Assembly: GCA_030695905.1 (NCBI GenBank)
Contig: JAUYOL010000034.1
Coordinates: forward strand, 1-50,612
DNA length: 50,612 bases
Direction: 5' to 3'
Source: Candidatus Omnitrophota bacterium
GTDB lineage: Bacteria; Omnitrophota; Gorgyraeia; 2-01-FULL-45-10
Notes under the pieces: generated by a model
The model's input: the letters and a program-made list of their open reading frames with translations, nothing else
What the model was told of the DNA's origin: nothing
The model's database searches: none
Made by a program: the position numbers and the translations under genes
Shown: positions 1 through 50,612 of the stretch, piece by piece
Layout: each line of letters opens with the position of its first letter
How positions within the stretch are numbered: position 1 is the first letter of the stretch

Positions 1-3000
1 AAGGCGGCCATTGACTCTGCAAAACAGACAGCGGAAGAAGTCCGTTTGGAAACCGAGCGCCTTGCTGAAGAAGCCCGGAAAGCCGAACAGGCTGCCATAG
101 ACGCGTTAAAGCCCGAAGCCGCTTTAAAAAAACCTATTAAAAAAACTATTGAACAAATGCTTAAAGATCTTATAGATAATATTCCTGTCGAAAATTCAAA
201 TATATGGGATACGCTTAACAAGATGTATCCGTTTCCCTCCAGAGACGCGAAAGCGGATATCAGAAAGATACTCCTTGGATTAGCCGGCGATGAGACTCTG
301 TCAGCGTTAATAAAAGGACTGCACGATAACCTTTCAAATGGTGGGGTGCTAAAAGAAAAAGATATGCTGTCAAAAGAAGAGTATGAGCAGTTCAAAGTAC
401 AAAGCGGTCTTAAAAAAGATTTTGATAGACCACCATCTGAAATAAAGAATGGGTTGCCTTTTACTTATAGCAATATGTCATATCAGCTTGTTCTGGCACC
501 ACGCGATATTTTGGATATGATCGGCGGTTATATTAGCGCGGATTGCACAGACCCCGGGTTTATGAGTGGTAGTTCTTTTCTTAAATATGTTCTTAGTCAT
601 ATCCGTAGCCCAGGATTCCTAAAATTCAGGCTGTATAGACAGACTAAAGAAAATGAGTGGGAATGGGTGGGCAATGTCTATACGGCAGTCGCTAAAGACA
701 AAAATAACCACCCAATTTTTCTCATCGATGCATTGCAACTACCTTCCAAGGACGCTGGTCCATTTCATACCGAACCAAGCCCTAATAAAGGAAATCTGCC
801 TTTTAAGAATCTTCAAGAAGCCGCAACCGTGGCCGAGCAAGCTGTAGAGACATTGATAAATTACGCCCAGGAGGCTGGCTTTAAAGAGGTTTGGCTGGGA
901 TTTATATCTAATTTTTATGAACCAAAAGGAGGAGGGCTCGTAGAGCATTTCCAGACTAAATATGCGGATGCCTTTAACGCTAATCTTGCTCCGACTATGG
1001 GCAAGGAAACTAGATCCGCCCAAATTAAGCCCACAGATGCTGGTAACTATGAGAGTAAGTTATCCGAATTAGGAATCGAGCTCTTAGGAATACCTCGCCA
1101 TAAATTAGACTCTTTTAATTATAGACGTGGTTTTGCCAAAATATGGTCTAAACCAGAAATTCCAGTATTACCGCCTCCCGTTCAATTACCAAAGGCTCTC
1201 ATTGGTGCGATGATATTTGATTTAGATAACACCTTATCAAGGACTACGCAGCTTGTACCCGATGAGATAATTGAAAAGTTGATAGAATTTCTAAAGCAAA
1301 ATGTTCAAATTGCCATAGTAACTGCGCAAAGCAAAGAAGAAGTAGAGGAATATTTAATAGCACCTTTAAAGAAAACAATAACTGATAAGGGTGGTTCAAT
1401 GGGATCCCTTGACAACTTATTTATTTACACTTCATTAGGAAGCCAAGGTTGGAGATTAGATGAAAAAGGTCAGTTTCAATCTACATATGATAGAACGAAA
1501 GATACGCCTTTTGAATCAGATCAAGAGAAAGGTCTATTAACAATAATAGGAAAAATTGTAGATACAGAGCAGATTTTAGGTCCGGTAATTAGAGATAAAC
1601 ATGAAGGGAAATATATACACAATCGCATTGCCTCTCTAACAATAGGCGGAGTTGATAAAGAAAAAAGGATCGATATTGCCACGAAATTGCGGCAAGGGCT
1701 TTCTTCTTTGAAAGTTGACATTAAGATTTCTGGAAGCAAAACTATTCATATAGTGCCTAAGGATGTGGATAAATCCGTTGCGGTAAAACATTTTAGAGAT
1801 GGAGTACTCAAAAGTCGGATGGGAGACCAGATAAAGGATGAGAATATTTTAGTAATAGGAGATGACTTCAAAGAATCGGATGGTTTTGCCCAAGGTTTAG
1901 ACTTGGATCTCATTGTTCTAGACGCGAACAATTACTCGGTAGGAACGAAAGATAATCTTCCACAAAATGTGCAATTCTATCCTGATGGAGAAAAGGGATG
2001 GCAGAGGGCATTAAATTTATTTTTAGCCATTAAAATTTTTGAAAAATTACAAGTGGCACTTCCATTTGCTCATCCTTATAAAGATAGCTTGATCCAAGTC
2101 TTAAAAGATTCTCAGCTCAAAAAAGCTATAGAAGAGTCTTTAATGATGCGAAGAAAGTTAAAAGCCGAGGAAGACGAACAATTAGTCGTTGAGTATAGAG
2201 GACAGCCAATTTATAAAATAGCGTATAACAAAGAACAAAAAAGATGGTGCGTAACGAGATTTAAGATAAAAAGAGAAAAATATAAATCACCAGAGATGAA
2301 TTATAAAAAAATTGAGGAAACATATCGAGAGCCAATAATAATCCGTGAGTGGGTTGCTACCCATAAAACCGCCGAAGAAACGAGGGGGGTTGTAAAAGAA
2401 AAAATAATTGGAGAGGGTGAAGACCCTGTGGAATGGCTGGATTCTACTCCTATATTAGATTTATCTAATACTAATGTAAGGCGAAAAGTTAAGGGCGAAT
2501 TTATAGATGTGCCTTTATATGAGACAGTAGATGCTGATTCCAAAAATCCAACAACAGCTATAGGCGGCATAGTATTACAAGACAAAACTACAAAAAAGTT
2601 TGAAGCCAGTAAATTTAAATATAGAATCATTCTTCTTCCATGGGATAAGGATGATACGGATAAGTATCTTGCCGTGCCAGAAGTTTATACTGGCAACGGT
2701 GAATATATGCGAGAACGAAAATTGGCATATTCGCCTGATCGGAGCAATGATGGGAGATTGCCTGTCATGGCTATTTTATGGAAAGAGTCTTTATTTCCTC
2801 TCTTGGATAAATACAAAGACAGAGAGTTCATATTGCGTTGGAAATACCAGCCTATTGATGAAGAACCTTCGTTTGGATATGCTGAAGAAAAAGAAATAGT
2901 TAATTCAAGTACAATCGAAAGAATAAAAATATCTCCCTATTATTTATTATTAACCAACACCGCCGTGAAACTCTTTGAGATAAAAATAAGCGGGAATGGC

Positions 3001-6000
3001 AAAATATCATATGACAATATAAAAGCAATTGACAGAACAGAACTTTTAGAGGAGTGGAAAGACAAACTTTTGGAGATTGTCGGGGTTAAGATAAAGCAGC
3101 CTTTGAAACCCACTCCCGAACTAGCCCAACCACCCCATCCTCCCAAATCAATCTTCCCCGAAAAAGCTACAATGGAAACTACGGTCAGGCCAAAACCCAT
3201 TATGACTGAAGAAGAAATTCGCATTTCCATCGAAAATTTCTGGAGGAAAGGAAATAAAGACTATGACAAATTTCTGACCAAGTTTGAAAATCTCGAAAAA
3301 ATAGACGATTCTATTCTAAACGCATTAACATGTTTGCTTTTAGATGATAGGTATAGATATACGATTCATTTAATTTTATCATTAGAGAATATACGGTCAT
3401 CAGCAGTTAAATATCTTGAAAACCTTTATTTAGAACTTAAAAATAGGGAAAATAGAAAAGACGCCTATTTAATAGGAGAAGCTTTAGATATTTTAGGAAG
3501 CCCCGTTGGAATACATTCAAATATGGACTATTTACTGACTATGCTATACGAAAGATTGGGAATTATTAGCTCGGTTTTTCAACATGGCCCTGAAAATTAT
3601 GGCTATTTAATCAGTCAAGAAAACAGACTTTTTATGGAAGCCTGGAGAGATGGTTTGGAATCAATAGTTAAAACCGATTTTGCAAGAGATAATGCTATTA
3701 GAAAGAAAATTGATGAAATGATCGGAGGATTAGCTGCGCATGGCGCAAAGATTTTTCCTTATATTATTGAAAGGGTTAAAAATATCAATCAAGAATTAGA
3801 AAAGACAAAGAATGAATCGCTTCATCCCGACCATGATAAAGCTCAAATAGCAATAAATTGGTGCCTTAAACAACAGATTGGATTATTAAAAGAAGTTATT
3901 GAACGAACAGGTGCATATGGAACTTTGTTGCAATTATTAGAGTTAATATCAAACGAAGAATTCAAGCAAGCGGCCAGAATAGGAATAGAAAGTGCAATTT
4001 CTAATTTAATTAAGGAAGATGAAATAAACGGATCAGGCGAGAAATTCTGGAAGCTTTTTAGAGGTAAAAACGCGCCAAGTATTAAAAGGGTGAAAGAAAT
4101 TGTCACAAATGTTTTAATTGAAAGAACGCCAGATTCCGTAGATACATTGCTTTGGTTATTTGATATGCAACTTAACGATGTTCAGATTGATAAAATTATA
4201 CAAATTCTTAAGCCATTAAGTTTAATTGTTGTTCCAACGATTCAAAATTACGTTGACTCTTTAAAATGGTGGCAACCAAAAAGGGTATTGAAAAAAATTA
4301 TTAAAGTCGACTATAAAAAATTAGCTGTTCAATTAATAAATAAGCTTAAAGAAGCACCTGATAAGCGACATGGGTTGAACCAAAGTAAATCAAATAGAGG
4401 TGTTAATACATTTCTTATGAGTATATTTATAGCCTCCTCTTTATTAGGTCTTACCTATCCAACATTGGCTCAAGAACAGGTGCCCGAAGAACATATAGTT
4501 CAAACTCAACCCACTCAACCTGAAAAGAAGGTAGAGCTTCCTACTGCACCAGAAAAGAAAGCTCCAGAAAAAACACCAGCAGAAAAACAAAAAGAAGCAG
4601 AGGAAAAGATAAAACAGGAAAAAGCCGAGGCTGAACACCAAGTACAATTAAAGGCCGAAAGAGAAGAAAAGGAGCGTAAAGACGAAGAAACCCGTATCAA
4701 GCGAGAGAAAGATGAAGAGGGGCAAAAACGTGTAGATGCCGAGAAGTCTAAATCCAGAGAAGAAACATGGGAAAGCTTTAAGAGTGGAGCAGTAGTAGTA
4801 TTTAAATGGATTGGTGTCGGGCTTCTATTTCTTTTGGGAGTAGGATTGCTTATAGGAGTTGTAAAAATCTTAGAGGCGATTAACAAGAATATAAAACCCA
4901 TAGCCAGAGGCACGGCAAAAGCTGCGGTAGGTACAGCAAAAGGCACAGGTTTTCTAATAAAACATTTAGTTTTATCTCCTTATTATTTTGGAAAATATGT
5001 GGTCTACTATCCTTTAAAAGGTCTTTATATGGGGTCAGAGTTTACTATAAAGGCTATAGAAAAACGTAATGTAGCCACAGAAGTTATAAGTCTTATACTT
5101 TTCTTATCGGCATTGACAGGCTATGTAATCTATAAAGCCACAGCTTATAGTACCTTAATCAATATGCCCACGCCTTCCACAGGAGATTTAATAAAGATGT
5201 TGGAGGATCCATATAGAGCAATAATGTGGGTAGTTTTTGGTGCGGCAGGCATATTAACATCTATTGGCATCGTAAGATACATTGCAAGAAGTAAAAAGAA
5301 CCTGCCAGTAAGCGGAGTAGCGTTATCTTTAATCATTGTTTTTTCAAGCATAGCAGGGATAGCCAATTATCCTCTTGCATCTTATTTATCTAAAGATAGG
5401 GCAAGGGTAGAAGCGATAGAAGCGTTAAGTAAATCTACTGATCTGACATCACCCGAAGTAGTGGATAGTCTTATTGAGGCACTAAGCGACAGAAATGCTG
5501 ATGTAAGGAAGCACGCTGCCGAAGCCTTAGGTAACTGTGGAGATAAAAGGGCTATAAAACCGCTTATTCGTGCATTAGATGATTCTGAAGCAAGTTCTTC
5601 CGCTGCGTCCGCGTTAGATAAGTTAGGTGTTGTAAAAACAACCGATGATATAGAGTTATTGAAAAAGCTGCTAAAAACAAATTCTTATTATGGCTTTAAA
5701 AGTGAAGCAACCGCTGCCTTTGTGCGTATGGGAACGAGTTCTATTCCCGTTTTAATAGATATGTTATCGGATGATAATTCCGCTTTTCAGGAAGTGGCTA
5801 ACGATGCGTTAGTAAGTATTGCCAAAGAAAATACTCGTAGCGTACTCAATGGCTTAGAGAAGCCCCTATCTAATGATAAGGCAGGTGTAAGATTGAGAGC
5901 AGTGAAAATAATTATTGGTATGGATAATAAGCAAGATACAGTTGGTATTCTCACGCGAATCTCACAACAAGATAGGGACTGGGATATTAGGGAAAAGGCC

Positions 6001-9000
6001 ACAAGTCGTTTGCAGGATATTAAGCCGGACACCAAGGAAGCGGAAGTAGTAAAATTAATCTCTAAAAAGGACGAGGAAGGATTGGTTAAAGCAGGTGCGC
6101 CAGCGGTTGGGTTTCTGGTAAGTAACCTAGAGTCTTCGTCCGGATATTCGGAGAGAGAGCAGAGAGAAATGTCGGTAAAAGTCTTAGCTAAAATTGGCGA
6201 TAAAGCTGCTGTAGAACCGATTATCAAAGCGATGCAGGACAGTAAAATTGAGTCTAAAGTGGCGGTTGAGGCTCTTGGGCAATTGAAAGATTCTCGTGCT
6301 ATAGAGCCGTTACTTAAACTCAAGAAAGACTCTGATTATTCCTCAGATTCAGAACCGGGATGTGATAAAATCGCAGAAGCAATAGTTCAAATTAACGGAG
6401 GTAATCCTACCGATGCCCTTGTCAAGGCGTTAGGGGATGATAATAAAAATACACGCAGAATAGCCGTGAAGGCTTTGGCGCAAAGTAATAACCCCGAAAT
6501 AATAAAGCCATTTATAGAGAGACTAAAAGATGATGATGAAGAAGTTGTGGTTACAGCGACACGAGCACTGGGCAGACTAGCAGCCAAGGATGCGGTTGAT
6601 CCGCTTGTTGCGATTGTAAAAGATGAGAATATAAGGGGAGATAAACTAAAAGCTGCCACAGAAGCGCTTACACAGATTGGCCAGCCAGCGGTTATGCCTT
6701 TGTTGAAAATAGCAGATGATAAAACGGTAGGCGAAAGAGCACAAATTATAATAACAAGAATTGGTCAGGGTTCGGTAGATTCTTTAGTAGAGAGATTAAA
6801 TCATTGGAATCCATCGGAAAGAAAACAAGCCATAGAGCTACTTGCTAAAATAGGCAAGCCGGCAATTCCTTCTTTGATTCAGGCATTTGGTTCAGATGCC
6901 TATTCCGTGCGGGAAGGAGCTTTGAATGCCTTGATTCAAATCAGGGATACTGAAGCATCTGTTGATTTACTTATTAATGGACTACAGAATCAAAATTCAG
7001 ATATAAGATGGAGATCTGCTGCGGCTTTGATAGAAATGCCTCATCAGAAAGCCGTGGGGTCGCTTATACAATGCTTAAATGACACTTCTCCCAAGGTGCG
7101 CAAAACCGTTGCGCAGGCGCTAGGGTTTTATTCAGGTCTTGAGGCGGTTCAGGCTTTAATGCAACATTTGCAGGATGGGGATGTATTTGTGCGTAAGGCA
7201 GTGGTAATTAGTTTAGGAAGAATAGGATTTGGGTCTCAACTACGAAACGAAGTTACTTCAGCGATAATCCAAAAATTAGATGATACTGATTGGCAAGTTC
7301 GTGCCGCAGCTGCCAAGATTATTATAGCTTCTCCCGGGGTAGAAAATGCGCTTGTTTCACACCTTGAGGATCCAAGTCCCTATGTTAGAAGACAGGTAGT
7401 ATTGTCTTTGGGAAGGGTTTCTTCTTCAGCCACTTATTTTGACAAAGCTCTCAATGATTCCGATGAATATGTCAGACTAACAGCCATACAGGCAACAGAA
7501 CAGATAAATCCATTTTCTATCAATATTTCAGACAATTTTGTTTTAAAGACACTTTTTGATGATAATGAAAATGTAAGAGCAGTTGCACAAAAGGCATTAA
7601 AAGAGAAAAAAGATTTTCAGCTATCATATAGGCTATTGGAGATATTATCAGATGTTAGTAAGTCCAATAACGAAAGGGCTTATGCATTAGAAGCAATAAA
7701 AGCGCTAGATGAATTCGGGGCAAAAGTTTTAATAGTCGGCCTAGAAAGCAAAAATGATGCTATAAGACAGGTATCAGCACAGGCTTTAACAAAGATGGGT
7801 AAAACTGCCTGTGGCCAATTAGTTGAAAATTTACGTAACGAAGATGTTACAACGCGCCAAACCATCGTTAATATCCTAATCGAGATAGGCGATCCTGCCA
7901 AAAAGGATCTTTCTAAAGCCATTTGGGCTGAAGATGACCCTGAATTAAGCGGTTTGGCCAAGGCAGTGTTATATAAAATAGATTATACATCGGCACAAAA
8001 GATACATCAAAATCTATACTTTCGCTATGTAACTTGGCCTGAAATCAAAAAATGGACAAAGGTATTAGCTCCTTTATATTTTCTAATCTTGATAGGCATT
8101 GGAGGACTATTTGGAGCTATTAAATATATGAGAGAGCAAAAATCCAAGAAGAAAACATCACCAATCTTAAGGCGGGTTACGTTAACTCAAAAACCAATAA
8201 TCGTGGCAGAGGCGATTATTAAGAATGGATCAGAAGTAGAATTGCGTGTAAAATCCACATATCAAACTTTAATTACCATGAGAGAAAAGAAGTTACTGGA
8301 GAAAGTTTTATCCGAACTAGGGGCATCTGGCAACTCACAATTAATTCATAAGATAAGTAAAATTAAGCTTGTTACAGGAAATGATCGTCTAATGCATATA
8401 GACAAAAACATCCATGAGCTCGTGATTGATATAGATGCCTTTAAATCTTATTATCTTTTACTTATGGAGATAGAGCATGAATTACAGCATATTTTGATGG
8501 GTTCTTTAAATCAAAGAGCCCCTCCCCTGGTGGAGGAGCTTACTATTCTTCGCCATGAAATAATGCGTTTTCTTTCCTTTACAACTGACCAACAAGAAGA
8601 AGTTCTTTCCATCCTTAAGGCAGATAATGATCTTGATGATAAAAAATTCTACGAGATATTGGAATCTGCCCAACAGCATGATATAGAAGAGGTTTCAAGT
8701 CTACTCATCAAATATGTTATACGATTTTATCCTAAAGAACTGCGGCGCGGATTACCTGCCAAAATATTAACAACTTTAAAACAGGATATAGTTTCTCTCT
8801 GGCAAGACTTACACTCAAAAAGGATTGTTTCGTATCTCGGGACTAAATATGCGATAGAGCCGAAAATAGCCAAGCTTATGGTAAGGTTTCACAGGAAAAT
8901 GATGGAAGAAGTCCGGAAAAGAAGCATAGGTGAAGATAAGCTTGAACCTTATGAATTTACCCTAAGGGAATTATATAAATGGGCTGAGTTTTACAAACTA

Positions 9001-12000
9001 TTTCGTAATCAATGGGGAATTACCACATCATTTATAAAAGGCGCTATTTACATTTATGCCGACCGTATGGAAAATCAGAAAGATAAGAATAGGTTTTATC
9101 ATGATATAAATGCGATGAGCTTAGATTTGGAGGCATTGGAAGCCATTGATTATAAAGAAGGTAGGAAGCCTGATATAGCAACACTTTTGTCTAAAGAGCA
9201 AATTATAAAGGATACTGTTAGAGACAATAAAAAAATAATTGATGAATTAGGTATGGGAACTAATACTTCTTCCGATTCCGAATATATCCCTAGCAAACAA
9301 TCGGCTGAACTTGTCCATATTCCTCGGACAGTAGAAGATCTTGAAAAAATATCCTTGGCCGTAAAATTAAATGATCCCGTTCTTCTGATAGGAGAAACAG
9401 GCGTTGGCAAAACATCTTTGGTTAGAGATTTAGCATTTTTGACTAAAAATGCCTTCAGGCGTTTTAATCTTAACGGTCAGACGGACAAGTTGGAATTCAT
9501 CGGCGGATTTAAGCCCAAACGTAAGCATTCAAAACAAGATAAGACTGGCAAGCGGGAATTTAAATTTGAATGGTATAACGGTATTTTAATTGAAGCGATG
9601 CAGAAAGGACACTGGTTGGTTTTGGATGAGATTAATTTGGCGGAGCCGGAGGTTATAGAGCGCATACGATATCTTCTTGAACCAAAAGGTTATTTGAAGG
9701 TAAGTGAACATGAAGGAGAGCAATGGATACAGGACAATGATTATAATAATTTAGTTAATGAATTGGTTGGTGAATACGCAGATAAACATACCGAAACAAA
9801 AGAAGAATTGATTAAAAAAGCCGTTCAAAAATTATCAGACAAGGGTATTTTCAGGATCCATCCGAATTTCAGACTTTTTGCCACGATGAATCCGCCCGAA
9901 TACGAAGGTCGTAAGCAACTTTCACCAGCTTTAATGAATAAATTTAGGGTTAAATGGATAAGGAATTTTACCCACGATGAAATTTGCAAGATACTAGAAG
10001 AAAAATATCAATTAAGTGAAGATATAATTAATAAGCTCTCCAACTTTTATGTCGAATTGGCACGTATTTCCGGTAAGCAAGGTGAATTAGGCAGAGAAAT
10101 CGGGCAGCCGTATTATTTTACAATTCGGCAATTCTTCAGGCTTGCCTTACGTGTTCGGCATTGGCTGTCGCAATTCACAACTATGCCTTCCGAGGAAGTT
10201 ATAAACCAGCGCCTTGCTCTTGAATCGGAGGAGGTTTATGGAGATAGTTTAAGAACAGATGCGGATAAGAAATTGTTTAATAAATTGCTCGAGAAAAAGG
10301 AAATATTCGGTTATTTGCCGCCACAAATAAACACAGAAATAAAAATGGATGAATCTAAGAAGAAGGTTTGTTTTGGCGAGGTTGAACTACCCATCAACGA
10401 AAAAAAAGGTTTATTTGTCCCCACCAGCAAGGCAGAATTAGCCTCAATTTCCAGTACAAGACGAAATTTAAGGAGCTTGGCCCGATCAATCCAAATGAGG
10501 GAAAATATTCTTCTAGTAGGTCCTACCGGAAGCGCGAAGACAGCATCGCTTGCCAATATAGCATATTTGACTAGGAATAATTTTATTCGTCTTAATCTTG
10601 ATAGCCAGACAGATATAGGCGATTTAATCGGCAAAAATGTTCCTGAGGAAGGAACTTCCGGTTTCCGATGGCAGGATGGTGATCTTATTAAGGCGATGAG
10701 AGAAGGCTATTGGCTTCTTCTTGACGAGTTCAATTTAGCGGAACCCGAAATCTTAGAGCGTATTAACTCTCTTTTAGATGACGATGGTTCGTTAGTGGTC
10801 ACGGAACATGAAGGTGAAGTGTGGATTCCTGGCAATATTTATGATGAAAAGAAAGCTAGCGGTGAAGATATGTCTAAATTCCAGCGCATTCATGAAAACT
10901 TTAGATTATTTGCCGCTATGAATCCGGAGCATTATGCCGGTAGAAATAGACTGTCATTGGCAATGAAAAACAAGTTTATCGAGAAATGGTTCAGCGGGGA
11001 TTTTTCTTCTAATGAGATAAAAGAGATAATAAGATTTTATCTGACCAAAGAAAATCTGTTCAAGGGGCCTCCTCTCCCAAATAAATCTATAGACGCTATA
11101 ACCGAATTTATGGCATCCGTTCACCTGTCTATTTTACGCATGATCAAAGAGAACAGGTTCAATAGGCTTGCTTTATCTGGTAACGCCGAAGATTATAATT
11201 TTAGTCTCAGAGAACTTAAGGACTGGGCTGAGTTTATCAGGAATTTGGTTATGGAAGTTGGCGAAGGAGTTATTACAAAATCGATTGAAGATAACAGAAA
11301 GAAATTAAATAAATTACAGAGACAATTAACCATAATATCTGATCCCATAGAAAGAGAAAAACATATACAAAAACTTAGAGAAGAAAAATTGATACCTTTG
11401 GAAATCTCATTTCAGCGACAAAAAGATGAAAATGAGAAAAGAAAGATAGAAGCGGATATAATGGAACTAAATAAAGAAATAAACAGATTAAATGATCCCC
11501 GCGAAAGAGAACAATATAAACAAGAATTGCAAGTCGATATGGAAAAAGTCAAGCAATCTATTGCGTCTTTTGAGAAGATTGGAAATGACAATGATACGAT
11601 TTGGCATTGGGGTATAAATAGGGCTGTATTCGATGGATCTCTATATATTTATTGTGATCGGTTATATGGGTTAGCCGCCAGGACTAAAGAGCATACATCG
11701 GGTGATAAAGATATATTCTATGTAGAAATTTTAGAGCCTATATTTACACAATTAATACAGACAGGCATTGGTGGCCTCGAGGCTATCGATGTCGAAAAAG
11801 AAAGACAACTTTTAGGGGAAGGCATAAGCCCGGATGAGTTAATTAGAGGTGCGAAAGAAGAAGGTATGGATGTGGCATCACAAAAATTAGCCGTAAAATT
11901 TAATGATCTAACTTTTAATTATCCCGAAGAGCTAAGGGGCTATTTAACGAAGATATTTAAGGATCTGACTAAGCCAGAGACCCAGATTCAAGGTATCTAT

Positions 12001-15000
12001 GGCTTCGCTCTTTTACCCAGAAAGACTGCTCTTAGGCTTGTTGATATGGCATTAGATCATCCTAACCCAAAGGTAAAACAAGCCGCAATGGAAACATTGA
12101 CTCAAATATTTAGTGAAAGAGACGAAAATTTTGCTAATGACTTCACACCATTCACAGGTAAATTGGCAGTATTTCTAAGCGATGAAAATCAAGATTTAAG
12201 ATTGACTGCAGCGTTAGTTTTAGAGAATTTAAACTGGTTAGAATGGAAAGGAATAGCCATACCCAGGATTTCCGAACATCCTGAAAAACGCCCCAAAAGT
12301 TTACCTTGGGACGAAACCCTTAAAAGACTCATTAAGTTAAAAGACGGTACAGGAGATTATTTAGGAATCTTTGGATTTATGAAGAGTAAATTAACGCTTG
12401 CCTCGATGCTCCTTATAAGCTCCGGAGCCATGATTCTGATCACCCCTTTTATATTACAAGCATCTTCTTTTAGCATAGGAATAGCGTTGATCGGAGCTCT
12501 AGGGTATCTGTCAGCAATAAAAATTTGGAGGCCCATTAAGAAAGAAGATGTTTCCACACATATACTTGCCGGTTGCGTTGCATTAGTATTATTTACTTTA
12601 CCTGCAGTATTAGGTTTATATCTAAATAGCTCAATTCTCGCCTTGTTTGCTCATTTGATCGTATTTTTAGGAACATTAGGGATTTCGATAGGAATGTTGG
12701 ATTTGTTAGGCCTTTCTTATTATCTTATTTACCTACCTCAACTCGGCATACTTTCTATGAGATATGATAGATTAGCCTTGGACTTAGATGATTTTTACGC
12801 TCTTCTTGAAAAAACAAAAGAAGGCAAGTTCATTCATTTCCCATTTGAATCGGAAGAAAAAGTTAATTACTTTAATATGTGGTATGGCAGGGCTACTCTC
12901 TTGACCGGATTTGTCGTAGGAATAAACTTTGTCATCTCTCTATTTCATACCGCAAGGATAGATAGTCTTCCAGTGATTCCTTTTATTGGTTGGATTCCGC
13001 CATGGCTACAGATCAGTTTTGGAGCGCTTGTTGGAGGCGGCCTGGGGTATTTTGTCTCTAGTTTTACAATTTTAGCTGCTGGTACTTTTAAAGAAATGTT
13101 GTATAAACCACTAAAAGCAATCCGTGTAGATAAAATCAAAGAAAAAGACTGGATTGGATTCAAAGAACTCTTGTCAGCTTATGACTCATCAATCATAGAA
13201 GCTTTCAGAAAATATCGCAATAGATTACTTAAAAGCGATGAGGGTATAGATGATGCAGAGAAAGAATCGACAGGTAAAAATGCTATACTACAAACATTAC
13301 GGCCGGATGCAATTAAACGCTTAGATAAAGGTGCTCTTGTATACACCATTTTTGTACCAACGTCATCTTTAGATGCAAAAGAAACCCAAGTATTCATTCC
13401 CGAAGCAGAAAATTCTGAATTAATTCCTGTTGTTGATACAGTGAAGGCTTTAAAACAAATAGCGCTTTCCGTATTGTTGGATGATCCAGTTTTGTTAGTT
13501 GGCGAAACCGGTGTTGGTAAAACATCTTTAGTGCGATATTTAGCTAATCTGACAAGACACAGTTTCAGGAGGTTTAATCTAAGCGGCCAAACAGACAAAA
13601 CCGAATTTATAGGAGGGTATAAACCAGGGGCAACAGGGATGTTCCAATGGAAGGACGGGATACTTGTGGAGGCAATGCTCTATGGTCATTGGTTGGTATT
13701 GGATGAATTAAATCTTGCGGAGTCGCAAGTCCTCGAGCGGTTAAACTCACTTCTAGACGATGATCGCACCTTGGTCTTGGCGGAACATTCAGGAGAACAT
13801 TTCAAAACCAAGACAATATATGAAGAAAAAAAGAAAGAGGAAGCCAAGGAATATTTTGATGAAGTTAGAAAGGTTAACTATATAGTAGATAAAGACGGAA
13901 GAAGAATCTATTGTATTCATCCGGAATTTCGTTTATTTGCCACAATGAATCCGGCTGAATATGCCGGGCGTAAAGTTCTTTCGCCGGCCCTCATGAATCG
14001 ATTTAGAGTTAAGTGGATAGACGACCTAACTATTACCGAGAAAAAGCTAGTACTTTTAGAGAAATATTATAATCAAATCGAAGGAGATAAAGAAAAACAT
14101 TTTATCTTTGGGGACGGGGTATTAGATCGGCTTGGTATGTTGCATGAACGCATATCAACAGCAGCCAAATCACGTGAGATTGGCAGGGATTCAATCGACC
14201 CATATCATTATTCAATACGCGATCTCTTGAAACTGGTAAGAAGAGCAGTGAGTAGAGTAGGCTTAAAAGAAAACAGCATTGGTGTACTTTTAAATAGTTA
14301 TGAAAAACAAGATATATTTGTCGAAGAACTACCGGAGGTTTATAAAGATAAAATTCGCGATAGAGATGAAGAAGAATTTTTAGGTAATATTTTTATTAAT
14401 GCAGCATTTAAATATAGTTCTAAGTTAGCTGAAAATCTGCAAATTGATCAAACCAATTCCGCTGTTAACTTTGGGGAAATACCTCTCTTGAAAAATACGA
14501 GAGGTGGTCCATATATACCAGGCGCTGAGGCAAACTTAATTCATACACCAGGCACTTTGCGATATCTGAAAAGAATCGCTAAAACTATTATCATGAATGA
14601 AAAAGTTTTATTGGTAGGCCCGACTGGAAGCGCAAAGACCTCGTTGATCCGTTATCTAGCATATCTTACCAAAAATAATTTTGCCAGAATGAATTTAGAC
14701 GCGCAGACGGATACCTCTGAGCTTATCGGTAAGCATGTCCCTGTTGAAAATAGAAAAGGTGAGTTTAAATGGCAAGATGGCATGTTGGTGGAGGCATTAA
14801 AAGAAGGGTGGTGGGTGCTCCTTGACGAAGTCAATTTAGCCGAAGCCGAAATATTAGAACGTATCAATTCTCTTTTAGATGACGATGCCTGCATGGTAAT
14901 AACCGAACATGAAAATGAAAAAATCATTTCAAATGCCGAATATGAAAAGAAATTAAAGCCATTTATTGAGGAATATATCAATTCTGGCGCGTCTCAGAAA

Positions 15001-18000
15001 GAAGCAAGACAAAGGGCAATCAAAAAACTTACAGAAGAAAAAATATTCCCAATCCATCCCGATTTTAGATTATTTGCCGCTATGAATCCGGAGCATTATG
15101 CCGGGCGGAATCGGCTATCTATGGCGATGCGCAATAAACTTACTGAAATCTGGATTCCCGGAGACATGGATATTAAGGAATTAACTGAAATCGTGAAAGG
15201 ATTTTTAAGGGAGTATTCACAGGGCGCAATTAAGGAAAGAGATTTAGAATCGATAGCCAATGCCATGGCTTTGTTTCATACGAAACTGCAAGAAGTATTT
15301 AAAAAGTGTGCAGTTTTTACGACAGGATATGAGTTTAGTATCAGAGAATTGCGCGTTTTAGCTCGTTATATTTCTACATTTGGGCCTACGATAGGCATAA
15401 AGGAAGCTTTAAGGAATGGGATAGCCTATACTTATATAGACCGCCTTCATACCAAAAATTTCCGATTTAAGGATGAAAAGGGAGAAGAGAAAGAAACGAA
15501 TGATAGAAAGTTATTTATTGAAATTCTTGAGGGGATACTGAAGGAAAGCATACCTTTATTGGATTTAGGCTATTTAGAATCATATGCATCCGGGAAAATA
15601 ATTTCTGAAATAAAATTCGGCGATAAAACGATTAATTTTGGTGGCGTTTCGATCCCGATAAATGAAACGAATGGTTCAGAATATGTTCCTAGCGAAGAGG
15701 TCGCAAGGCTTGTTTTAACGCCCCAGACAAAATCAAATCTTGGTAAAATAATCCAAAGCGCGATTTTAAAAGAACCTCTTTTATTAGTGGGCGAAACAGG
15801 TGTTGGCAAGACCTCCTTTATCAGGTACCTAGCCAATAAAACACACAATAATTTCCGTAGATTCAATCTAAGCGGTCAGACGGAAAAACTGGAATTCATT
15901 GGAGGTTTCAAGCCAGATGAAAGAGGCGTATTTATTTGGCATAAAGGGATATTAATCGAAGCGATGCAGAAAGGACATTGGCTAGTTTTGGATGAGATTA
16001 ATCTCGCCCCTTCCCAGGTTATTGAGCGTTTAAATTCTCTTTTAGATGACGATGAGTTTTTGGTGATAACCGAACATGAAAATGAAAAATGGGTACAGTC
16101 GGAAGTATATGATAAACAAAAGAACAGATTGCTTAAATCCGATCCTAGCGCAATTAAAAAAGATTCAGACGACACAGAATATCTGTTGATTAAATCTGCA
16201 AAATTATATCGTATCCACCCGGATTTCCGTCTCTTTGCCACAATGAATCCGGCAGATGCCGAATATGCCGGGAGAAAAAGGTTCTCACCGGCTCTAATGA
16301 ACAGGTTTAGAGTTAAATGGATAGATGAATTCCACAGGGATGAACCTGATGTACGACAAATCCTTCAGGAAAGATACGGTAAATATCTACCGAACTGGCT
16401 TCTCGAAGCCGCGTTAGATGTTCATTTTCAAATGCATGAAAAAGGAAAAGAATTAGCGGATGGCAAAATATATTATACCATTCGGCACTTGATGCGCTGG
16501 CTAGGTCGCGTGAAAGAAGCAGGCGTTAAAGACGAAAATGAACTCAGAAGAATAGCTGCGTTAGAGGCAAAAGAAGTTTACGGTGATGGTCTGTCGGATG
16601 AGAGCAGTCAAAAATATCTTAAAATGGGAAGAGAAAATGCAGATAGAGTAAGGGAAAAAGGCCTTTATGATATATTGAAAGAAAAATTCGGCGCTGATTT
16701 TCAGGATGACGATATTCAGATCGGCAATAAAGATGGCAAGGTTTACTTTGGGAATATTGGCGTTCCAATAAATGGCAGACAAGAAAGTTATATTCCGGCC
16801 TATCCTTTAAACTTGACTTATTCTACTAGCAGATATCTAAAAAAGTTAGCTAAGGCAGTATTAAGAAATGAGCCTATCCTTCTTGTAGGACCTACGGGCG
16901 GAGGGAAAACCGCTTTTGTAAGGCAGTTGGCCGATTTAGTTAATATGAATTTTATAAGCTTAGATCTCGATGGGCAAACAGATGTGGCTGAGCTTATAGG
17001 ACAGTTTATACCAGAAGAAAAAACTGATAAGTATAAATGGCATCCCGGCGCATTACTCGAAGCTCTAGAGACTGGCAGTTGGATTCTAATCGACGAGCTA
17101 AATCTGGCGGAACCGGAGGTATTGGAGCGGATAAACAGTCTTTTAGATGATGATGGTATCCTAGTTGTTACAGAGCATGAAAATGAAGTCTATATGCCGG
17201 CAAGATTATATGATGCTAAAGTAAATAAGATGAAAGAAGAATTAAAGAAAAAGGATAATCTTTCGGAAGAAACCGCAATTAATGTTGCACAAAAAAAGCT
17301 AAAAAATCAGGGTTTCCATTGTATTAAGCCTAATTTTAGGCTATTCGCCGCCATGAACCCTGAAAGTTATGCAGGAAGAACTAGGCTTTCCCTTGCCATG
17401 CTTAATAAATTTAGCCTATTATGGGTTCCTGGTGATCAGCCAGAATCGGAACAAATATCAATAGTTGGGCATTATTTATCCGTACCTGCGAAACGACAGG
17501 AAAGCATTAAGATACCTGAAGAAATATTACATGAGGCGGTACCCTCCAAGGTTGCAGTTACTCAAGCAGTAAAACCAGAAGAAGCGAAAGAATCAATATC
17601 GATGTCTGAAAAAGAAGTGAAGTTGATTTTTGATAAAGCCGAAGAGTATAAAGAAAATAAAGATTATCATAATGCCGAAAAATTATATAGTGAAGTAATT
17701 AATCAAGCGGAGATTCAACATAAGGAATCGGAATGGTGGTTTTATAAGCATGCCTACTCTACTCGAGCACTTGTTCGTAAATATTCTAAAAAGTTTGATG
17801 AAGCAATGTCTGATTATCTAAAAGCAATTACATTAAATCATGGTATGAGCATTGTCTGGATGGGAGTTAAAGATTTATTAGATATTGTCAGTAACCCAGT
17901 AAGGCAAAAAGCAATAATTATAATAAAAAATGCAGATTTGAGTAAGGACGCATATGGTCTGGCATTCCAAGCGCGCTGTTTATTGGATAGCGCGAAATTT

Positions 18001-21000
18001 ACAGATGGGCCATTAAGAAAACTATTGTTAGAAAAGTCTTTAGCTTGTTGTGATGCAATGTCAGATGATACAATCAAGGTTTCCATGGAAGTGCAAGAAG
18101 CGCAGGAAGAATTGAAGAAGATTGATAATCAAGGTAATACTACTATTGGTTCAGAAGGAGATGGGAGTTCCAGCGTAAGTTTTGTTAATTATGGAAGATA
18201 TATGGGGATGATTTCAAATGGTAGTTTTGCAGAGAAAAAAGTAAATTTCGCAACCGAGCAAAAATCATCTTCTGAAGCGACATCGTCTACGGATTCACAA
18301 GAATCAAGTTGGCTTGGCAAGTTAAACCACTGGAATAAATTGCGAAGGATCAATAGCGCAATGCGTAAAATCGAATTAACCGCGAAATTCTTTGGAGGAG
18401 ATTTCAACGTTAAGCTAATGCCTCATCCGGGAAACGAGTGGGGTATTACTTATGATACCGATCCACCGACGATTATGTTCCCTGAAAAAGATTTAATGGA
18501 GAAAAGCTGCCGGCACAATGTGGCGACCGCTATGCACGAAGGAGGCCATCGCGACATCACGTGGATTGACCCGGAATTTAATAAGTCAGAATCAACGCGA
18601 TTTTTATTCAATGCTGTTGAAGATCCCCGGGTCAATAATTGGATTATGGCTAAGTTTAGAGGCGCGGGCGATTACTTCGGCGATCTTTATAAAGAAACCT
18701 TTCCGATAGTTCAAAAACAGCCGTTTAACGATTCAGTAGTTTTGCCTCATATTCAATATGGTTTAGGATTGATACATTATTGGTTTTATGGCAAAGAACA
18801 CCCCGCTATTAAGAATAAACGAGTTTTAGATGCCTTGCAAAGAACCAGAGAAAATGTTATCAATGCATATGAAACATTGCCGGGAACCATTTCTGTTAAA
18901 AAAGAACGCGGCGAGAGGATAACAGTCAGTTCGCCCATCTTTAAGCCTATGCCAGTCGATCTTCCACCTATAGGCCAAAGACAATATTTGGGCCAGCCCG
19001 ATATAAGTGCCATACAACGTATAGATGAGGACAGAATTGTATTGACCACGGCAAGAGGTCATAAAGAAATTGTCCATTTATCGGATGGAAAAACTTGTCA
19101 AGTTGTGATTAATATCAGCCCTAGCGCTGAAGAAAAAATTAACGCCGCGCAAGATGCTGCTTGGATTATTAAGCATAAGATATTACCTATATACGAAACG
19201 CTGGTAGAAGAATCTAAAAATGTAGCAAAGCAAGGTGTGGGTCAAAAGGGTGGTAGTGGCATGTCTTCTCAAGAAAGAGAAGGTAAAGCTGAACAGGAAG
19301 TGGAGCAGAAGTCTAAAGAAGCAGCAGATGCGTTAGGGCGTAAATTCCCCATAGACGAGGAATTGGAAAAGACGGTTTCTCAAGATAAATCTAGAGGTGG
19401 CAGTCCAGAGAATAAAGAAAAAGAGGAAAAAGAACAAGGGGGAAAAGACATTAGTAATAAAGATGCTAAAAAACAAACAGGGCAAGGAAAAGAAGTTAAA
19501 ATCGGACAGGAAAAAGAATCGCCAAGTAAACAGAGCGAAGAAGAGGAACGCCAAGATGTTGCTAAAGGTAAAACTGCCGAAGAAGAACAAGGAAAGGAAT
19601 CAAGGGAGCGACCAAAGGTAGTTTCTGAAGACGAGGAGTCTCTTACAACCCAAAAACAAATAGATCTTGCAGCTAAATTAGAGCATGATATTAAAAGAAA
19701 ATTAACGCGTTACGATGAATATTATCTTCCTATGGCTCATTTAATTGAACAACTATTTGGTGTACTGGATAATGAGTTGCATAAGGATATTAAACCCAAG
19801 TATAAAGGAGATTTTGCTACCGGAACAAAATTAAATTTAAGAAAAGCAATGCAAATGGAACATACTGCGGACACCGATATATGGTTAAGGCGAGTAAAGC
19901 CTGCAAAGCGCAGTTTTAAGTTTGCACTGGTCTTAGACGAAAGCGGTTCGATGGGCTCTCCTGATAAGACAATAAATGCCATGCATAGCCTAGTATTGTT
20001 ACAGGAAGTGCTCTCAAGATTAGAAATCGATTTTAGTGTCATAGGTTTTAGCGATAGAGCTTGGACCCATAAAGGATTTGGGAAAAAATTCAGATATGAA
20101 AATAAAGACGACTTGATAAGCGAAGTATTAAGTTATATGCAACGAGGGCAAAGCACTAACGATGCCGAAGGTGTAGAGTTAGCGACTAAACAATTGGAAA
20201 ATCAGGATGGAGACTCAAAGATAGCCATTGTAATTACTGATGGACAGGGTAATGGTCCGGAGAGGGTGGCAAATTATTTAGAAAAGGCTCGCAAAAAGCA
20301 CATTGAAGTAATTGGCATTGGAATTGGTTATGCTATGGGCTACGTAAAGGGTGTTTATAGGCCGTATATTCTTGTCAATGAAGTCGATGATCTACCAAAA
20401 GTATTGGCCAAAGTATTGATAGATATTATAGTACATCAGAAACCTACTTCTGAGGTTGGGGTTAATGGCCTTTCGACGATTCCCGACATTAAAAATGATA
20501 ATTCTACGCCTACGAATTTTATGACTGAGCAAGGCACTGGTATAAAGACCGGTGTATCCAAGCTATCAGAACATTTACCACCCAATGCTAATGGTTTTGT
20601 TGTCCCAGAGCTTCTAGCGGTACTTAGCGGTATAACCTTATTAATTTTAGGCATGCCTTTCGTATTGAGCCATATCAGTAGCATTTTAATTGGAGGCAGT
20701 ATATTAGGTGCATCATTAGTGATTATTAAGTATATTAAAGATACTATTCAAAGTCATAGAGAATTAAGCGATATCGATAAATCTGCTGAACAAGGAAGAG
20801 CTATTTTAGAAAAGAATAAAAAACATATAGAAAAGGAAGTTGGAAAACTGACCAAAGAACTTCAAGCTATTGAAAAAGAAATTTCATCAGTCATGGAAGA
20901 AAAAGCAGGTATTGATAAAAAAATAGATGGCTTGAAGGCATCCGAGCAACAAACGACAGAAGAAGCAAAAATAAATGCCATAAAAGATGAAATCGGTGCC

Positions 21001-21783
21001 TTAGAGTCGCAAGGTAAAGAAATACAACAAAAATTGGGTTCTCTTATAACTAGCAAAAAATCAAATGAAGATAAAATAGCGAGATTACGGCAAGATATAT
21101 ACCGCATAGAACAGCAAAAGCCACAAGGCGCAGGTATTAATGAAGCCGAAGCGTATGCAACCAGCCTTGTCAATTCAGTCGTAGTAAGGGCAAGGGAGGC
21201 AAAGAAGCTCGGTCAGAAGCTCATAATCGGCTTTGACACAAGCTGGATCCCCGGCTATGAAAAAGGCAAATTAGAGCATATGGCACTAAACCCGCTTGTA
21301 AGAGAAATAGAAAAGCTGGAGCAAAGATTAAGTGACTTAGGGCTTGATAACGTGATAATAGTTAATAAGTCAGGAGATGAATTAGCGAATGAGTTGATTT
21401 CAAGTGCGGAAAAGACCAATACCCCACTATCTAACGTGGTAGCTTTGGCAAGTCAGAGCACGATCAGCTCTAAGGCATTTGATAACCTAAGAAGCACAAA
21501 AGATGAAAAGAAAGCTTTTATAGCAGCTATTAATACTGATGAGTTTGATAAATATTGCATGGAACATCCCGAAGATTCCGACAGGCTGTATGTCAGGATA
21601 GTTGAGATGCTGAGTATAGCATTGGAACTTTCAATCGGTAAAGAGCCCCCAAACAACCCGCTGATAATCTTATATGACCAAGAGACCAGAATAGTGGTAT
21701 TTATGCCTAAGGCTGAACCCGTTGATTTCAAAGAGCTCAAAAACCGTTATGATGCTGAACGGCAGGCAATAATCGCTGCGTAA
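1..21783 (+). CDS. Giant midasin-like multidomain protein (6x AAA+, HEAT, metallopeptidase, MIDAS/VWA), 5' partial
   Basis: The frame is open from base 1 with no stop until TAA at 21781-21783, so at least 7,260 residues are present and the true start lies upstream; the TTG at 46 is only the first start-like codon. Visible order by nucleotide: coiled coil (1-160), unknown domain (400-1150), HAD-like domain (1195-2010), unknown and helical repeats (2050-4380), internal signal-like segment (about 4399-4470), Lys/Glu-rich coiled coil, several membrane helices (4786-5390), HEAT solenoid (5404-8010), membrane helix (8065-8130), HExxH domain, six AAA+ modules (9256-17490), TPR-like helices, second HExxH domain, charged linker, VWA/MIDAS (19912-20440), two membrane helices, coiled coil and C-terminal domain. 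Hexa-AAA plus MIDAS matches eukaryotic midasin; MoxR/VWA chaperone pairs are the nearest bacterial logic. I infer an ATP-driven, membrane-anchored remodelling machine; its substrate is unknown. Confidence 0.85.
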   Translation, partial: KAAIDSAKQTAEEVRLETERLAEEARKAEQAAIDALKPEAALKKPIKKTIEQMLKDLIDNIPVENSNIWDTLNKMYPFPSRDAKADIRKILLGLAGDETLSALIKGLHDNLSNGGVLKEKDMLSKEEYEQFKVQSGLKKDFDRPPSEIKNGLPFTYSNMSYQLVLAPRDILDMIGGYISADCTDPGFMSGSSFLKYVLSHIRSPGFLKFRLYRQTKENEWEWVGNVYTAVAKDKNNHPIFLIDALQLPSKDAGPFHTEPSPNKGNLPFKNLQEAATVAEQAVETLINYAQEAGFKEVWLGFISNFYEPKGGGLVEHFQTKYADAFNANLAPTMGKETRSAQIKPTDAGNYESKLSELGIELLGIPRHKLDSFNYRRGFAKIWSKPEIPVLPPPVQLPKALIGAMIFDLDNTLSRTTQLVPDEIIEKLIEFLKQNVQIAIVTAQSKEEVEEYLIAPLKKTITDKGGSMGSLDNLFIYTSLGSQGWRLDEKGQFQSTYDRTKDTPFESDQEKGLLTIIGKIVDTEQILGPVIRDKHEGKYIHNRIASLTIGGVDKEKRIDIATKLRQGLSSLKVDIKISGSKTIHIVPKDVDKSVAVKHFRDGVLKSRMGDQIKDENILVIGDDFKESDGFAQGLDLDLIVLDANNYSVGTKDNLPQNVQFYPDGEKGWQRALNLFLAIKIFEKLQVALPFAHPYKDSLIQVLKDSQLKKAIEESLMMRRKLKAEEDEQLVVEYRGQPIYKIAYNKEQKRWCVTRFKIKREKYKSPEMNYKKIEETYREPIIIREWVATHKTAEETRGVVKEKIIGEGEDPVEWLDSTPILDLSNTNVRRKVKGEFIDVPLYETVDADSKNPTTAIGGIVLQDKTTKKFEASKFKYRIILLPWDKDDTDKYLAVPEVYTGNGEYMRERKLAYSPDRSNDGRLPVMAILWKESLFPLLDKYKDREFILRWKYQPIDEEPSFGYAEEKEIVNSSTIERIKISPYYLLLTNTAVKLFEIKISGNGKISYDNIKAIDRTELLEEWKDKLLEIVGVKIKQPLKPTPELAQPPHPPKSIFPEKATMETTVRPKPIMTEEEIRISIENFWRKGNKDYDKFLTKFENLEKIDDSILNALTCLLLDDRYRYTIHLILSLENIRSSAVKYLENLYLELKNRENRKDAYLIGEALDILGSPVGIHSNMDYLLTMLYERLGIISSVFQHGPENYGYLISQENRLFMEAWRDGLESIVKTDFARDNAIRKKIDEMIGGLAAHGAKIFPYIIERVKNINQELEKTKNESLHPDHDKAQIAINWCLKQQIGLLKEVIERTGAYGTLLQLLELISNEEFKQAARIGIESAISNLIKEDEINGSGEKFWKLFRGKNAPSIKRVKEIVTNVLIERTPDSVDTLLWLFDMQLNDVQIDKIIQILKPLSLIVVPTIQNYVDSLKWWQPKRVLKKIIKVDYKKLAVQLINKLKEAPDKRHGLNQSKSNRGVNTFLMSIFIASSLLGLTYPTLAQEQVPEEHIVQTQPTQPEKKVELPTAPEKKAPEKTPAEKQKEAEEKIKQEKAEAEHQVQLKAEREEKERKDEETRIKREKDEEGQKRVDAEKSKSREETWESFKSGAVVVFKWIGVGLLFLLGVGLLIGVVKILEAINKNIKPIARGTAKAAVGTAKGTGFLIKHLVLSPYYFGKYVVYYPLKGLYMGSEFTIKAIEKRNVATEVISLILFLSALTGYVIYKATAYSTLINMPTPSTGDLIKMLEDPYRAIMWVVFGAAGILTSIGIVRYIARSKKNLPVSGVALSLIIVFSSIAGIANYPLASYLSKDRARVEAIEALSKSTDLTSPEVVDSLIEALSDRNADVRKHAAEALGNCGDKRAIKPLIRALDDSEASSSAASALDKLGVVKTTDDIELLKKLLKTNSYYGFKSEATAAFVRMGTSSIPVLIDMLSDDNSAFQEVANDALVSIAKENTRSVLNGLEKPLSNDKAGVRLRAVKIIIGMDNKQDTVGILTRISQQDRDWDIREKATSRLQDIKPDTKEAEVVKLISKKDEEGLVKAGAPAVGFLVSNLESSSGYSEREQREMSVKVLAKIGDKAAVEPIIKAMQDSKIESKVAVEALGQLKDSRAIEPLLKLKKDSDYSSDSEPGCDKIAEAIVQINGGNPTDALVKALGDDNKNTRRIAVKALAQSNNPEIIKPFIERLKDDDEEVVVTATRALGRLAAKDAVDPLVAIVKDENIRGDKLKAATEALTQIGQPAVMPLLKIADDKTVGERAQIIITRIGQGSVDSLVERLNHWNPSERKQAIELLAKIGKPAIPSLIQAFGSDAYSVREGALNALIQIRDTEASVDLLINGLQNQNSDIRWRSAAALIEMPHQKAVGSLIQCLNDTSPKVRKTVAQALGFYSGLEAVQALMQHLQDGDVFVRKAVVISLGRIGFGSQLRNEVTSAIIQKLDDTDWQVRAAAAKIIIASPGVENALVSHLEDPSPYVRRQVVLSLGRVSSSATYFDKALNDSDEYVRLTAIQATEQINPFSINISDNFVLKTLFDDNENVRAVAQKALKEKKDFQLSYRLLEILSDVSKSNNERAYALEAIKALDEFGAKVLIVGLESKNDAIRQVSAQALTKMGKTACGQLVENLRNEDVTTRQTIVNILIEIGDPAKKDLSKAIWAEDDPELSGLAKAVLYKIDYTSAQKIHQNLYFRYVTWPEIKKWTKVLAPLYFLILIGIGGLFGAIKYMREQKSKKKTSPILRRVTLTQKPIIVAEAIIKNGSEVELRVKSTYQTLITMREKKLLEKVLSELGASGNSQLIHKISKIKLVTGNDRLMHIDKNIHELVIDIDAFKSYYLLLMEIEHELQHILMGSLNQRAPPLVEELTILRHEIMRFLSFTTDQQEEVLSILKADNDLDDKKFYEILESAQQHDIEEVSSLLIKYVIRFYPKELRRGLPAKILTTLKQDIVSLWQDLHSKRIVSYLGTKYAIEPKIAKLMVRFHRKMMEEVRKRSIGEDKLEPYEFTLRELYKWAEFYKLFRNQWGITTSFIKGAIYIYADRMENQKDKNRFYHDINAMSLDLEALEAIDYKEGRKPDIATLLSKEQIIKDTVRDNKKIIDELGMGTNTSSDSEYIPSKQSAELVHIPRTVEDLEKISLAVKLNDPVLLIGETGVGKTSLVRDLAFLTKNAFRRFNLNGQTDKLEFIGGFKPKRKHSKQDKTGKREFKFEWYNGILIEAMQKGHWLVLDEINLAEPEVIERIRYLLEPKGYLKVSEHEGEQWIQDNDYNNLVNELVGEYADKHTETKEELIKKAVQKLSDKGIFRIHPNFRLFATMNPPEYEGRKQLSPALMNKFRVKWIRNFTHDEICKILEEKYQLSEDIINKLSNFYVELARISGKQGELGREIGQPYYFTIRQFFRLALRVRHWLSQFTTMPSEEVINQRLALESEEVYGDSLRTDADKKLFNKLLEKKEIFGYLPPQINTEIKMDESKKKVCFGEVELPINEKKGLFVPTSKAELASISSTRRNLRSLARSIQMRENILLVGPTGSAKTASLANIAYLTRNNFIRLNLDSQTDIGDLIGKNVPEEGTSGFRWQDGDLIKAMREGYWLLLDEFNLAEPEILERINSLLDDDGSLVVTEHEGEVWIPGNIYDEKKASGEDMSKFQRIHENFRLFAAMNPEHYAGRNRLSLAMKNKFIEKWFSGDFSSNEIKEIIRFYLTKENLFKGPPLPNKSIDAITEFMASVHLSILRMIKENRFNRLALSGNAEDYNFSLRELKDWAEFIRNLVMEVGEGVITKSIEDNRKKLNKLQRQLTIISDPIEREKHIQKLREEKLIPLEISFQRQKDENEKRKIEADIMELNKEINRLNDPREREQYKQELQVDMEKVKQSIASFEKIGNDNDTIWHWGINRAVFDGSLYIYCDRLYGLAARTKEHTSGDKDIFYVEILEPIFTQLIQTGIGGLEAIDVEKERQLLGEGISPDELIRGAKEEGMDVASQKLAVKFNDLTFNYPEELRGYLTKIFKDLTKPETQIQGIYGFALLPRKTALRLVDMALDHPNPKVKQAAMETLTQIFSERDENFANDFTPFTGKLAVFLSDENQDLRLTAALVLENLNWLEWKGIAIPRISEHPEKRPKSLPWDETLKRLIKLKDGTGDYLGIFGFMKSKLTLASMLLISSGAMILITPFILQASSFSIGIALIGALGYLSAIKIWRPIKKEDVSTHILAGCVALVLFTLPAVLGLYLNSSILALFAHLIVFLGTLGISIGMLDLLGLSYYLIYLPQLGILSMRYDRLALDLDDFYALLEKTKEGKFIHFPFESEEKVNYFNMWYGRATLLTGFVVGINFVISLFHTARIDSLPVIPFIGWIPPWLQISFGALVGGGLGYFVSSFTILAAGTFKEMLYKPLKAIRVDKIKEKDWIGFKELLSAYDSSIIEAFRKYRNRLLKSDEGIDDAEKESTGKNAILQTLRPDAIKRLDKGALVYTIFVPTSSLDAKETQVFIPEAENSELIPVVDTVKALKQIALSVLLDDPVLLVGETGVGKTSLVRYLANLTRHSFRRFNLSGQTDKTEFIGGYKPGATGMFQWKDGILVEAMLYGHWLVLDELNLAESQVLERLNSLLDDDRTLVLAEHSGEHFKTKTIYEEKKKEEAKEYFDEVRKVNYIVDKDGRRIYCIHPEFRLFATMNPAEYAGRKVLSPALMNRFRVKWIDDLTITEKKLVLLEKYYNQIEGDKEKHFIFGDGVLDRLGMLHERISTAAKSREIGRDSIDPYHYSIRDLLKLVRRAVSRVGLKENSIGVLLNSYEKQDIFVEELPEVYKDKIRDRDEEEFLGNIFINAAFKYSSKLAENLQIDQTNSAVNFGEIPLLKNTRGGPYIPGAEANLIHTPGTLRYLKRIAKTIIMNEKVLLVGPTGSAKTSLIRYLAYLTKNNFARMNLDAQTDTSELIGKHVPVENRKGEFKWQDGMLVEALKEGWWVLLDEVNLAEAEILERINSLLDDDACMVITEHENEKIISNAEYEKKLKPFIEEYINSGASQKEARQRAIKKLTEEKIFPIHPDFRLFAAMNPEHYAGRNRLSMAMRNKLTEIWIPGDMDIKELTEIVKGFLREYSQGAIKERDLESIANAMALFHTKLQEVFKKCAVFTTGYEFSIRELRVLARYISTFGPTIGIKEALRNGIAYTYIDRLHTKNFRFKDEKGEEKETNDRKLFIEILEGILKESIPLLDLGYLESYASGKIISEIKFGDKTINFGGVSIPINETNGSEYVPSEEVARLVLTPQTKSNLGKIIQSAILKEPLLLVGETGVGKTSFIRYLANKTHNNFRRFNLSGQTEKLEFIGGFKPDERGVFIWHKGILIEAMQKGHWLVLDEINLAPSQVIERLNSLLDDDEFLVITEHENEKWVQSEVYDKQKNRLLKSDPSAIKKDSDDTEYLLIKSAKLYRIHPDFRLFATMNPADAEYAGRKRFSPALMNRFRVKWIDEFHRDEPDVRQILQERYGKYLPNWLLEAALDVHFQMHEKGKELADGKIYYTIRHLMRWLGRVKEAGVKDENELRRIAALEAKEVYGDGLSDESSQKYLKMGRENADRVREKGLYDILKEKFGADFQDDDIQIGNKDGKVYFGNIGVPINGRQESYIPAYPLNLTYSTSRYLKKLAKAVLRNEPILLVGPTGGGKTAFVRQLADLVNMNFISLDLDGQTDVAELIGQFIPEEKTDKYKWHPGALLEALETGSWILIDELNLAEPEVLERINSLLDDDGILVVTEHENEVYMPARLYDAKVNKMKEELKKKDNLSEETAINVAQKKLKNQGFHCIKPNFRLFAAMNPESYAGRTRLSLAMLNKFSLLWVPGDQPESEQISIVGHYLSVPAKRQESIKIPEEILHEAVPSKVAVTQAVKPEEAKESISMSEKEVKLIFDKAEEYKENKDYHNAEKLYSEVINQAEIQHKESEWWFYKHAYSTRALVRKYSKKFDEAMSDYLKAITLNHGMSIVWMGVKDLLDIVSNPVRQKAIIIIKNADLSKDAYGLAFQARCLLDSAKFTDGPLRKLLLEKSLACCDAMSDDTIKVSMEVQEAQEELKKIDNQGNTTIGSEGDGSSSVSFVNYGRYMGMISNGSFAEKKVNFATEQKSSSEATSSTDSQESSWLGKLNHWNKLRRINSAMRKIELTAKFFGGDFNVKLMPHPGNEWGITYDTDPPTIMFPEKDLMEKSCRHNVATAMHEGGHRDITWIDPEFNKSESTRFLFNAVEDPRVNNWIMAKFRGAGDYFGDLYKETFPIVQKQPFNDSVVLPHIQYGLGLIHYWFYGKEHPAIKNKRVLDALQRTRENVINAYETLPGTISVKKERGERITVSSPIFKPMPVDLPPIGQRQYLGQPDISAIQRIDEDRIVLTTARGHKEIVHLSDGKTCQVVINISPSAEEKINAAQDAAWIIKHKILPIYETLVEESKNVAKQGVGQKGGSGMSSQEREGKAEQEVEQKSKEAADALGRKFPIDEELEKTVSQDKSRGGSPENKEKEEKEQGGKDISNKDAKKQTGQGKEVKIGQEKESPSKQSEEEERQDVAKGKTAEEEQGKESRERPKVVSEDEESLTTQKQIDLAAKLEHDIKRKLTRYDEYYLPMAHLIEQLFGVLDNELHKDIKPKYKGDFATGTKLNLRKAMQMEHTADTDIWLRRVKPAKRSFKFALVLDESGSMGSPDKTINAMHSLVLLQEVLSRLEIDFSVIGFSDRAWTHKGFGKKFRYENKDDLISEVLSYMQRGQSTNDAEGVELATKQLENQDGDSKIAIVITDGQGNGPERVANYLEKARKKHIEVIGIGIGYAMGYVKGVYRPYILVNEVDDLPKVLAKVLIDIIVHQKPTSEVGVNGLSTIPDIKNDNSTPTNFMTEQGTGIKTGVSKLSEHLPPNANGFVVPELLAVLSGITLLILGMPFVLSHISSILIGGSILGASLVIIKYIKDTIQSHRELSDIDKSAEQGRAILEKNKKHIEKEVGKLTKELQAIEKEISSVMEEKAGIDKKIDGLKASEQQTTEEAKINAIKDEIGALESQGKEIQQKLGSLITSKKSNEDKIARLRQDIYRIEQQKPQGAGINEAEAYATSLVNSVVVRAREAKKLGQKLIIGFDTSWIPGYEKGKLEHMALNPLVREIEKLEQRLSDLGLDNVIIVNKSGDELANELISSAEKTNTPLSNVVALASQSTISSKAFDNLRSTKDEKKAFIAAINTDEFDKYCMEHPEDSDRLYVRIVEMLSIALELSIGKEPPNNPLIILYDQETRIVVFMPKAEPVDFKELKNRYDAERQAIIAA
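1195..2010 (+). other. HAD-superfamily phosphatase-like domain inside the giant protein
   Basis: Motif I DLDNT is at 1219-1233, a motif II-like IVTA segment lies near 1315, a conserved-lysine stretch (HIVPKDVDKS) near 1750, and motif IV GDDFKESDG begins at 1858. The order and spacing fit the HAD IIB (Cof, phosphomannomutase or sugar-phosphatase) type with the cap between motifs II and III. The metal-binding aspartates appear intact, so it could be catalytic. The substrate cannot be told. The domain lies on the N-terminal side of the internal signal-like segment. Confidence 0.7.
4390..8130 (+). other. Internal signal/membrane segment and HEAT-repeat solenoid of the giant protein
   Basis: A hydrophobic stretch at about 4399-4470 ending in TLAQEQ looks like a signal peptide in the middle of the chain. 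A Lys/Glu/Ala-rich coiled coil (4500-4770) follows, then four clear hydrophobic helices (about 4786-4875, 5070-5145, 5224-5285, 5301-5390). From about 5404 to 8010 there are some two dozen helical repeats of the PBS-lyase HEAT type (recurring patterns such as DxxxxVRxxAAxALG). A further helix at 8065-8130 closes the block. Membrane segments on both sides of the solenoid imply it sits on one side of the membrane, probably as a protein-binding scaffold. Repeat number was judged by eye. Confidence 0.75.
8150..9170 (+). other. HExxH domain followed by an orphan AAA lid
   Basis: HELQH at 8476-8490, followed by a glutamate-rich helix (VEELTILRHE), is a zincin-like signature; no function is proven. 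From about 8857 to 9170 the chain carries the helical lid normally found at the end of the B-type AAA modules here (compare YEFTLRELYKWAEF with YNFSLRELKDWAEF in module B1 and YEFSIRELRVLARY in B2, each followed by a YxDR segment), but with no P-loop core in front of it. Confidence 0.55.
9256..17490 (+). other. Six tandem dynein-related AAA+ modules arranged as three A/B pairs
   Basis: P-loops are at 9391-9414 (A1, GETGVGKT), 10519-10542 (B1, GPTGSAKT), 13501-13524 (A2, GETGVGKT), 14617-14640 (B2, GPTGSAKT), 15790-15813 (A3, GETGVGKT) and 16888-16911 (B3, GPTGGGKT). Every module has a Walker B ending in DE (LDEINLAE and variants) and a sensor-1 asparagine in ATMNP (A) or AAMNP (B). A modules share QTDKxEFIGG and NRFRVKW with an arginine in finger position; B modules share DTSELIG-like loops and lack that arginine. 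A1-B1 is separated from A2-B2-A3-B3 by a coiled coil, HEAT-like helices and several membrane helices (about 12385-13085). The family is AAA_5/MoxR-midasin. All six look able to bind ATP. Confidence 0.88.
17600..20440 (+). other. TPR-like helices, zinc metallopeptidase-like domain, charged linker and MIDAS/VWA domain
   Basis: TPR-like helices occupy about 17600-18110. HEGGH at 18535-18549, followed by FNAVEDPRVN about 25 residues later, resembles the HExxH...ExxR arrangement of metallopeptidase domains that accompany VWA proteins. A Lys/Glu/Gln/Gly linker spans about 19200-19660. Immediately before the VWA are TGxKLNLRK (from 19816), DIWLRR (19876-19893) and KPAKR, which as I recall closely match the sequence preceding MIDAS in midasin. 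The MIDAS itself is complete: DESGS at 19936-19950, a threonine in STND (about 20155) and the aspartate in TDGQG. In midasin this domain docks UBL-domain substrates; here the ligand is unknown. Confidence 0.8.
20590..21783 (+). other. C-terminal membrane helices, coiled coil and unrecognised C-terminal domain of the giant protein
   Basis: Two hydrophobic helices lie at about 20596-20745, then a long Glu/Lys-rich coiled coil (about 20760-21125). The last 200 residues (from about 21150) form a mixed alpha/beta-looking domain containing LIIGFDTSWIPG and LDNVIIVNKSGDELA. I do not recognise a named family. It is the last folded unit before the stop, so it may be a localisation or interaction module. 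Confidence 0.45.
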
Positions 21784-21849
21784 GTAAAAATCCTCCAAGT
21801 ATAGATATTTTTTACTTTATCCCCTAGCCCGACCCGAGCAATTTAAGAC

Positions 21850-21877
21850 TTGAGATTTTCTTCAAAAGTAGTAAGAT
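21850..21877 (+). promoter_or_regulatory. Weak candidate sigma70-type promoter for the sigma-factor gene
   Basis: TTGAGA (21850-21855), a 16-nt spacer and TAAGAT (21872-21877) stand 54 nt before the ATG at 21931. The 147-base gap also contains an AT-rich near-inverted repeat just after the giant gene (AAGTAAAAAT near 21782 against ATTTTTTACTT near 21806-21816) that could be a weak terminator. Both are judged by eye only. Confidence 0.3.
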
Positions 21878-21930
21878 AAAAGTCACAGGTGGCACTCCAA
21901 CCAAAATGAATTATAGGAAACGGAATCACA

Positions 21931-22533
21931 ATGATAAGCAGACTTAGTGAGCATAGTTCCGATAGCGCATTACTCGAAGCATGCTGTCAGCATGATGAAT
22001 TCGCTTTTAAATTACTTTACGACCGGTATAGTAAGCTTGTTTATAGCGCTATCCATAAATGGATAAAAACATATGCATCTAAGAAAGAAGATCGGAAAGA
22101 AGATATCAAGGACGTTTTTCAGGAAGCATTTATAGATATGGTGGAGAACAATTTTTCGAGACTGCGACAGGCAAAGGATCCGAATAAATTAAGTGGTCTT
22201 ATTTTTATAATTGCGCATCACAGAGCTGGTAAATATTTTACTAAAAAATGGAAAGAAGGCGAGTTTGTAGAAAAAGATTTAAAAAATATACCATCTCCGG
22301 AAAATATTATTGAAAATCTTACTAGAGAAGAACAGAATTCAATCGCGGAAAAATTCTTAAATACTTTGAGCAAAAAAGAATACGATATCATGGAGTTGCA
22401 TCTTCATAGAGGTTTTAAATATGACGAAATTGCCGCAGCTATGAGACTTTCTAGGGTGTACGTCGGTGTTATTATTAACAGGGTAAAAAACAAGATGAAG
22501 CTTTATATTAAGAATAAATATGGCGAAGTATAA
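21931..22533 (+). CDS. ECF-type RNA polymerase sigma factor
   Basis: This 200-residue protein has the two-domain layout of an extracytoplasmic-function sigma factor. Region 2 (about residues 25-95, with FKLLYDRYSKLVYSAI and DVFQEAFIDMVE) binds core polymerase and the -10 element. Region 4 (about 140-195, with LSKKEYDIMELHLHRGFKYDEIAAAM and an HTH) binds the -35. Region 1 and region 3 are absent, as expected for the class. The ATG follows AGGAAA at about 10 nt. The next gene (22594) encodes a zinc-finger anti-sigma candidate, a standard pairing in which the anti-sigma holds the sigma factor inactive. A bipartite motif that occurs twice right after this gene is a good candidate for its own target promoter. 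Confidence 0.88.
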   Translation: MISRLSEHSSDSALLEACCQHDEFAFKLLYDRYSKLVYSAIHKWIKTYASKKEDRKEDIKDVFQEAFIDMVENNFSRLRQAKDPNKLSGLIFIIAHHRAGKYFTKKWKEGEFVEKDLKNIPSPENIIENLTREEQNSIAEKFLNTLSKKEYDIMELHLHRGFKYDEIAAAMRLSRVYVGVIINRVKNKMKLYIKNKYGEV

Positions 22534-22539
22534 AATTTG

Positions 22540-22573
22540 TGTAATAAATAGACCCAAAGATGTATCTATATCA
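22540..22573 (+). promoter_or_regulatory. Bipartite promoter-like element, copy 1 (candidate ECF target promoter)
   Basis: TGTAATAAA (22540-22548), an 11-nt spacer and ATGTATCTATATCA (22560-22573) lie between the sigma and anti-sigma genes. The same two blocks with the same spacing recur at 22996-23029. Placed as -35 and -10 regions, the start site would be near 22575, just before the AAAGGAG ribosome site and ATG of the anti-sigma gene. The distance fits a promoter for that gene. Confidence 0.5.
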
Positions 22574-22593
22574 GTTGAAAAGGAGATTTTAAA

Positions 22594-22974
22594 ATGAAAC
22601 GCAAAAGGGACGCAATCGATAGTTTATTTATAAATTATTTTAAACATAAATATGGTGAAGAAAAAGAGTTGCCCCGCGGTGGCGTGGAGCATATAAAATC
22701 CGGCGTGGAGATTAAATCCCCGCTTGATTTAATTCCAAAAGAGAAGAAGACCACATGCCCACCAGATGTCAAATTAGGCGCATATATAAATAATGTACTT
22801 AAAGGAAACGAGAAGGCGGCGCTTGAAAAACATTTATCGACTTGTCCCGGTTGTAAAGATAAAGTCGAATCTGGCCGCGAAATAGTAGAAAAATTCGAAG
22901 AAGGAAAGCTCCCGAACGTTCCGGATAGTATTTCTTTTCCCATATCCGATCTTAAAAAGACATCCCGCAAGTAA
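22594..22974 (+). CDS. Putative zinc-finger (zf-HC2-like) anti-sigma factor
   Basis: The protein has 126 residues and is very hydrophilic. Its middle contains CPPDVKLGAYI followed by EKHLSTCPGCKDKV, that is a Cys, then His-x3-Cys-x2-Cys, the ligand pattern of the zf-HC2/ZAS anti-sigma domain. No membrane helix is visible, so it would be a soluble anti-sigma factor, in contrast to most membrane-bound members. The start is supported by AAAAGGAG about 8 nt upstream. It lies 60 nt after the ECF sigma gene and behind copy 1 of the bipartite motif, which suggests an autoregulated sigma/anti-sigma pair. Similarity rests on the ligand pattern only, so another small zinc protein is possible. Confidence 0.65.
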   Translation: MKRKRDAIDSLFINYFKHKYGEEKELPRGGVEHIKSGVEIKSPLDLIPKEKKTTCPPDVKLGAYINNVLKGNEKAALEKHLSTCPGCKDKVESGREIVEKFEEGKLPNVPDSISFPISDLKKTSRK

Positions 22975-22995
22975 TCTATCTCCATCAAAAAAATC

Positions 22996-23029
22996 TGTAA
23001 TAAAACGCACCCTTTATGTATCTATATCA
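22996..23029 (+). promoter_or_regulatory. Bipartite promoter-like element, copy 2
   Basis: TGTAATAAA (22996-23004) and ATGTATCTATATCA (23016-23029) repeat exactly the two blocks and 11-nt spacing of the copy at 22540, while the spacer sequence differs. That is the signature of a constrained promoter rather than a duplicated segment. It lies 21 nt after the anti-sigma gene and about 165 nt before the small gene at 23196. The rest of the 221-base gap (22975-23195) shows no other feature I can support. Confidence 0.5.
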
Positions 23030-23195
23030 TTGAGAGTATAAAAAGTTAATTTATACTTCTCCCCCTCGCTATGAATAAAAATAACCCTCTATTTTAATCC
23101 GCAGGGCTATCCTCAAGAACGCCGACCTATATATCCCCTTATTTTACAAATAGTTAAGAAAAATGTGTAAAAATGAAAATAGGAGGTGACTAAAA

Positions 23196-23375
23196 ATGCG
23201 TAGTTATGAGTTTTTTAGAAAATTGCTCAAAAAAGAGAAGGAGATTACAAGAGAACTTTCCGGCAAAGGCAGAGACATTGAGTCCCAGCTAAGATTTCTG
23301 CGTTACTTTATTGGCGAGGCGGATGTTGAGCCAGAAGACATAGTAGAAATAACGTTTCATTTAGTAAGAAAGTAA
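23196..23375 (+). CDS. Small hypothetical protein (59 aa)
   Basis: An ATG at 23196 follows a near-perfect Shine-Dalgarno sequence (AGGAGGTGA at 23181-23189) and reads 59 codons to TAA at 23373-23375. The peptide is charged (Lys/Arg/Glu-rich) with an amphipathic helical N-terminal half (SYEFFRKLLKKEKEITREL) and the C-terminal run IVEITFHLVRK. No family is recognised. The strong ribosome site and the position between the sigma/anti-sigma pair and the packaging trio argue that it is real. It could be a small regulator of the following genes. Confidence 0.6.
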   Translation: MRSYEFFRKLLKKEKEITRELSGKGRDIESQLRFLRYFIGEADVEPEDIVEITFHLVRK

Positions 23376-23385
23376 TGAAAAACCA

Positions 23386-23414
23386 CTAGCCCATGGTTCT
23401 CTGCCATGGGCTAG
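23386..23414. repeat. Perfect 11-bp stem-loop before the methyltransferase gene
   Basis: CTAGCCCATGG (23386-23396), a 7-nt loop and CCATGGGCTAG (23404-23414) form a perfect hairpin between the small gene and the ATG at 23447. No T-run follows on the + strand, so it is not a standard terminator for + strand transcripts. It lies about 15 nt before the ribosome site of the next gene and could affect its translation or act as a processing site. Confidence 0.6.
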
Positions 23415-23446
23415 AAATGTCTAAAAACCAAAAGGAGGAATAGGTC

Positions 23447-24730
23447 ATGAAGATTCAAAAAGTAGAAGTGAGTAAAATTAACCCGGCTCCTTATAATCCG
23501 AGGGTCGACCTTAAGCCGGGCGATCAGGATTATGAAGCGCTGAAAGCGAGTATCCATACATTCGGCTATGTCGAGCCGCTTGTTTGGAATGAAAGGACGG
23601 GGACGCTTGTAAGCGGTCACCAGAGGCTAAAGGTATTAATAGAGGAAGGCGCCCCCGAAATAGAGGTAAGCGTTGTGGATTTACCGCTTGAAAAGGAAAA
23701 AGCCCTAAACCTTGCTTTAAACAAAATCCGAGGCGATTGGAACAAGGATAAGCTGGCCGAGATTTTAGAGGAACTATCCGGCACCCCTGAAATCGAGCTC
23801 ACGGGTTTTAATGCTCCTGAGATAAGCGAGATTTTGGATAGGGCTGAAGAGGTAAAAGAAGATGAATTTAACGCAGATGAAGAGCTTAATAAAATAGATC
23901 AAGCTATTACCAAGGAAGGTGATCTTATCATCCTTGGTAAGCACAGGCTTCTATGCGGTGATTCATCAAAAGAGGAAGACGTGGCAAAGTTAATAGGAGA
24001 TAGTAAGGTAAATCTTATATTTACCGATCCTCCATATAACGTTGATTATTATGGAGGTAATCGCCCGACTCCTGAGAATGCGCGACCAAAGCAATGTAAA
24101 AATTGGAAGCGCATATACAACGATAACCTAACTCAGGGCGAATATGAGACGTGGTTAAAACAGATCATTACCAATGTCACACCTTATATAGGAAGCGGCG
24201 CGCCTATATATATCTGGAACGGATCAAAGCAGTTCGGTCCGATGTATACGATGCTGGCAGAGTTAGGATTCCATGTATCGTGCGTTATTACATGGGCGAA
24301 GGAGAGTTTCTCAATAGGATATTCTGACTACCAGATGCAGACAGAGTTCTGCCTCTACGGCTGGAAAGAAGATAATGGCGCCCATAAATGGCATGGCCCC
24401 AATAACGAGACCAATTTATGGCAGATAAAGAGAGACTCGACTTCAAGCTATAATCACCCGACACAAAAGCCAGTAGCGTTAGCACATCGCGCGATAAAGA
24501 ATAGTTCCAAGCGAGGAGATATCGTTCTCGATTTATTCCTTGGCTCAGGGACTACTCTAATCGGCGCGGAAGGCCTGAACAGAGTCTGTTACGGAATGGA
24601 AATAGACCCGAATTATTGTGACGTGATTGTAAAAAGATTTATAAAGTTGGTTGGCGAAGAAAATGTTTCAGAAGAAATCCGCGACAAATATATAGGTAAA
24701 GAAAAAGGAGGTGAAACAGAAAATGGATAA
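23447..24730 (+). CDS. ParB-domain-containing site-specific DNA methyltransferase
   Basis: The protein has 427 residues in two parts. Residues 1-130 form a ParB/Srx-like domain (INPAPYNPR at about 11-19, VSGHQRLKVL near 55-64). Residues 155-415 form an amino-methyltransferase with catalytic motif IV DPPY at 194-197 and the AdoMet-binding motif LDLFLGSGTT near residue 355, the N-terminal DPPY/C-terminal FxGxG order of the beta class (N6-adenine or N4-cytosine). This fusion is typical of phage and prophage modules next to terminase genes, where it modifies DNA before packaging. The start has AAAGGAGGA about 10 nt upstream. It overlaps the next gene by 8 nt (ATGGATAA), so translation is probably coupled. 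No cognate restriction enzyme is present. Confidence 0.9.
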   Translation: MKIQKVEVSKINPAPYNPRVDLKPGDQDYEALKASIHTFGYVEPLVWNERTGTLVSGHQRLKVLIEEGAPEIEVSVVDLPLEKEKALNLALNKIRGDWNKDKLAEILEELSGTPEIELTGFNAPEISEILDRAEEVKEDEFNADEELNKIDQAITKEGDLIILGKHRLLCGDSSKEEDVAKLIGDSKVNLIFTDPPYNVDYYGGNRPTPENARPKQCKNWKRIYNDNLTQGEYETWLKQIITNVTPYIGSGAPIYIWNGSKQFGPMYTMLAELGFHVSCVITWAKESFSIGYSDYQMQTEFCLYGWKEDNGAHKWHGPNNETNLWQIKRDSTSSYNHPTQKPVALAHRAIKNSSKRGDIVLDLFLGSGTTLIGAEGLNRVCYGMEIDPNYCDVIVKRFIKLVGEENVSEEIRDKYIGKEKGGETENG

Positions 24731-25400
24731 TCCGGTTGATAACAAAAATAAGGAAGAAAGCCCTGTATTTAAAATCATACAGGAGATCAAAGATAAGACT
24801 CGAGACGCTAAAGATATGCCTAAAGAATCAAGGCAGGAGTGTGTTGAAACCCTGTATTCCGAAGGTTATTCCGTATCGCAGATAGCGCAGCTTTTAGATA
24901 GAAGCGAGAAAACGATAAAACGGGATATTCAGGATATAAGGCAAAGAGGTTCCGTAAGACCCAGCGTTGAACTGGCGGCCCAGCTTGTAGGTGACATGCT
25001 TAAGAAGCTTGAAGTATGCCATTCGTATCTTGTGAGAATAGCCCACTCAAAAGAAGGGTCTTTGCAGGAAAAATCCCAGGCCGTTTATTATGCCTCAAAA
25101 ATAATAACGGAAATGACCGAGCGGCTCCAAACTCTAGGATATCTTCCTTCGGCTCCCCAGAAAGTAATAGGAGATATTTATCATCATAATGATTGTGATG
25201 ATAAATCAATCGCGGAAGCTAAAGAAAAGCTTAAAGAAATCGAGAAAATTGCGCAAGAGACAGGCGCTCTCGATGAAGACACAAAAAAGCGCATCGAGTT
25301 ATTGAAGACAAAAATCGAGAAGACAGAGATAGTCAAAGAAGTGGAAGATTTAGGTAAAGACCAAAACAGCAAAAATAAGGAGGAAACAAAAAATGAGTAA
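24723..25400 (+). CDS. HTH protein, candidate small terminase subunit
   Basis: I take the ATG at 24723, not the GTG at 24711, because AAAGGAGGT (24704-24712) is then correctly spaced; this gives 225 residues. An HTH occupies about residues 40-80 (ECVETLYSEGYSVSQIAQLLDRSEKTIKRDI), followed by a helical middle and a Glu/Lys-rich coiled-coil tail. Position directly before the large terminase and overlap with both neighbours fit a small terminase subunit that recognises viral DNA and loads the motor. The HTH is of the general sigma70-region-4/terminase type, so a plain regulator remains possible. Confidence 0.65.
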   Translation: MDNPVDNKNKEESPVFKIIQEIKDKTRDAKDMPKESRQECVETLYSEGYSVSQIAQLLDRSEKTIKRDIQDIRQRGSVRPSVELAAQLVGDMLKKLEVCHSYLVRIAHSKEGSLQEKSQAVYYASKIITEMTERLQTLGYLPSAPQKVIGDIYHHNDCDDKSIAEAKEKLKEIEKIAQETGALDEDTKKRIELLKTKIEKTEIVKEVEDLGKDQNSKNKEETKNE

Positions 25401-27069
25401 TATAAATAATAGCGAAAGAGAGTTAAGAAAAAGTCTAGGCGAAAAATCAATCGAGGCATTCGCGAGGCTGTATTTTTCCCACTACCTTAAAAACGAAATA
25501 TGCTCATTCCATAAAGATTTATATAGAATCCTTATGGAAATGGTCAGTGCTAGGGGAAAACATACGGCTATAGCCGCTCCGAGGGACAGCGCGAAAAGCT
25601 CCATCGTAAGCTTAATATATGTCCTCTGGTGTATATGTTATAGAAAAGAACCCTATATGGTCATATTGTCGGAAACACATGACCAGGCCGTGGACTTACT
25701 GTCACACGTAAAAGATGAGCTCGACTCAAACAATGAGCTGATAGAGGATTTTCCCGAAGCATGTGACATTGACAAGGCCGCTGTTTGGAAAGAAGATGAA
25801 GTAATTACGGCTAATAGGATTAAAATTATCGCGCTAGGAGCAGGGCAGAAGATTCGTGGCAGAAGGAATAAACAGTTCAGGCCTTCACTTGTGATACTGG
25901 ATGATATCGAAGGAGATATGGCCGTAAGAAACCTGGAACAGCGGAAAAAGTTATATGAGTGGTTTACAAAGGCTGTATTAAACGCAGGGTCTGAGAATAC
26001 CAATTATATAGTGATAGGCACTATCCTGGATTACGATTCGCTCTTAGCCAAACTGATTTCCGATACACAAGAAAAGAAATGGGATAAGTATATTTATAAA
26101 GCTGTGGTAAGTTTTTCAAAGAACCAACAGCTTTGGGATAACGATTGGTCCCGGATATTAGACTGTCAGGATGGCTATAAAGATAAAGAAGGCCCGGAGG
26201 GAGCGCTAGAGTTTTTCAAAGATCATGAAAAAGAGATGATGGAAGGTGTCAGTGTCTTGTGGGAGGACAAGGAAAGCTTCTATCAATTGATGTTGGCTCG
26301 TGCTTACAATGAGGCAAGCTTTAATTCGGAAAAACAGAATGAGCCCTTAAGACCTGAAGAACAGAGCCTCAGTATGAATGAGGCGCGTTTCTGGGATGAC
26401 GAGTTTAAGACAGAAGAAGCGCTTCTAAAGTCTTTGAGCGATGATATACAGGTAGTAGGCGCTCTTGACCCCAGTTTAGGATTAAAAGGAAAGTCCGGCG
26501 ACTTCTCCGCGATAATAACGCTTGTCAAAGACAATAAAACAGGCATTGCTTATGTGCTTGACGCTGACATAGAGAAGCTAACTCTAGATAATCTATATGA
26601 AGCCGTTGTCGAACATTGCAGGAATAGGCGTTATGGCAGATTTGTTATCGAAGAGAATAACTTTCAGGCAGCCGTTATCCTTGCGATAAATGAACGCTTA
26701 AGTGAACGGGGAATAGATTTTTCTGTCGAAGGGAAAGGTAATTTTTCCGATAAAAAGGGAAGAATTCAGATGCTGCAATCTCCGATTAAAAGAGGAAAGA
26801 TTCGATTCTCGCGAAAGCATGCGAAGCTATTAGAGCAGTTGAAATATTTTCCGCGCGGTTCTCACGATGACGGTCCTGATGCTCTTCAAATGGCGTTTGA
26901 AGCGGCTGACGATGATAATCATAGAACCAGATGGCTTCCGTTAACAGGAGGAGATGACTATATGCCGGGCAGCGCTTATTGGACTGAGCATGATAGGTTA
27001 ACAAAAGACCCCAATGCTAAGTATTATGGAGATGCATACAATGATTATGATGATGGCGGCGATGATTAA
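25393..27069 (+). CDS. Phage terminase large subunit (packaging ATPase/nuclease)
   Basis: The protein has 558 residues. The N-terminal ATPase has a Walker A-like APRDSAKSS at about 62-70 and Walker B LVILDD at 166-171. The C-terminal half has the RNase H-fold nuclease pattern: GALDPSLG...GDFSA near 355-375, FVIEENNFQ, and SHDDGPDALQMA near the end, which supply acidic metal ligands. Length and order are normal for a functional large terminase. The ATG overlaps the previous stop by 8 nt (ATGAGTAA) with AAGGAGG upstream. A terminator follows at once and no portal, protease or capsid gene is seen, so the packaging module stands alone in this window. Confidence 0.9.
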   Translation: MSNINNSERELRKSLGEKSIEAFARLYFSHYLKNEICSFHKDLYRILMEMVSARGKHTAIAAPRDSAKSSIVSLIYVLWCICYRKEPYMVILSETHDQAVDLLSHVKDELDSNNELIEDFPEACDIDKAAVWKEDEVITANRIKIIALGAGQKIRGRRNKQFRPSLVILDDIEGDMAVRNLEQRKKLYEWFTKAVLNAGSENTNYIVIGTILDYDSLLAKLISDTQEKKWDKYIYKAVVSFSKNQQLWDNDWSRILDCQDGYKDKEGPEGALEFFKDHEKEMMEGVSVLWEDKESFYQLMLARAYNEASFNSEKQNEPLRPEEQSLSMNEARFWDDEFKTEEALLKSLSDDIQVVGALDPSLGLKGKSGDFSAIITLVKDNKTGIAYVLDADIEKLTLDNLYEAVVEHCRNRRYGRFVIEENNFQAAVILAINERLSERGIDFSVEGKGNFSDKKGRIQMLQSPIKRGKIRFSRKHAKLLEQLKYFPRGSHDDGPDALQMAFEAADDDNHRTRWLPLTGGDDYMPGSAYWTEHDRLTKDPNAKYYGDAYNDYDDGGDD

Positions 27070-27093
27070 ATTTAAGCTCAATTAGCATCATGA

Positions 27094-27136
27094 AAATCCC
27101 TCGGTGGATATTAATTTTACCGAGGGATTTTTTGTT
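27094..27136 (+). terminator. Rho-independent terminator after the terminase gene
   Basis: AAATCCCTCGGT (27094-27105) pairs perfectly with ACCGAGGGATTT (27119-27130) around a 13-nt loop and runs into a T-rich tail (TTTTTTGTTATT). It closes the methyltransferase-terminase transcript 25 nt after the stop codon. Confidence 0.85.
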
Positions 27137-27157
27137 ATTATTTTTCCTTATCAAACA

Positions 27158-27166
27158 TGTTATAAT
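27158..27166 (+). promoter_or_regulatory. Extended -10 promoter for the HEAT/RpoC-like gene
   Basis: TG-n-TATAAT at 27158-27166 is a perfect extended -10. No convincing -35 is seen 17 nt upstream. The start site would be near 27173, leaving a very short leader with AGGAG at 27177-27181 ahead of the ATG at 27190. Together with the terminator just upstream it makes this gene its own transcription unit. Confidence 0.6.
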
Positions 27167-27189
27167 ATAAACTTATAGGAGAAAAATAT

Positions 27190-28878
27190 ATGCTTTCACG
27201 CCATCAAAATATAATCGAAAGATTAAATACGGATAATGAACAGGTTCGAGCCGAAGTTGTTTCAATTCTCGAATCCATGGGAAAAGAAGTCGTAGATTCG
27301 CTTATTTTTGTACTAATGGAGTCCCATAATAAAAATATACAGTTTGGCGCGATAGATGCCTTGGGGCGCATAGGAGATGACGAAGCGGTAGATGCAATTG
27401 TGTTTAGTGCGTTTTTTGACCCCATCTTATCATCACGACCGAACACACTTAAAGCTCTTATTAGAATTGGAGAAAGAACAGATTACGAGAATATTATACA
27501 ATTTTTCTTAATGTATTATAATTCCGAAGAATCCGATGTCTATAGCGCAAGAATTATGCGTTATATCGGCTATCTTGTAACGTACGCTATGTACTCTCAT
27601 AAGAGATTAGGTGAAATCAGTAAATATAAATCTATTCTCATCAATGCGCTATACAGCAAAAATACGTTAGTTCGTTCTGCTGCTGGTTCTGCGCTTTTTG
27701 ACGTTGGATCAATAAGACCTATTCTTAACGCATTGGAATTTTGTAAAGACGCAGAAATTAGAAAAGACGCCTCATTGACTCTTAATGATATCGCCTATAG
27801 GTATATTATGCTGGGAACAGGAAAAGATGATATCGTGGCGATAAGGAAAGCACTATATCGCGCATGTGTTGATGATGATAAAAATGTGAGAAAGGCAGCC
27901 AAGTCGTCATTAGATTATCTAGCCAGTGTTATTAAATTTGAGAAAAATAATAAAATACGAAAAGCTTCTGTGCGCAATTCCTTTCTAAAAATCTTTAAAG
28001 ATTTGACTATAACGGAAGAAGATTGTGGCTGCGAAGGTGGCGTATTTTTTTCGGAAATAGCACAAAAAGGGAAAATCATAAGACCTTTGAAGAAAAGAAT
28101 TGTCGGGCGTTGTTGTGGTTCGGATGTTAGATGGGGCGCCAAAGGGGACGTAATAGTTAGAAAAGGGAAGTTTATAACCAAAACAGTTGCGAACGAATTA
28201 GAAAAAGCCGGTAAAGAAGTAATTATGGTAAGGAGCGTTATCCATTGTCAAGCAAAAGAAGGGATATGTTTAAAATGTTTTGGCAAATATAATTTTGCGG
28301 GTGATGTTGCCAAAGTGGGCGAAAAAATAGGTAATAAAGCGGCGTCTTGGTGGGCAAGATTAAAATTTAATAAACATGTGATAGAGTTATTGGAGGCACG
28401 TAGGCCCGAAAATCCTGCTATCATATGTGAGGTAGACGGTTGTATTGTTATCTATAGTGAAAAATCACGCGGAGTAAAAATTTTTATAGGGGAAGATAAA
28501 GTTAATAAAGAATACATTATTCCACGAGACAGAATGATTATTGTTGATGTAATGGATGGAGCCTTTTGCGGTCAAGAGTTGACTGACGGTCGCCTTGATC
28601 CCTGTGATATTTTTAGGATAAGGGGCACCGCTAAGTTGAAGGAATATATATTGAACGAGATGTTATATTATATGCCACAAAGTGATTTTGACGAAAGGCT
28701 CATTGAATTATTCGTTAAGGAAGCTATAAAGGTAAAAATAATTAACCCCGGCGATAGCAGATTTAAGAAAAACCAAATAGTTACTATGAGAGAAAGCATA
28801 GCCGAAAATAGTCGCCTTCCTCGTAAAAGTAAGCATGCTATATGTGAGCCGTTTTTTGCCGGAATTCAGTTTAAATAA
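27190..28878 (+). CDS. HEAT-repeat protein fused to a C-terminal fragment of RNA polymerase beta' (RpoC-like, no trigger loop)
   Basis: The protein has 562 residues. Residues 1 to about 270 are HEAT-like repeats (VRAEVVSILESMG, AIDALGRIGDDEAVDAI and so on). From about 276 the sequence follows RpoC: TEEDCGCEGG, PLKKRIVGR, VRSVIHC, GICLKCFGK, GEKIGNKAAS, IELLEARRPENPAIICEVDG, EYIIPRD, LTDGRLDPCDIFRIRG, INPGDSRF, and it ends at EPFFAGI where RpoC has EPVLLGI. Cysteines at codons 28024, 28246, 28267 and 28276 are spaced 74, 7 and 3 residues apart, equal to the E. coli beta' zinc site 814/888/895/898. The trigger-loop/bridge-helix stretch expected after GEKIG is replaced by a few residues, and the catalytic NADFDGD domain is absent, so it cannot polymerise. 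I infer a polymerase mimic or regulator. The frame is intact, arguing against a pseudogene. Confidence 0.8.
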   Translation: MLSRHQNIIERLNTDNEQVRAEVVSILESMGKEVVDSLIFVLMESHNKNIQFGAIDALGRIGDDEAVDAIVFSAFFDPILSSRPNTLKALIRIGERTDYENIIQFFLMYYNSEESDVYSARIMRYIGYLVTYAMYSHKRLGEISKYKSILINALYSKNTLVRSAAGSALFDVGSIRPILNALEFCKDAEIRKDASLTLNDIAYRYIMLGTGKDDIVAIRKALYRACVDDDKNVRKAAKSSLDYLASVIKFEKNNKIRKASVRNSFLKIFKDLTITEEDCGCEGGVFFSEIAQKGKIIRPLKKRIVGRCCGSDVRWGAKGDVIVRKGKFITKTVANELEKAGKEVIMVRSVIHCQAKEGICLKCFGKYNFAGDVAKVGEKIGNKAASWWARLKFNKHVIELLEARRPENPAIICEVDGCIVIYSEKSRGVKIFIGEDKVNKEYIIPRDRMIIVDVMDGAFCGQELTDGRLDPCDIFRIRGTAKLKEYILNEMLYYMPQSDFDERLIELFVKEAIKVKIINPGDSRFKKNQIVTMRESIAENSRLPRKSKHAICEPFFAGIQFK

Positions 28879-28905
28879 TATAGATTTGCAGTTTCAAACC
28901 CCAAA

Positions 28906-29051
28906 TGTCCGGACAAATAACGGGACATTTTACATCTCTTTATATAGCAATTAGTTGCGACTTTTGTCCATAGAAGACAGTGGACAAGATTGGACAAAAA
29001 AGCGATTATTTTGTCCAGCAATTGTCCAATTTCGAACCTTTAGACATGTCC
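28906..29051. repeat. Cluster of TGTCC/GGACA motifs in a long intergenic region
   Basis: The region 28879-29300 has no gene. Its first half holds eight TGTCC-type motifs in both orientations within 146 bases: TGTCCGGACA at 28906, GGGACA at 28922, TTGTCC at 28964, GGACAA at 28982 and 28992, TTGTCC at 29011 and 29022, TGTCC at 29047. Several pair as hairpins, for example TGGACAAAA (28991) with TTTTGTCCA (29009). This could be a multi-site operator, an iteron-like array or remnants of a mobile element. Confidence 0.55.
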
Positions 29052-29092
29052 GAATACCTCTCTAAAATTCGCCTCTCTGATTTCGAAAATTC

Positions 29093-29121
29093 TTGTTTTC
29101 TATGATTCAGGATTGTATAAT
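29093..29121 (+). promoter_or_regulatory. Candidate promoter upstream of the GIY-YIG gene
   Basis: TTGTTT (29093-29098), a 17-nt spacer and TATAAT (29116-29121) make a good sigma70-type promoter. Transcription from it would read through the structured repeat into the nuclease gene at 29301, so the repeat would be part of the mRNA leader. Confidence 0.5.
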
Positions 29122-29148
29122 AGCGCTTAAGAATTGAGAGATACATTC

Positions 29149-29288
29149 AGGGGGAGAGGATAGCCCCCCTACCATGGTTCGACGCGCCAAAAAACCTCTC
29201 TGGTAAAACTGAGAGGTTTTTTGGCTTGCTCACCATGGTGGTGAGCAAGCGAGCCGTCGCCTATTTCAGGCGAGCGCGCCGAACCACC
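29149..29288. repeat. Multi-branched inverted-repeat structure before the GIY-YIG gene
   Basis: Nested inverted repeats fill the region: a small hairpin AGGGGG/CCCCCT (29149-29170); an outer stem TGGTTCGACGCGC (from 29175) against GCGCGCCGAACCA (to 29286) with one mismatch; and inside it three arms, a perfect 14-bp stem (29187-29200 with 29211-29224), a perfect 11-bp stem GCTTGCTCACC/GGTGAGCAAGC (29224-29250) and a 6-bp stem TCGCCT/AGGCGA (29257-29273). The layout is cloverleaf-like. The 14-bp arm ends in GGTTTTTTGG and could also terminate transcription in either direction. Confidence 0.75.
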
Positions 29289-29300
29289 AAGAGGCTGATA

Positions 29301-29579
29301 ATGTGGCATGTTTATATAATCCAATGCGCTGATGATACACCCTACACCGGTACTACCACAGACATTCCTCGTCGAGTAAATGAGCATAACAGTAGTAAGG
29401 GCGGCAACTACACGAGAATCCGAAATCCCGTTAAACTTGTCTATAAAGAAGACCATCCCAATCGCTCAGAAGCCTTAAAGCGCGAAGCCCAGATCAAGCG
29501 CTGGACGAAACAGAAGAAACTTGCGCTTATAACTGGCGACACCTCTAGTCTGCATGATTTAAGCAAATCTCACGATTAG
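29301..29579 (+). CDS. GIY-YIG domain endonuclease (UPF0213/YhbQ-like)
   Basis: I start at the ATG at 29301, which gives MWHVYIIQCAD, the usual beginning of the family; the open frame extends upstream only through the structured repeat. The 92 residues hold HVYII (GIY position), PYTG (YIG position) and RRVNEHN with the catalytic-type arginine, then YTR...PVKLVY and EALKREAQIKRW, the pattern of stand-alone single-domain GIY-YIG proteins. These fold as nickases or nucleases acting on branched or specific DNA; some are mobile. The gene is flanked on both sides by strong inverted repeats, so I infer that gene and repeats form one element. A housekeeping repair role is the alternative. Confidence 0.88.
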   Translation: MWHVYIIQCADDTPYTGTTTDIPRRVNEHNSSKGGNYTRIRNPVKLVYKEDHPNRSEALKREAQIKRWTKQKKLALITGDTSSLHDLSKSHD

Positions 29580-29609
29580 TTCTCGACTTCAACCTCTCTT
29601 CCTCTCTTA

Positions 29610-29679
29610 GTTAATCGATGATTGGCCACATATTTACGAGATTTAAAACAGTGGTCATGGCCAATAATTCGATTAACTG
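29610..29679. repeat. Long imperfect hairpin downstream of the GIY-YIG gene
   Basis: AGTTAATCGA (29610-29619) pairs with TCGATTAACT (29670-29679), and ATTGGCCA (29622-29629) with TGGCCAAT (29659-29666), separated by a small internal loop and closed by a 29-nt loop. There is no T-run, so it is not a typical terminator. With the structure at 29149-29288 it brackets the nuclease gene. The rest of 29580-29760 is CT/GA-rich with a small GAGAGA/TCTCTC pairing near 29696-29720 and no gene. Confidence 0.65.
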
Positions 29680-29760
29680 AGAATCTTGAAAAAGGAGAGA
29701 GCGCCTCTCTCTATCTCTCCGCGGGAGACGTACCTTAGTAATGCTGCGAATGCTTTTTTG

Positions 29761-29817
29761 TTGACAATACGTTCATAGTGTACCATAATATAGAACAGTT
29801 GAACCATGTTATGGAAC
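29761..29817 (+). promoter_or_regulatory. Promoter with duplicated operator for the MNT/HEPN pair
   Basis: TTGACA (29761-29766), 17 nt and CATAAT (29784-29789) form a strong promoter. Two related 15-mers, ACCATAATATAGAAC (29782-29796) and ACCATGTTATGGAAC (29803-29817), lie 21 bp apart (two helical turns), matching at 12 of 15 positions. The first overlaps the -10 and the second the start site. This suits autorepression by the HTH domain of the antitoxin. Confidence 0.6.
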
Positions 29818-29836
29818 GTTAACCTACGAGGCATAT

Positions 29837-30463
29837 ATGCTGATACCCTTGCAAAGAAAAAAGATATTGGAAATATTCATGAGTGATCCCTCGGGGGAGA
29901 TACACTTGCGGGAGATCTCTCGTCTTTCCAAGGTTTCGTTAAATAATGTTAACAACACTATGCGGCAATTTGTAAAAGACGGTTTATTTAAAAGACGCGA
30001 AATCTCCAACATGTCTTTATTCAAGCCGGATCTTGATAGCGAAGACCTACTTAAGCTTTTCGAATATATAGAGCTAAAAAGGAAAACGGTATTTTACGGC
30101 AAAAATAAGAGCATCGCTCGCTTGTTAGAAAAATACACTGTCAATATTATCGAGCTATCAAAAAGACAAATACAGCTTGTGGTCCTTTTTGGATCAGTGG
30201 CTAGAGGCGAATGGGGCAAGGGCAGCGATATAGATATATTGGCTGTGAGTTCGAATAAAGATAAAGACGTTATTAATATCCTAAATAAAGCAAAAATAGA
30301 CGTAAGCCCTCTTCTCGAAATTACCCCGATCTCTACGACGATAGAAAAATTTACGGAAGGTCTCAAGAAAAAGACCGAGTTTTATCATGAATTGTGGAGC
30401 GATAGAATTGTTCTTTATAACGAATCATTATTCTGGCAATTAGTCAGGGAAGGGAATAGGTAA
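29837..30463 (+). CDS. HTH-MNT nucleotidyltransferase antitoxin (MntA-like)
   Basis: The protein has 208 residues. An N-terminal winged HTH (about residues 20-65, IHLREISRLSKVSLNNVNNTMRQF) is joined to a minimal nucleotidyltransferase domain (about 105-200) with GSVARGEWGKGSDIDILAV, an exact GS-x10-DxD motif. In known MntA/HepT systems this enzyme AMPylates and silences the HEPN toxin. The fused HTH would let the antitoxin also repress its own promoter, and paired repeats overlap the -10. The start has ACGAGG at 6 nt. Its stop overlaps the next ATG by one base (TAATG), so the pair is translationally coupled. The function is inferred from the family and pairing; both key aspartates are visible. 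Confidence 0.85.
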   Translation: MLIPLQRKKILEIFMSDPSGEIHLREISRLSKVSLNNVNNTMRQFVKDGLFKRREISNMSLFKPDLDSEDLLKLFEYIELKRKTVFYGKNKSIARLLEKYTVNIIELSKRQIQLVVLFGSVARGEWGKGSDIDILAVSSNKDKDVINILNKAKIDVSPLLEITPISTTIEKFTEGLKKKTEFYHELWSDRIVLYNESLFWQLVREGNR

Positions 30464-30960
30464 TGGCAAAAGATATTGAAAAAATATTACATGGATGTTT
30501 CCATCCAAAAGAAGGCCGGCCGAACCTGCATAAAGTGCCGGTTAATATAGAACGAGCAAGACAGCATATCGATAAAGCCCGCAAGAACCTACGGGCGATG
30601 AAAATAATGTTTGATAACGATCTATTCGACTGGACTATCATCTGCGGATATTACGCTATGTATCATGCTGTCTTAGCGGCTTTATTTAAGATAGGCATTC
30701 GCGCAACGGCCCATTACTGTGCTATAGCGGCATTTAAAGAATTCTATGTCAGGAGGGGCAGGGTAAGGCCCGAGTATATTAGTTACATTAAGAAAGCAAA
30801 GCAACTTGAGCAAAAATATGCCAATACCTTAGAAAAAGCACAAGAGGATAGAGTTATAGATCAATACGGGGTCGAAGTGCTTACAAATGACGATGCGGAA
30901 TGGATACTGGAAGATGCGAAAGATTTTGTACTTAAAATAGAAGAAGTGCTGGCGGGATAG
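30463..30960 (+). CDS. HEPN-domain protein, candidate toxin partner (HepT-like)
   Basis: The 165 residues are mostly helical: NIERARQHIDKARKNLRAMKIMF, DWTIICGYYAMYHAVLAALF, and a C-terminal acidic helix. The ICGYYAMYHAVLAAL stretch is characteristic of HEPN proteins. The usual RNase motif is R-x4-6-H; here I see IRATAHY, that is R-x3-H followed by a tyrosine, so the catalytic call is less certain. The gene overlaps the MNT gene by one base and is followed 2 nt later by the DUF3024 gene, suggesting a three-gene operon. Family role: ribonuclease toxin neutralised by the MNT protein through AMPylation of a tyrosine near the HEPN motif. Confidence 0.8.
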   Translation: MAKDIEKILHGCFHPKEGRPNLHKVPVNIERARQHIDKARKNLRAMKIMFDNDLFDWTIICGYYAMYHAVLAALFKIGIRATAHYCAIAAFKEFYVRRGRVRPEYISYIKKAKQLEQKYANTLEKAQEDRVIDQYGVEVLTNDDAEWILEDAKDFVLKIEEVLAG

Positions 30961-30962
30961 AC

Positions 30963-31493
30963 ATGGACTACTCTGACAAGCATTCATCAATTAAAAAAGC
31001 CGCAAAATTAGACGTAGATACAGATAGTGGTTACTATGAGTTTCTAAAGATTGCGAAGAAAAGTAATCTTGGAAAAGAGCGTCTTAGCTATTATTCCAAT
31101 GCATATGAAGCTGCCGGTGACTCAGGTTTGCGCGCGCTATCATATCGAAAAAGGATGCCCGAAGCTATACGAGAAAGTGCCGTAGAAGAAATTAATAAAT
31201 ATCTTTATAATAAAGTACCTCTCAAGCACCGCTCGGAAATCGGATTTCTTGTTAAAGTGCAATATAATCGCATTACTATTGCTGAAAAGAGGCCGCTTTT
31301 TGGAGATCCTGCCAGGACGAGCTGTTCTGAGTTTTGCCAGATGCGATATACGGATTTCGACAACCGCTGGCACCTTTATTGGAAAAGAAAGACCGGTAAG
31401 TGGTGGCCATATGTTCCAAAAAAGGATGTTTATACAATAAACGATTGTGTTAGGGAAGTAGATGGAGACGGGTGGGGATGTTTTTGGGGATAA
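30963..31493 (+). CDS. DUF3024-like protein of unknown function
   Basis: The protein has 176 residues. The first 60 are helical with LKIAKKSNLGKERLSYYSNAYE, reminiscent of a small HTH. The C-terminal part (IAEKRPLFGDP...RYTDFDNRWHLYWKRKTGKWWPYVP) matches the aromatic, RY/W-rich pattern of DUF3024, which has no established function. The ATG lies 2 nt after the HEPN stop and a strong terminator follows, so it closes the toxin-antitoxin operon. It may be a passenger or a third component; the sequence does not decide. Confidence 0.6.
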   Translation: MDYSDKHSSIKKAAKLDVDTDSGYYEFLKIAKKSNLGKERLSYYSNAYEAAGDSGLRALSYRKRMPEAIRESAVEEINKYLYNKVPLKHRSEIGFLVKVQYNRITIAEKRPLFGDPARTSCSEFCQMRYTDFDNRWHLYWKRKTGKWWPYVPKKDVYTINDCVREVDGDGWGCFWG

Positions 31494-31538
31494 AAGTCCA
31501 TTTTCGTTCAAACCCCCACGGCTACCAAAGTAGGGTGG

Positions 31539-31577
31539 ATACTCCGAAGAACTATAAATTTTTCGGAGTATTTTTTT
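31539..31577 (+). terminator. Rho-independent terminator after the DUF3024 gene
   Basis: ATACTCCGAA (31539-31548) pairs perfectly with TTCGGAGTAT (31562-31571), and the stem runs into TTTTTTATA. It separates the toxin-antitoxin transcript from the arsenic operon promoter at 31588. Confidence 0.9.
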
Positions 31578-31587
31578 ATACATACTA

Positions 31588-31640
31588 TTGACAGATGGGT
31601 ATAATATCGGTAGGATAGTTATGAGCATATGCTCATAACT
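31588..31640 (+). promoter_or_regulatory. Arsenic operon promoter with a 24-bp perfect palindromic operator
   Basis: TTGACA (31588-31593), 17 nt and TAGGAT (31611-31616) place the start near 31623. Directly after the -10, a perfect 24-bp palindrome occupies 31617-31640 (half-site AGTTATGAGCAT followed by its complement). A dimeric repressor bound there would cover the start site and the ribosome site (AGGAG at 31641). The encoded DNA-binding protein DUF134, first gene of the operon, is the obvious candidate; an ArsR-type regulator elsewhere is the alternative. Confidence 0.75.
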
Positions 31641-31651
31641 AGGAGAATGAT

Positions 31652-31957
31652 TTGAGGCCAAAGAAGACCAGATGGGTTAAATGTTTGCCCGGTGAAAGAT
31701 GTTTTAAGCCTGTGTGTAAGCCGTTTAATAAAGTTAAATGCACGTCTTTAACTCTAGATGAGTTTGAGGCCGTCAGGCTGGCGGATCTTGATGGACTGGA
31801 ACATCTTGACGCGGCGAAAAGGCTTAAGATCTCACGCCCGACATTCTCCAGGATTTTGTCTTCAGCCCGTAATAAGATTGCCGATGGGCTGGTAAATATC
31901 AAAGCTATTAAAATTGAAGGCGGGTGCTGCAAGATACTAAGCGGAAAGAAAAGGTGA
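31652..31957 (+). CDS. DUF134 family predicted DNA-binding regulator
   Basis: The start is TTG at 31652, 6 nt after AGGAG; the nearby ATG at 31647 runs into a stop after one codon. The 101-residue protein opens RPKKTRWVKCLPGERCFKPVCKP, the cysteine-containing start of DUF134 (UPF0251), followed by an HTH of sigma-region-4 type (LTLDEFEAVRLADLDGLEHLDAAKRLKISRPTFSRIL). The cysteines (CLPGERCFKPVC, and CC near the end) could bind metal or arsenite. It precedes arsM and the ACR3 pump with 3 nt between stop and next start, so I infer it senses metalloid or redox state and regulates this operon through the 24-bp palindrome. Direct functional data on the family are sparse. Confidence 0.85.
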   Translation: MRPKKTRWVKCLPGERCFKPVCKPFNKVKCTSLTLDEFEAVRLADLDGLEHLDAAKRLKISRPTFSRILSSARNKIADGLVNIKAIKIEGGCCKILSGKKR

Positions 31958-31960
31958 TAT

Positions 31961-32782
31961 GTGAGGGAAAGAGCCGGTGAGATAAAAAAAATTGTGAGAG
32001 ATGGCTATGCAAGAATTGCTAATCAAAACGGTTCCTGTTGCCCGGCAAAGTCTTGTTGTGGCAGCGCTAATACCGTTCAAGCCATAAGCAAAAGCATTGG
32101 CTACAGTGAAGAGGATATAAAGGCTGTTCCCGAAAATGCTAACCTGGGCTTAGGATGCGGCAACCCCGTTGCTTTGACGGCTTTAAAAGAAGGCGATGTG
32201 GTGCTGGATTTAGGAAGCGGCGCCGGATTTGACGCGTTTCTTGCCGCTAAAAAGGTCGGCAAGACAGGACGCGTCATCGGCATTGACATGACGGCCCAGA
32301 TGATTAAAAAGGCAAGAGCGAATGCAAAGAAGGGCGGCTATTCTAACGTTGAATTTCGCTTGGGTGAAATTGAAAAGCTTCCAGTCGAAGACAATTCCGT
32401 CGATGTGATTATTTCCAATTGCGTGATCAATCTTTCGCCGGATAAGAAGAGCGTATTTGAAGACGCGTTCAGAGTATTGAAGCCCGGCGGGAGGCTGATG
32501 GTTTCCGATTTGGTGCTGGTGAAAGATCTGCCTTTGATTATTAAAGAGTCGGTGGAAGCGTATGTGGGTTGTCTTGCAGGCGCTATCTTTAAGAAAGACT
32601 ATCTGAATTATATTAAAGAGGCCGGATTTGATAATATCGAAGTTGTCGGCGAGGCTTTTTATCCGGTTGATGCTACGGCAAAAGTTATTAAGAGTAGCCC
32701 TATAAGAAGCCCGGATGACCTCAAAGAGATCGAGCATTCGATTGCGAGCATAAAGGTTAGCGCAGGAAAAGGAAGGGGATAA
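31961..32782 (+). CDS. arsM: Arsenite S-adenosylmethionine methyltransferase
   Basis: It starts at a GTG at 31961 preceded by AAAGGTGAT. The 273 residues contain an N-terminal CCPAKSCCG cluster, the AdoMet site [11 protein letters not shown], a cysteine in LGLGCGNP, the [11 protein letters not shown] motif and a cysteine in YVGCLAGA. Three conserved cysteines at these places bind As(III) in ArsM. The enzyme methylates arsenite in the cytoplasm to volatile or more reactive methyl species. Its length is normal. The last base of its stop is the first base of the ACR3 start (TAATG), so expression is coupled with the efflux pump. Confidence 0.92.
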
Positions 32783-33828
32783 TGTCCGATACTATTTCAA
32801 AAAAGTTATCATTTCTTGACAGGCACTTGACGCTATGGATATTTCTCGGGATGGCGCTTGGCGTGGTTTCCGGATACCTCTATCCGGGAATAGCCGGATT
32901 CTGGAATAGCTTTCAAATTGGTACTACCAACATTCCCATAGCAATAGGCCTTATCCTTATGATGTATCCGCCTCTTGCAAAAGTAAAATACGAAGAGATG
33001 GGGTCGGTTTTTAAGAATGGCAAGATATTGGCCTTGTCTCTTGTCCAGAACTGGGTCGTTGGGCCAATACTAATGTTTGTCCTGGCGGTGCTTTTCCTGA
33101 AAAATTACCCCGACTATATGATAGGCCTGATAATGATAGGGCTTGCGCGCTGTATCGCGATGGTTATCGTATGGAATGATCTTGCCAAGGGTGACACCGA
33201 ATACTGCGCTGGCCTGGTAGCATTTAACTCACTATTTCAAGTTGTATTTTTTTCAGCCTACACGTGGTTCTTTATCACGGTGCTTCCTCCATATTTTGGG
33301 TTAAAGGGAGTTGAAGTAAATATCAGCATCGTGCAGATCGCGAACAGCGTCTTTATCTATCTGGGTATTCCGTTTCTCGCCGGGATCATTACGAGGATCA
33401 CTTTACTAAGGTTAAAAAGTAAAAGATGGTATGAAGAAAAATTTATACCTATGATAAGTCCGATAACCTTAATATCGCTGTTATTTACTATTATCGTTAT
33501 GTTTTCGCTCAAGGGCCAATATATCGTAAGAATACCTCTGGATGTTATACGAATTGCCGTACCATTATTAGTCTATTTTATATTGATGTTTTTGGCCTCC
33601 TTCTACATGGGCAAGAAATTCAGCGCGGGGTATGCGAAGACCGCGACGCTCTCATTTACGGCCGCAAGCAATAATTTTGAGTTGTCCATAGCGGTGGCAG
33701 TGGCCGTGTTCGGGATTAATTCCGGCGTCGCATTTGCCGCGGTAATCGGCCCTTTGGTCGAAGTGCCGGTGCTTATCGGGCTCGTCAACGTAGCGTTATA
33801 TTTCAAAAGAATATATTTTAAGGGGTAG
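32782..33828 (+). CDS. arsB (ACR3 type): ACR3 family arsenite efflux permease
   Basis: The 348 residues have about ten hydrophobic helices. The start reads [21 protein letters not shown], typical of ACR3. The conserved cysteine of helix 4 is present in [19 protein letters not shown], as is the glutamate late in the chain in [17 protein letters not shown]; both are needed for arsenite transport in characterised members. It exports As(III) driven by the proton gradient. Coupled to arsM by a 1-base overlap, it completes the regulator-methylase-pump operon. No arsenate reductase (arsC) is in the window, so the operon handles arsenite directly, as expected for an anoxic habitat. Confidence 0.93.
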
Positions 33829-33843
33829 TCCGCCTATTTTGCC

Positions 33844-33872
33844 TTGCCTGCGCCTTATTCTTGTAGTATTCT
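33844..33872 (+). promoter_or_regulatory. Possible promoter for the GGDEF/ATPase gene
   Basis: TTGCCT (33844-33849), 17 nt and TATTCT (33867-33872) would start transcription almost at the ATG at 33880, giving a leaderless message. This fits the lack of any Shine-Dalgarno sequence before that ATG. Read-through from the arsenic operon is equally possible. Confidence 0.3.
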
Positions 33873-33879
33873 ATTAGAA

Positions 33880-36800
33880 ATGGCTACCAATTCACAAGAT
33901 GCCCGTTTTGAGGGCCCGTCCTTTATCGATCCGTTAACGAGGCTTTTTAATCGTTACTACCTGGATCAATTTATTCCGCAGGAGATAAAAAAAGCAGGTC
34001 TCAGTAATTATCCGTTATCTATACTTATGATAGACGTGGACAAGTTCAAGAAGATCAACGACGGATACGGCCACCTTTGCGGCGATAGAGTCCTGACGCA
34101 GGTCGCGGAAGCCATCAAGAAATCCATCAGGCAGACCGATACGGCAATAAGATATGCAGGAGACGAATTTATAATTTTATTATCCGGCGCCGATAAAGAT
34201 AAGACCGCCAAGATATGCGGCACTCTTGTTAATAACATCGAACAGACAGGCTTTACCGGGGACAAAAACCAGAAGATCAATGTAACGCTAAGCATAGGCT
34301 ACGCAGTATTCCCGGAAGATGCCGATGATAAGACCAAACTTATAGAGATGGCTGACAAAGCGCTGTACCTGTCTAAAAAAAGGGGCAGGAACAGGTTTGC
34401 CTCCGCAAAAGAAGTTACGGCGGAGGAAGTAAGCTCCCTCATCGCGATGGAATCGTTTCCATGCCGTAAATTTATCGACAGGCAGAAAGAATTGGACGCG
34501 CTCAAAGGGATGGTTTCGCTGGGCATAAAATCCGGCGCGCCACAGGCGGCATTCATAGTGGGCCAGTCGGGAGTGGGTAAGACAAGGACCCTGAATGAGA
34601 TAATAGAGTATATAAAAGATCAGGCTATTATTGTGCATTGTAATGCCTCCTCGCAGCATTCCAACGACCCATATTATCTATTTGCCAGGGGCCTCGGCGG
34701 CTACATAGATAAGGCAGGTATGGATAATCCTGAAATGACCGACATATTACTGAAGATGCCCTCGTCCGAATTATCCGAGCTGGGCCTTGTAGTTCCGCAA
34801 TTAAGGAAGCTGATAAAGAAATCGTCCGATCTGACAATAGATGATAAAGGCAGAAGGTTTTTGATATTCAAGGCATTTTTAAATTTTTTAAGCGCCTTGA
34901 GCGGCCTTCTTCCCGTTTTTATAATTTTTGACGATATACAGTGGTCCGATAGCGCGAGCCTGGAACTGATCCGGCACCTGATTAAACAAAAAAAAGATAA
35001 GAATATATCGATAATCTGCGCTTCTATGGATGACAGGCTTGCGCAGTATCCCGAAGCGAAAAAGATCGAGCTTAATAATCTATCGAACGATGACACGGCC
35101 CTCATGATAGAGGCCATCTTCCCGGAACCGGGAAGATCGAAAGAGTTTACCGGTTTAGTCTACGAGGCCACGAAGGGCAACCCTTATTTTATCGAAGAAA
35201 TTCTCAAGTGGCTTATCGAAAAAGGCATTATATTTTATCGCAACGACGCCTGGCAGGTTAAGTCCGGCATAACGGGGAATGACATACCGGCATCGCTCGA
35301 CGATATTATAAAAAGCAGGCTAATGTCCCTGGATGACGAGACAAAGGAAATGATACTGCAGGCCGCTGTAATAGGTAAAAATTTCCAGTCGGATATTTTG
35401 AACAAGCTGGGGGACAAAAACGAGGGCTTCATATCGGAATTGATAGAGCGCGCCAAAAGTATGCATCTTGTAAGCGATGTGGATAAGACAGGAGGGTTTG
35501 ATTTTGTAGGAGATCGCACGCAGGATATATTATACAGCCAGCTGGATGAGGACCAGCGCAATAATATGCATTATAAGATAGCCGAGGCGCTGGTAGATGA
35601 ACACAGGGATAATATTTATGACGTCGCGGGCCAGGCCGCGTTTCATTACAGCCATGTTCCGGGACGGGAAAATGCCCTAAAACTCGGTAAAGAGCTGCTG
35701 GAAAAAACGAAAGAACTGTTCAACCCCGGTGAAATAAAAGAATATCTGGAGCAGTTCGCGCAGGAGCTTCTTTCCGGAAAAGAGAAAACAACCGTCGAAT
35801 TAAGCGACAATATGATGAAAGAGGCGGTAAAGTTCATCCTCTTTACCCAGGGTGCTATTAAAAAGATACGCCTTTACCCTCCGACAAGTTCGGTTAGGCT
35901 TGGTACAGTAAAAGAAGCCTACGCTATTATAAATAAGATACTGGGTGAGTCAGAGACCCTGGTTATTACCGAGGTAGAAAAGAGCCTCGTAGTAAACGGT
36001 AGGCGTTTGTCTCCGGGTGAATCGGAACACGCCAAGGCGGAAGATTTTGTGCATATAATGATGGAGCAGGAGATAAAGACAATATCTTTTAAGACTTGCC
36101 TGCGCGAAGACGAGATCGGCAGCCTTATAAACCATTTATCGATAGGCCGCAAAGATGTGGCGGATAAAGGCGGGTGGGCGGCGCTTATAAATAAAGAATC
36201 GCTCGAACATATAGGGATAGATGAACTGCACTTCATATCCGTGGATGAATACGCGCAAACCGGCCGCGGGAGAAAAGGTTTAAGCGATCTCATGCTCATG
36301 GAGTTTTTGATGGGCAAGATAGACTCAACCGCGGTAAACAGGGAAGAGATCATCCATAATATAGAAAAGAATCCTCAGGCTATAGCGCGGGCGATAACCG
36401 ATATAGCCAACACGGCAATGGAAAAAGACGGCACGCAGGACCAGGCCAAGGTTATTACCGACGCTGTAACGAAAATAGACGCCCAGATATTCGACGCAAG
36501 ATCCAAAACCGGCAATCACCAGAAAGATATGGCCAAGATAATTCTGGAATTAGAGCCCGGCCTTAGGCATAAAGTTATAGGGTCTTTTATGTCCGAATCA
36601 AGGCAGGAGCAGAAGAAAGTAGCTACGGGCATAATGGGCGCTCTTACCGATGATTTTCTCATAGATGTTATAATGGAAAAATATAAAGACAATATGTATA
36701 ACCCGCTTCTTATAAAAGAGTTTATCGACGAAATTTTGATAAACCAGGAGCGTAAAAAAGAAGTTTTGGAGAAATTGGAACCTAAATTATTGCAGCTTGA

Positions 36801-37818
36801 TGTAAGCAGCGAAGACCTGGATTTTGTGATGGGCAGATCCGCATGGAAAGATCTTTCCTTGGAAAGAAAGATAGGTATATTGTTGGGGCTTCCGCAGGAT
36901 TACTATACTCCGGACGCGCTGGATAAGATCGCGGACCTGCTCGAAGACCTTGATTCTAAAGGCAGGAAAGATGAAGTCAAAGACGCTTTAGCAAGATTTT
37001 TAATAAAGGCGAATAAACTTAACGAAAAAGCGCGCCGGAATTTATTAAAAAGGATAAGCGAATTTTTAAAGGAACCTTCCGGCAGGACGAAGTATATACT
37101 GGAAAAATTGGAACAGGAAAAGGACCCGCAAATTCTTGCCGAAGCGCTTGAAGCTACTAAATATATTATAACAGATTCAGCGGCCCCGGATGATGCGTCT
37201 TTCGGGATTTTTTCGGGCAAGCTCTTTATGATTTTGCTCAAAAAAGTTAAAGAAGAAGAAAGTCAAAAATCTCAAAGCTATGAAGTTATTAAAAATTTTG
37301 TAACAGATATTTCTATTGCCCCTGTCTTAAGAAAGTTAGTATATGCGGCCATTAATGATAATGCGTATCAGATTAAAGATATATACTTTGTTTTTAACGA
37401 AAGACTTGTAGACGCGCTTGTAGAACTCGGCACCAAGAAGAGTGTAAGCCTGAAGGATCCATTCAGAGAATTTCTTGTAAGAAAGCAGATAGCGGATTTA
37501 TTAAAAGGCTTAAAAACCGCCCCGGTGGATAGGCTTAAAAAAATATGCGCGGAATTGAAAGAAGCCGTAACCCCTTCTTTAATAGAGCTAATAGGATATA
37601 TTCAGAGCGAGGAGATGGTCGAGACACTTGTGCAATTCATTCACCATAAAGACCCCGCTGTGAGGATGGCCGTGGTACAGGCCCTAAGCGAGATCGGCGG
37701 AGCTAAGGCTGTAGAGGCATTATCCAAAATAGCTAAGGAATCCCAGGATAGCAATATACGTGACCTTGCCAACATGCGTATGCAAAAGTTAAAAAAGAAG
37801 ATCCCTCCGCAAAAATAG
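33880..37818 (+). CDS. GGDEF diguanylate cyclase-ATPase-HEAT signalling protein
   Basis: I start at the ATG at 33880 (MATNSQDARFEG), which gives 1,312 residues; an upstream TTG has no support. The GGDEF domain (about residues 15-180) has DPLTRLFNR, the metal-binding MIDVDKFKKIND, the active-site variant AGDEF and an inhibitory RxxD (RQTD) five residues before it, so it is probably a feedback-regulated diguanylate cyclase. A large ATPase domain follows (Walker A GQSGVGKT near residue 228, Walker B VFIIFDDIQWSD) of the AAA_16 type found in LuxR/adenylate-cyclase-like multidomain regulators. The C-terminal half is helical and ends in HEAT repeats (VRMAVVQALSEIGGAKAVEAL). No membrane helix or receiver domain is seen, so the input is probably a protein ligand on the repeats. 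Confidence 0.85.
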   Translation: MATNSQDARFEGPSFIDPLTRLFNRYYLDQFIPQEIKKAGLSNYPLSILMIDVDKFKKINDGYGHLCGDRVLTQVAEAIKKSIRQTDTAIRYAGDEFIILLSGADKDKTAKICGTLVNNIEQTGFTGDKNQKINVTLSIGYAVFPEDADDKTKLIEMADKALYLSKKRGRNRFASAKEVTAEEVSSLIAMESFPCRKFIDRQKELDALKGMVSLGIKSGAPQAAFIVGQSGVGKTRTLNEIIEYIKDQAIIVHCNASSQHSNDPYYLFARGLGGYIDKAGMDNPEMTDILLKMPSSELSELGLVVPQLRKLIKKSSDLTIDDKGRRFLIFKAFLNFLSALSGLLPVFIIFDDIQWSDSASLELIRHLIKQKKDKNISIICASMDDRLAQYPEAKKIELNNLSNDDTALMIEAIFPEPGRSKEFTGLVYEATKGNPYFIEEILKWLIEKGIIFYRNDAWQVKSGITGNDIPASLDDIIKSRLMSLDDETKEMILQAAVIGKNFQSDILNKLGDKNEGFISELIERAKSMHLVSDVDKTGGFDFVGDRTQDILYSQLDEDQRNNMHYKIAEALVDEHRDNIYDVAGQAAFHYSHVPGRENALKLGKELLEKTKELFNPGEIKEYLEQFAQELLSGKEKTTVELSDNMMKEAVKFILFTQGAIKKIRLYPPTSSVRLGTVKEAYAIINKILGESETLVITEVEKSLVVNGRRLSPGESEHAKAEDFVHIMMEQEIKTISFKTCLREDEIGSLINHLSIGRKDVADKGGWAALINKESLEHIGIDELHFISVDEYAQTGRGRKGLSDLMLMEFLMGKIDSTAVNREEIIHNIEKNPQAIARAITDIANTAMEKDGTQDQAKVITDAVTKIDAQIFDARSKTGNHQKDMAKIILELEPGLRHKVIGSFMSESRQEQKKVATGIMGALTDDFLIDVIMEKYKDNMYNPLLIKEFIDEILINQERKKEVLEKLEPKLLQLDVSSEDLDFVMGRSAWKDLSLERKIGILLGLPQDYYTPDALDKIADLLEDLDSKGRKDEVKDALARFLIKANKLNEKARRNLLKRISEFLKEPSGRTKYILEKLEQEKDPQILAEALEATKYIITDSAAPDDASFGIFSGKLFMILLKKVKEEESQKSQSYEVIKNFVTDISIAPVLRKLVYAAINDNAYQIKDIYFVFNERLVDALVELGTKKSVSLKDPFREFLVRKQIADLLKGLKTAPVDRLKKICAELKEAVTPSLIELIGYIQSEEMVETLVQFIHHKDPAVRMAVVQALSEIGGAKAVEALSKIAKESQDSNIRDLANMRMQKLKKKIPPQK

Positions 37819-37833
37819 CAATACAAATAGCGA

Positions 37834-37922
37834 AAAGTTAGCGTTACTAAAATTTACATATTATAGATTTGACTTTTTATTCTATATTAGGTATACTTGA
37901 GTTCAAAAGTTAGTTACTAACC
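37834..37922 (+). promoter_or_regulatory. Strong promoter between paired ROK-type operators
   Basis: TTGACT (37869-37874), 17 nt and TATACT (37892-37897) form a near-consensus promoter. Related sequences flank it: AAAAGTTAGCGTTACTAAAA (37834-37853) upstream and AAAAGTTAGTTACTAACC (37905-37922) at the start site; the latter contains the inverted repeat GTTAGT-T-ACTAAC. The TTAGT...ACTAA shape recalls XylR-type ROK operators. The downstream ROK gene probably binds both sites and represses itself by looping or occlusion. Confidence 0.65.
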
Positions 37923-37946
37923 AAATATCTATAGAGGGTTAAGAAA

Positions 37947-39125
37947 ATGGATGCAAAGCCTGACGGGTTGTTTCATTATAGAACTCTCTCTGATAAAGAG
38001 AGAAAAAATTTAGCGATTCTCGAACTAATTAGAAAAAAAGGTCCCATCTCCAGAACAGAAATTTCCAGAATAACAGATATAAATGTGGTGTCCGTCTCGA
38101 ACTATATCAAAGACTACATAGACAAGAAGATATTATTAGAGACCGGATGGGATGTCTCCAGCGGCGGAAGGCGTCCGGAGCTGGTAGAATTAAACAGGAA
38201 GAATCTATACGTTATAGGTATCGATGTAGGCAGCCGGGAAGCGGCCGCTGTAATTACGGATCTTTCGATAAATGTACTGGCAAAAATCAGATTGCCTGTA
38301 TTAACGGACACTATAGACGCGATATCCGAGAAAGCTATCGAGGCCTTCCAGGAAGTGATAAAAAAATCCGGCATAGAAAAAAATAGCGTGATGGCCATAG
38401 GGTTGGGCATAGTCGGAGCGAATTCGAAACTTAATTCCGTGAGAGACCATATGCAGGCGAAGACCGGGATTGAAACATTTATGGGCAGTGATGCCGCATG
38501 CGCGGCGTTTGGGGAGAAAAGGCTTAATCCTGCCGCCGACGTAGAAGACCTTTTGTATATGTATTCAGATGTAGGTTGCGGCATAATTATACGGGGAGAC
38601 ATATATTTCGGCGCGGGCGGCAATGCCGGCGAGATACAGATATCGCGTGAACATATATCGAGGGAAGAAGAGCTTATATTTTTTAAATCCGCGCAGTATT
38701 TAAGGCCATGGGGAATGGACCTTGGCATAACACAGATGGCAATGCATGAGATAGAGAAAGGCGTGGGCACCAAAATCGTCGCGTGCGCTAAGGGCGACAC
38801 TAAAAATATTACCAAAGAAGTTGTTATAAATGCGGCGATAGAAAATGATGATCTCGCGGTGGATATAATAAGAAACGCGGGCATGAATTTAGGCATTCGT
38901 ATAGCATACCTGGTAAATCTATTCAATCCCGAGATAGTCGTAGTGGGCGGCGGAGTGGAAAGAGCCGGTGACATTATTTTAGATCCGATAAAAAGCACGG
39001 TTAAAAAACTCGCTTTTACCCGGCAGGGTAACAGGGTGAATATAATAACAAGCGCCATTGGCGAAGACGCTGTCAGTATGGGCGCGGCGGCATTGGCGGT
39101 AAGAGAAATATTTTTGAAAGCATAA
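37947..39125 (+). CDS. ROK family transcriptional regulator (NagC/XylR type)
   Basis: The 392 residues comprise an N-terminal winged HTH (about 20-75, LAILELIRKKGPISRTEISRITDINVVSVSNYI) and a sugar-kinase-like ROK domain (VIGIDVGSREAAAVITD, GLGIVGANS, GSDAACAAFGE, VGCGIIIRGDIYFGAGGNAGEIQ). The zinc-binding CxCGxxGC motif that normally follows the GEI(Q/G) segment is missing and replaced by a Glu-rich stretch without cysteines. The HTH makes it a regulator rather than a glucokinase. Its ligand is probably a sugar or sugar derivative. It has its own strong promoter and paired operators, and heads a run of genes that includes TolC and RND pump components, so it may control that exporter. Confidence 0.85.
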   Translation: MDAKPDGLFHYRTLSDKERKNLAILELIRKKGPISRTEISRITDINVVSVSNYIKDYIDKKILLETGWDVSSGGRRPELVELNRKNLYVIGIDVGSREAAAVITDLSINVLAKIRLPVLTDTIDAISEKAIEAFQEVIKKSGIEKNSVMAIGLGIVGANSKLNSVRDHMQAKTGIETFMGSDAACAAFGEKRLNPAADVEDLLYMYSDVGCGIIIRGDIYFGAGGNAGEIQISREHISREEELIFFKSAQYLRPWGMDLGITQMAMHEIEKGVGTKIVACAKGDTKNITKEVVINAAIENDDLAVDIIRNAGMNLGIRIAYLVNLFNPEIVVVGGGVERAGDIILDPIKSTVKKLAFTRQGNRVNIITSAIGEDAVSMGAAALAVREIFLKA

Positions 39126-39148
39126 AGGTAAAAAAGAGGGGGTAATTT

Positions 39149-39514
39149 ATGGCGCAGGAAATGTCTTGTAAGGTTTGCGGCAAACCGTTCTTGCCTAATA
39201 AGTATCGTCCCAACCAGACGGTATGCTCTTCTCTCGAGTGCCAATATCAGAGGCAACTCGAGAATATGAAAAAGTGGCGCGGCAGAAACCCGAACTATTT
39301 CAGGTATAAGGAGAGCCAGGACTCGTCATGGCGCGAGACGTGCAGGCAAAGGTCGCTTGAATGGCGCAAGAAACATCAGGAGTATTTGAAGTTATACAGG
39401 GAGGAGCACAGGGACAGGCATAGATCCTATATGAAGGATTACATGAGAAACTATAGGAAGAAAAAAGGGATAACTAAAGGCGAAGATAATAAAAACAGTA
39501 ATGAATCTGTATAA
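39149..39514 (+). CDS. Small basic zinc-ribbon protein of unknown function
   Basis: The 121 residues begin with CKVCGKPF and continue with CSSLECQYQRQLENMKKWRGRNPNYF, so four cysteines (CxxC and Cx4C) form a likely zinc knuckle. The rest is a long, very basic helix (RQRSLEWRKKHQEYLKLYREEHRDRHRSYM) suited to nucleic acid binding. AGAGGGGG provides the ribosome site. It lies 23 nt after the ROK gene and overlaps the TolC gene by 14 nt, so it is in the same transcript. I recognise no named family. Confidence 0.7.
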   Translation: MAQEMSCKVCGKPFLPNKYRPNQTVCSSLECQYQRQLENMKKWRGRNPNYFRYKESQDSSWRETCRQRSLEWRKKHQEYLKLYREEHRDRHRSYMKDYMRNYRKKKGITKGEDNKNSNESV

Positions 39515-41084
39515 ACATTTAATAATCCCGGGATTGGTTTTATTTTGTGCTTTGGCGCTGTGTGCGGCAGAGTCTTTCGCAGACGAAGAGGTTATGGGCC
39601 CCTCGGAAGTCGAAATGGCGGGGCATTCTATTATGGGAGCGAAAGATCCAAACAGTATGCCCGAAGGCGAATTTGTCAAAAATGAGACGGAGCCGGCAAG
39701 GATACTGACCCTGGAAGAATGTTTAAATATAGCGATAAAGAATCACCTGCCTCTAAAAACAGTAAAGAAGAGCGTAAAGTTGGCCCAGTGGAGATTGTTT
39801 GAAGCACGACGTAACCTGCTGCCAAAGGTGGGCGTAAGGATGGAAGAACATAGCGGGCAGATAGGCGGCCGGCGTTTCTACGGAAAAAGCACCGCAGTCG
39901 ATCTTCAACAGACGGCCTTCCACGGCGGCGAGTTTATGTACACTATGATGCAGGCGCAGACAAATCTAAAGATAGTAAATAAAGAATATTCGAGGATTAA
40001 AAACGATCTTATACTACAGGTTAAAAAAGGATATTATACTCTCGCGAAGGCGAAGGAAAATTTTAAATCTCAAGAGGATCTTTCGCGGGAGACTTCAAGA
40101 ATACGTGAAATGGTCATTAAGCAATTTGAATCCGGCGTCGGATCCAGTCTCGAATTTTTAAATGTTTCTTCTCAAACCAATCAGATAAGATTTCAATTTG
40201 TGTCGGCCAAAGGCGATGTAGAGGTAGCGGAGCTTATATTGAAGCAGGCCATGAGCATAGATTCGGGCGCGAGGATAGATATAGAGCCTCCGAACGAACT
40301 TAAAAAGGTGAATATCGATTTTGAAAAAGTTTTGCGCGACGCGCTGGTCCACAGGCCCGAGATGCAGATAAATTCCATGATGATGCAGTACTATATTTAT
40401 GAGAAGAAGATCGCCAATTCGAAGAGTTGGCCCAAAATAGATTTTATAGGCTCTTTTGGTATGGCCAAGGAAGAATATATAGCCAAAGATATGGGAATTG
40501 ACCCCGCGACAGGCACGGTCGACCCGGACCAGAAGATGCTCCAGCAGTGGTATGCGGGTGTAAAATGCAGCATCCCCCTCTGGGGGTCTACCGGCGAGTA
40601 TTCATATACCAAAGAGGTATGGACGCCCGTTGTGAGCGCGTTTCGCGGTACATCTACGATAACCAATTCCTACAAATTTAATTTTTTGGATAACCTTGCC
40701 CAATATTCAGAAAAATATTCCGCGGATGTCGATATGGACAGGGCCCGCCAGGAATTGATAAAGATAAAGCAGGACATAACTCTGGAAGTTAAAGAAGTAT
40801 GCTTTAATTATGAAAAAGCCCTGTTGCAGCTCGATACAGCTGTCAATAAGGTAAAGTACCAGGAAGGCGACCTTGAGCTTGTCAAATTCAGGCGACAGAT
40901 GGATGAGGCGCAGGATTCCAATGTTATAGAAAGCATGATAAAACTAGCGCAGGAGAGGTTCGGGTATGTACAGGCCCTAAGCGATTGCCAGGTAGCTATC
41001 GCAAGCATAAGCAAGGCCGTCGGCGCGCCGGAATACTTTAAAGATATAGAGCCAACGAACGGTAATAACGGTAATAATAAGTGA
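39501..41084 (+). CDS. TolC-family outer-membrane efflux protein
   Basis: The 527 residues begin with a clear signal peptide (LIIPGLVLFCALALCAAESFADE). Two related long-helical halves follow: ILTLEECLNIAIKNHLPLK and LVHRPEMQINSMMMQYYIYEKKIANSKSWPKIDFIGSFG are classical outer-membrane efflux protein signatures, with coiled-coil heptads between them. The protein would form the trimeric exit duct of a tripartite pump. The ATG overlaps the end of the preceding gene. An insert-like segment around residues 330-400 (WGSTGEYSYTKEVWTP...) differs from short family members. The genes after it supply the adaptor and two RND subunits. Confidence 0.92.
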   Translation: MNLYKHLIIPGLVLFCALALCAAESFADEEVMGPSEVEMAGHSIMGAKDPNSMPEGEFVKNETEPARILTLEECLNIAIKNHLPLKTVKKSVKLAQWRLFEARRNLLPKVGVRMEEHSGQIGGRRFYGKSTAVDLQQTAFHGGEFMYTMMQAQTNLKIVNKEYSRIKNDLILQVKKGYYTLAKAKENFKSQEDLSRETSRIREMVIKQFESGVGSSLEFLNVSSQTNQIRFQFVSAKGDVEVAELILKQAMSIDSGARIDIEPPNELKKVNIDFEKVLRDALVHRPEMQINSMMMQYYIYEKKIANSKSWPKIDFIGSFGMAKEEYIAKDMGIDPATGTVDPDQKMLQQWYAGVKCSIPLWGSTGEYSYTKEVWTPVVSAFRGTSTITNSYKFNFLDNLAQYSEKYSADVDMDRARQELIKIKQDITLEVKEVCFNYEKALLQLDTAVNKVKYQEGDLELVKFRRQMDEAQDSNVIESMIKLAQERFGYVQALSDCQVAIASISKAVGAPEYFKDIEPTNGNNGNNK

Positions 41085-41097
41085 GGAGCCCGAAATT

Positions 41098-42387
41098 ATG
41101 AAGATGATAGACATGAATAGCATTAAGGACAAGTTGAATTTTATGAAGAAGTTCGATTTTAAAAATTTTAAATTTAACAGGAAAGCGTTTCTTATAATAA
41201 TAGGTGTGCTTATAGTGCTCACAGTCCTGGTTAAAACTACCACAAATATACAAAAAACGCTTTTTAAAAAGAAAGCTGATATAGCGGCGAAAGCAAGGCC
41301 GATTACTTTCGAAGAGGACGCTACCGCGGTAAAGGCATATAAGATCAAGAGAATGGATTTTAAGGATACACTGCCCGCGCTTGGTAATATAAAAGGGTTT
41401 AAAGAGATAGGCTTAAAGTTTCAGGTGCCGGGCATCATAGAAAGTATAAACTTCGAGGAAGGGGAGAAGATTCAGGAGGGCGACATTATAGCCAGCTTAA
41501 ACCAGAAGGATGCTCTGCTGAAGTTAAAATATTCGGAGATAGAGTTAAGCAAGAACAAAAAATTATTTGAAATAGGCGCAATAAGCTCGCTTAAGATGGA
41601 GCAGTCCAAGCTCGAATATGAATCAGCTAAGAGCGACCTCGATAAAACCAATATTTACGCGGTAAGTAATGGGCTTATGGGGCCCAGAGTTACGGATGTG
41701 GGCAGCTATTTTAATCCAAGCGAGTCAGGCGATAAGGTCGGAATTTTTATAAATGCCGATAAAGTATATGCGGAATTCAATATCATAGAGAAAGATATAC
41801 CTAAAGTGGCGCTGGGCCAAAGAGTGGAAGTATTTGTCGACGCCTATCCCAGCAAGTCTTTTACCGGCACGATAGACAGGATCTCGCCGGTTATAGAGGG
41901 CCGCTCCAGGACCCAGACATTAAAGGTGGAGCTCGACAATAAGGATAATATATTGAAGCCGGGCATGTTTATAAGATCGCTCATATCTACCTATGAAAAG
42001 AAAGACGCTTTGGTTGTGCCGTCTTCAGCGCTGAAGAAGAAGGAAAATGATTATTTCGCGTATGTGATTCACAAAGAAGAGCCAAAGAGCCTGGCAGAGC
42101 CCTCTATGGTCAAAGACAGGAAGAGCCAGAAGCCAAGGGGCCTCTTCGGAATATTTAAAGGCAAAGAAAAAGAAGAGCCAAGGCCTGATTTAAAGATGGC
42201 CAAAGAAAAACCCGCCGAATATGGAACGATAGAAGTCAGGAAGGTAGGCATGGGGTATATGTCCGAGGACCTCGTCGAAATAGATAAAGGCCTTGCCGAA
42301 GATGAGTTGGTGGTAGTAGAGGTCCAGGAAGAGTTCAAGGATAAAGCAAAAGTTGAAATTGCCGAGGTTCAGGAAGGCGTGCTGTAA
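41098..42387 (+). CDS. RND efflux periplasmic adaptor (membrane fusion protein, HlyD/AcrA type)
   Basis: The 429 residues have an N-terminal membrane anchor (FLIIIGVLIVLTVLVKTT) rather than a cleaved lipoprotein signal. The lipoyl-like domain (KFQVPGIIESINFEEGEKIQEGDIIASL), a shortened helical hairpin and the beta-barrel domain (VYAEFNIIEKDIPKVALGQRVEVFVDAYPSKSFTGTIDRISPVIE) follow, then LKPGMFIRSLIST. A Lys/Pro/Glu-rich insert of about 50 residues (near 315-365) interrupts the C-terminal membrane-proximal domain. GAGGAG precedes the ATG by 8 nt. It bridges TolC and the RND pumps encoded next. Confidence 0.9.
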   Translation: MKMIDMNSIKDKLNFMKKFDFKNFKFNRKAFLIIIGVLIVLTVLVKTTTNIQKTLFKKKADIAAKARPITFEEDATAVKAYKIKRMDFKDTLPALGNIKGFKEIGLKFQVPGIIESINFEEGEKIQEGDIIASLNQKDALLKLKYSEIELSKNKKLFEIGAISSLKMEQSKLEYESAKSDLDKTNIYAVSNGLMGPRVTDVGSYFNPSESGDKVGIFINADKVYAEFNIIEKDIPKVALGQRVEVFVDAYPSKSFTGTIDRISPVIEGRSRTQTLKVELDNKDNILKPGMFIRSLISTYEKKDALVVPSSALKKKENDYFAYVIHKEEPKSLAEPSMVKDRKSQKPRGLFGIFKGKEKEEPRPDLKMAKEKPAEYGTIEVRKVGMGYMSEDLVEIDKGLAEDELVVVEVQEEFKDKAKVEIAEVQEGVL

Positions 42388-42389
42388 AG

Positions 42390-45300
42390 GTGAATTTACC
42401 CAGGTTATCGATAGAAAGACCCGTTACCGTCATGATGGTGGTAACGGCGGTCATTATATTTGGAACAGTATCTTTGATGCTGCTCCCGCAGGAACTTTTT
42501 CCTCAGATAGTATATCCGCAGCTTACCGTTGTTACGCCCTATGCCAACGCTGCCCCCGAAGAAATAGAAACGCTTATTACTAAGCCAATCGAAGAAGCTG
42601 TCGGTACGGTAGCGGGAGTAAAAAGAATACAGTCTATCTCCAGAGAAGGCCTTTCGATGGTTATCGCGGAGTTTGGCTGGAATCAGAATATAAATTTTGC
42701 CGCACTTGGAATGCGTGAAAAGATAGACCTTATAAAGGAACGGCTGCCGCGCGATGCCGAAGAGCCGATAGTATTACCTTATAATCCATTTGACAGGCCC
42801 ATTCTTATACTCAGTATTACCAGCTCCGCCGACCGGTCGGCCGTGTCCTTAAGAGAACTCGCCCGTAAGATGATAAAGGACGAGATCGAGAAAGTGGAGG
42901 GAGTGGCTTCGGCGACGATATCCGGAGGTCTTGAGCGCGAAATACAGGTGGATGTGGATCAGGATAAACTTCAGGCGCGCAACATACCCATTCTTGACGT
43001 TTCAAAAGCCGTTTCCAGCGCGAATCTTAATTATCCGGCAGGCACCATTAAGGAAAGCTTCTACGAATACCTTATCAGGACGCTCGGGGAGTTTGAGAAA
43101 GTCCGAGATATAGATGAAATCGCTTTGGGCCAGGGCTCTACGGACGAAGAGCTTTACCAAATGCAGTCCGGCGGGCAGGGTGTAGCAAAAGGGCAGATAT
43201 CTAAAGACAGACGTCTTATATATTTAAAAGATGTGGCTTTAGTGACCGACGGTATAAAAGAGAGGACAAGTTTTTCCAGATACAATGAAAACGAAAATAT
43301 ATCGCTGTCTATTCAGAAGCAGGCCCTCGGCAATACGGTCAAGATAATAAATCGTGTAAAGAAGAAGATAGTCGATCTTAGGGCGGATCTGCCCAAAGAT
43401 ATCAGCATAGCGGTAGTTTATGACCAATCAACGTTTATAAAGAGTTCTATAAACGGTGTGTGGGAAGCGGCGTGGCAGGGCAGCCTACTTGTATTGCTGA
43501 TACTTTTCTATTTCTTAAGAAATATATGGAGCGCGCTTATAGTTACTTTTACAATTCCTATATCGGTAATGGCCACATTTGCCTTGATGTACTTCTCCGG
43601 TGTTTCGATAAACATGATGTCTTTAGGCGGTATCGCGTTTGGAGTAGGCTCTTTAGTCGACGCGGCGATAGTTGTAATTGAAAATATATGCACTCATAGG
43701 GAAAAAGGGGTGGATCCAAAAGAAGCCGCTATTGTCGGCGCTGAAGAGGTCGCGATAGCCGTCGCGGGCTCCGTCCTTACAACAGTCGTTGTATTTTTGC
43801 CGCTTATCTTTGTAATAGGGATAACAGGCCAGATATTAAAGGACTTCGCTCTTACGGTCACATTTTCACTTCTCGTTTCATGGGTCGCAGCCGTAACGAT
43901 AATACCTCTTCTCGCGTCACGGGGAATTAACATATCAAAGGAAGAGCCGAAGGCTGTAAAAGGCTTGCGCAGGATTTATTCGGGGATCAGCGAAAGGTTC
44001 ATCAATAAAAGAGGCAGATATCTTCTGCTTACATTAGTGGTATTTTTAGCGTCGCTTTTGATATTTGCGGTATTGGACAAAGAGTTGATGCCTAAAGTTG
44101 ACCAGAGCCAGTTTGTGATGAAGGTAGATATGCCTGCGGGGACAAGGCTTGTGGTGACCAATGAAATTTCACAGAGGGTCGAAAAGGTACTAGTAGCATT
44201 TCCGGAAGTAGATAGCATCAACGTAACGGTTGGCTCGACGCAGGAATCAACCACGAGAAATGTCCTCGAACGGTTAAGTTCCAATCAGGCGGAAATAGTC
44301 ATTAATCTTAAGACAAAAAGAAAAATGAAAAGCACAGAAATAGTCCAGTTGATAAAGAACAAGCTGGCGAATATAGACTTAGAGGGTGCAAAGATAGAAT
44401 ACGTATTACAGGAGAATGTCTTGGCCGCGGGAATGCAGGCGCAGGCTCCGGTGACCATAGAAATAAAAGGAAACGACCTTAAAGAGCTGGAAAATATAAC
44501 CATAAAAATGCAGGATGCGCTTTCGAAGATAGAAGGTATTTATGGTATAAAGAATAATCTTGCCGAGCCTTCGCCGGAAACGAAGATATATATAGATAAG
44601 GACAAGGCGTCTATGTATGGGCTCTCTGTGTCGGATATAGCGCAGACGGCTATAATAGCGCTTAAGGGCTCGGCAGCCACTAAATTTAAGGAGAAGGGCC
44701 AGGAATACGATATACGCGTACGCTTACGGGAAAAGGACCGCAACAATTTCTCCAAATTGAGCAGGTTGCAGCTTCAGTCTCCTATGGGAATGGGTATTCC
44801 TTTGGGGAGCGTTGCCACATTCGGAAAGGGGAAAGGTCCCAGCGAAATAAGAAGAATTAATCAGGAAAGGGTGGTCTCTGTTTACGCCAACGTTTATAAT
44901 AGGCCGTTAAAAGATGTGTATGCCGACGTAAATAGCGCGATAAAGAGCCTGTCGATACCCAAAAACTATGTCGTTAAGCTTACCGGCGAAAGCGAAGAGA
45001 TGAAGGCGTCATTTGACAGCTTAAGGAACGCCATAATAGCGATCATACTCCTGGTTTATATGATAATGGCCGCTCTCTTTGAATCACTTTGGCAGCCGTT
45101 TATAATAATGTTCACTATACCATTGTCGCTGATAGGCGTGGCGCTGGGGCTTTTTGGCACAGGTACGAGCGTTAGTGTGTATGTTCTCATAGGCGTCGGT
45201 ATGCTGGGCGGTATAGTGGTCGATAACGCCATAGTTCTTATGGATTATATAAATCTTTTGAAATCAAGAGGCATGAGCGACAAAGATGCGGCCATAGCCG

Positions 45301-45527
45301 CCAGCGGCGCGAGGCTGCGGGCGATTCTTATGACCGCGCTTACGACTATCCTGGGCCTTGTGCCCATGGCATTTTTGGGTGGGGAAGGTGCCGAGCTCAG
45401 AAGGCCAATGGCGATCACCGTAATGAGCGGCCTTCTTATAGCCACATTTCTGACCATAGTAGTAATTCCTACTATATATCTATCCTCATCTGAATTTTTG
45501 GGCAGGATTTTCAGAAAGAAAAAGTAA
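42390..45527 (+). CDS. RND (HAE1 family) efflux pump subunit 1
   Basis: It starts at a GTG at 42390, 2 nt after the adaptor stop, with AGGAAGG upstream. The 1,045 residues have the twelve-helix, two-porter layout of AcrB-like pumps: LSIERPVTVMMVVTAVIIFG at the start, PYANAAPEEIETLITKPIEEAVGTVAGVKRI, and GGIVVDNAIVLMDYINLLKSRG in the second half. Helix 4 reads VDAAIVVIEN where AcrB-like pumps have VDDAIVVVEN, so one of the two proton-relay aspartates is alanine. The stop overlaps the next start by one base. It may work as a heteromer with the second pump. Confidence 0.92.
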   Translation: MNLPRLSIERPVTVMMVVTAVIIFGTVSLMLLPQELFPQIVYPQLTVVTPYANAAPEEIETLITKPIEEAVGTVAGVKRIQSISREGLSMVIAEFGWNQNINFAALGMREKIDLIKERLPRDAEEPIVLPYNPFDRPILILSITSSADRSAVSLRELARKMIKDEIEKVEGVASATISGGLEREIQVDVDQDKLQARNIPILDVSKAVSSANLNYPAGTIKESFYEYLIRTLGEFEKVRDIDEIALGQGSTDEELYQMQSGGQGVAKGQISKDRRLIYLKDVALVTDGIKERTSFSRYNENENISLSIQKQALGNTVKIINRVKKKIVDLRADLPKDISIAVVYDQSTFIKSSINGVWEAAWQGSLLVLLILFYFLRNIWSALIVTFTIPISVMATFALMYFSGVSINMMSLGGIAFGVGSLVDAAIVVIENICTHREKGVDPKEAAIVGAEEVAIAVAGSVLTTVVVFLPLIFVIGITGQILKDFALTVTFSLLVSWVAAVTIIPLLASRGINISKEEPKAVKGLRRIYSGISERFINKRGRYLLLTLVVFLASLLIFAVLDKELMPKVDQSQFVMKVDMPAGTRLVVTNEISQRVEKVLVAFPEVDSINVTVGSTQESTTRNVLERLSSNQAEIVINLKTKRKMKSTEIVQLIKNKLANIDLEGAKIEYVLQENVLAAGMQAQAPVTIEIKGNDLKELENITIKMQDALSKIEGIYGIKNNLAEPSPETKIYIDKDKASMYGLSVSDIAQTAIIALKGSAATKFKEKGQEYDIRVRLREKDRNNFSKLSRLQLQSPMGMGIPLGSVATFGKGKGPSEIRRINQERVVSVYANVYNRPLKDVYADVNSAIKSLSIPKNYVVKLTGESEEMKASFDSLRNAIIAIILLVYMIMAALFESLWQPFIIMFTIPLSLIGVALGLFGTGTSVSVYVLIGVGMLGGIVVDNAIVLMDYINLLKSRGMSDKDAAIAASGARLRAILMTALTTILGLVPMAFLGGEGAELRRPMAITVMSGLLIATFLTIVVIPTIYLSSSEFLGRIFRKKK

Positions 45528-48500
45528 TGAGTCTTCCGGAATTTTCAATAAAGCGGCCTATCACGATGCTGATGGTCTATACCATCTTTATCCTTTTGGG
45601 CATCCTGTCTCTTATACAGCTTCCCGTAGAGTTATATCCCAATATAAGCTTTGGAGAGATAAGCATCATAATTCAGGTTCGCGGCGGCATACCTCCGACG
45701 GAAGTGGAGACTCTTGTCACAAAGCAGGTGGAAGAAGCCGTGGGAACGGTGAGCCATCTCGAAGAGATGCTGTCTATATCTAAAGAAGGGGAATCTACGG
45801 TTGTATTAAGCTTTGAGCCTGGTATAGATATGGATTTCGCGGCTCTTGAGGTCAGGGAAAAATTCGCGAAGATCAAAAATAAGCTTCCCAAAGAGATAGA
45901 GAAGCCCATCATAGCGCAGTTTAAACGTTCAGACGTGCCGATAATTATCATCGCGGTAACAAGCCTTAGGCGGACAACGGAAGAGATTAGAAAAATAGTC
46001 GATGAGAACGTCAGGGAGGCGCTTAAGCGAATAAATGGTGTGGCGGATGTTGAAGTAGCCGGCGGCAGAGAACGTAAGATACTTATAGAGGTGGACCAGA
46101 GAAGATTAGCCGCCTATAACATTTCGCTGGAAAGAGTCATATCGACGGTTGGTCTTAATAACCTGAATCTTCTGTCGGGGGAAATGTCCGAAAACAAACA
46201 GAAATATCTTATAAGAACCATAGGTTTATATGCCAGCGTAGATGAAATAAAGAGAATCCCTGTCTCGGCTTTACCCAATGGGACTATGATAAGGCTCAAG
46301 GATGTGGCCACGGTGCTTGATTCTTATCTTGAGCCTACCGGCTATGCCCGTGTTAATGTGCGGCCTGTCGTGAGCTTATATATACAGAAAGAATCCACCG
46401 CCAACACCATTAAAGTAGCCGCTCAGATAGTAAAAGAAGCCGACAGGCTTAAATCAGTTTTACCGTCGGATATCAACCTGGTGGTAACATCAAATCAGGC
46501 GGATTTTATAAAGAAATCCATAGATAATTTAAAGGACTCCCTGTTAAAGGGCGCGGGGCTGATAATGTTGGTCCTGGTATTTTTCCTGATACGGCTTGAT
46601 AGGAACCTTCTTATAATTACAGTCACGCTTCTGGCTGCCACAATGTTTTTACCCGCAAAATTTTTGTACCCTATCTTGATAGGCATGACCATTGCTTCCG
46701 CGTCGATATCAAAAATGAGGCCCGTTCTTATAGTGACATCCGCAATTCCGATATCGATAATAATAACATTCGTATTCATGCTGGTCCTAAAGCTATCGCT
46801 TAATTTTATGACGTTATTTGGCCTGGCGCTGGGCGTCGGTATGCTGGTCGATAATTCAATAGTAGTCTTTGAGAATATACTGAAGCAAAACGAAAAGAAG
46901 ATAGGGGGAATTCCTGCGGCAATAGCAGGAACTGAAGAGGTCTGGGTGGCCATTTTGGCCGGCACGCTTACGCACATATCGGTATTTTTGCCTATGGTAT
47001 TCGTAGGTAATGAAATAAAACTGCTTTATGGAGGGGTTGCCTGGACCGTTACATTTTCGCTTTTAATATCCCTGGTCGTAGCAATAACTGTGGTGCCACT
47101 GCTCGCGTCGCGTATGAAGTTTTCCATAGATGATATACCTAAAGGATACGGCTCGACCGGAGTGGTGGGTATAATGAAGATGCTCTATTCGGCGCAGCGC
47201 AAGGGAGTCGTGTATTTTATGAGGAACCGGCGCATGGTCTTTCTCATAGCCTTTATTGTGTTTGCTATAGCGCTGTTCTTATTCTCCAAGCTGGGAAAAG
47301 AATTTTTGGGCACTACAGAACAGAATAAATTTACAGTGTTTATAGAAATGCCTACGGGAACGAAGCTGGAAGCTACGGATGCGGTTGTAAAACGTGTGGA
47401 AACTCTTATAAAAGAGATACCGGAAGTAAAGACGTTTTCATCCAGGGTGGAGCCGTGGTCGAGCAAGATCTATGTGGAATTGGTGGGGCTCTTGCAGCGC
47501 AAGCGGTCTGTGGCGGAAGTAATAGATAGCCTGCGTCCGAAGGTAGAAAAGATAAGGCCCGCTTTTATATATTTTGAGGAGGAGCAGGAGGTAGGAACCA
47601 AGGAGATTATATTAGAGTTATTTGGATATGATTATGGGATCTTAAGAGAAATAGCTATATCGATGGCTTCGAGGCTCGGCACGATAAAGGGATTTACAGA
47701 TACCAAGATAAGGATGAGGGAAGGCCGCCCCGAGCTTGGGCTAAGAATTGATAGGGCTCGGGCCAGTATATATGATTTAAACGTTTCAGATGTATGCGAT
47801 ATGGTGCACGCTCAAATGAGGGGCTTGAGGGCAACATTATTCCATACCGCATCCAGCGAGGTGGAGACCATAGCGAGAATAGACGAGAAATACAGAAAAA
47901 CATTCAAAGACCTGCGCAAGCTGGTGCTTACAAATAAGAAAGAGGACAATATATTTCTGGAGCAGGTGACAGATTTTAAGTATGGCCTGGGTCCGAGCGA
48001 AATATGGAGAAAGAACAAGACCAGGATGATACAGGTCAGTGCCAACATAGGAAGGACTCCTTTAAGCAAAGCGGCCGAGCTTACGAAAAGCTCTCTGTCC
48101 GACCTGAAACTTCCGGAAGGCTATTTCTACAGGATCGGCGGTAACTACCCCACCATGATCGCCACCCAGAAGCAGATTTGGCCGACGCTTATGCTTGTAA
48201 CGATATTGATATACCTTATTCTCGCGTCACTATTTGAGTCATATTCACAGCCTCTAATCATAATGCTGTCGGTCCCATTGGCTATCATAGGTGTCGTGAT
48301 AGCGCTATACGCGACGGGCAAGTCCGTGGGAATGGGTGTTTTTGTCGGGCTTATGATGCTCGGAGGCATAGTCGTGAATAACGCAATTTTATTGATAGAT
48401 CACGCAAATCAGCTGCGCAAAAAAAGTATAAAATATATAAAAGCGATAATAATGGCATCCCGCGACAGGTTAAGGCCGATAATAATGACCACTCTTACCA

Positions 48501-48691
48501 CTCTTTTGGGGTTACTACCAATGGCGGTAAGCAGCGAAGAAGGGTCTAACCTTTGGAGCCCTCTGGCCATTACTGTCATTGGCGGGCTTATATCATCAAC
48601 AATTCTTACCCTGCTTATAGTCCCAAGTGCCTATATTGTATCGGAAGACTTTAAGGTTTGGTTGGGCAAATTCCTATCCAGAAAAAAGTAG
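45527..48691 (+). CDS. RND (HAE1 family) efflux pump subunit 2
   Basis: The 1,054 residues start LPEFSIKRPITMLMVYTIFILLG and follow the same family plan (GGIPPTEVETLVTKQVEEAVGTVSHLEEM, GGIVVNNAILLIDHANQLRKKS). Helix 4 reads VDNSIVVFENIL, so the second relay aspartate is asparagine. Between helices 2 and 3, where the family usually has a short linker, about 40 extra hydrophobic residues occur (LLIITVTLLAATMFLPAKFLYPILIGMTIASASI). The tandem arrangement with 1-base overlap recalls heteromeric pumps of the MdtB-MdtC type. The substrate is unknown; the TolC and adaptor genes upstream complete a tripartite exporter. Confidence 0.9.
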   Translation: MSLPEFSIKRPITMLMVYTIFILLGILSLIQLPVELYPNISFGEISIIIQVRGGIPPTEVETLVTKQVEEAVGTVSHLEEMLSISKEGESTVVLSFEPGIDMDFAALEVREKFAKIKNKLPKEIEKPIIAQFKRSDVPIIIIAVTSLRRTTEEIRKIVDENVREALKRINGVADVEVAGGRERKILIEVDQRRLAAYNISLERVISTVGLNNLNLLSGEMSENKQKYLIRTIGLYASVDEIKRIPVSALPNGTMIRLKDVATVLDSYLEPTGYARVNVRPVVSLYIQKESTANTIKVAAQIVKEADRLKSVLPSDINLVVTSNQADFIKKSIDNLKDSLLKGAGLIMLVLVFFLIRLDRNLLIITVTLLAATMFLPAKFLYPILIGMTIASASISKMRPVLIVTSAIPISIIITFVFMLVLKLSLNFMTLFGLALGVGMLVDNSIVVFENILKQNEKKIGGIPAAIAGTEEVWVAILAGTLTHISVFLPMVFVGNEIKLLYGGVAWTVTFSLLISLVVAITVVPLLASRMKFSIDDIPKGYGSTGVVGIMKMLYSAQRKGVVYFMRNRRMVFLIAFIVFAIALFLFSKLGKEFLGTTEQNKFTVFIEMPTGTKLEATDAVVKRVETLIKEIPEVKTFSSRVEPWSSKIYVELVGLLQRKRSVAEVIDSLRPKVEKIRPAFIYFEEEQEVGTKEIILELFGYDYGILREIAISMASRLGTIKGFTDTKIRMREGRPELGLRIDRARASIYDLNVSDVCDMVHAQMRGLRATLFHTASSEVETIARIDEKYRKTFKDLRKLVLTNKKEDNIFLEQVTDFKYGLGPSEIWRKNKTRMIQVSANIGRTPLSKAAELTKSSLSDLKLPEGYFYRIGGNYPTMIATQKQIWPTLMLVTILIYLILASLFESYSQPLIIMLSVPLAIIGVVIALYATGKSVGMGVFVGLMMLGGIVVNNAILLIDHANQLRKKSIKYIKAIIMASRDRLRPIIMTTLTTLLGLLPMAVSSEEGSNLWSPLAITVIGGLISSTILTLLIVPSAYIVSEDFKVWLGKFLSRKK

Positions 48692-48790
48692 TAATCAAAG
48701 GCGCTTACCGTTAATATCAAGCTATATTATCTTTTAACAGTACTGATGGTTTTACTAATGTTAAGATTTAAAAAAGTTTAATATTGTGCC

Positions 48791-48819
48791 TTGCCAATGT
48801 TGGCTTTATATGGTATATA
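48791..48819 (+). promoter_or_regulatory. Candidate promoter for the repeat-protein gene
   Basis: TTGCCA (48791-48796), 17 nt and TATATA (48814-48819) lie 85 nt before the ATG at 48904. The -35 overlaps a small inverted repeat GCCAA-TG-TTGGC (48793-48804). The 212-base gap also has the 13-mer TTTAAAAAAGTTT twice (48767-48779 and 48869-48881). These are visual calls only. Confidence 0.4.
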
Positions 48820-48903
48820 TATTAATGTATCAGTGGTGGGTTAATTTTTTTGAGATGTTTATACAATGTTTAAAAAAGTTTTATAAAAAGGTTAAGAAAG
48901 ACC

Positions 48904-50612
48904 ATGATAGAATATCAGATAAACCCAACTAAGAGGCTAATCCTCAAGATTGTCGCTGTCTTTTTGATAGCGGCATTTGTGTGGTATGACATATCTTGGG
49001 CGGGTGATCTGTATAATTATAACTTAGCACATACAGCGCAAACTGCTTCTACTGCCCCCACCAGGGAAGTCACCAACTATGACCGCCTTTCTTATGATAC
49101 AAAAGAGTCCGTTGCAAGGAAACTGCTGCCTACCGGATCAGATTCCGAGCAGTCGCAGCAATTTGCCCCTGACTATATCCAGAGCCAGCAGTCGAAACAC
49201 GAAGAGATAATCCGGCAGAAACAGGACACGCAGGATATGCTAATGTCTCTTGACGAAAGGTTAAGAAGAAAACTTAGTAACAAAGAAGATGAGGAGCTGG
49301 ATCTTAAAAAGAAGCGCGGGGGCGGCGGCAACAGCCGCTTAGGAGCATCGGGCCAGCCTGTCGAGTATACCTTGTCGGACTACGATGAAGAAGGTAATCC
49401 CCAGCAGATAAACATATACAATTACGAGGGCGGCGCCTTAAAGTCGATTACTTCTTACGATATACGCGGGCTGGACCAGTCAAAGTGGATATCAGGCGGC
49501 AAAGAAATAGAAAGCAAAGACGGCGATAAGTTCTTTGGATCATACAGCGAAGCGGATAAAACAGGCCTTACGGATGACAGGATACTTGAGAAAGTATTCT
49601 ATTCCGGAGGCGCCGGATCAGAAAGAATAGATTACGTCTTGAGCGATTATGATACCGAAGGGGTGTCTCACACAGTAAGCGTTTACGATTATAATAAGAA
49701 TGGCGACACAAATGAGAATCTCGATGAGGTGAGAAGCTATGATAGTGACGGCATTGATATATCGAAGCCTAAGAGTGAATGGGCCAGCCTGTTAACTGAA
49801 AATAGGCTTTCCAGGACAAACGTTTATGAAGGCGAGAAGGATAAAGAGAGAGTTAAATATGTTTTAGATGACTATGCTATCGAGGCTAACGGTAATAATG
49901 AGCCCAATCAGGTAAGCATCTATGATTACAATAATAACGCCGGTGAAGATGAGAAGAATGAGAGCCTTGACGAAGTAAGAAGTTACGATATTTCGGATTA
50001 TTATGGCACTGACCAATGGGATGAGGTGCTTGGAGAGCTCTTAAGCGATGATAGCACTATCCTTGAAGACCACAAGCTTGACTTGGAAAGCGTCTCCCTG
50101 TTTTCGGGGCCAAAGGGTTCGGAAGTAATTACGCAGGCATTTTACTACGATGGCGGTGAAATAGTCACCCGCAAAGATTATTCTTATTACGAATATGACG
50201 CTAAGTATAGCAAGAATAAGAAGCAGGCGTTGAGAAATGTGTATACGTTCAATGTTGAGGATATGGGCACGGAAGAAGCCAGGAGAGTAAGATCTAACAT
50301 AGTCTATAACGCGGACGGCACCATCGACTTTGCGGCTTCCACTCTTAATGGCGAGCTGGTAGGAGAAGATACGTTTACTGGTTGGGCGAGCAAAGAGAAG
50401 ATATCCCAGACTCTGGAATATTCCAAGGATGCCACCACAGGTGTATATTCAATCTCTTCCAGAAAGGACTACGCTTACGAGGCCGGCAGATTAGTAGGCT
50501 CTTATACATTCGATACTTCAGCTGTAACCACAGGCGAGGCCTCAAAGAGAGAAAAATCTGTCATAGTCTACAATGCCGATGGTTCCATAGACTTCACCAA
50601 TTCAACATTCAC
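48904..50612 (+). CDS. Large signal-anchored protein with YD/NADG-type repeats, 3' partial
   Basis: From the ATG at 48904 the frame is open for 569 codons to the window edge. A basic start (NPTKRLILKI) and the hydrophobic VAVFLIAAFVWYDISWAG form a signal peptide or anchor. A Gln/Lys-rich helical part follows, then (from about 49360) repeats built on YxLSDYDxEG, SxYDYN and DEVRSYD, resembling YD-type beta repeats. A second repeat family appears as SNIVYNADGTIDFAAST (about 50295) and SVIVYNADGSIDFTNST (about 50560). Such tandem repeats suggest a very long secreted or surface protein. It follows the tripartite exporter genes, but shared function is not shown. The ribosome site is weak (AAGAAAGA). 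Confidence 0.75.
   Translation, partial: MIEYQINPTKRLILKIVAVFLIAAFVWYDISWAGDLYNYNLAHTAQTASTAPTREVTNYDRLSYDTKESVARKLLPTGSDSEQSQQFAPDYIQSQQSKHEEIIRQKQDTQDMLMSLDERLRRKLSNKEDEELDLKKKRGGGGNSRLGASGQPVEYTLSDYDEEGNPQQINIYNYEGGALKSITSYDIRGLDQSKWISGGKEIESKDGDKFFGSYSEADKTGLTDDRILEKVFYSGGAGSERIDYVLSDYDTEGVSHTVSVYDYNKNGDTNENLDEVRSYDSDGIDISKPKSEWASLLTENRLSRTNVYEGEKDKERVKYVLDDYAIEANGNNEPNQVSIYDYNNNAGEDEKNESLDEVRSYDISDYYGTDQWDEVLGELLSDDSTILEDHKLDLESVSLFSGPKGSEVITQAFYYDGGEIVTRKDYSYYEYDAKYSKNKKQALRNVYTFNVEDMGTEEARRVRSNIVYNADGTIDFAASTLNGELVGEDTFTGWASKEKISQTLEYSKDATTGVYSISSRKDYAYEAGRLVGSYTFDTSAVTTGEASKREKSVIVYNADGSIDFTNSTF

Follow-up and report, generated by a model that had tools for sequence, protein, structure and literature searches.

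Single-chain rings of six AAA modules are familiar from eukaryotes, where they are represented by midasin, dynein and RNF213. Midasin (Rea1/Mdn1) takes part in pre-60S ribosome assembly, its MIDAS binding the UBL domains of Rsa4 and Ytm1, and the AAA6 of dynein retains its small domain. In midasin structures the AAA6 small domain (AAA6S) is absent and the N-terminal domain stands in its place (PMC6286127), and the pulling of MIDAS ligands has been published (PMC11603028). The two-gene MoxR systems RavA-ViaA, NorQ-NorD and CobS-CobT pair an AAA ring with a VWA protein (PMC7159879). Giant ORFs of Omnitrophota, for their part, have been proposed to encode adhesion or predation proteins with membrane helices and few annotated domains, and neither "AAA" nor "MoxR" occurs as a word in that paper (PMC10066038). 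In the literature that we searched, largely open-access journal papers, we found no link of midasin to bacteria or of Omnitrophota giants to AAA rings.

The window (the whole stretch of DNA analysed, 50,612 nucleotides, identical with contig positions 1-50612) comes from an Omnitrophota genome and, like the giants described from the same phylum, holds a very long ORF with membrane helices. An open-frame scan found the frame continuous over positions 1-21783 of the forward (+) strand, which also carries all features given below, with 7260 amino acids and no upstream stop; since the window begins exactly at the contig start, the protein is cut at its N-terminus and measures at least 7260 amino acids. 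Three contigs with related giant N-termini were compared as candidates for the upstream part, and none of them overlapped. Homologues of complete length, reaching 8314 and 48,300 amino acids, start with signal-like segments. The ten giants compared fall into two divergent families (A and B), and the VWA marker was present in 35 of 384 sampled genomes; homologues agree in their AAA, zincin and VWA parts and differ widely in the remainder.

Of the membrane helices, HEAT repeats, HAD and peptidase domains named in the original prediction, the chain shows hydrophobic segments, HEAT repeats, a HAD-like domain and HExxH motifs. A HAD-like hydrolase domain (1198-1920, outer limits approximate; FDLDNT at 1216 and GDD at 1858) matches PF08282 with 24.9 bits (cut-off 20.9), and is followed by four hydrophobic, likely transmembrane segments (4816-5364) and a HEAT-repeat array in eight stretches (5422-7920, limits approximate; PF13646, E=1e-86). 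Further hydrophobic segments from the hydropathy scan lie ahead of the AAA ring (8065-8121, with a positively charged stretch behind it), between AAA2 and AAA3 (five segments, 12397-12948) and close to the C-terminus (two segments, 20611-20727); by hydropathy, TM segments are missing in family B. Two HExxH motifs were found, the first of which, HELQH (8476-8490), is recognised by motif only.

Six AAA_5 cores (Pfam matches at 9376-9945, 10504-10977, 13486-14004, 14605-15135, 15775-16308 and 16873-17412) score 72-101 bits each against a cut-off of 22, and Walker A, Walker B DE and the sensor 1 sequence FRLFA(T/A)MNP are present in 6/6 modules, in agreement with the six intact P-loop modules first read from the sequence. 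Module types alternate E-P-E-P-E-P, like a triplicated dimer. As delimited by AAA_5, motifs and HMMs, the E-type cores are AAA1 (9256-10011, GETGVGKT), AAA3 (13366-14070) and AAA5 (15658-16380), with lids assigned by lid HMM at 9976-10305, 14035-14409 and 16345-16680, respectively; the P-type cores AAA2 (10387-11043, GPTGSAKT) and AAA4 (14485-15207) have theirs at 11008-11385 and 15172-15567. The P-type AAA6 core (16762-17478) has no lid behind it, the lid HMMs scoring about zero downstream.

A lone AAA lid of the even-module (P) type, identified by lid HMMs, shuffles, a lid tree and Pfam as the displaced lid of AAA6, lies instead ahead of AAA1 (8812-9189). An even-lid HMM built without it returned E=1e-16 and 57.5 bits, against 24.3 bits for the odd-lid HMM, and PF17867 (Midasin AAA lid) gave 26.2 bits (cut-off 22.7). 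A chance match is ruled out, as 500 shuffles peaked at 9.8 bits. Among the ten giants, every sequence long enough has a lid ahead of AAA1 and none behind AAA6, in both families. On this profile evidence the chain is circularly permuted, with the lid of the sixth module preceding the first. The original prediction had mentioned neither this lid, nor the lack of one behind AAA6, nor the truncation at the contig end. An AlphaFold2 model of N-lid-AAA1-AAA2 (pLDDT 82, pTM 0.78) aligned over about 870 columns to hexamers made of a single chain, with dynein ranking highest and Rea1 little lower; as far as this model reaches, which is N-lid-AAA1-AAA2 only, nothing speaks against an intramolecular ring. 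In a sequence search the midasin N-terminal domain gave no match to the lid profile, so that homology between the two went undetected at this level.

Between the AAA6 core and the DESGS motif lie 820 residues comprising a TPR repeat, a zincin-like domain and a charged linker. The TPR repeat is weak (17752-17841; PF00515, 26.5 bits, slightly under the cut-off of 27.8). The zincin-like domain (18337-19287, limits approximate) was recognised from motifs shared with homologues, HEGGH at 18535 and NAVEDPRVN at 18610; HExxH and N-A-x-E-D-x-R-x-N are invariant in five close homologues, and the gluzincin-like combination of HExxH with a downstream Glu is present. The model of AAA6-zincin was of mixed confidence (pLDDT 60) with foldseek matches confined to the AAA part, and the zincin fold is therefore unproven. 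The following linker (19288-19704, about 140 residues) is charged and apparently flexible, with 27% D+E and 22% K+R, and leads into a midasin-type pre-MIDAS motif and VWA domain (19705-20520; PF00092, E=2e-12) with a complete MIDAS (DESGS at 19936, STND at 20152 and TDG at 20236). The expected charged linker followed by a VWA with DESGS, T and D was thus recovered, and the resemblance of TGxKLNLRK, DIWLRR and KPAKR to midasin, pointed out in the original prediction, held in a residue-by-residue alignment.

Against the PDB, midasin was the best match of the AAA3-AAA4 pair with E=4e-139 (NorQ 6e-6, dynein 1e-3) and matched single modules at about 1e-135, values that are partly inflated because six midasin modules sum; the best single-module match still gave 90 bits for midasin versus 29 for NorQ. 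The VWA, including the pre-MIDAS motif, likewise found midasin best (E=4e-12; CobT 0.03). CobS/MoxR profiles scored well below the giant-to-midasin level on midasin modules, and on the giant the CobS family model reached 43-46 bits against a cut-off of 559, with NCBIfam GvpN likewise far under its cut-off. As judged by these comparisons, no other protein of solved structure comes nearly as close to the AAA modules and to the VWA as midasin does, and an ordinary MoxR identity is ruled out by the midasin affinity together with the CobS, MoxR and GvpN profile scores. The original prediction had set against itself the case of modules in ordinary MoxR clades without affinity to midasin; the PDB matches (4e-139 and 4e-12), the low CobS/MoxR scores and the match of the N-lid-AAA1-AAA2 model to Rea1 all speak against that case.

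The likeness to midasin extends to the architecture: six AAA modules of the MoxR clade on a single chain, a last module without a lid, a helical N-terminal domain preceding AAA1, a charged and apparently flexible segment, a C-terminal MIDAS and the pre-MIDAS pattern G(D)xxTGxxLN(L/M)(R/K)... IW(L/M)RRxKPxKR. Nevertheless, the claim that the order is exactly that of midasin was too strong. The force-generating stem-middle-top linker of midasin (about 1700 residues) is missing and an HExxH domain intervenes, a zincin with no known midasin counterpart; AAA1 and AAA6 lack Walker B in midasin, whereas all six are intact here; the E/P alternation is shifted by one register; and membrane segments and HEAT repeats belong to the giant. 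Where midasin has about 600 D/E-rich residues before its MIDAS, the giant has the segment of about 140 residues with acidic and basic residues mixed. Positional orthology was rejected as well. In trees whose midasin sequences were transcribed from PDB alignments, with AAA1 and AAA6 partial and AAA6 a composite of two yeasts, equating module i with midasin AAAi was rejected (AU p=1.4e-4), as was the arrangement shifted by one (p=2.9e-4), so that the proposed comparison with midasin modules 1-6 went against one-to-one correspondence (p<=3e-4). A single clade of midasin modules was not rejected (p=0.066), and neither was an E/P alternation common to A, B and midasin (p=0.53), which allows a shared alternation and does not prove it. 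Inside each giant family the odd modules group together and so do the even ones, which indicates that each array was amplified on its own or homogenised. Positional orthology of all family A modules including L023 was rejected too (p=2e-6), which means that L023 underwent either a triplication of its own or homogenisation. The helix-2 alpha insert occurs in modules 2, 4 and 6 of midasin; its long form is absent from the window, measures about 72 amino acids in AAA1 of L018 and L020, and has a positional match of about 110 amino acids in family B modules 1, 3 and 5.

Simpler relatives were found in Myxococcota/Deltaproteobacteria, Planctomycetota and others, where a single-AAA gene adjoins a separate HExxH-VWA gene. 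These pairs, for which we found no family name, share the AAA class, HExxH...EDPRV and the pre-MIDAS motifs with the giant, but are encoded by two genes with one AAA module and the lid at its normal place. L045, with two AAA modules and a normally placed lid, is a two-module intermediate. From their sequences, the paired genes of many phyla look like the precursor of the giants. RavA-ViaA, NorQ-NorD and CobS-CobT, in contrast to the one-chain giant, are separate chains forming homohexamers and are far less similar. Dynein motor domains (cytoplasmic and axonemal) share the single-chain six-module ring and ranked highest among the structures matched by the two-module model, but match weakly in sequence (1e-3 to 1e-6), have no VWA and bear a microtubule stalk that the giant lacks.

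Taken together, we consider it probable that the giant is a bacterial midasin-type mechanoenzyme, in which a ring drives a MIDAS tail, descended from a two-gene ancestor. Three E-P pairs in one chain would form the ring, which may close because the lid of module 6, observed at the N-terminus, packs on AAA1. Hydropathy suggests anchoring in the inner membrane through the segments that precede AAA1 and those that separate AAA2 from AAA3; against a settled cellular location stand the signal-like starts of the complete homologues and the TM-less family B. ATP hydrolysis in the ring would move the flexible charged tail, whose VWA/MIDAS may grip a partner protein and dock on the ring, as in midasin, and would thereby detach or extract the partner from an assembly associated with the envelope. 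As a guess, the zincin might either bind metal structurally or clip the extracted partner. The relatives suggest that a single-module AAA and an HExxH-VWA system came first, and that duplication and fusion followed. The absence of midasin's long force-generating linker counts against such a mechanism.

Other readings account for part of these observations. The AAA ring may merely power export or assembly of the protein's own HEAT/adhesin part, in an envelope or attachment giant of a predatory or host-associated bacterium; the role proposed for Omnitrophota giant ORFs (PMC10066038) and the signal-like starts of the homologues of 8314 and 48,300 amino acids agree with this, but conservation lies in the AAA, zincin and VWA parts while the others vary, and there are two-gene versions that lack giant exported parts, which makes it rather unlikely. 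Ordinary MoxR and VWA modules might also have been fused into a six-module chain within Omnitrophota without any particular relationship to midasin, the resemblance being no more than any MoxR-clade AAA would show. The rejected module-by-module orthology, the odd/even clades within each family and the register one off would all follow; we nonetheless hold such convergence to be unlikely, since midasin stands more than 100 orders of magnitude above other solved MoxR-clade proteins for the AAA part (summing contributes), the VWA with its pre-MIDAS motif is independently closest to midasin, the best single module favours midasin over NorQ, and the missing last lid is common to both.

A metal-insertion machine in the style of CobS-CobT, NorQ-NorD or magnesium chelatase, in which ring and VWA would twist a substrate enzyme to let the metal in and the HExxH site would handle metal, would fit the weakly CobT-like partner VWA proteins (TIGR01651 27.6 bits, cut-off 759; CobT_C 25.9 bits) and the mixed-quality model, in which the AAA6 core comes closest in fold to NorQ and CbbQ. 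It appears distinctly unlikely, given that CobS/MoxR profiles score far lower on midasin modules, CobS/CobT models fall far under cut-off on the giant, no metalloenzyme was found in an adjoining gene, and chelatases do not usually have membrane anchors or giant HEAT arrays.

Under the preferred reading of a midasin-type mechanoenzyme, the giant may illuminate the origin of midasin, as originally suggested, and the displaced sixth lid shared by the two strengthens this inference. We tentatively raise the possibility, itself doubtful, that midasin and the Omnitrophota giants had a common bacterial AAA/zincin-VWA ancestor, whose alternating E-P ring became a single chain by the same N-terminal lid shift, the midasin N-terminal domain being the displaced AAA6 lid. 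The displaced lid would thereby offer a reading of the AAA6S missing from midasin and, if this is true, a core machine of eukaryotic ribosome assembly goes back to a bacterial ancestor whose function lay in the envelope or was linked to the membrane. Bacterial six-module chains with midasin's MIDAS tail, an account of how a displaced lid can close the ring, their two-gene relatives and a two-module intermediate make the origin of midasin directly testable. Furthermore, they indicate what kind of molecule is encoded by one class of the little-understood giant ORFs of Omnitrophota, and they provide bacteria's first tangible point of reference for the emergence of midasin.

The giant protein occupies a single open frame of 7260 aa (base 1 to 21783) in the window, one contig of a 1.82-Mb, 43-contig genome, and since no stop lies upstream of the frame, which begins at the contig edge, the protein is truncated at its N-terminus. 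Its relatives assign it to the phylum Omnitrophota. Besides hydrophobic segments, it contains an HAD-like domain, a HEAT array, an HExxH motif and six AAA_5 cores; beyond these come another HExxH domain, a charged linker and a VWA whose MIDAS is complete. The original prediction of a midasin-like chain of six ATPase modules and a MIDAS rested on motifs, every one of which we confirmed in the sequence: the ATPase motifs are intact, and zincin motifs, MIDAS motifs and membrane-like segments are present.

Both the AAA modules and the VWA show affinity to midasin. Against the PDB, module pair 3-4 matched midasin at E=4e-139, compared with 6e-6 for NorQ and 1e-3 for dynein, and a single module reached ~1e-135 for midasin vs ~1e-5 for others, these midasin E-values being totals summed over six midasin modules; the best single-module match was 90 bits for midasin and 29 bits for NorQ. 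Independently of the AAA modules, the VWA matched midasin at 4e-12 and CobT at 0.03, with the motif GDFATGTKLNLRK...DIWLRRVKPAKR aligning to midasin GDFRTGKRLNMKR...KIWMRRVKPSKR. Conversely, midasin modules reached roughly 70-160 bits against the profiles for these bacterial AAA families, and distinctly less against those for CobS and other MoxR proteins, the latter profiles being built from few sequences. NCBIfam held no fitting family, its CobS and GvpN models matching far below their cut-offs. We regard the giant protein, with high confidence, as midasin-type.

On the sequence evidence, its AAA ring is circularly permuted. Six cores and six lids (AAA small domains, with the sensor-2 motif Y-x-F/Y-T/S-x-R) run in the order lid, core1, lid1, core2, lid2, core3, lid3, core4, lid4, core5, lid5, core6. 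Immediately ahead of the displaced lid stands an HExxH motif (HELQH, 8476-8490), and no family could be assigned to the region around it. A model built from the lids of the even modules alone, leaving the N-terminal lid out, matched this lid at E=1e-16 (57.5 bits; odd-lid model, 24.3 bits; shuffled sequences, at most 9.8 bits), as it did in the homologues L018, L020, L021 and L023. In a lid tree the N-terminal lids group with even lids across a 100/100 branch, Pfam's 'Midasin AAA lid' matches the N-terminal lid above its cut-off, and no lid-like sequence was found after AAA6. The same layout recurs in a distant second family of giants, family B (25% identity; L029, L030, L034, L037, L048), whose N-terminal lids score 39-52 bits on P-type (even) and 7-12 on E-type (odd) lids, with scores below zero after AAA6 in all four proteins tested. 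As established for Rea1 (PMC6286127), each large domain of an AAA ring sits against the small domain of the module before it; a chain S6-L1-S1-...-S5-L6 should therefore close as readily as one in the conventional order. In the Rea1 structure AAA6S is absent and the N-terminal domain takes its place beside AAA1L (PMC6286127), and by analogy the displaced lid would close the ring here. A sequence search detected no lid homology in the midasin N-terminal domain. Foldseek aligned the AlphaFold2 model of N-lid-AAA1-AAA2 (pLDDT 82, pTM 0.78) with dynein (best E=5e-21; 13-15% identity) and Rea1 (9e-19; 18-22%) across ~870 columns, in support of the two modules being neighbours in a ring made of one chain; the AAA6-zincin model (pLDDT 60) was poor outside folded domains.

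The modules alternate between an E type (odd; GETGVGKT ... FIGGFKP) and a P type (even; GPTGSAKT), each forming one clade in the A family of the window giant (odd, 99.8/100; even, 99/100) and likewise in family B. Position-by-position orthology with midasin was rejected in either register (p<=3e-4), and an E/P split common with midasin 2-4-6 and 1-3-5 was not (p=0.53), the midasin sequences coming from alignment printouts with AAA1 and AAA6 partial. Positional orthology of the L023 (JPNA_metabat.7) modules with those of other A giants was also rejected (p=2e-6); its odd modules are closer to one another than to their counterparts elsewhere, as are its even ones, which suggests a separate triplication or ongoing homogenisation. 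The arrays therefore grew in dimers, and they were built or homogenised on more than one occasion. With their weak deep nodes, these trees neither demonstrate nor rule out that the six-module arrays share an origin with midasin. In Deltaproteobacteria/Myxococcota, Planctomycetota and others, single-module relatives adjoin a separate gene with HExxH, ED motif, pre-MIDAS motif and VWA. At a Margulisbacterial locus (L045:3110-9129), a possible evolutionary intermediate, one 1127-aa ORF joins both types, its lids in the normal order, and the HExxH-VWA protein has its own gene next to it. A path is thus plausible in which two genes gave rise to a dimer, and the dimer to a single chain by triplication, with the lid displaced and the VWA fused.

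Module-pair homologues are rare (3/384 genomes of the class), and the VWA marker occurs in 35/384 Omnitrophota genomes, all giants being read from MAG sequences. Many marker frames span 5,000-11,000 aa and one 35,009 aa, with its midasin-type VWA match at G229:C9:63456-64163 in another Omnitrophota genome. The JPNA_metabat.7 homologue is one frame of 48,300 aa (G385:C26:29654-174553); it contains about 106 hydrophobic segments and is on a par with the largest proteins known from Omnitrophota reports. In the literature covered, which was incomplete, no paper tied midasin to bacteria or Omnitrophota giants to AAA rings, which does not prove novelty. The source genome has at least three further giant frames (3684-5947 aa; contigs C11, C32, C3) whose N-terminal domain also occurs in the L021 giant; one of them ends in tandem repeats at a contig edge.

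Directly downstream of the giant gene, a weak sigma-70/ECF-like protein and a zf-HC2 protein (21931-22974) form a possible sigma/anti-sigma pair. Further along, a nucleotidyltransferase gene (PF01909) adjoins a HEPN gene (PF05168; 29837-30957), likely an MNT-HEPN toxin-antitoxin pair, and a 1324-aa ORF combines GGDEF, AAA_16 ATPase and HEAT repeats (33844-37818). Both the window (42390-48691) and JPNA_metabat.7 (G385:C26:194399-201657) carry a tandem pair of RND-transporter-like ORFs at tens of kb from the giant gene, a possible case of loose synteny.

With membrane segments called from hydropathy alone, a putative A-family topology (L021), in which a signal and one TM precede AAA1-2 and TMs in even number precede AAA3-6, would leave the ring cytoplasmic. 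The family B giants L048 (6470 aa) and L034 (6885 aa) start with a Sec-signal-like segment, and no convincing transmembrane segment was found before their AAA ring; this would place an ATPase ring beyond the cytoplasm, in a compartment not expected to contain ATP. As to the cellular role, for which our confidence is low, nothing points to ribosomes and an envelope-associated complex would be the likely target. By analogy with midasin (PMC6286127, PMC11603028), the six modules would form a ring, the MIDAS would grip a protein and dock on that ring, and the ring would pull, driven by ATP. Once extracted, the partner may be processed by the HExxH domain.
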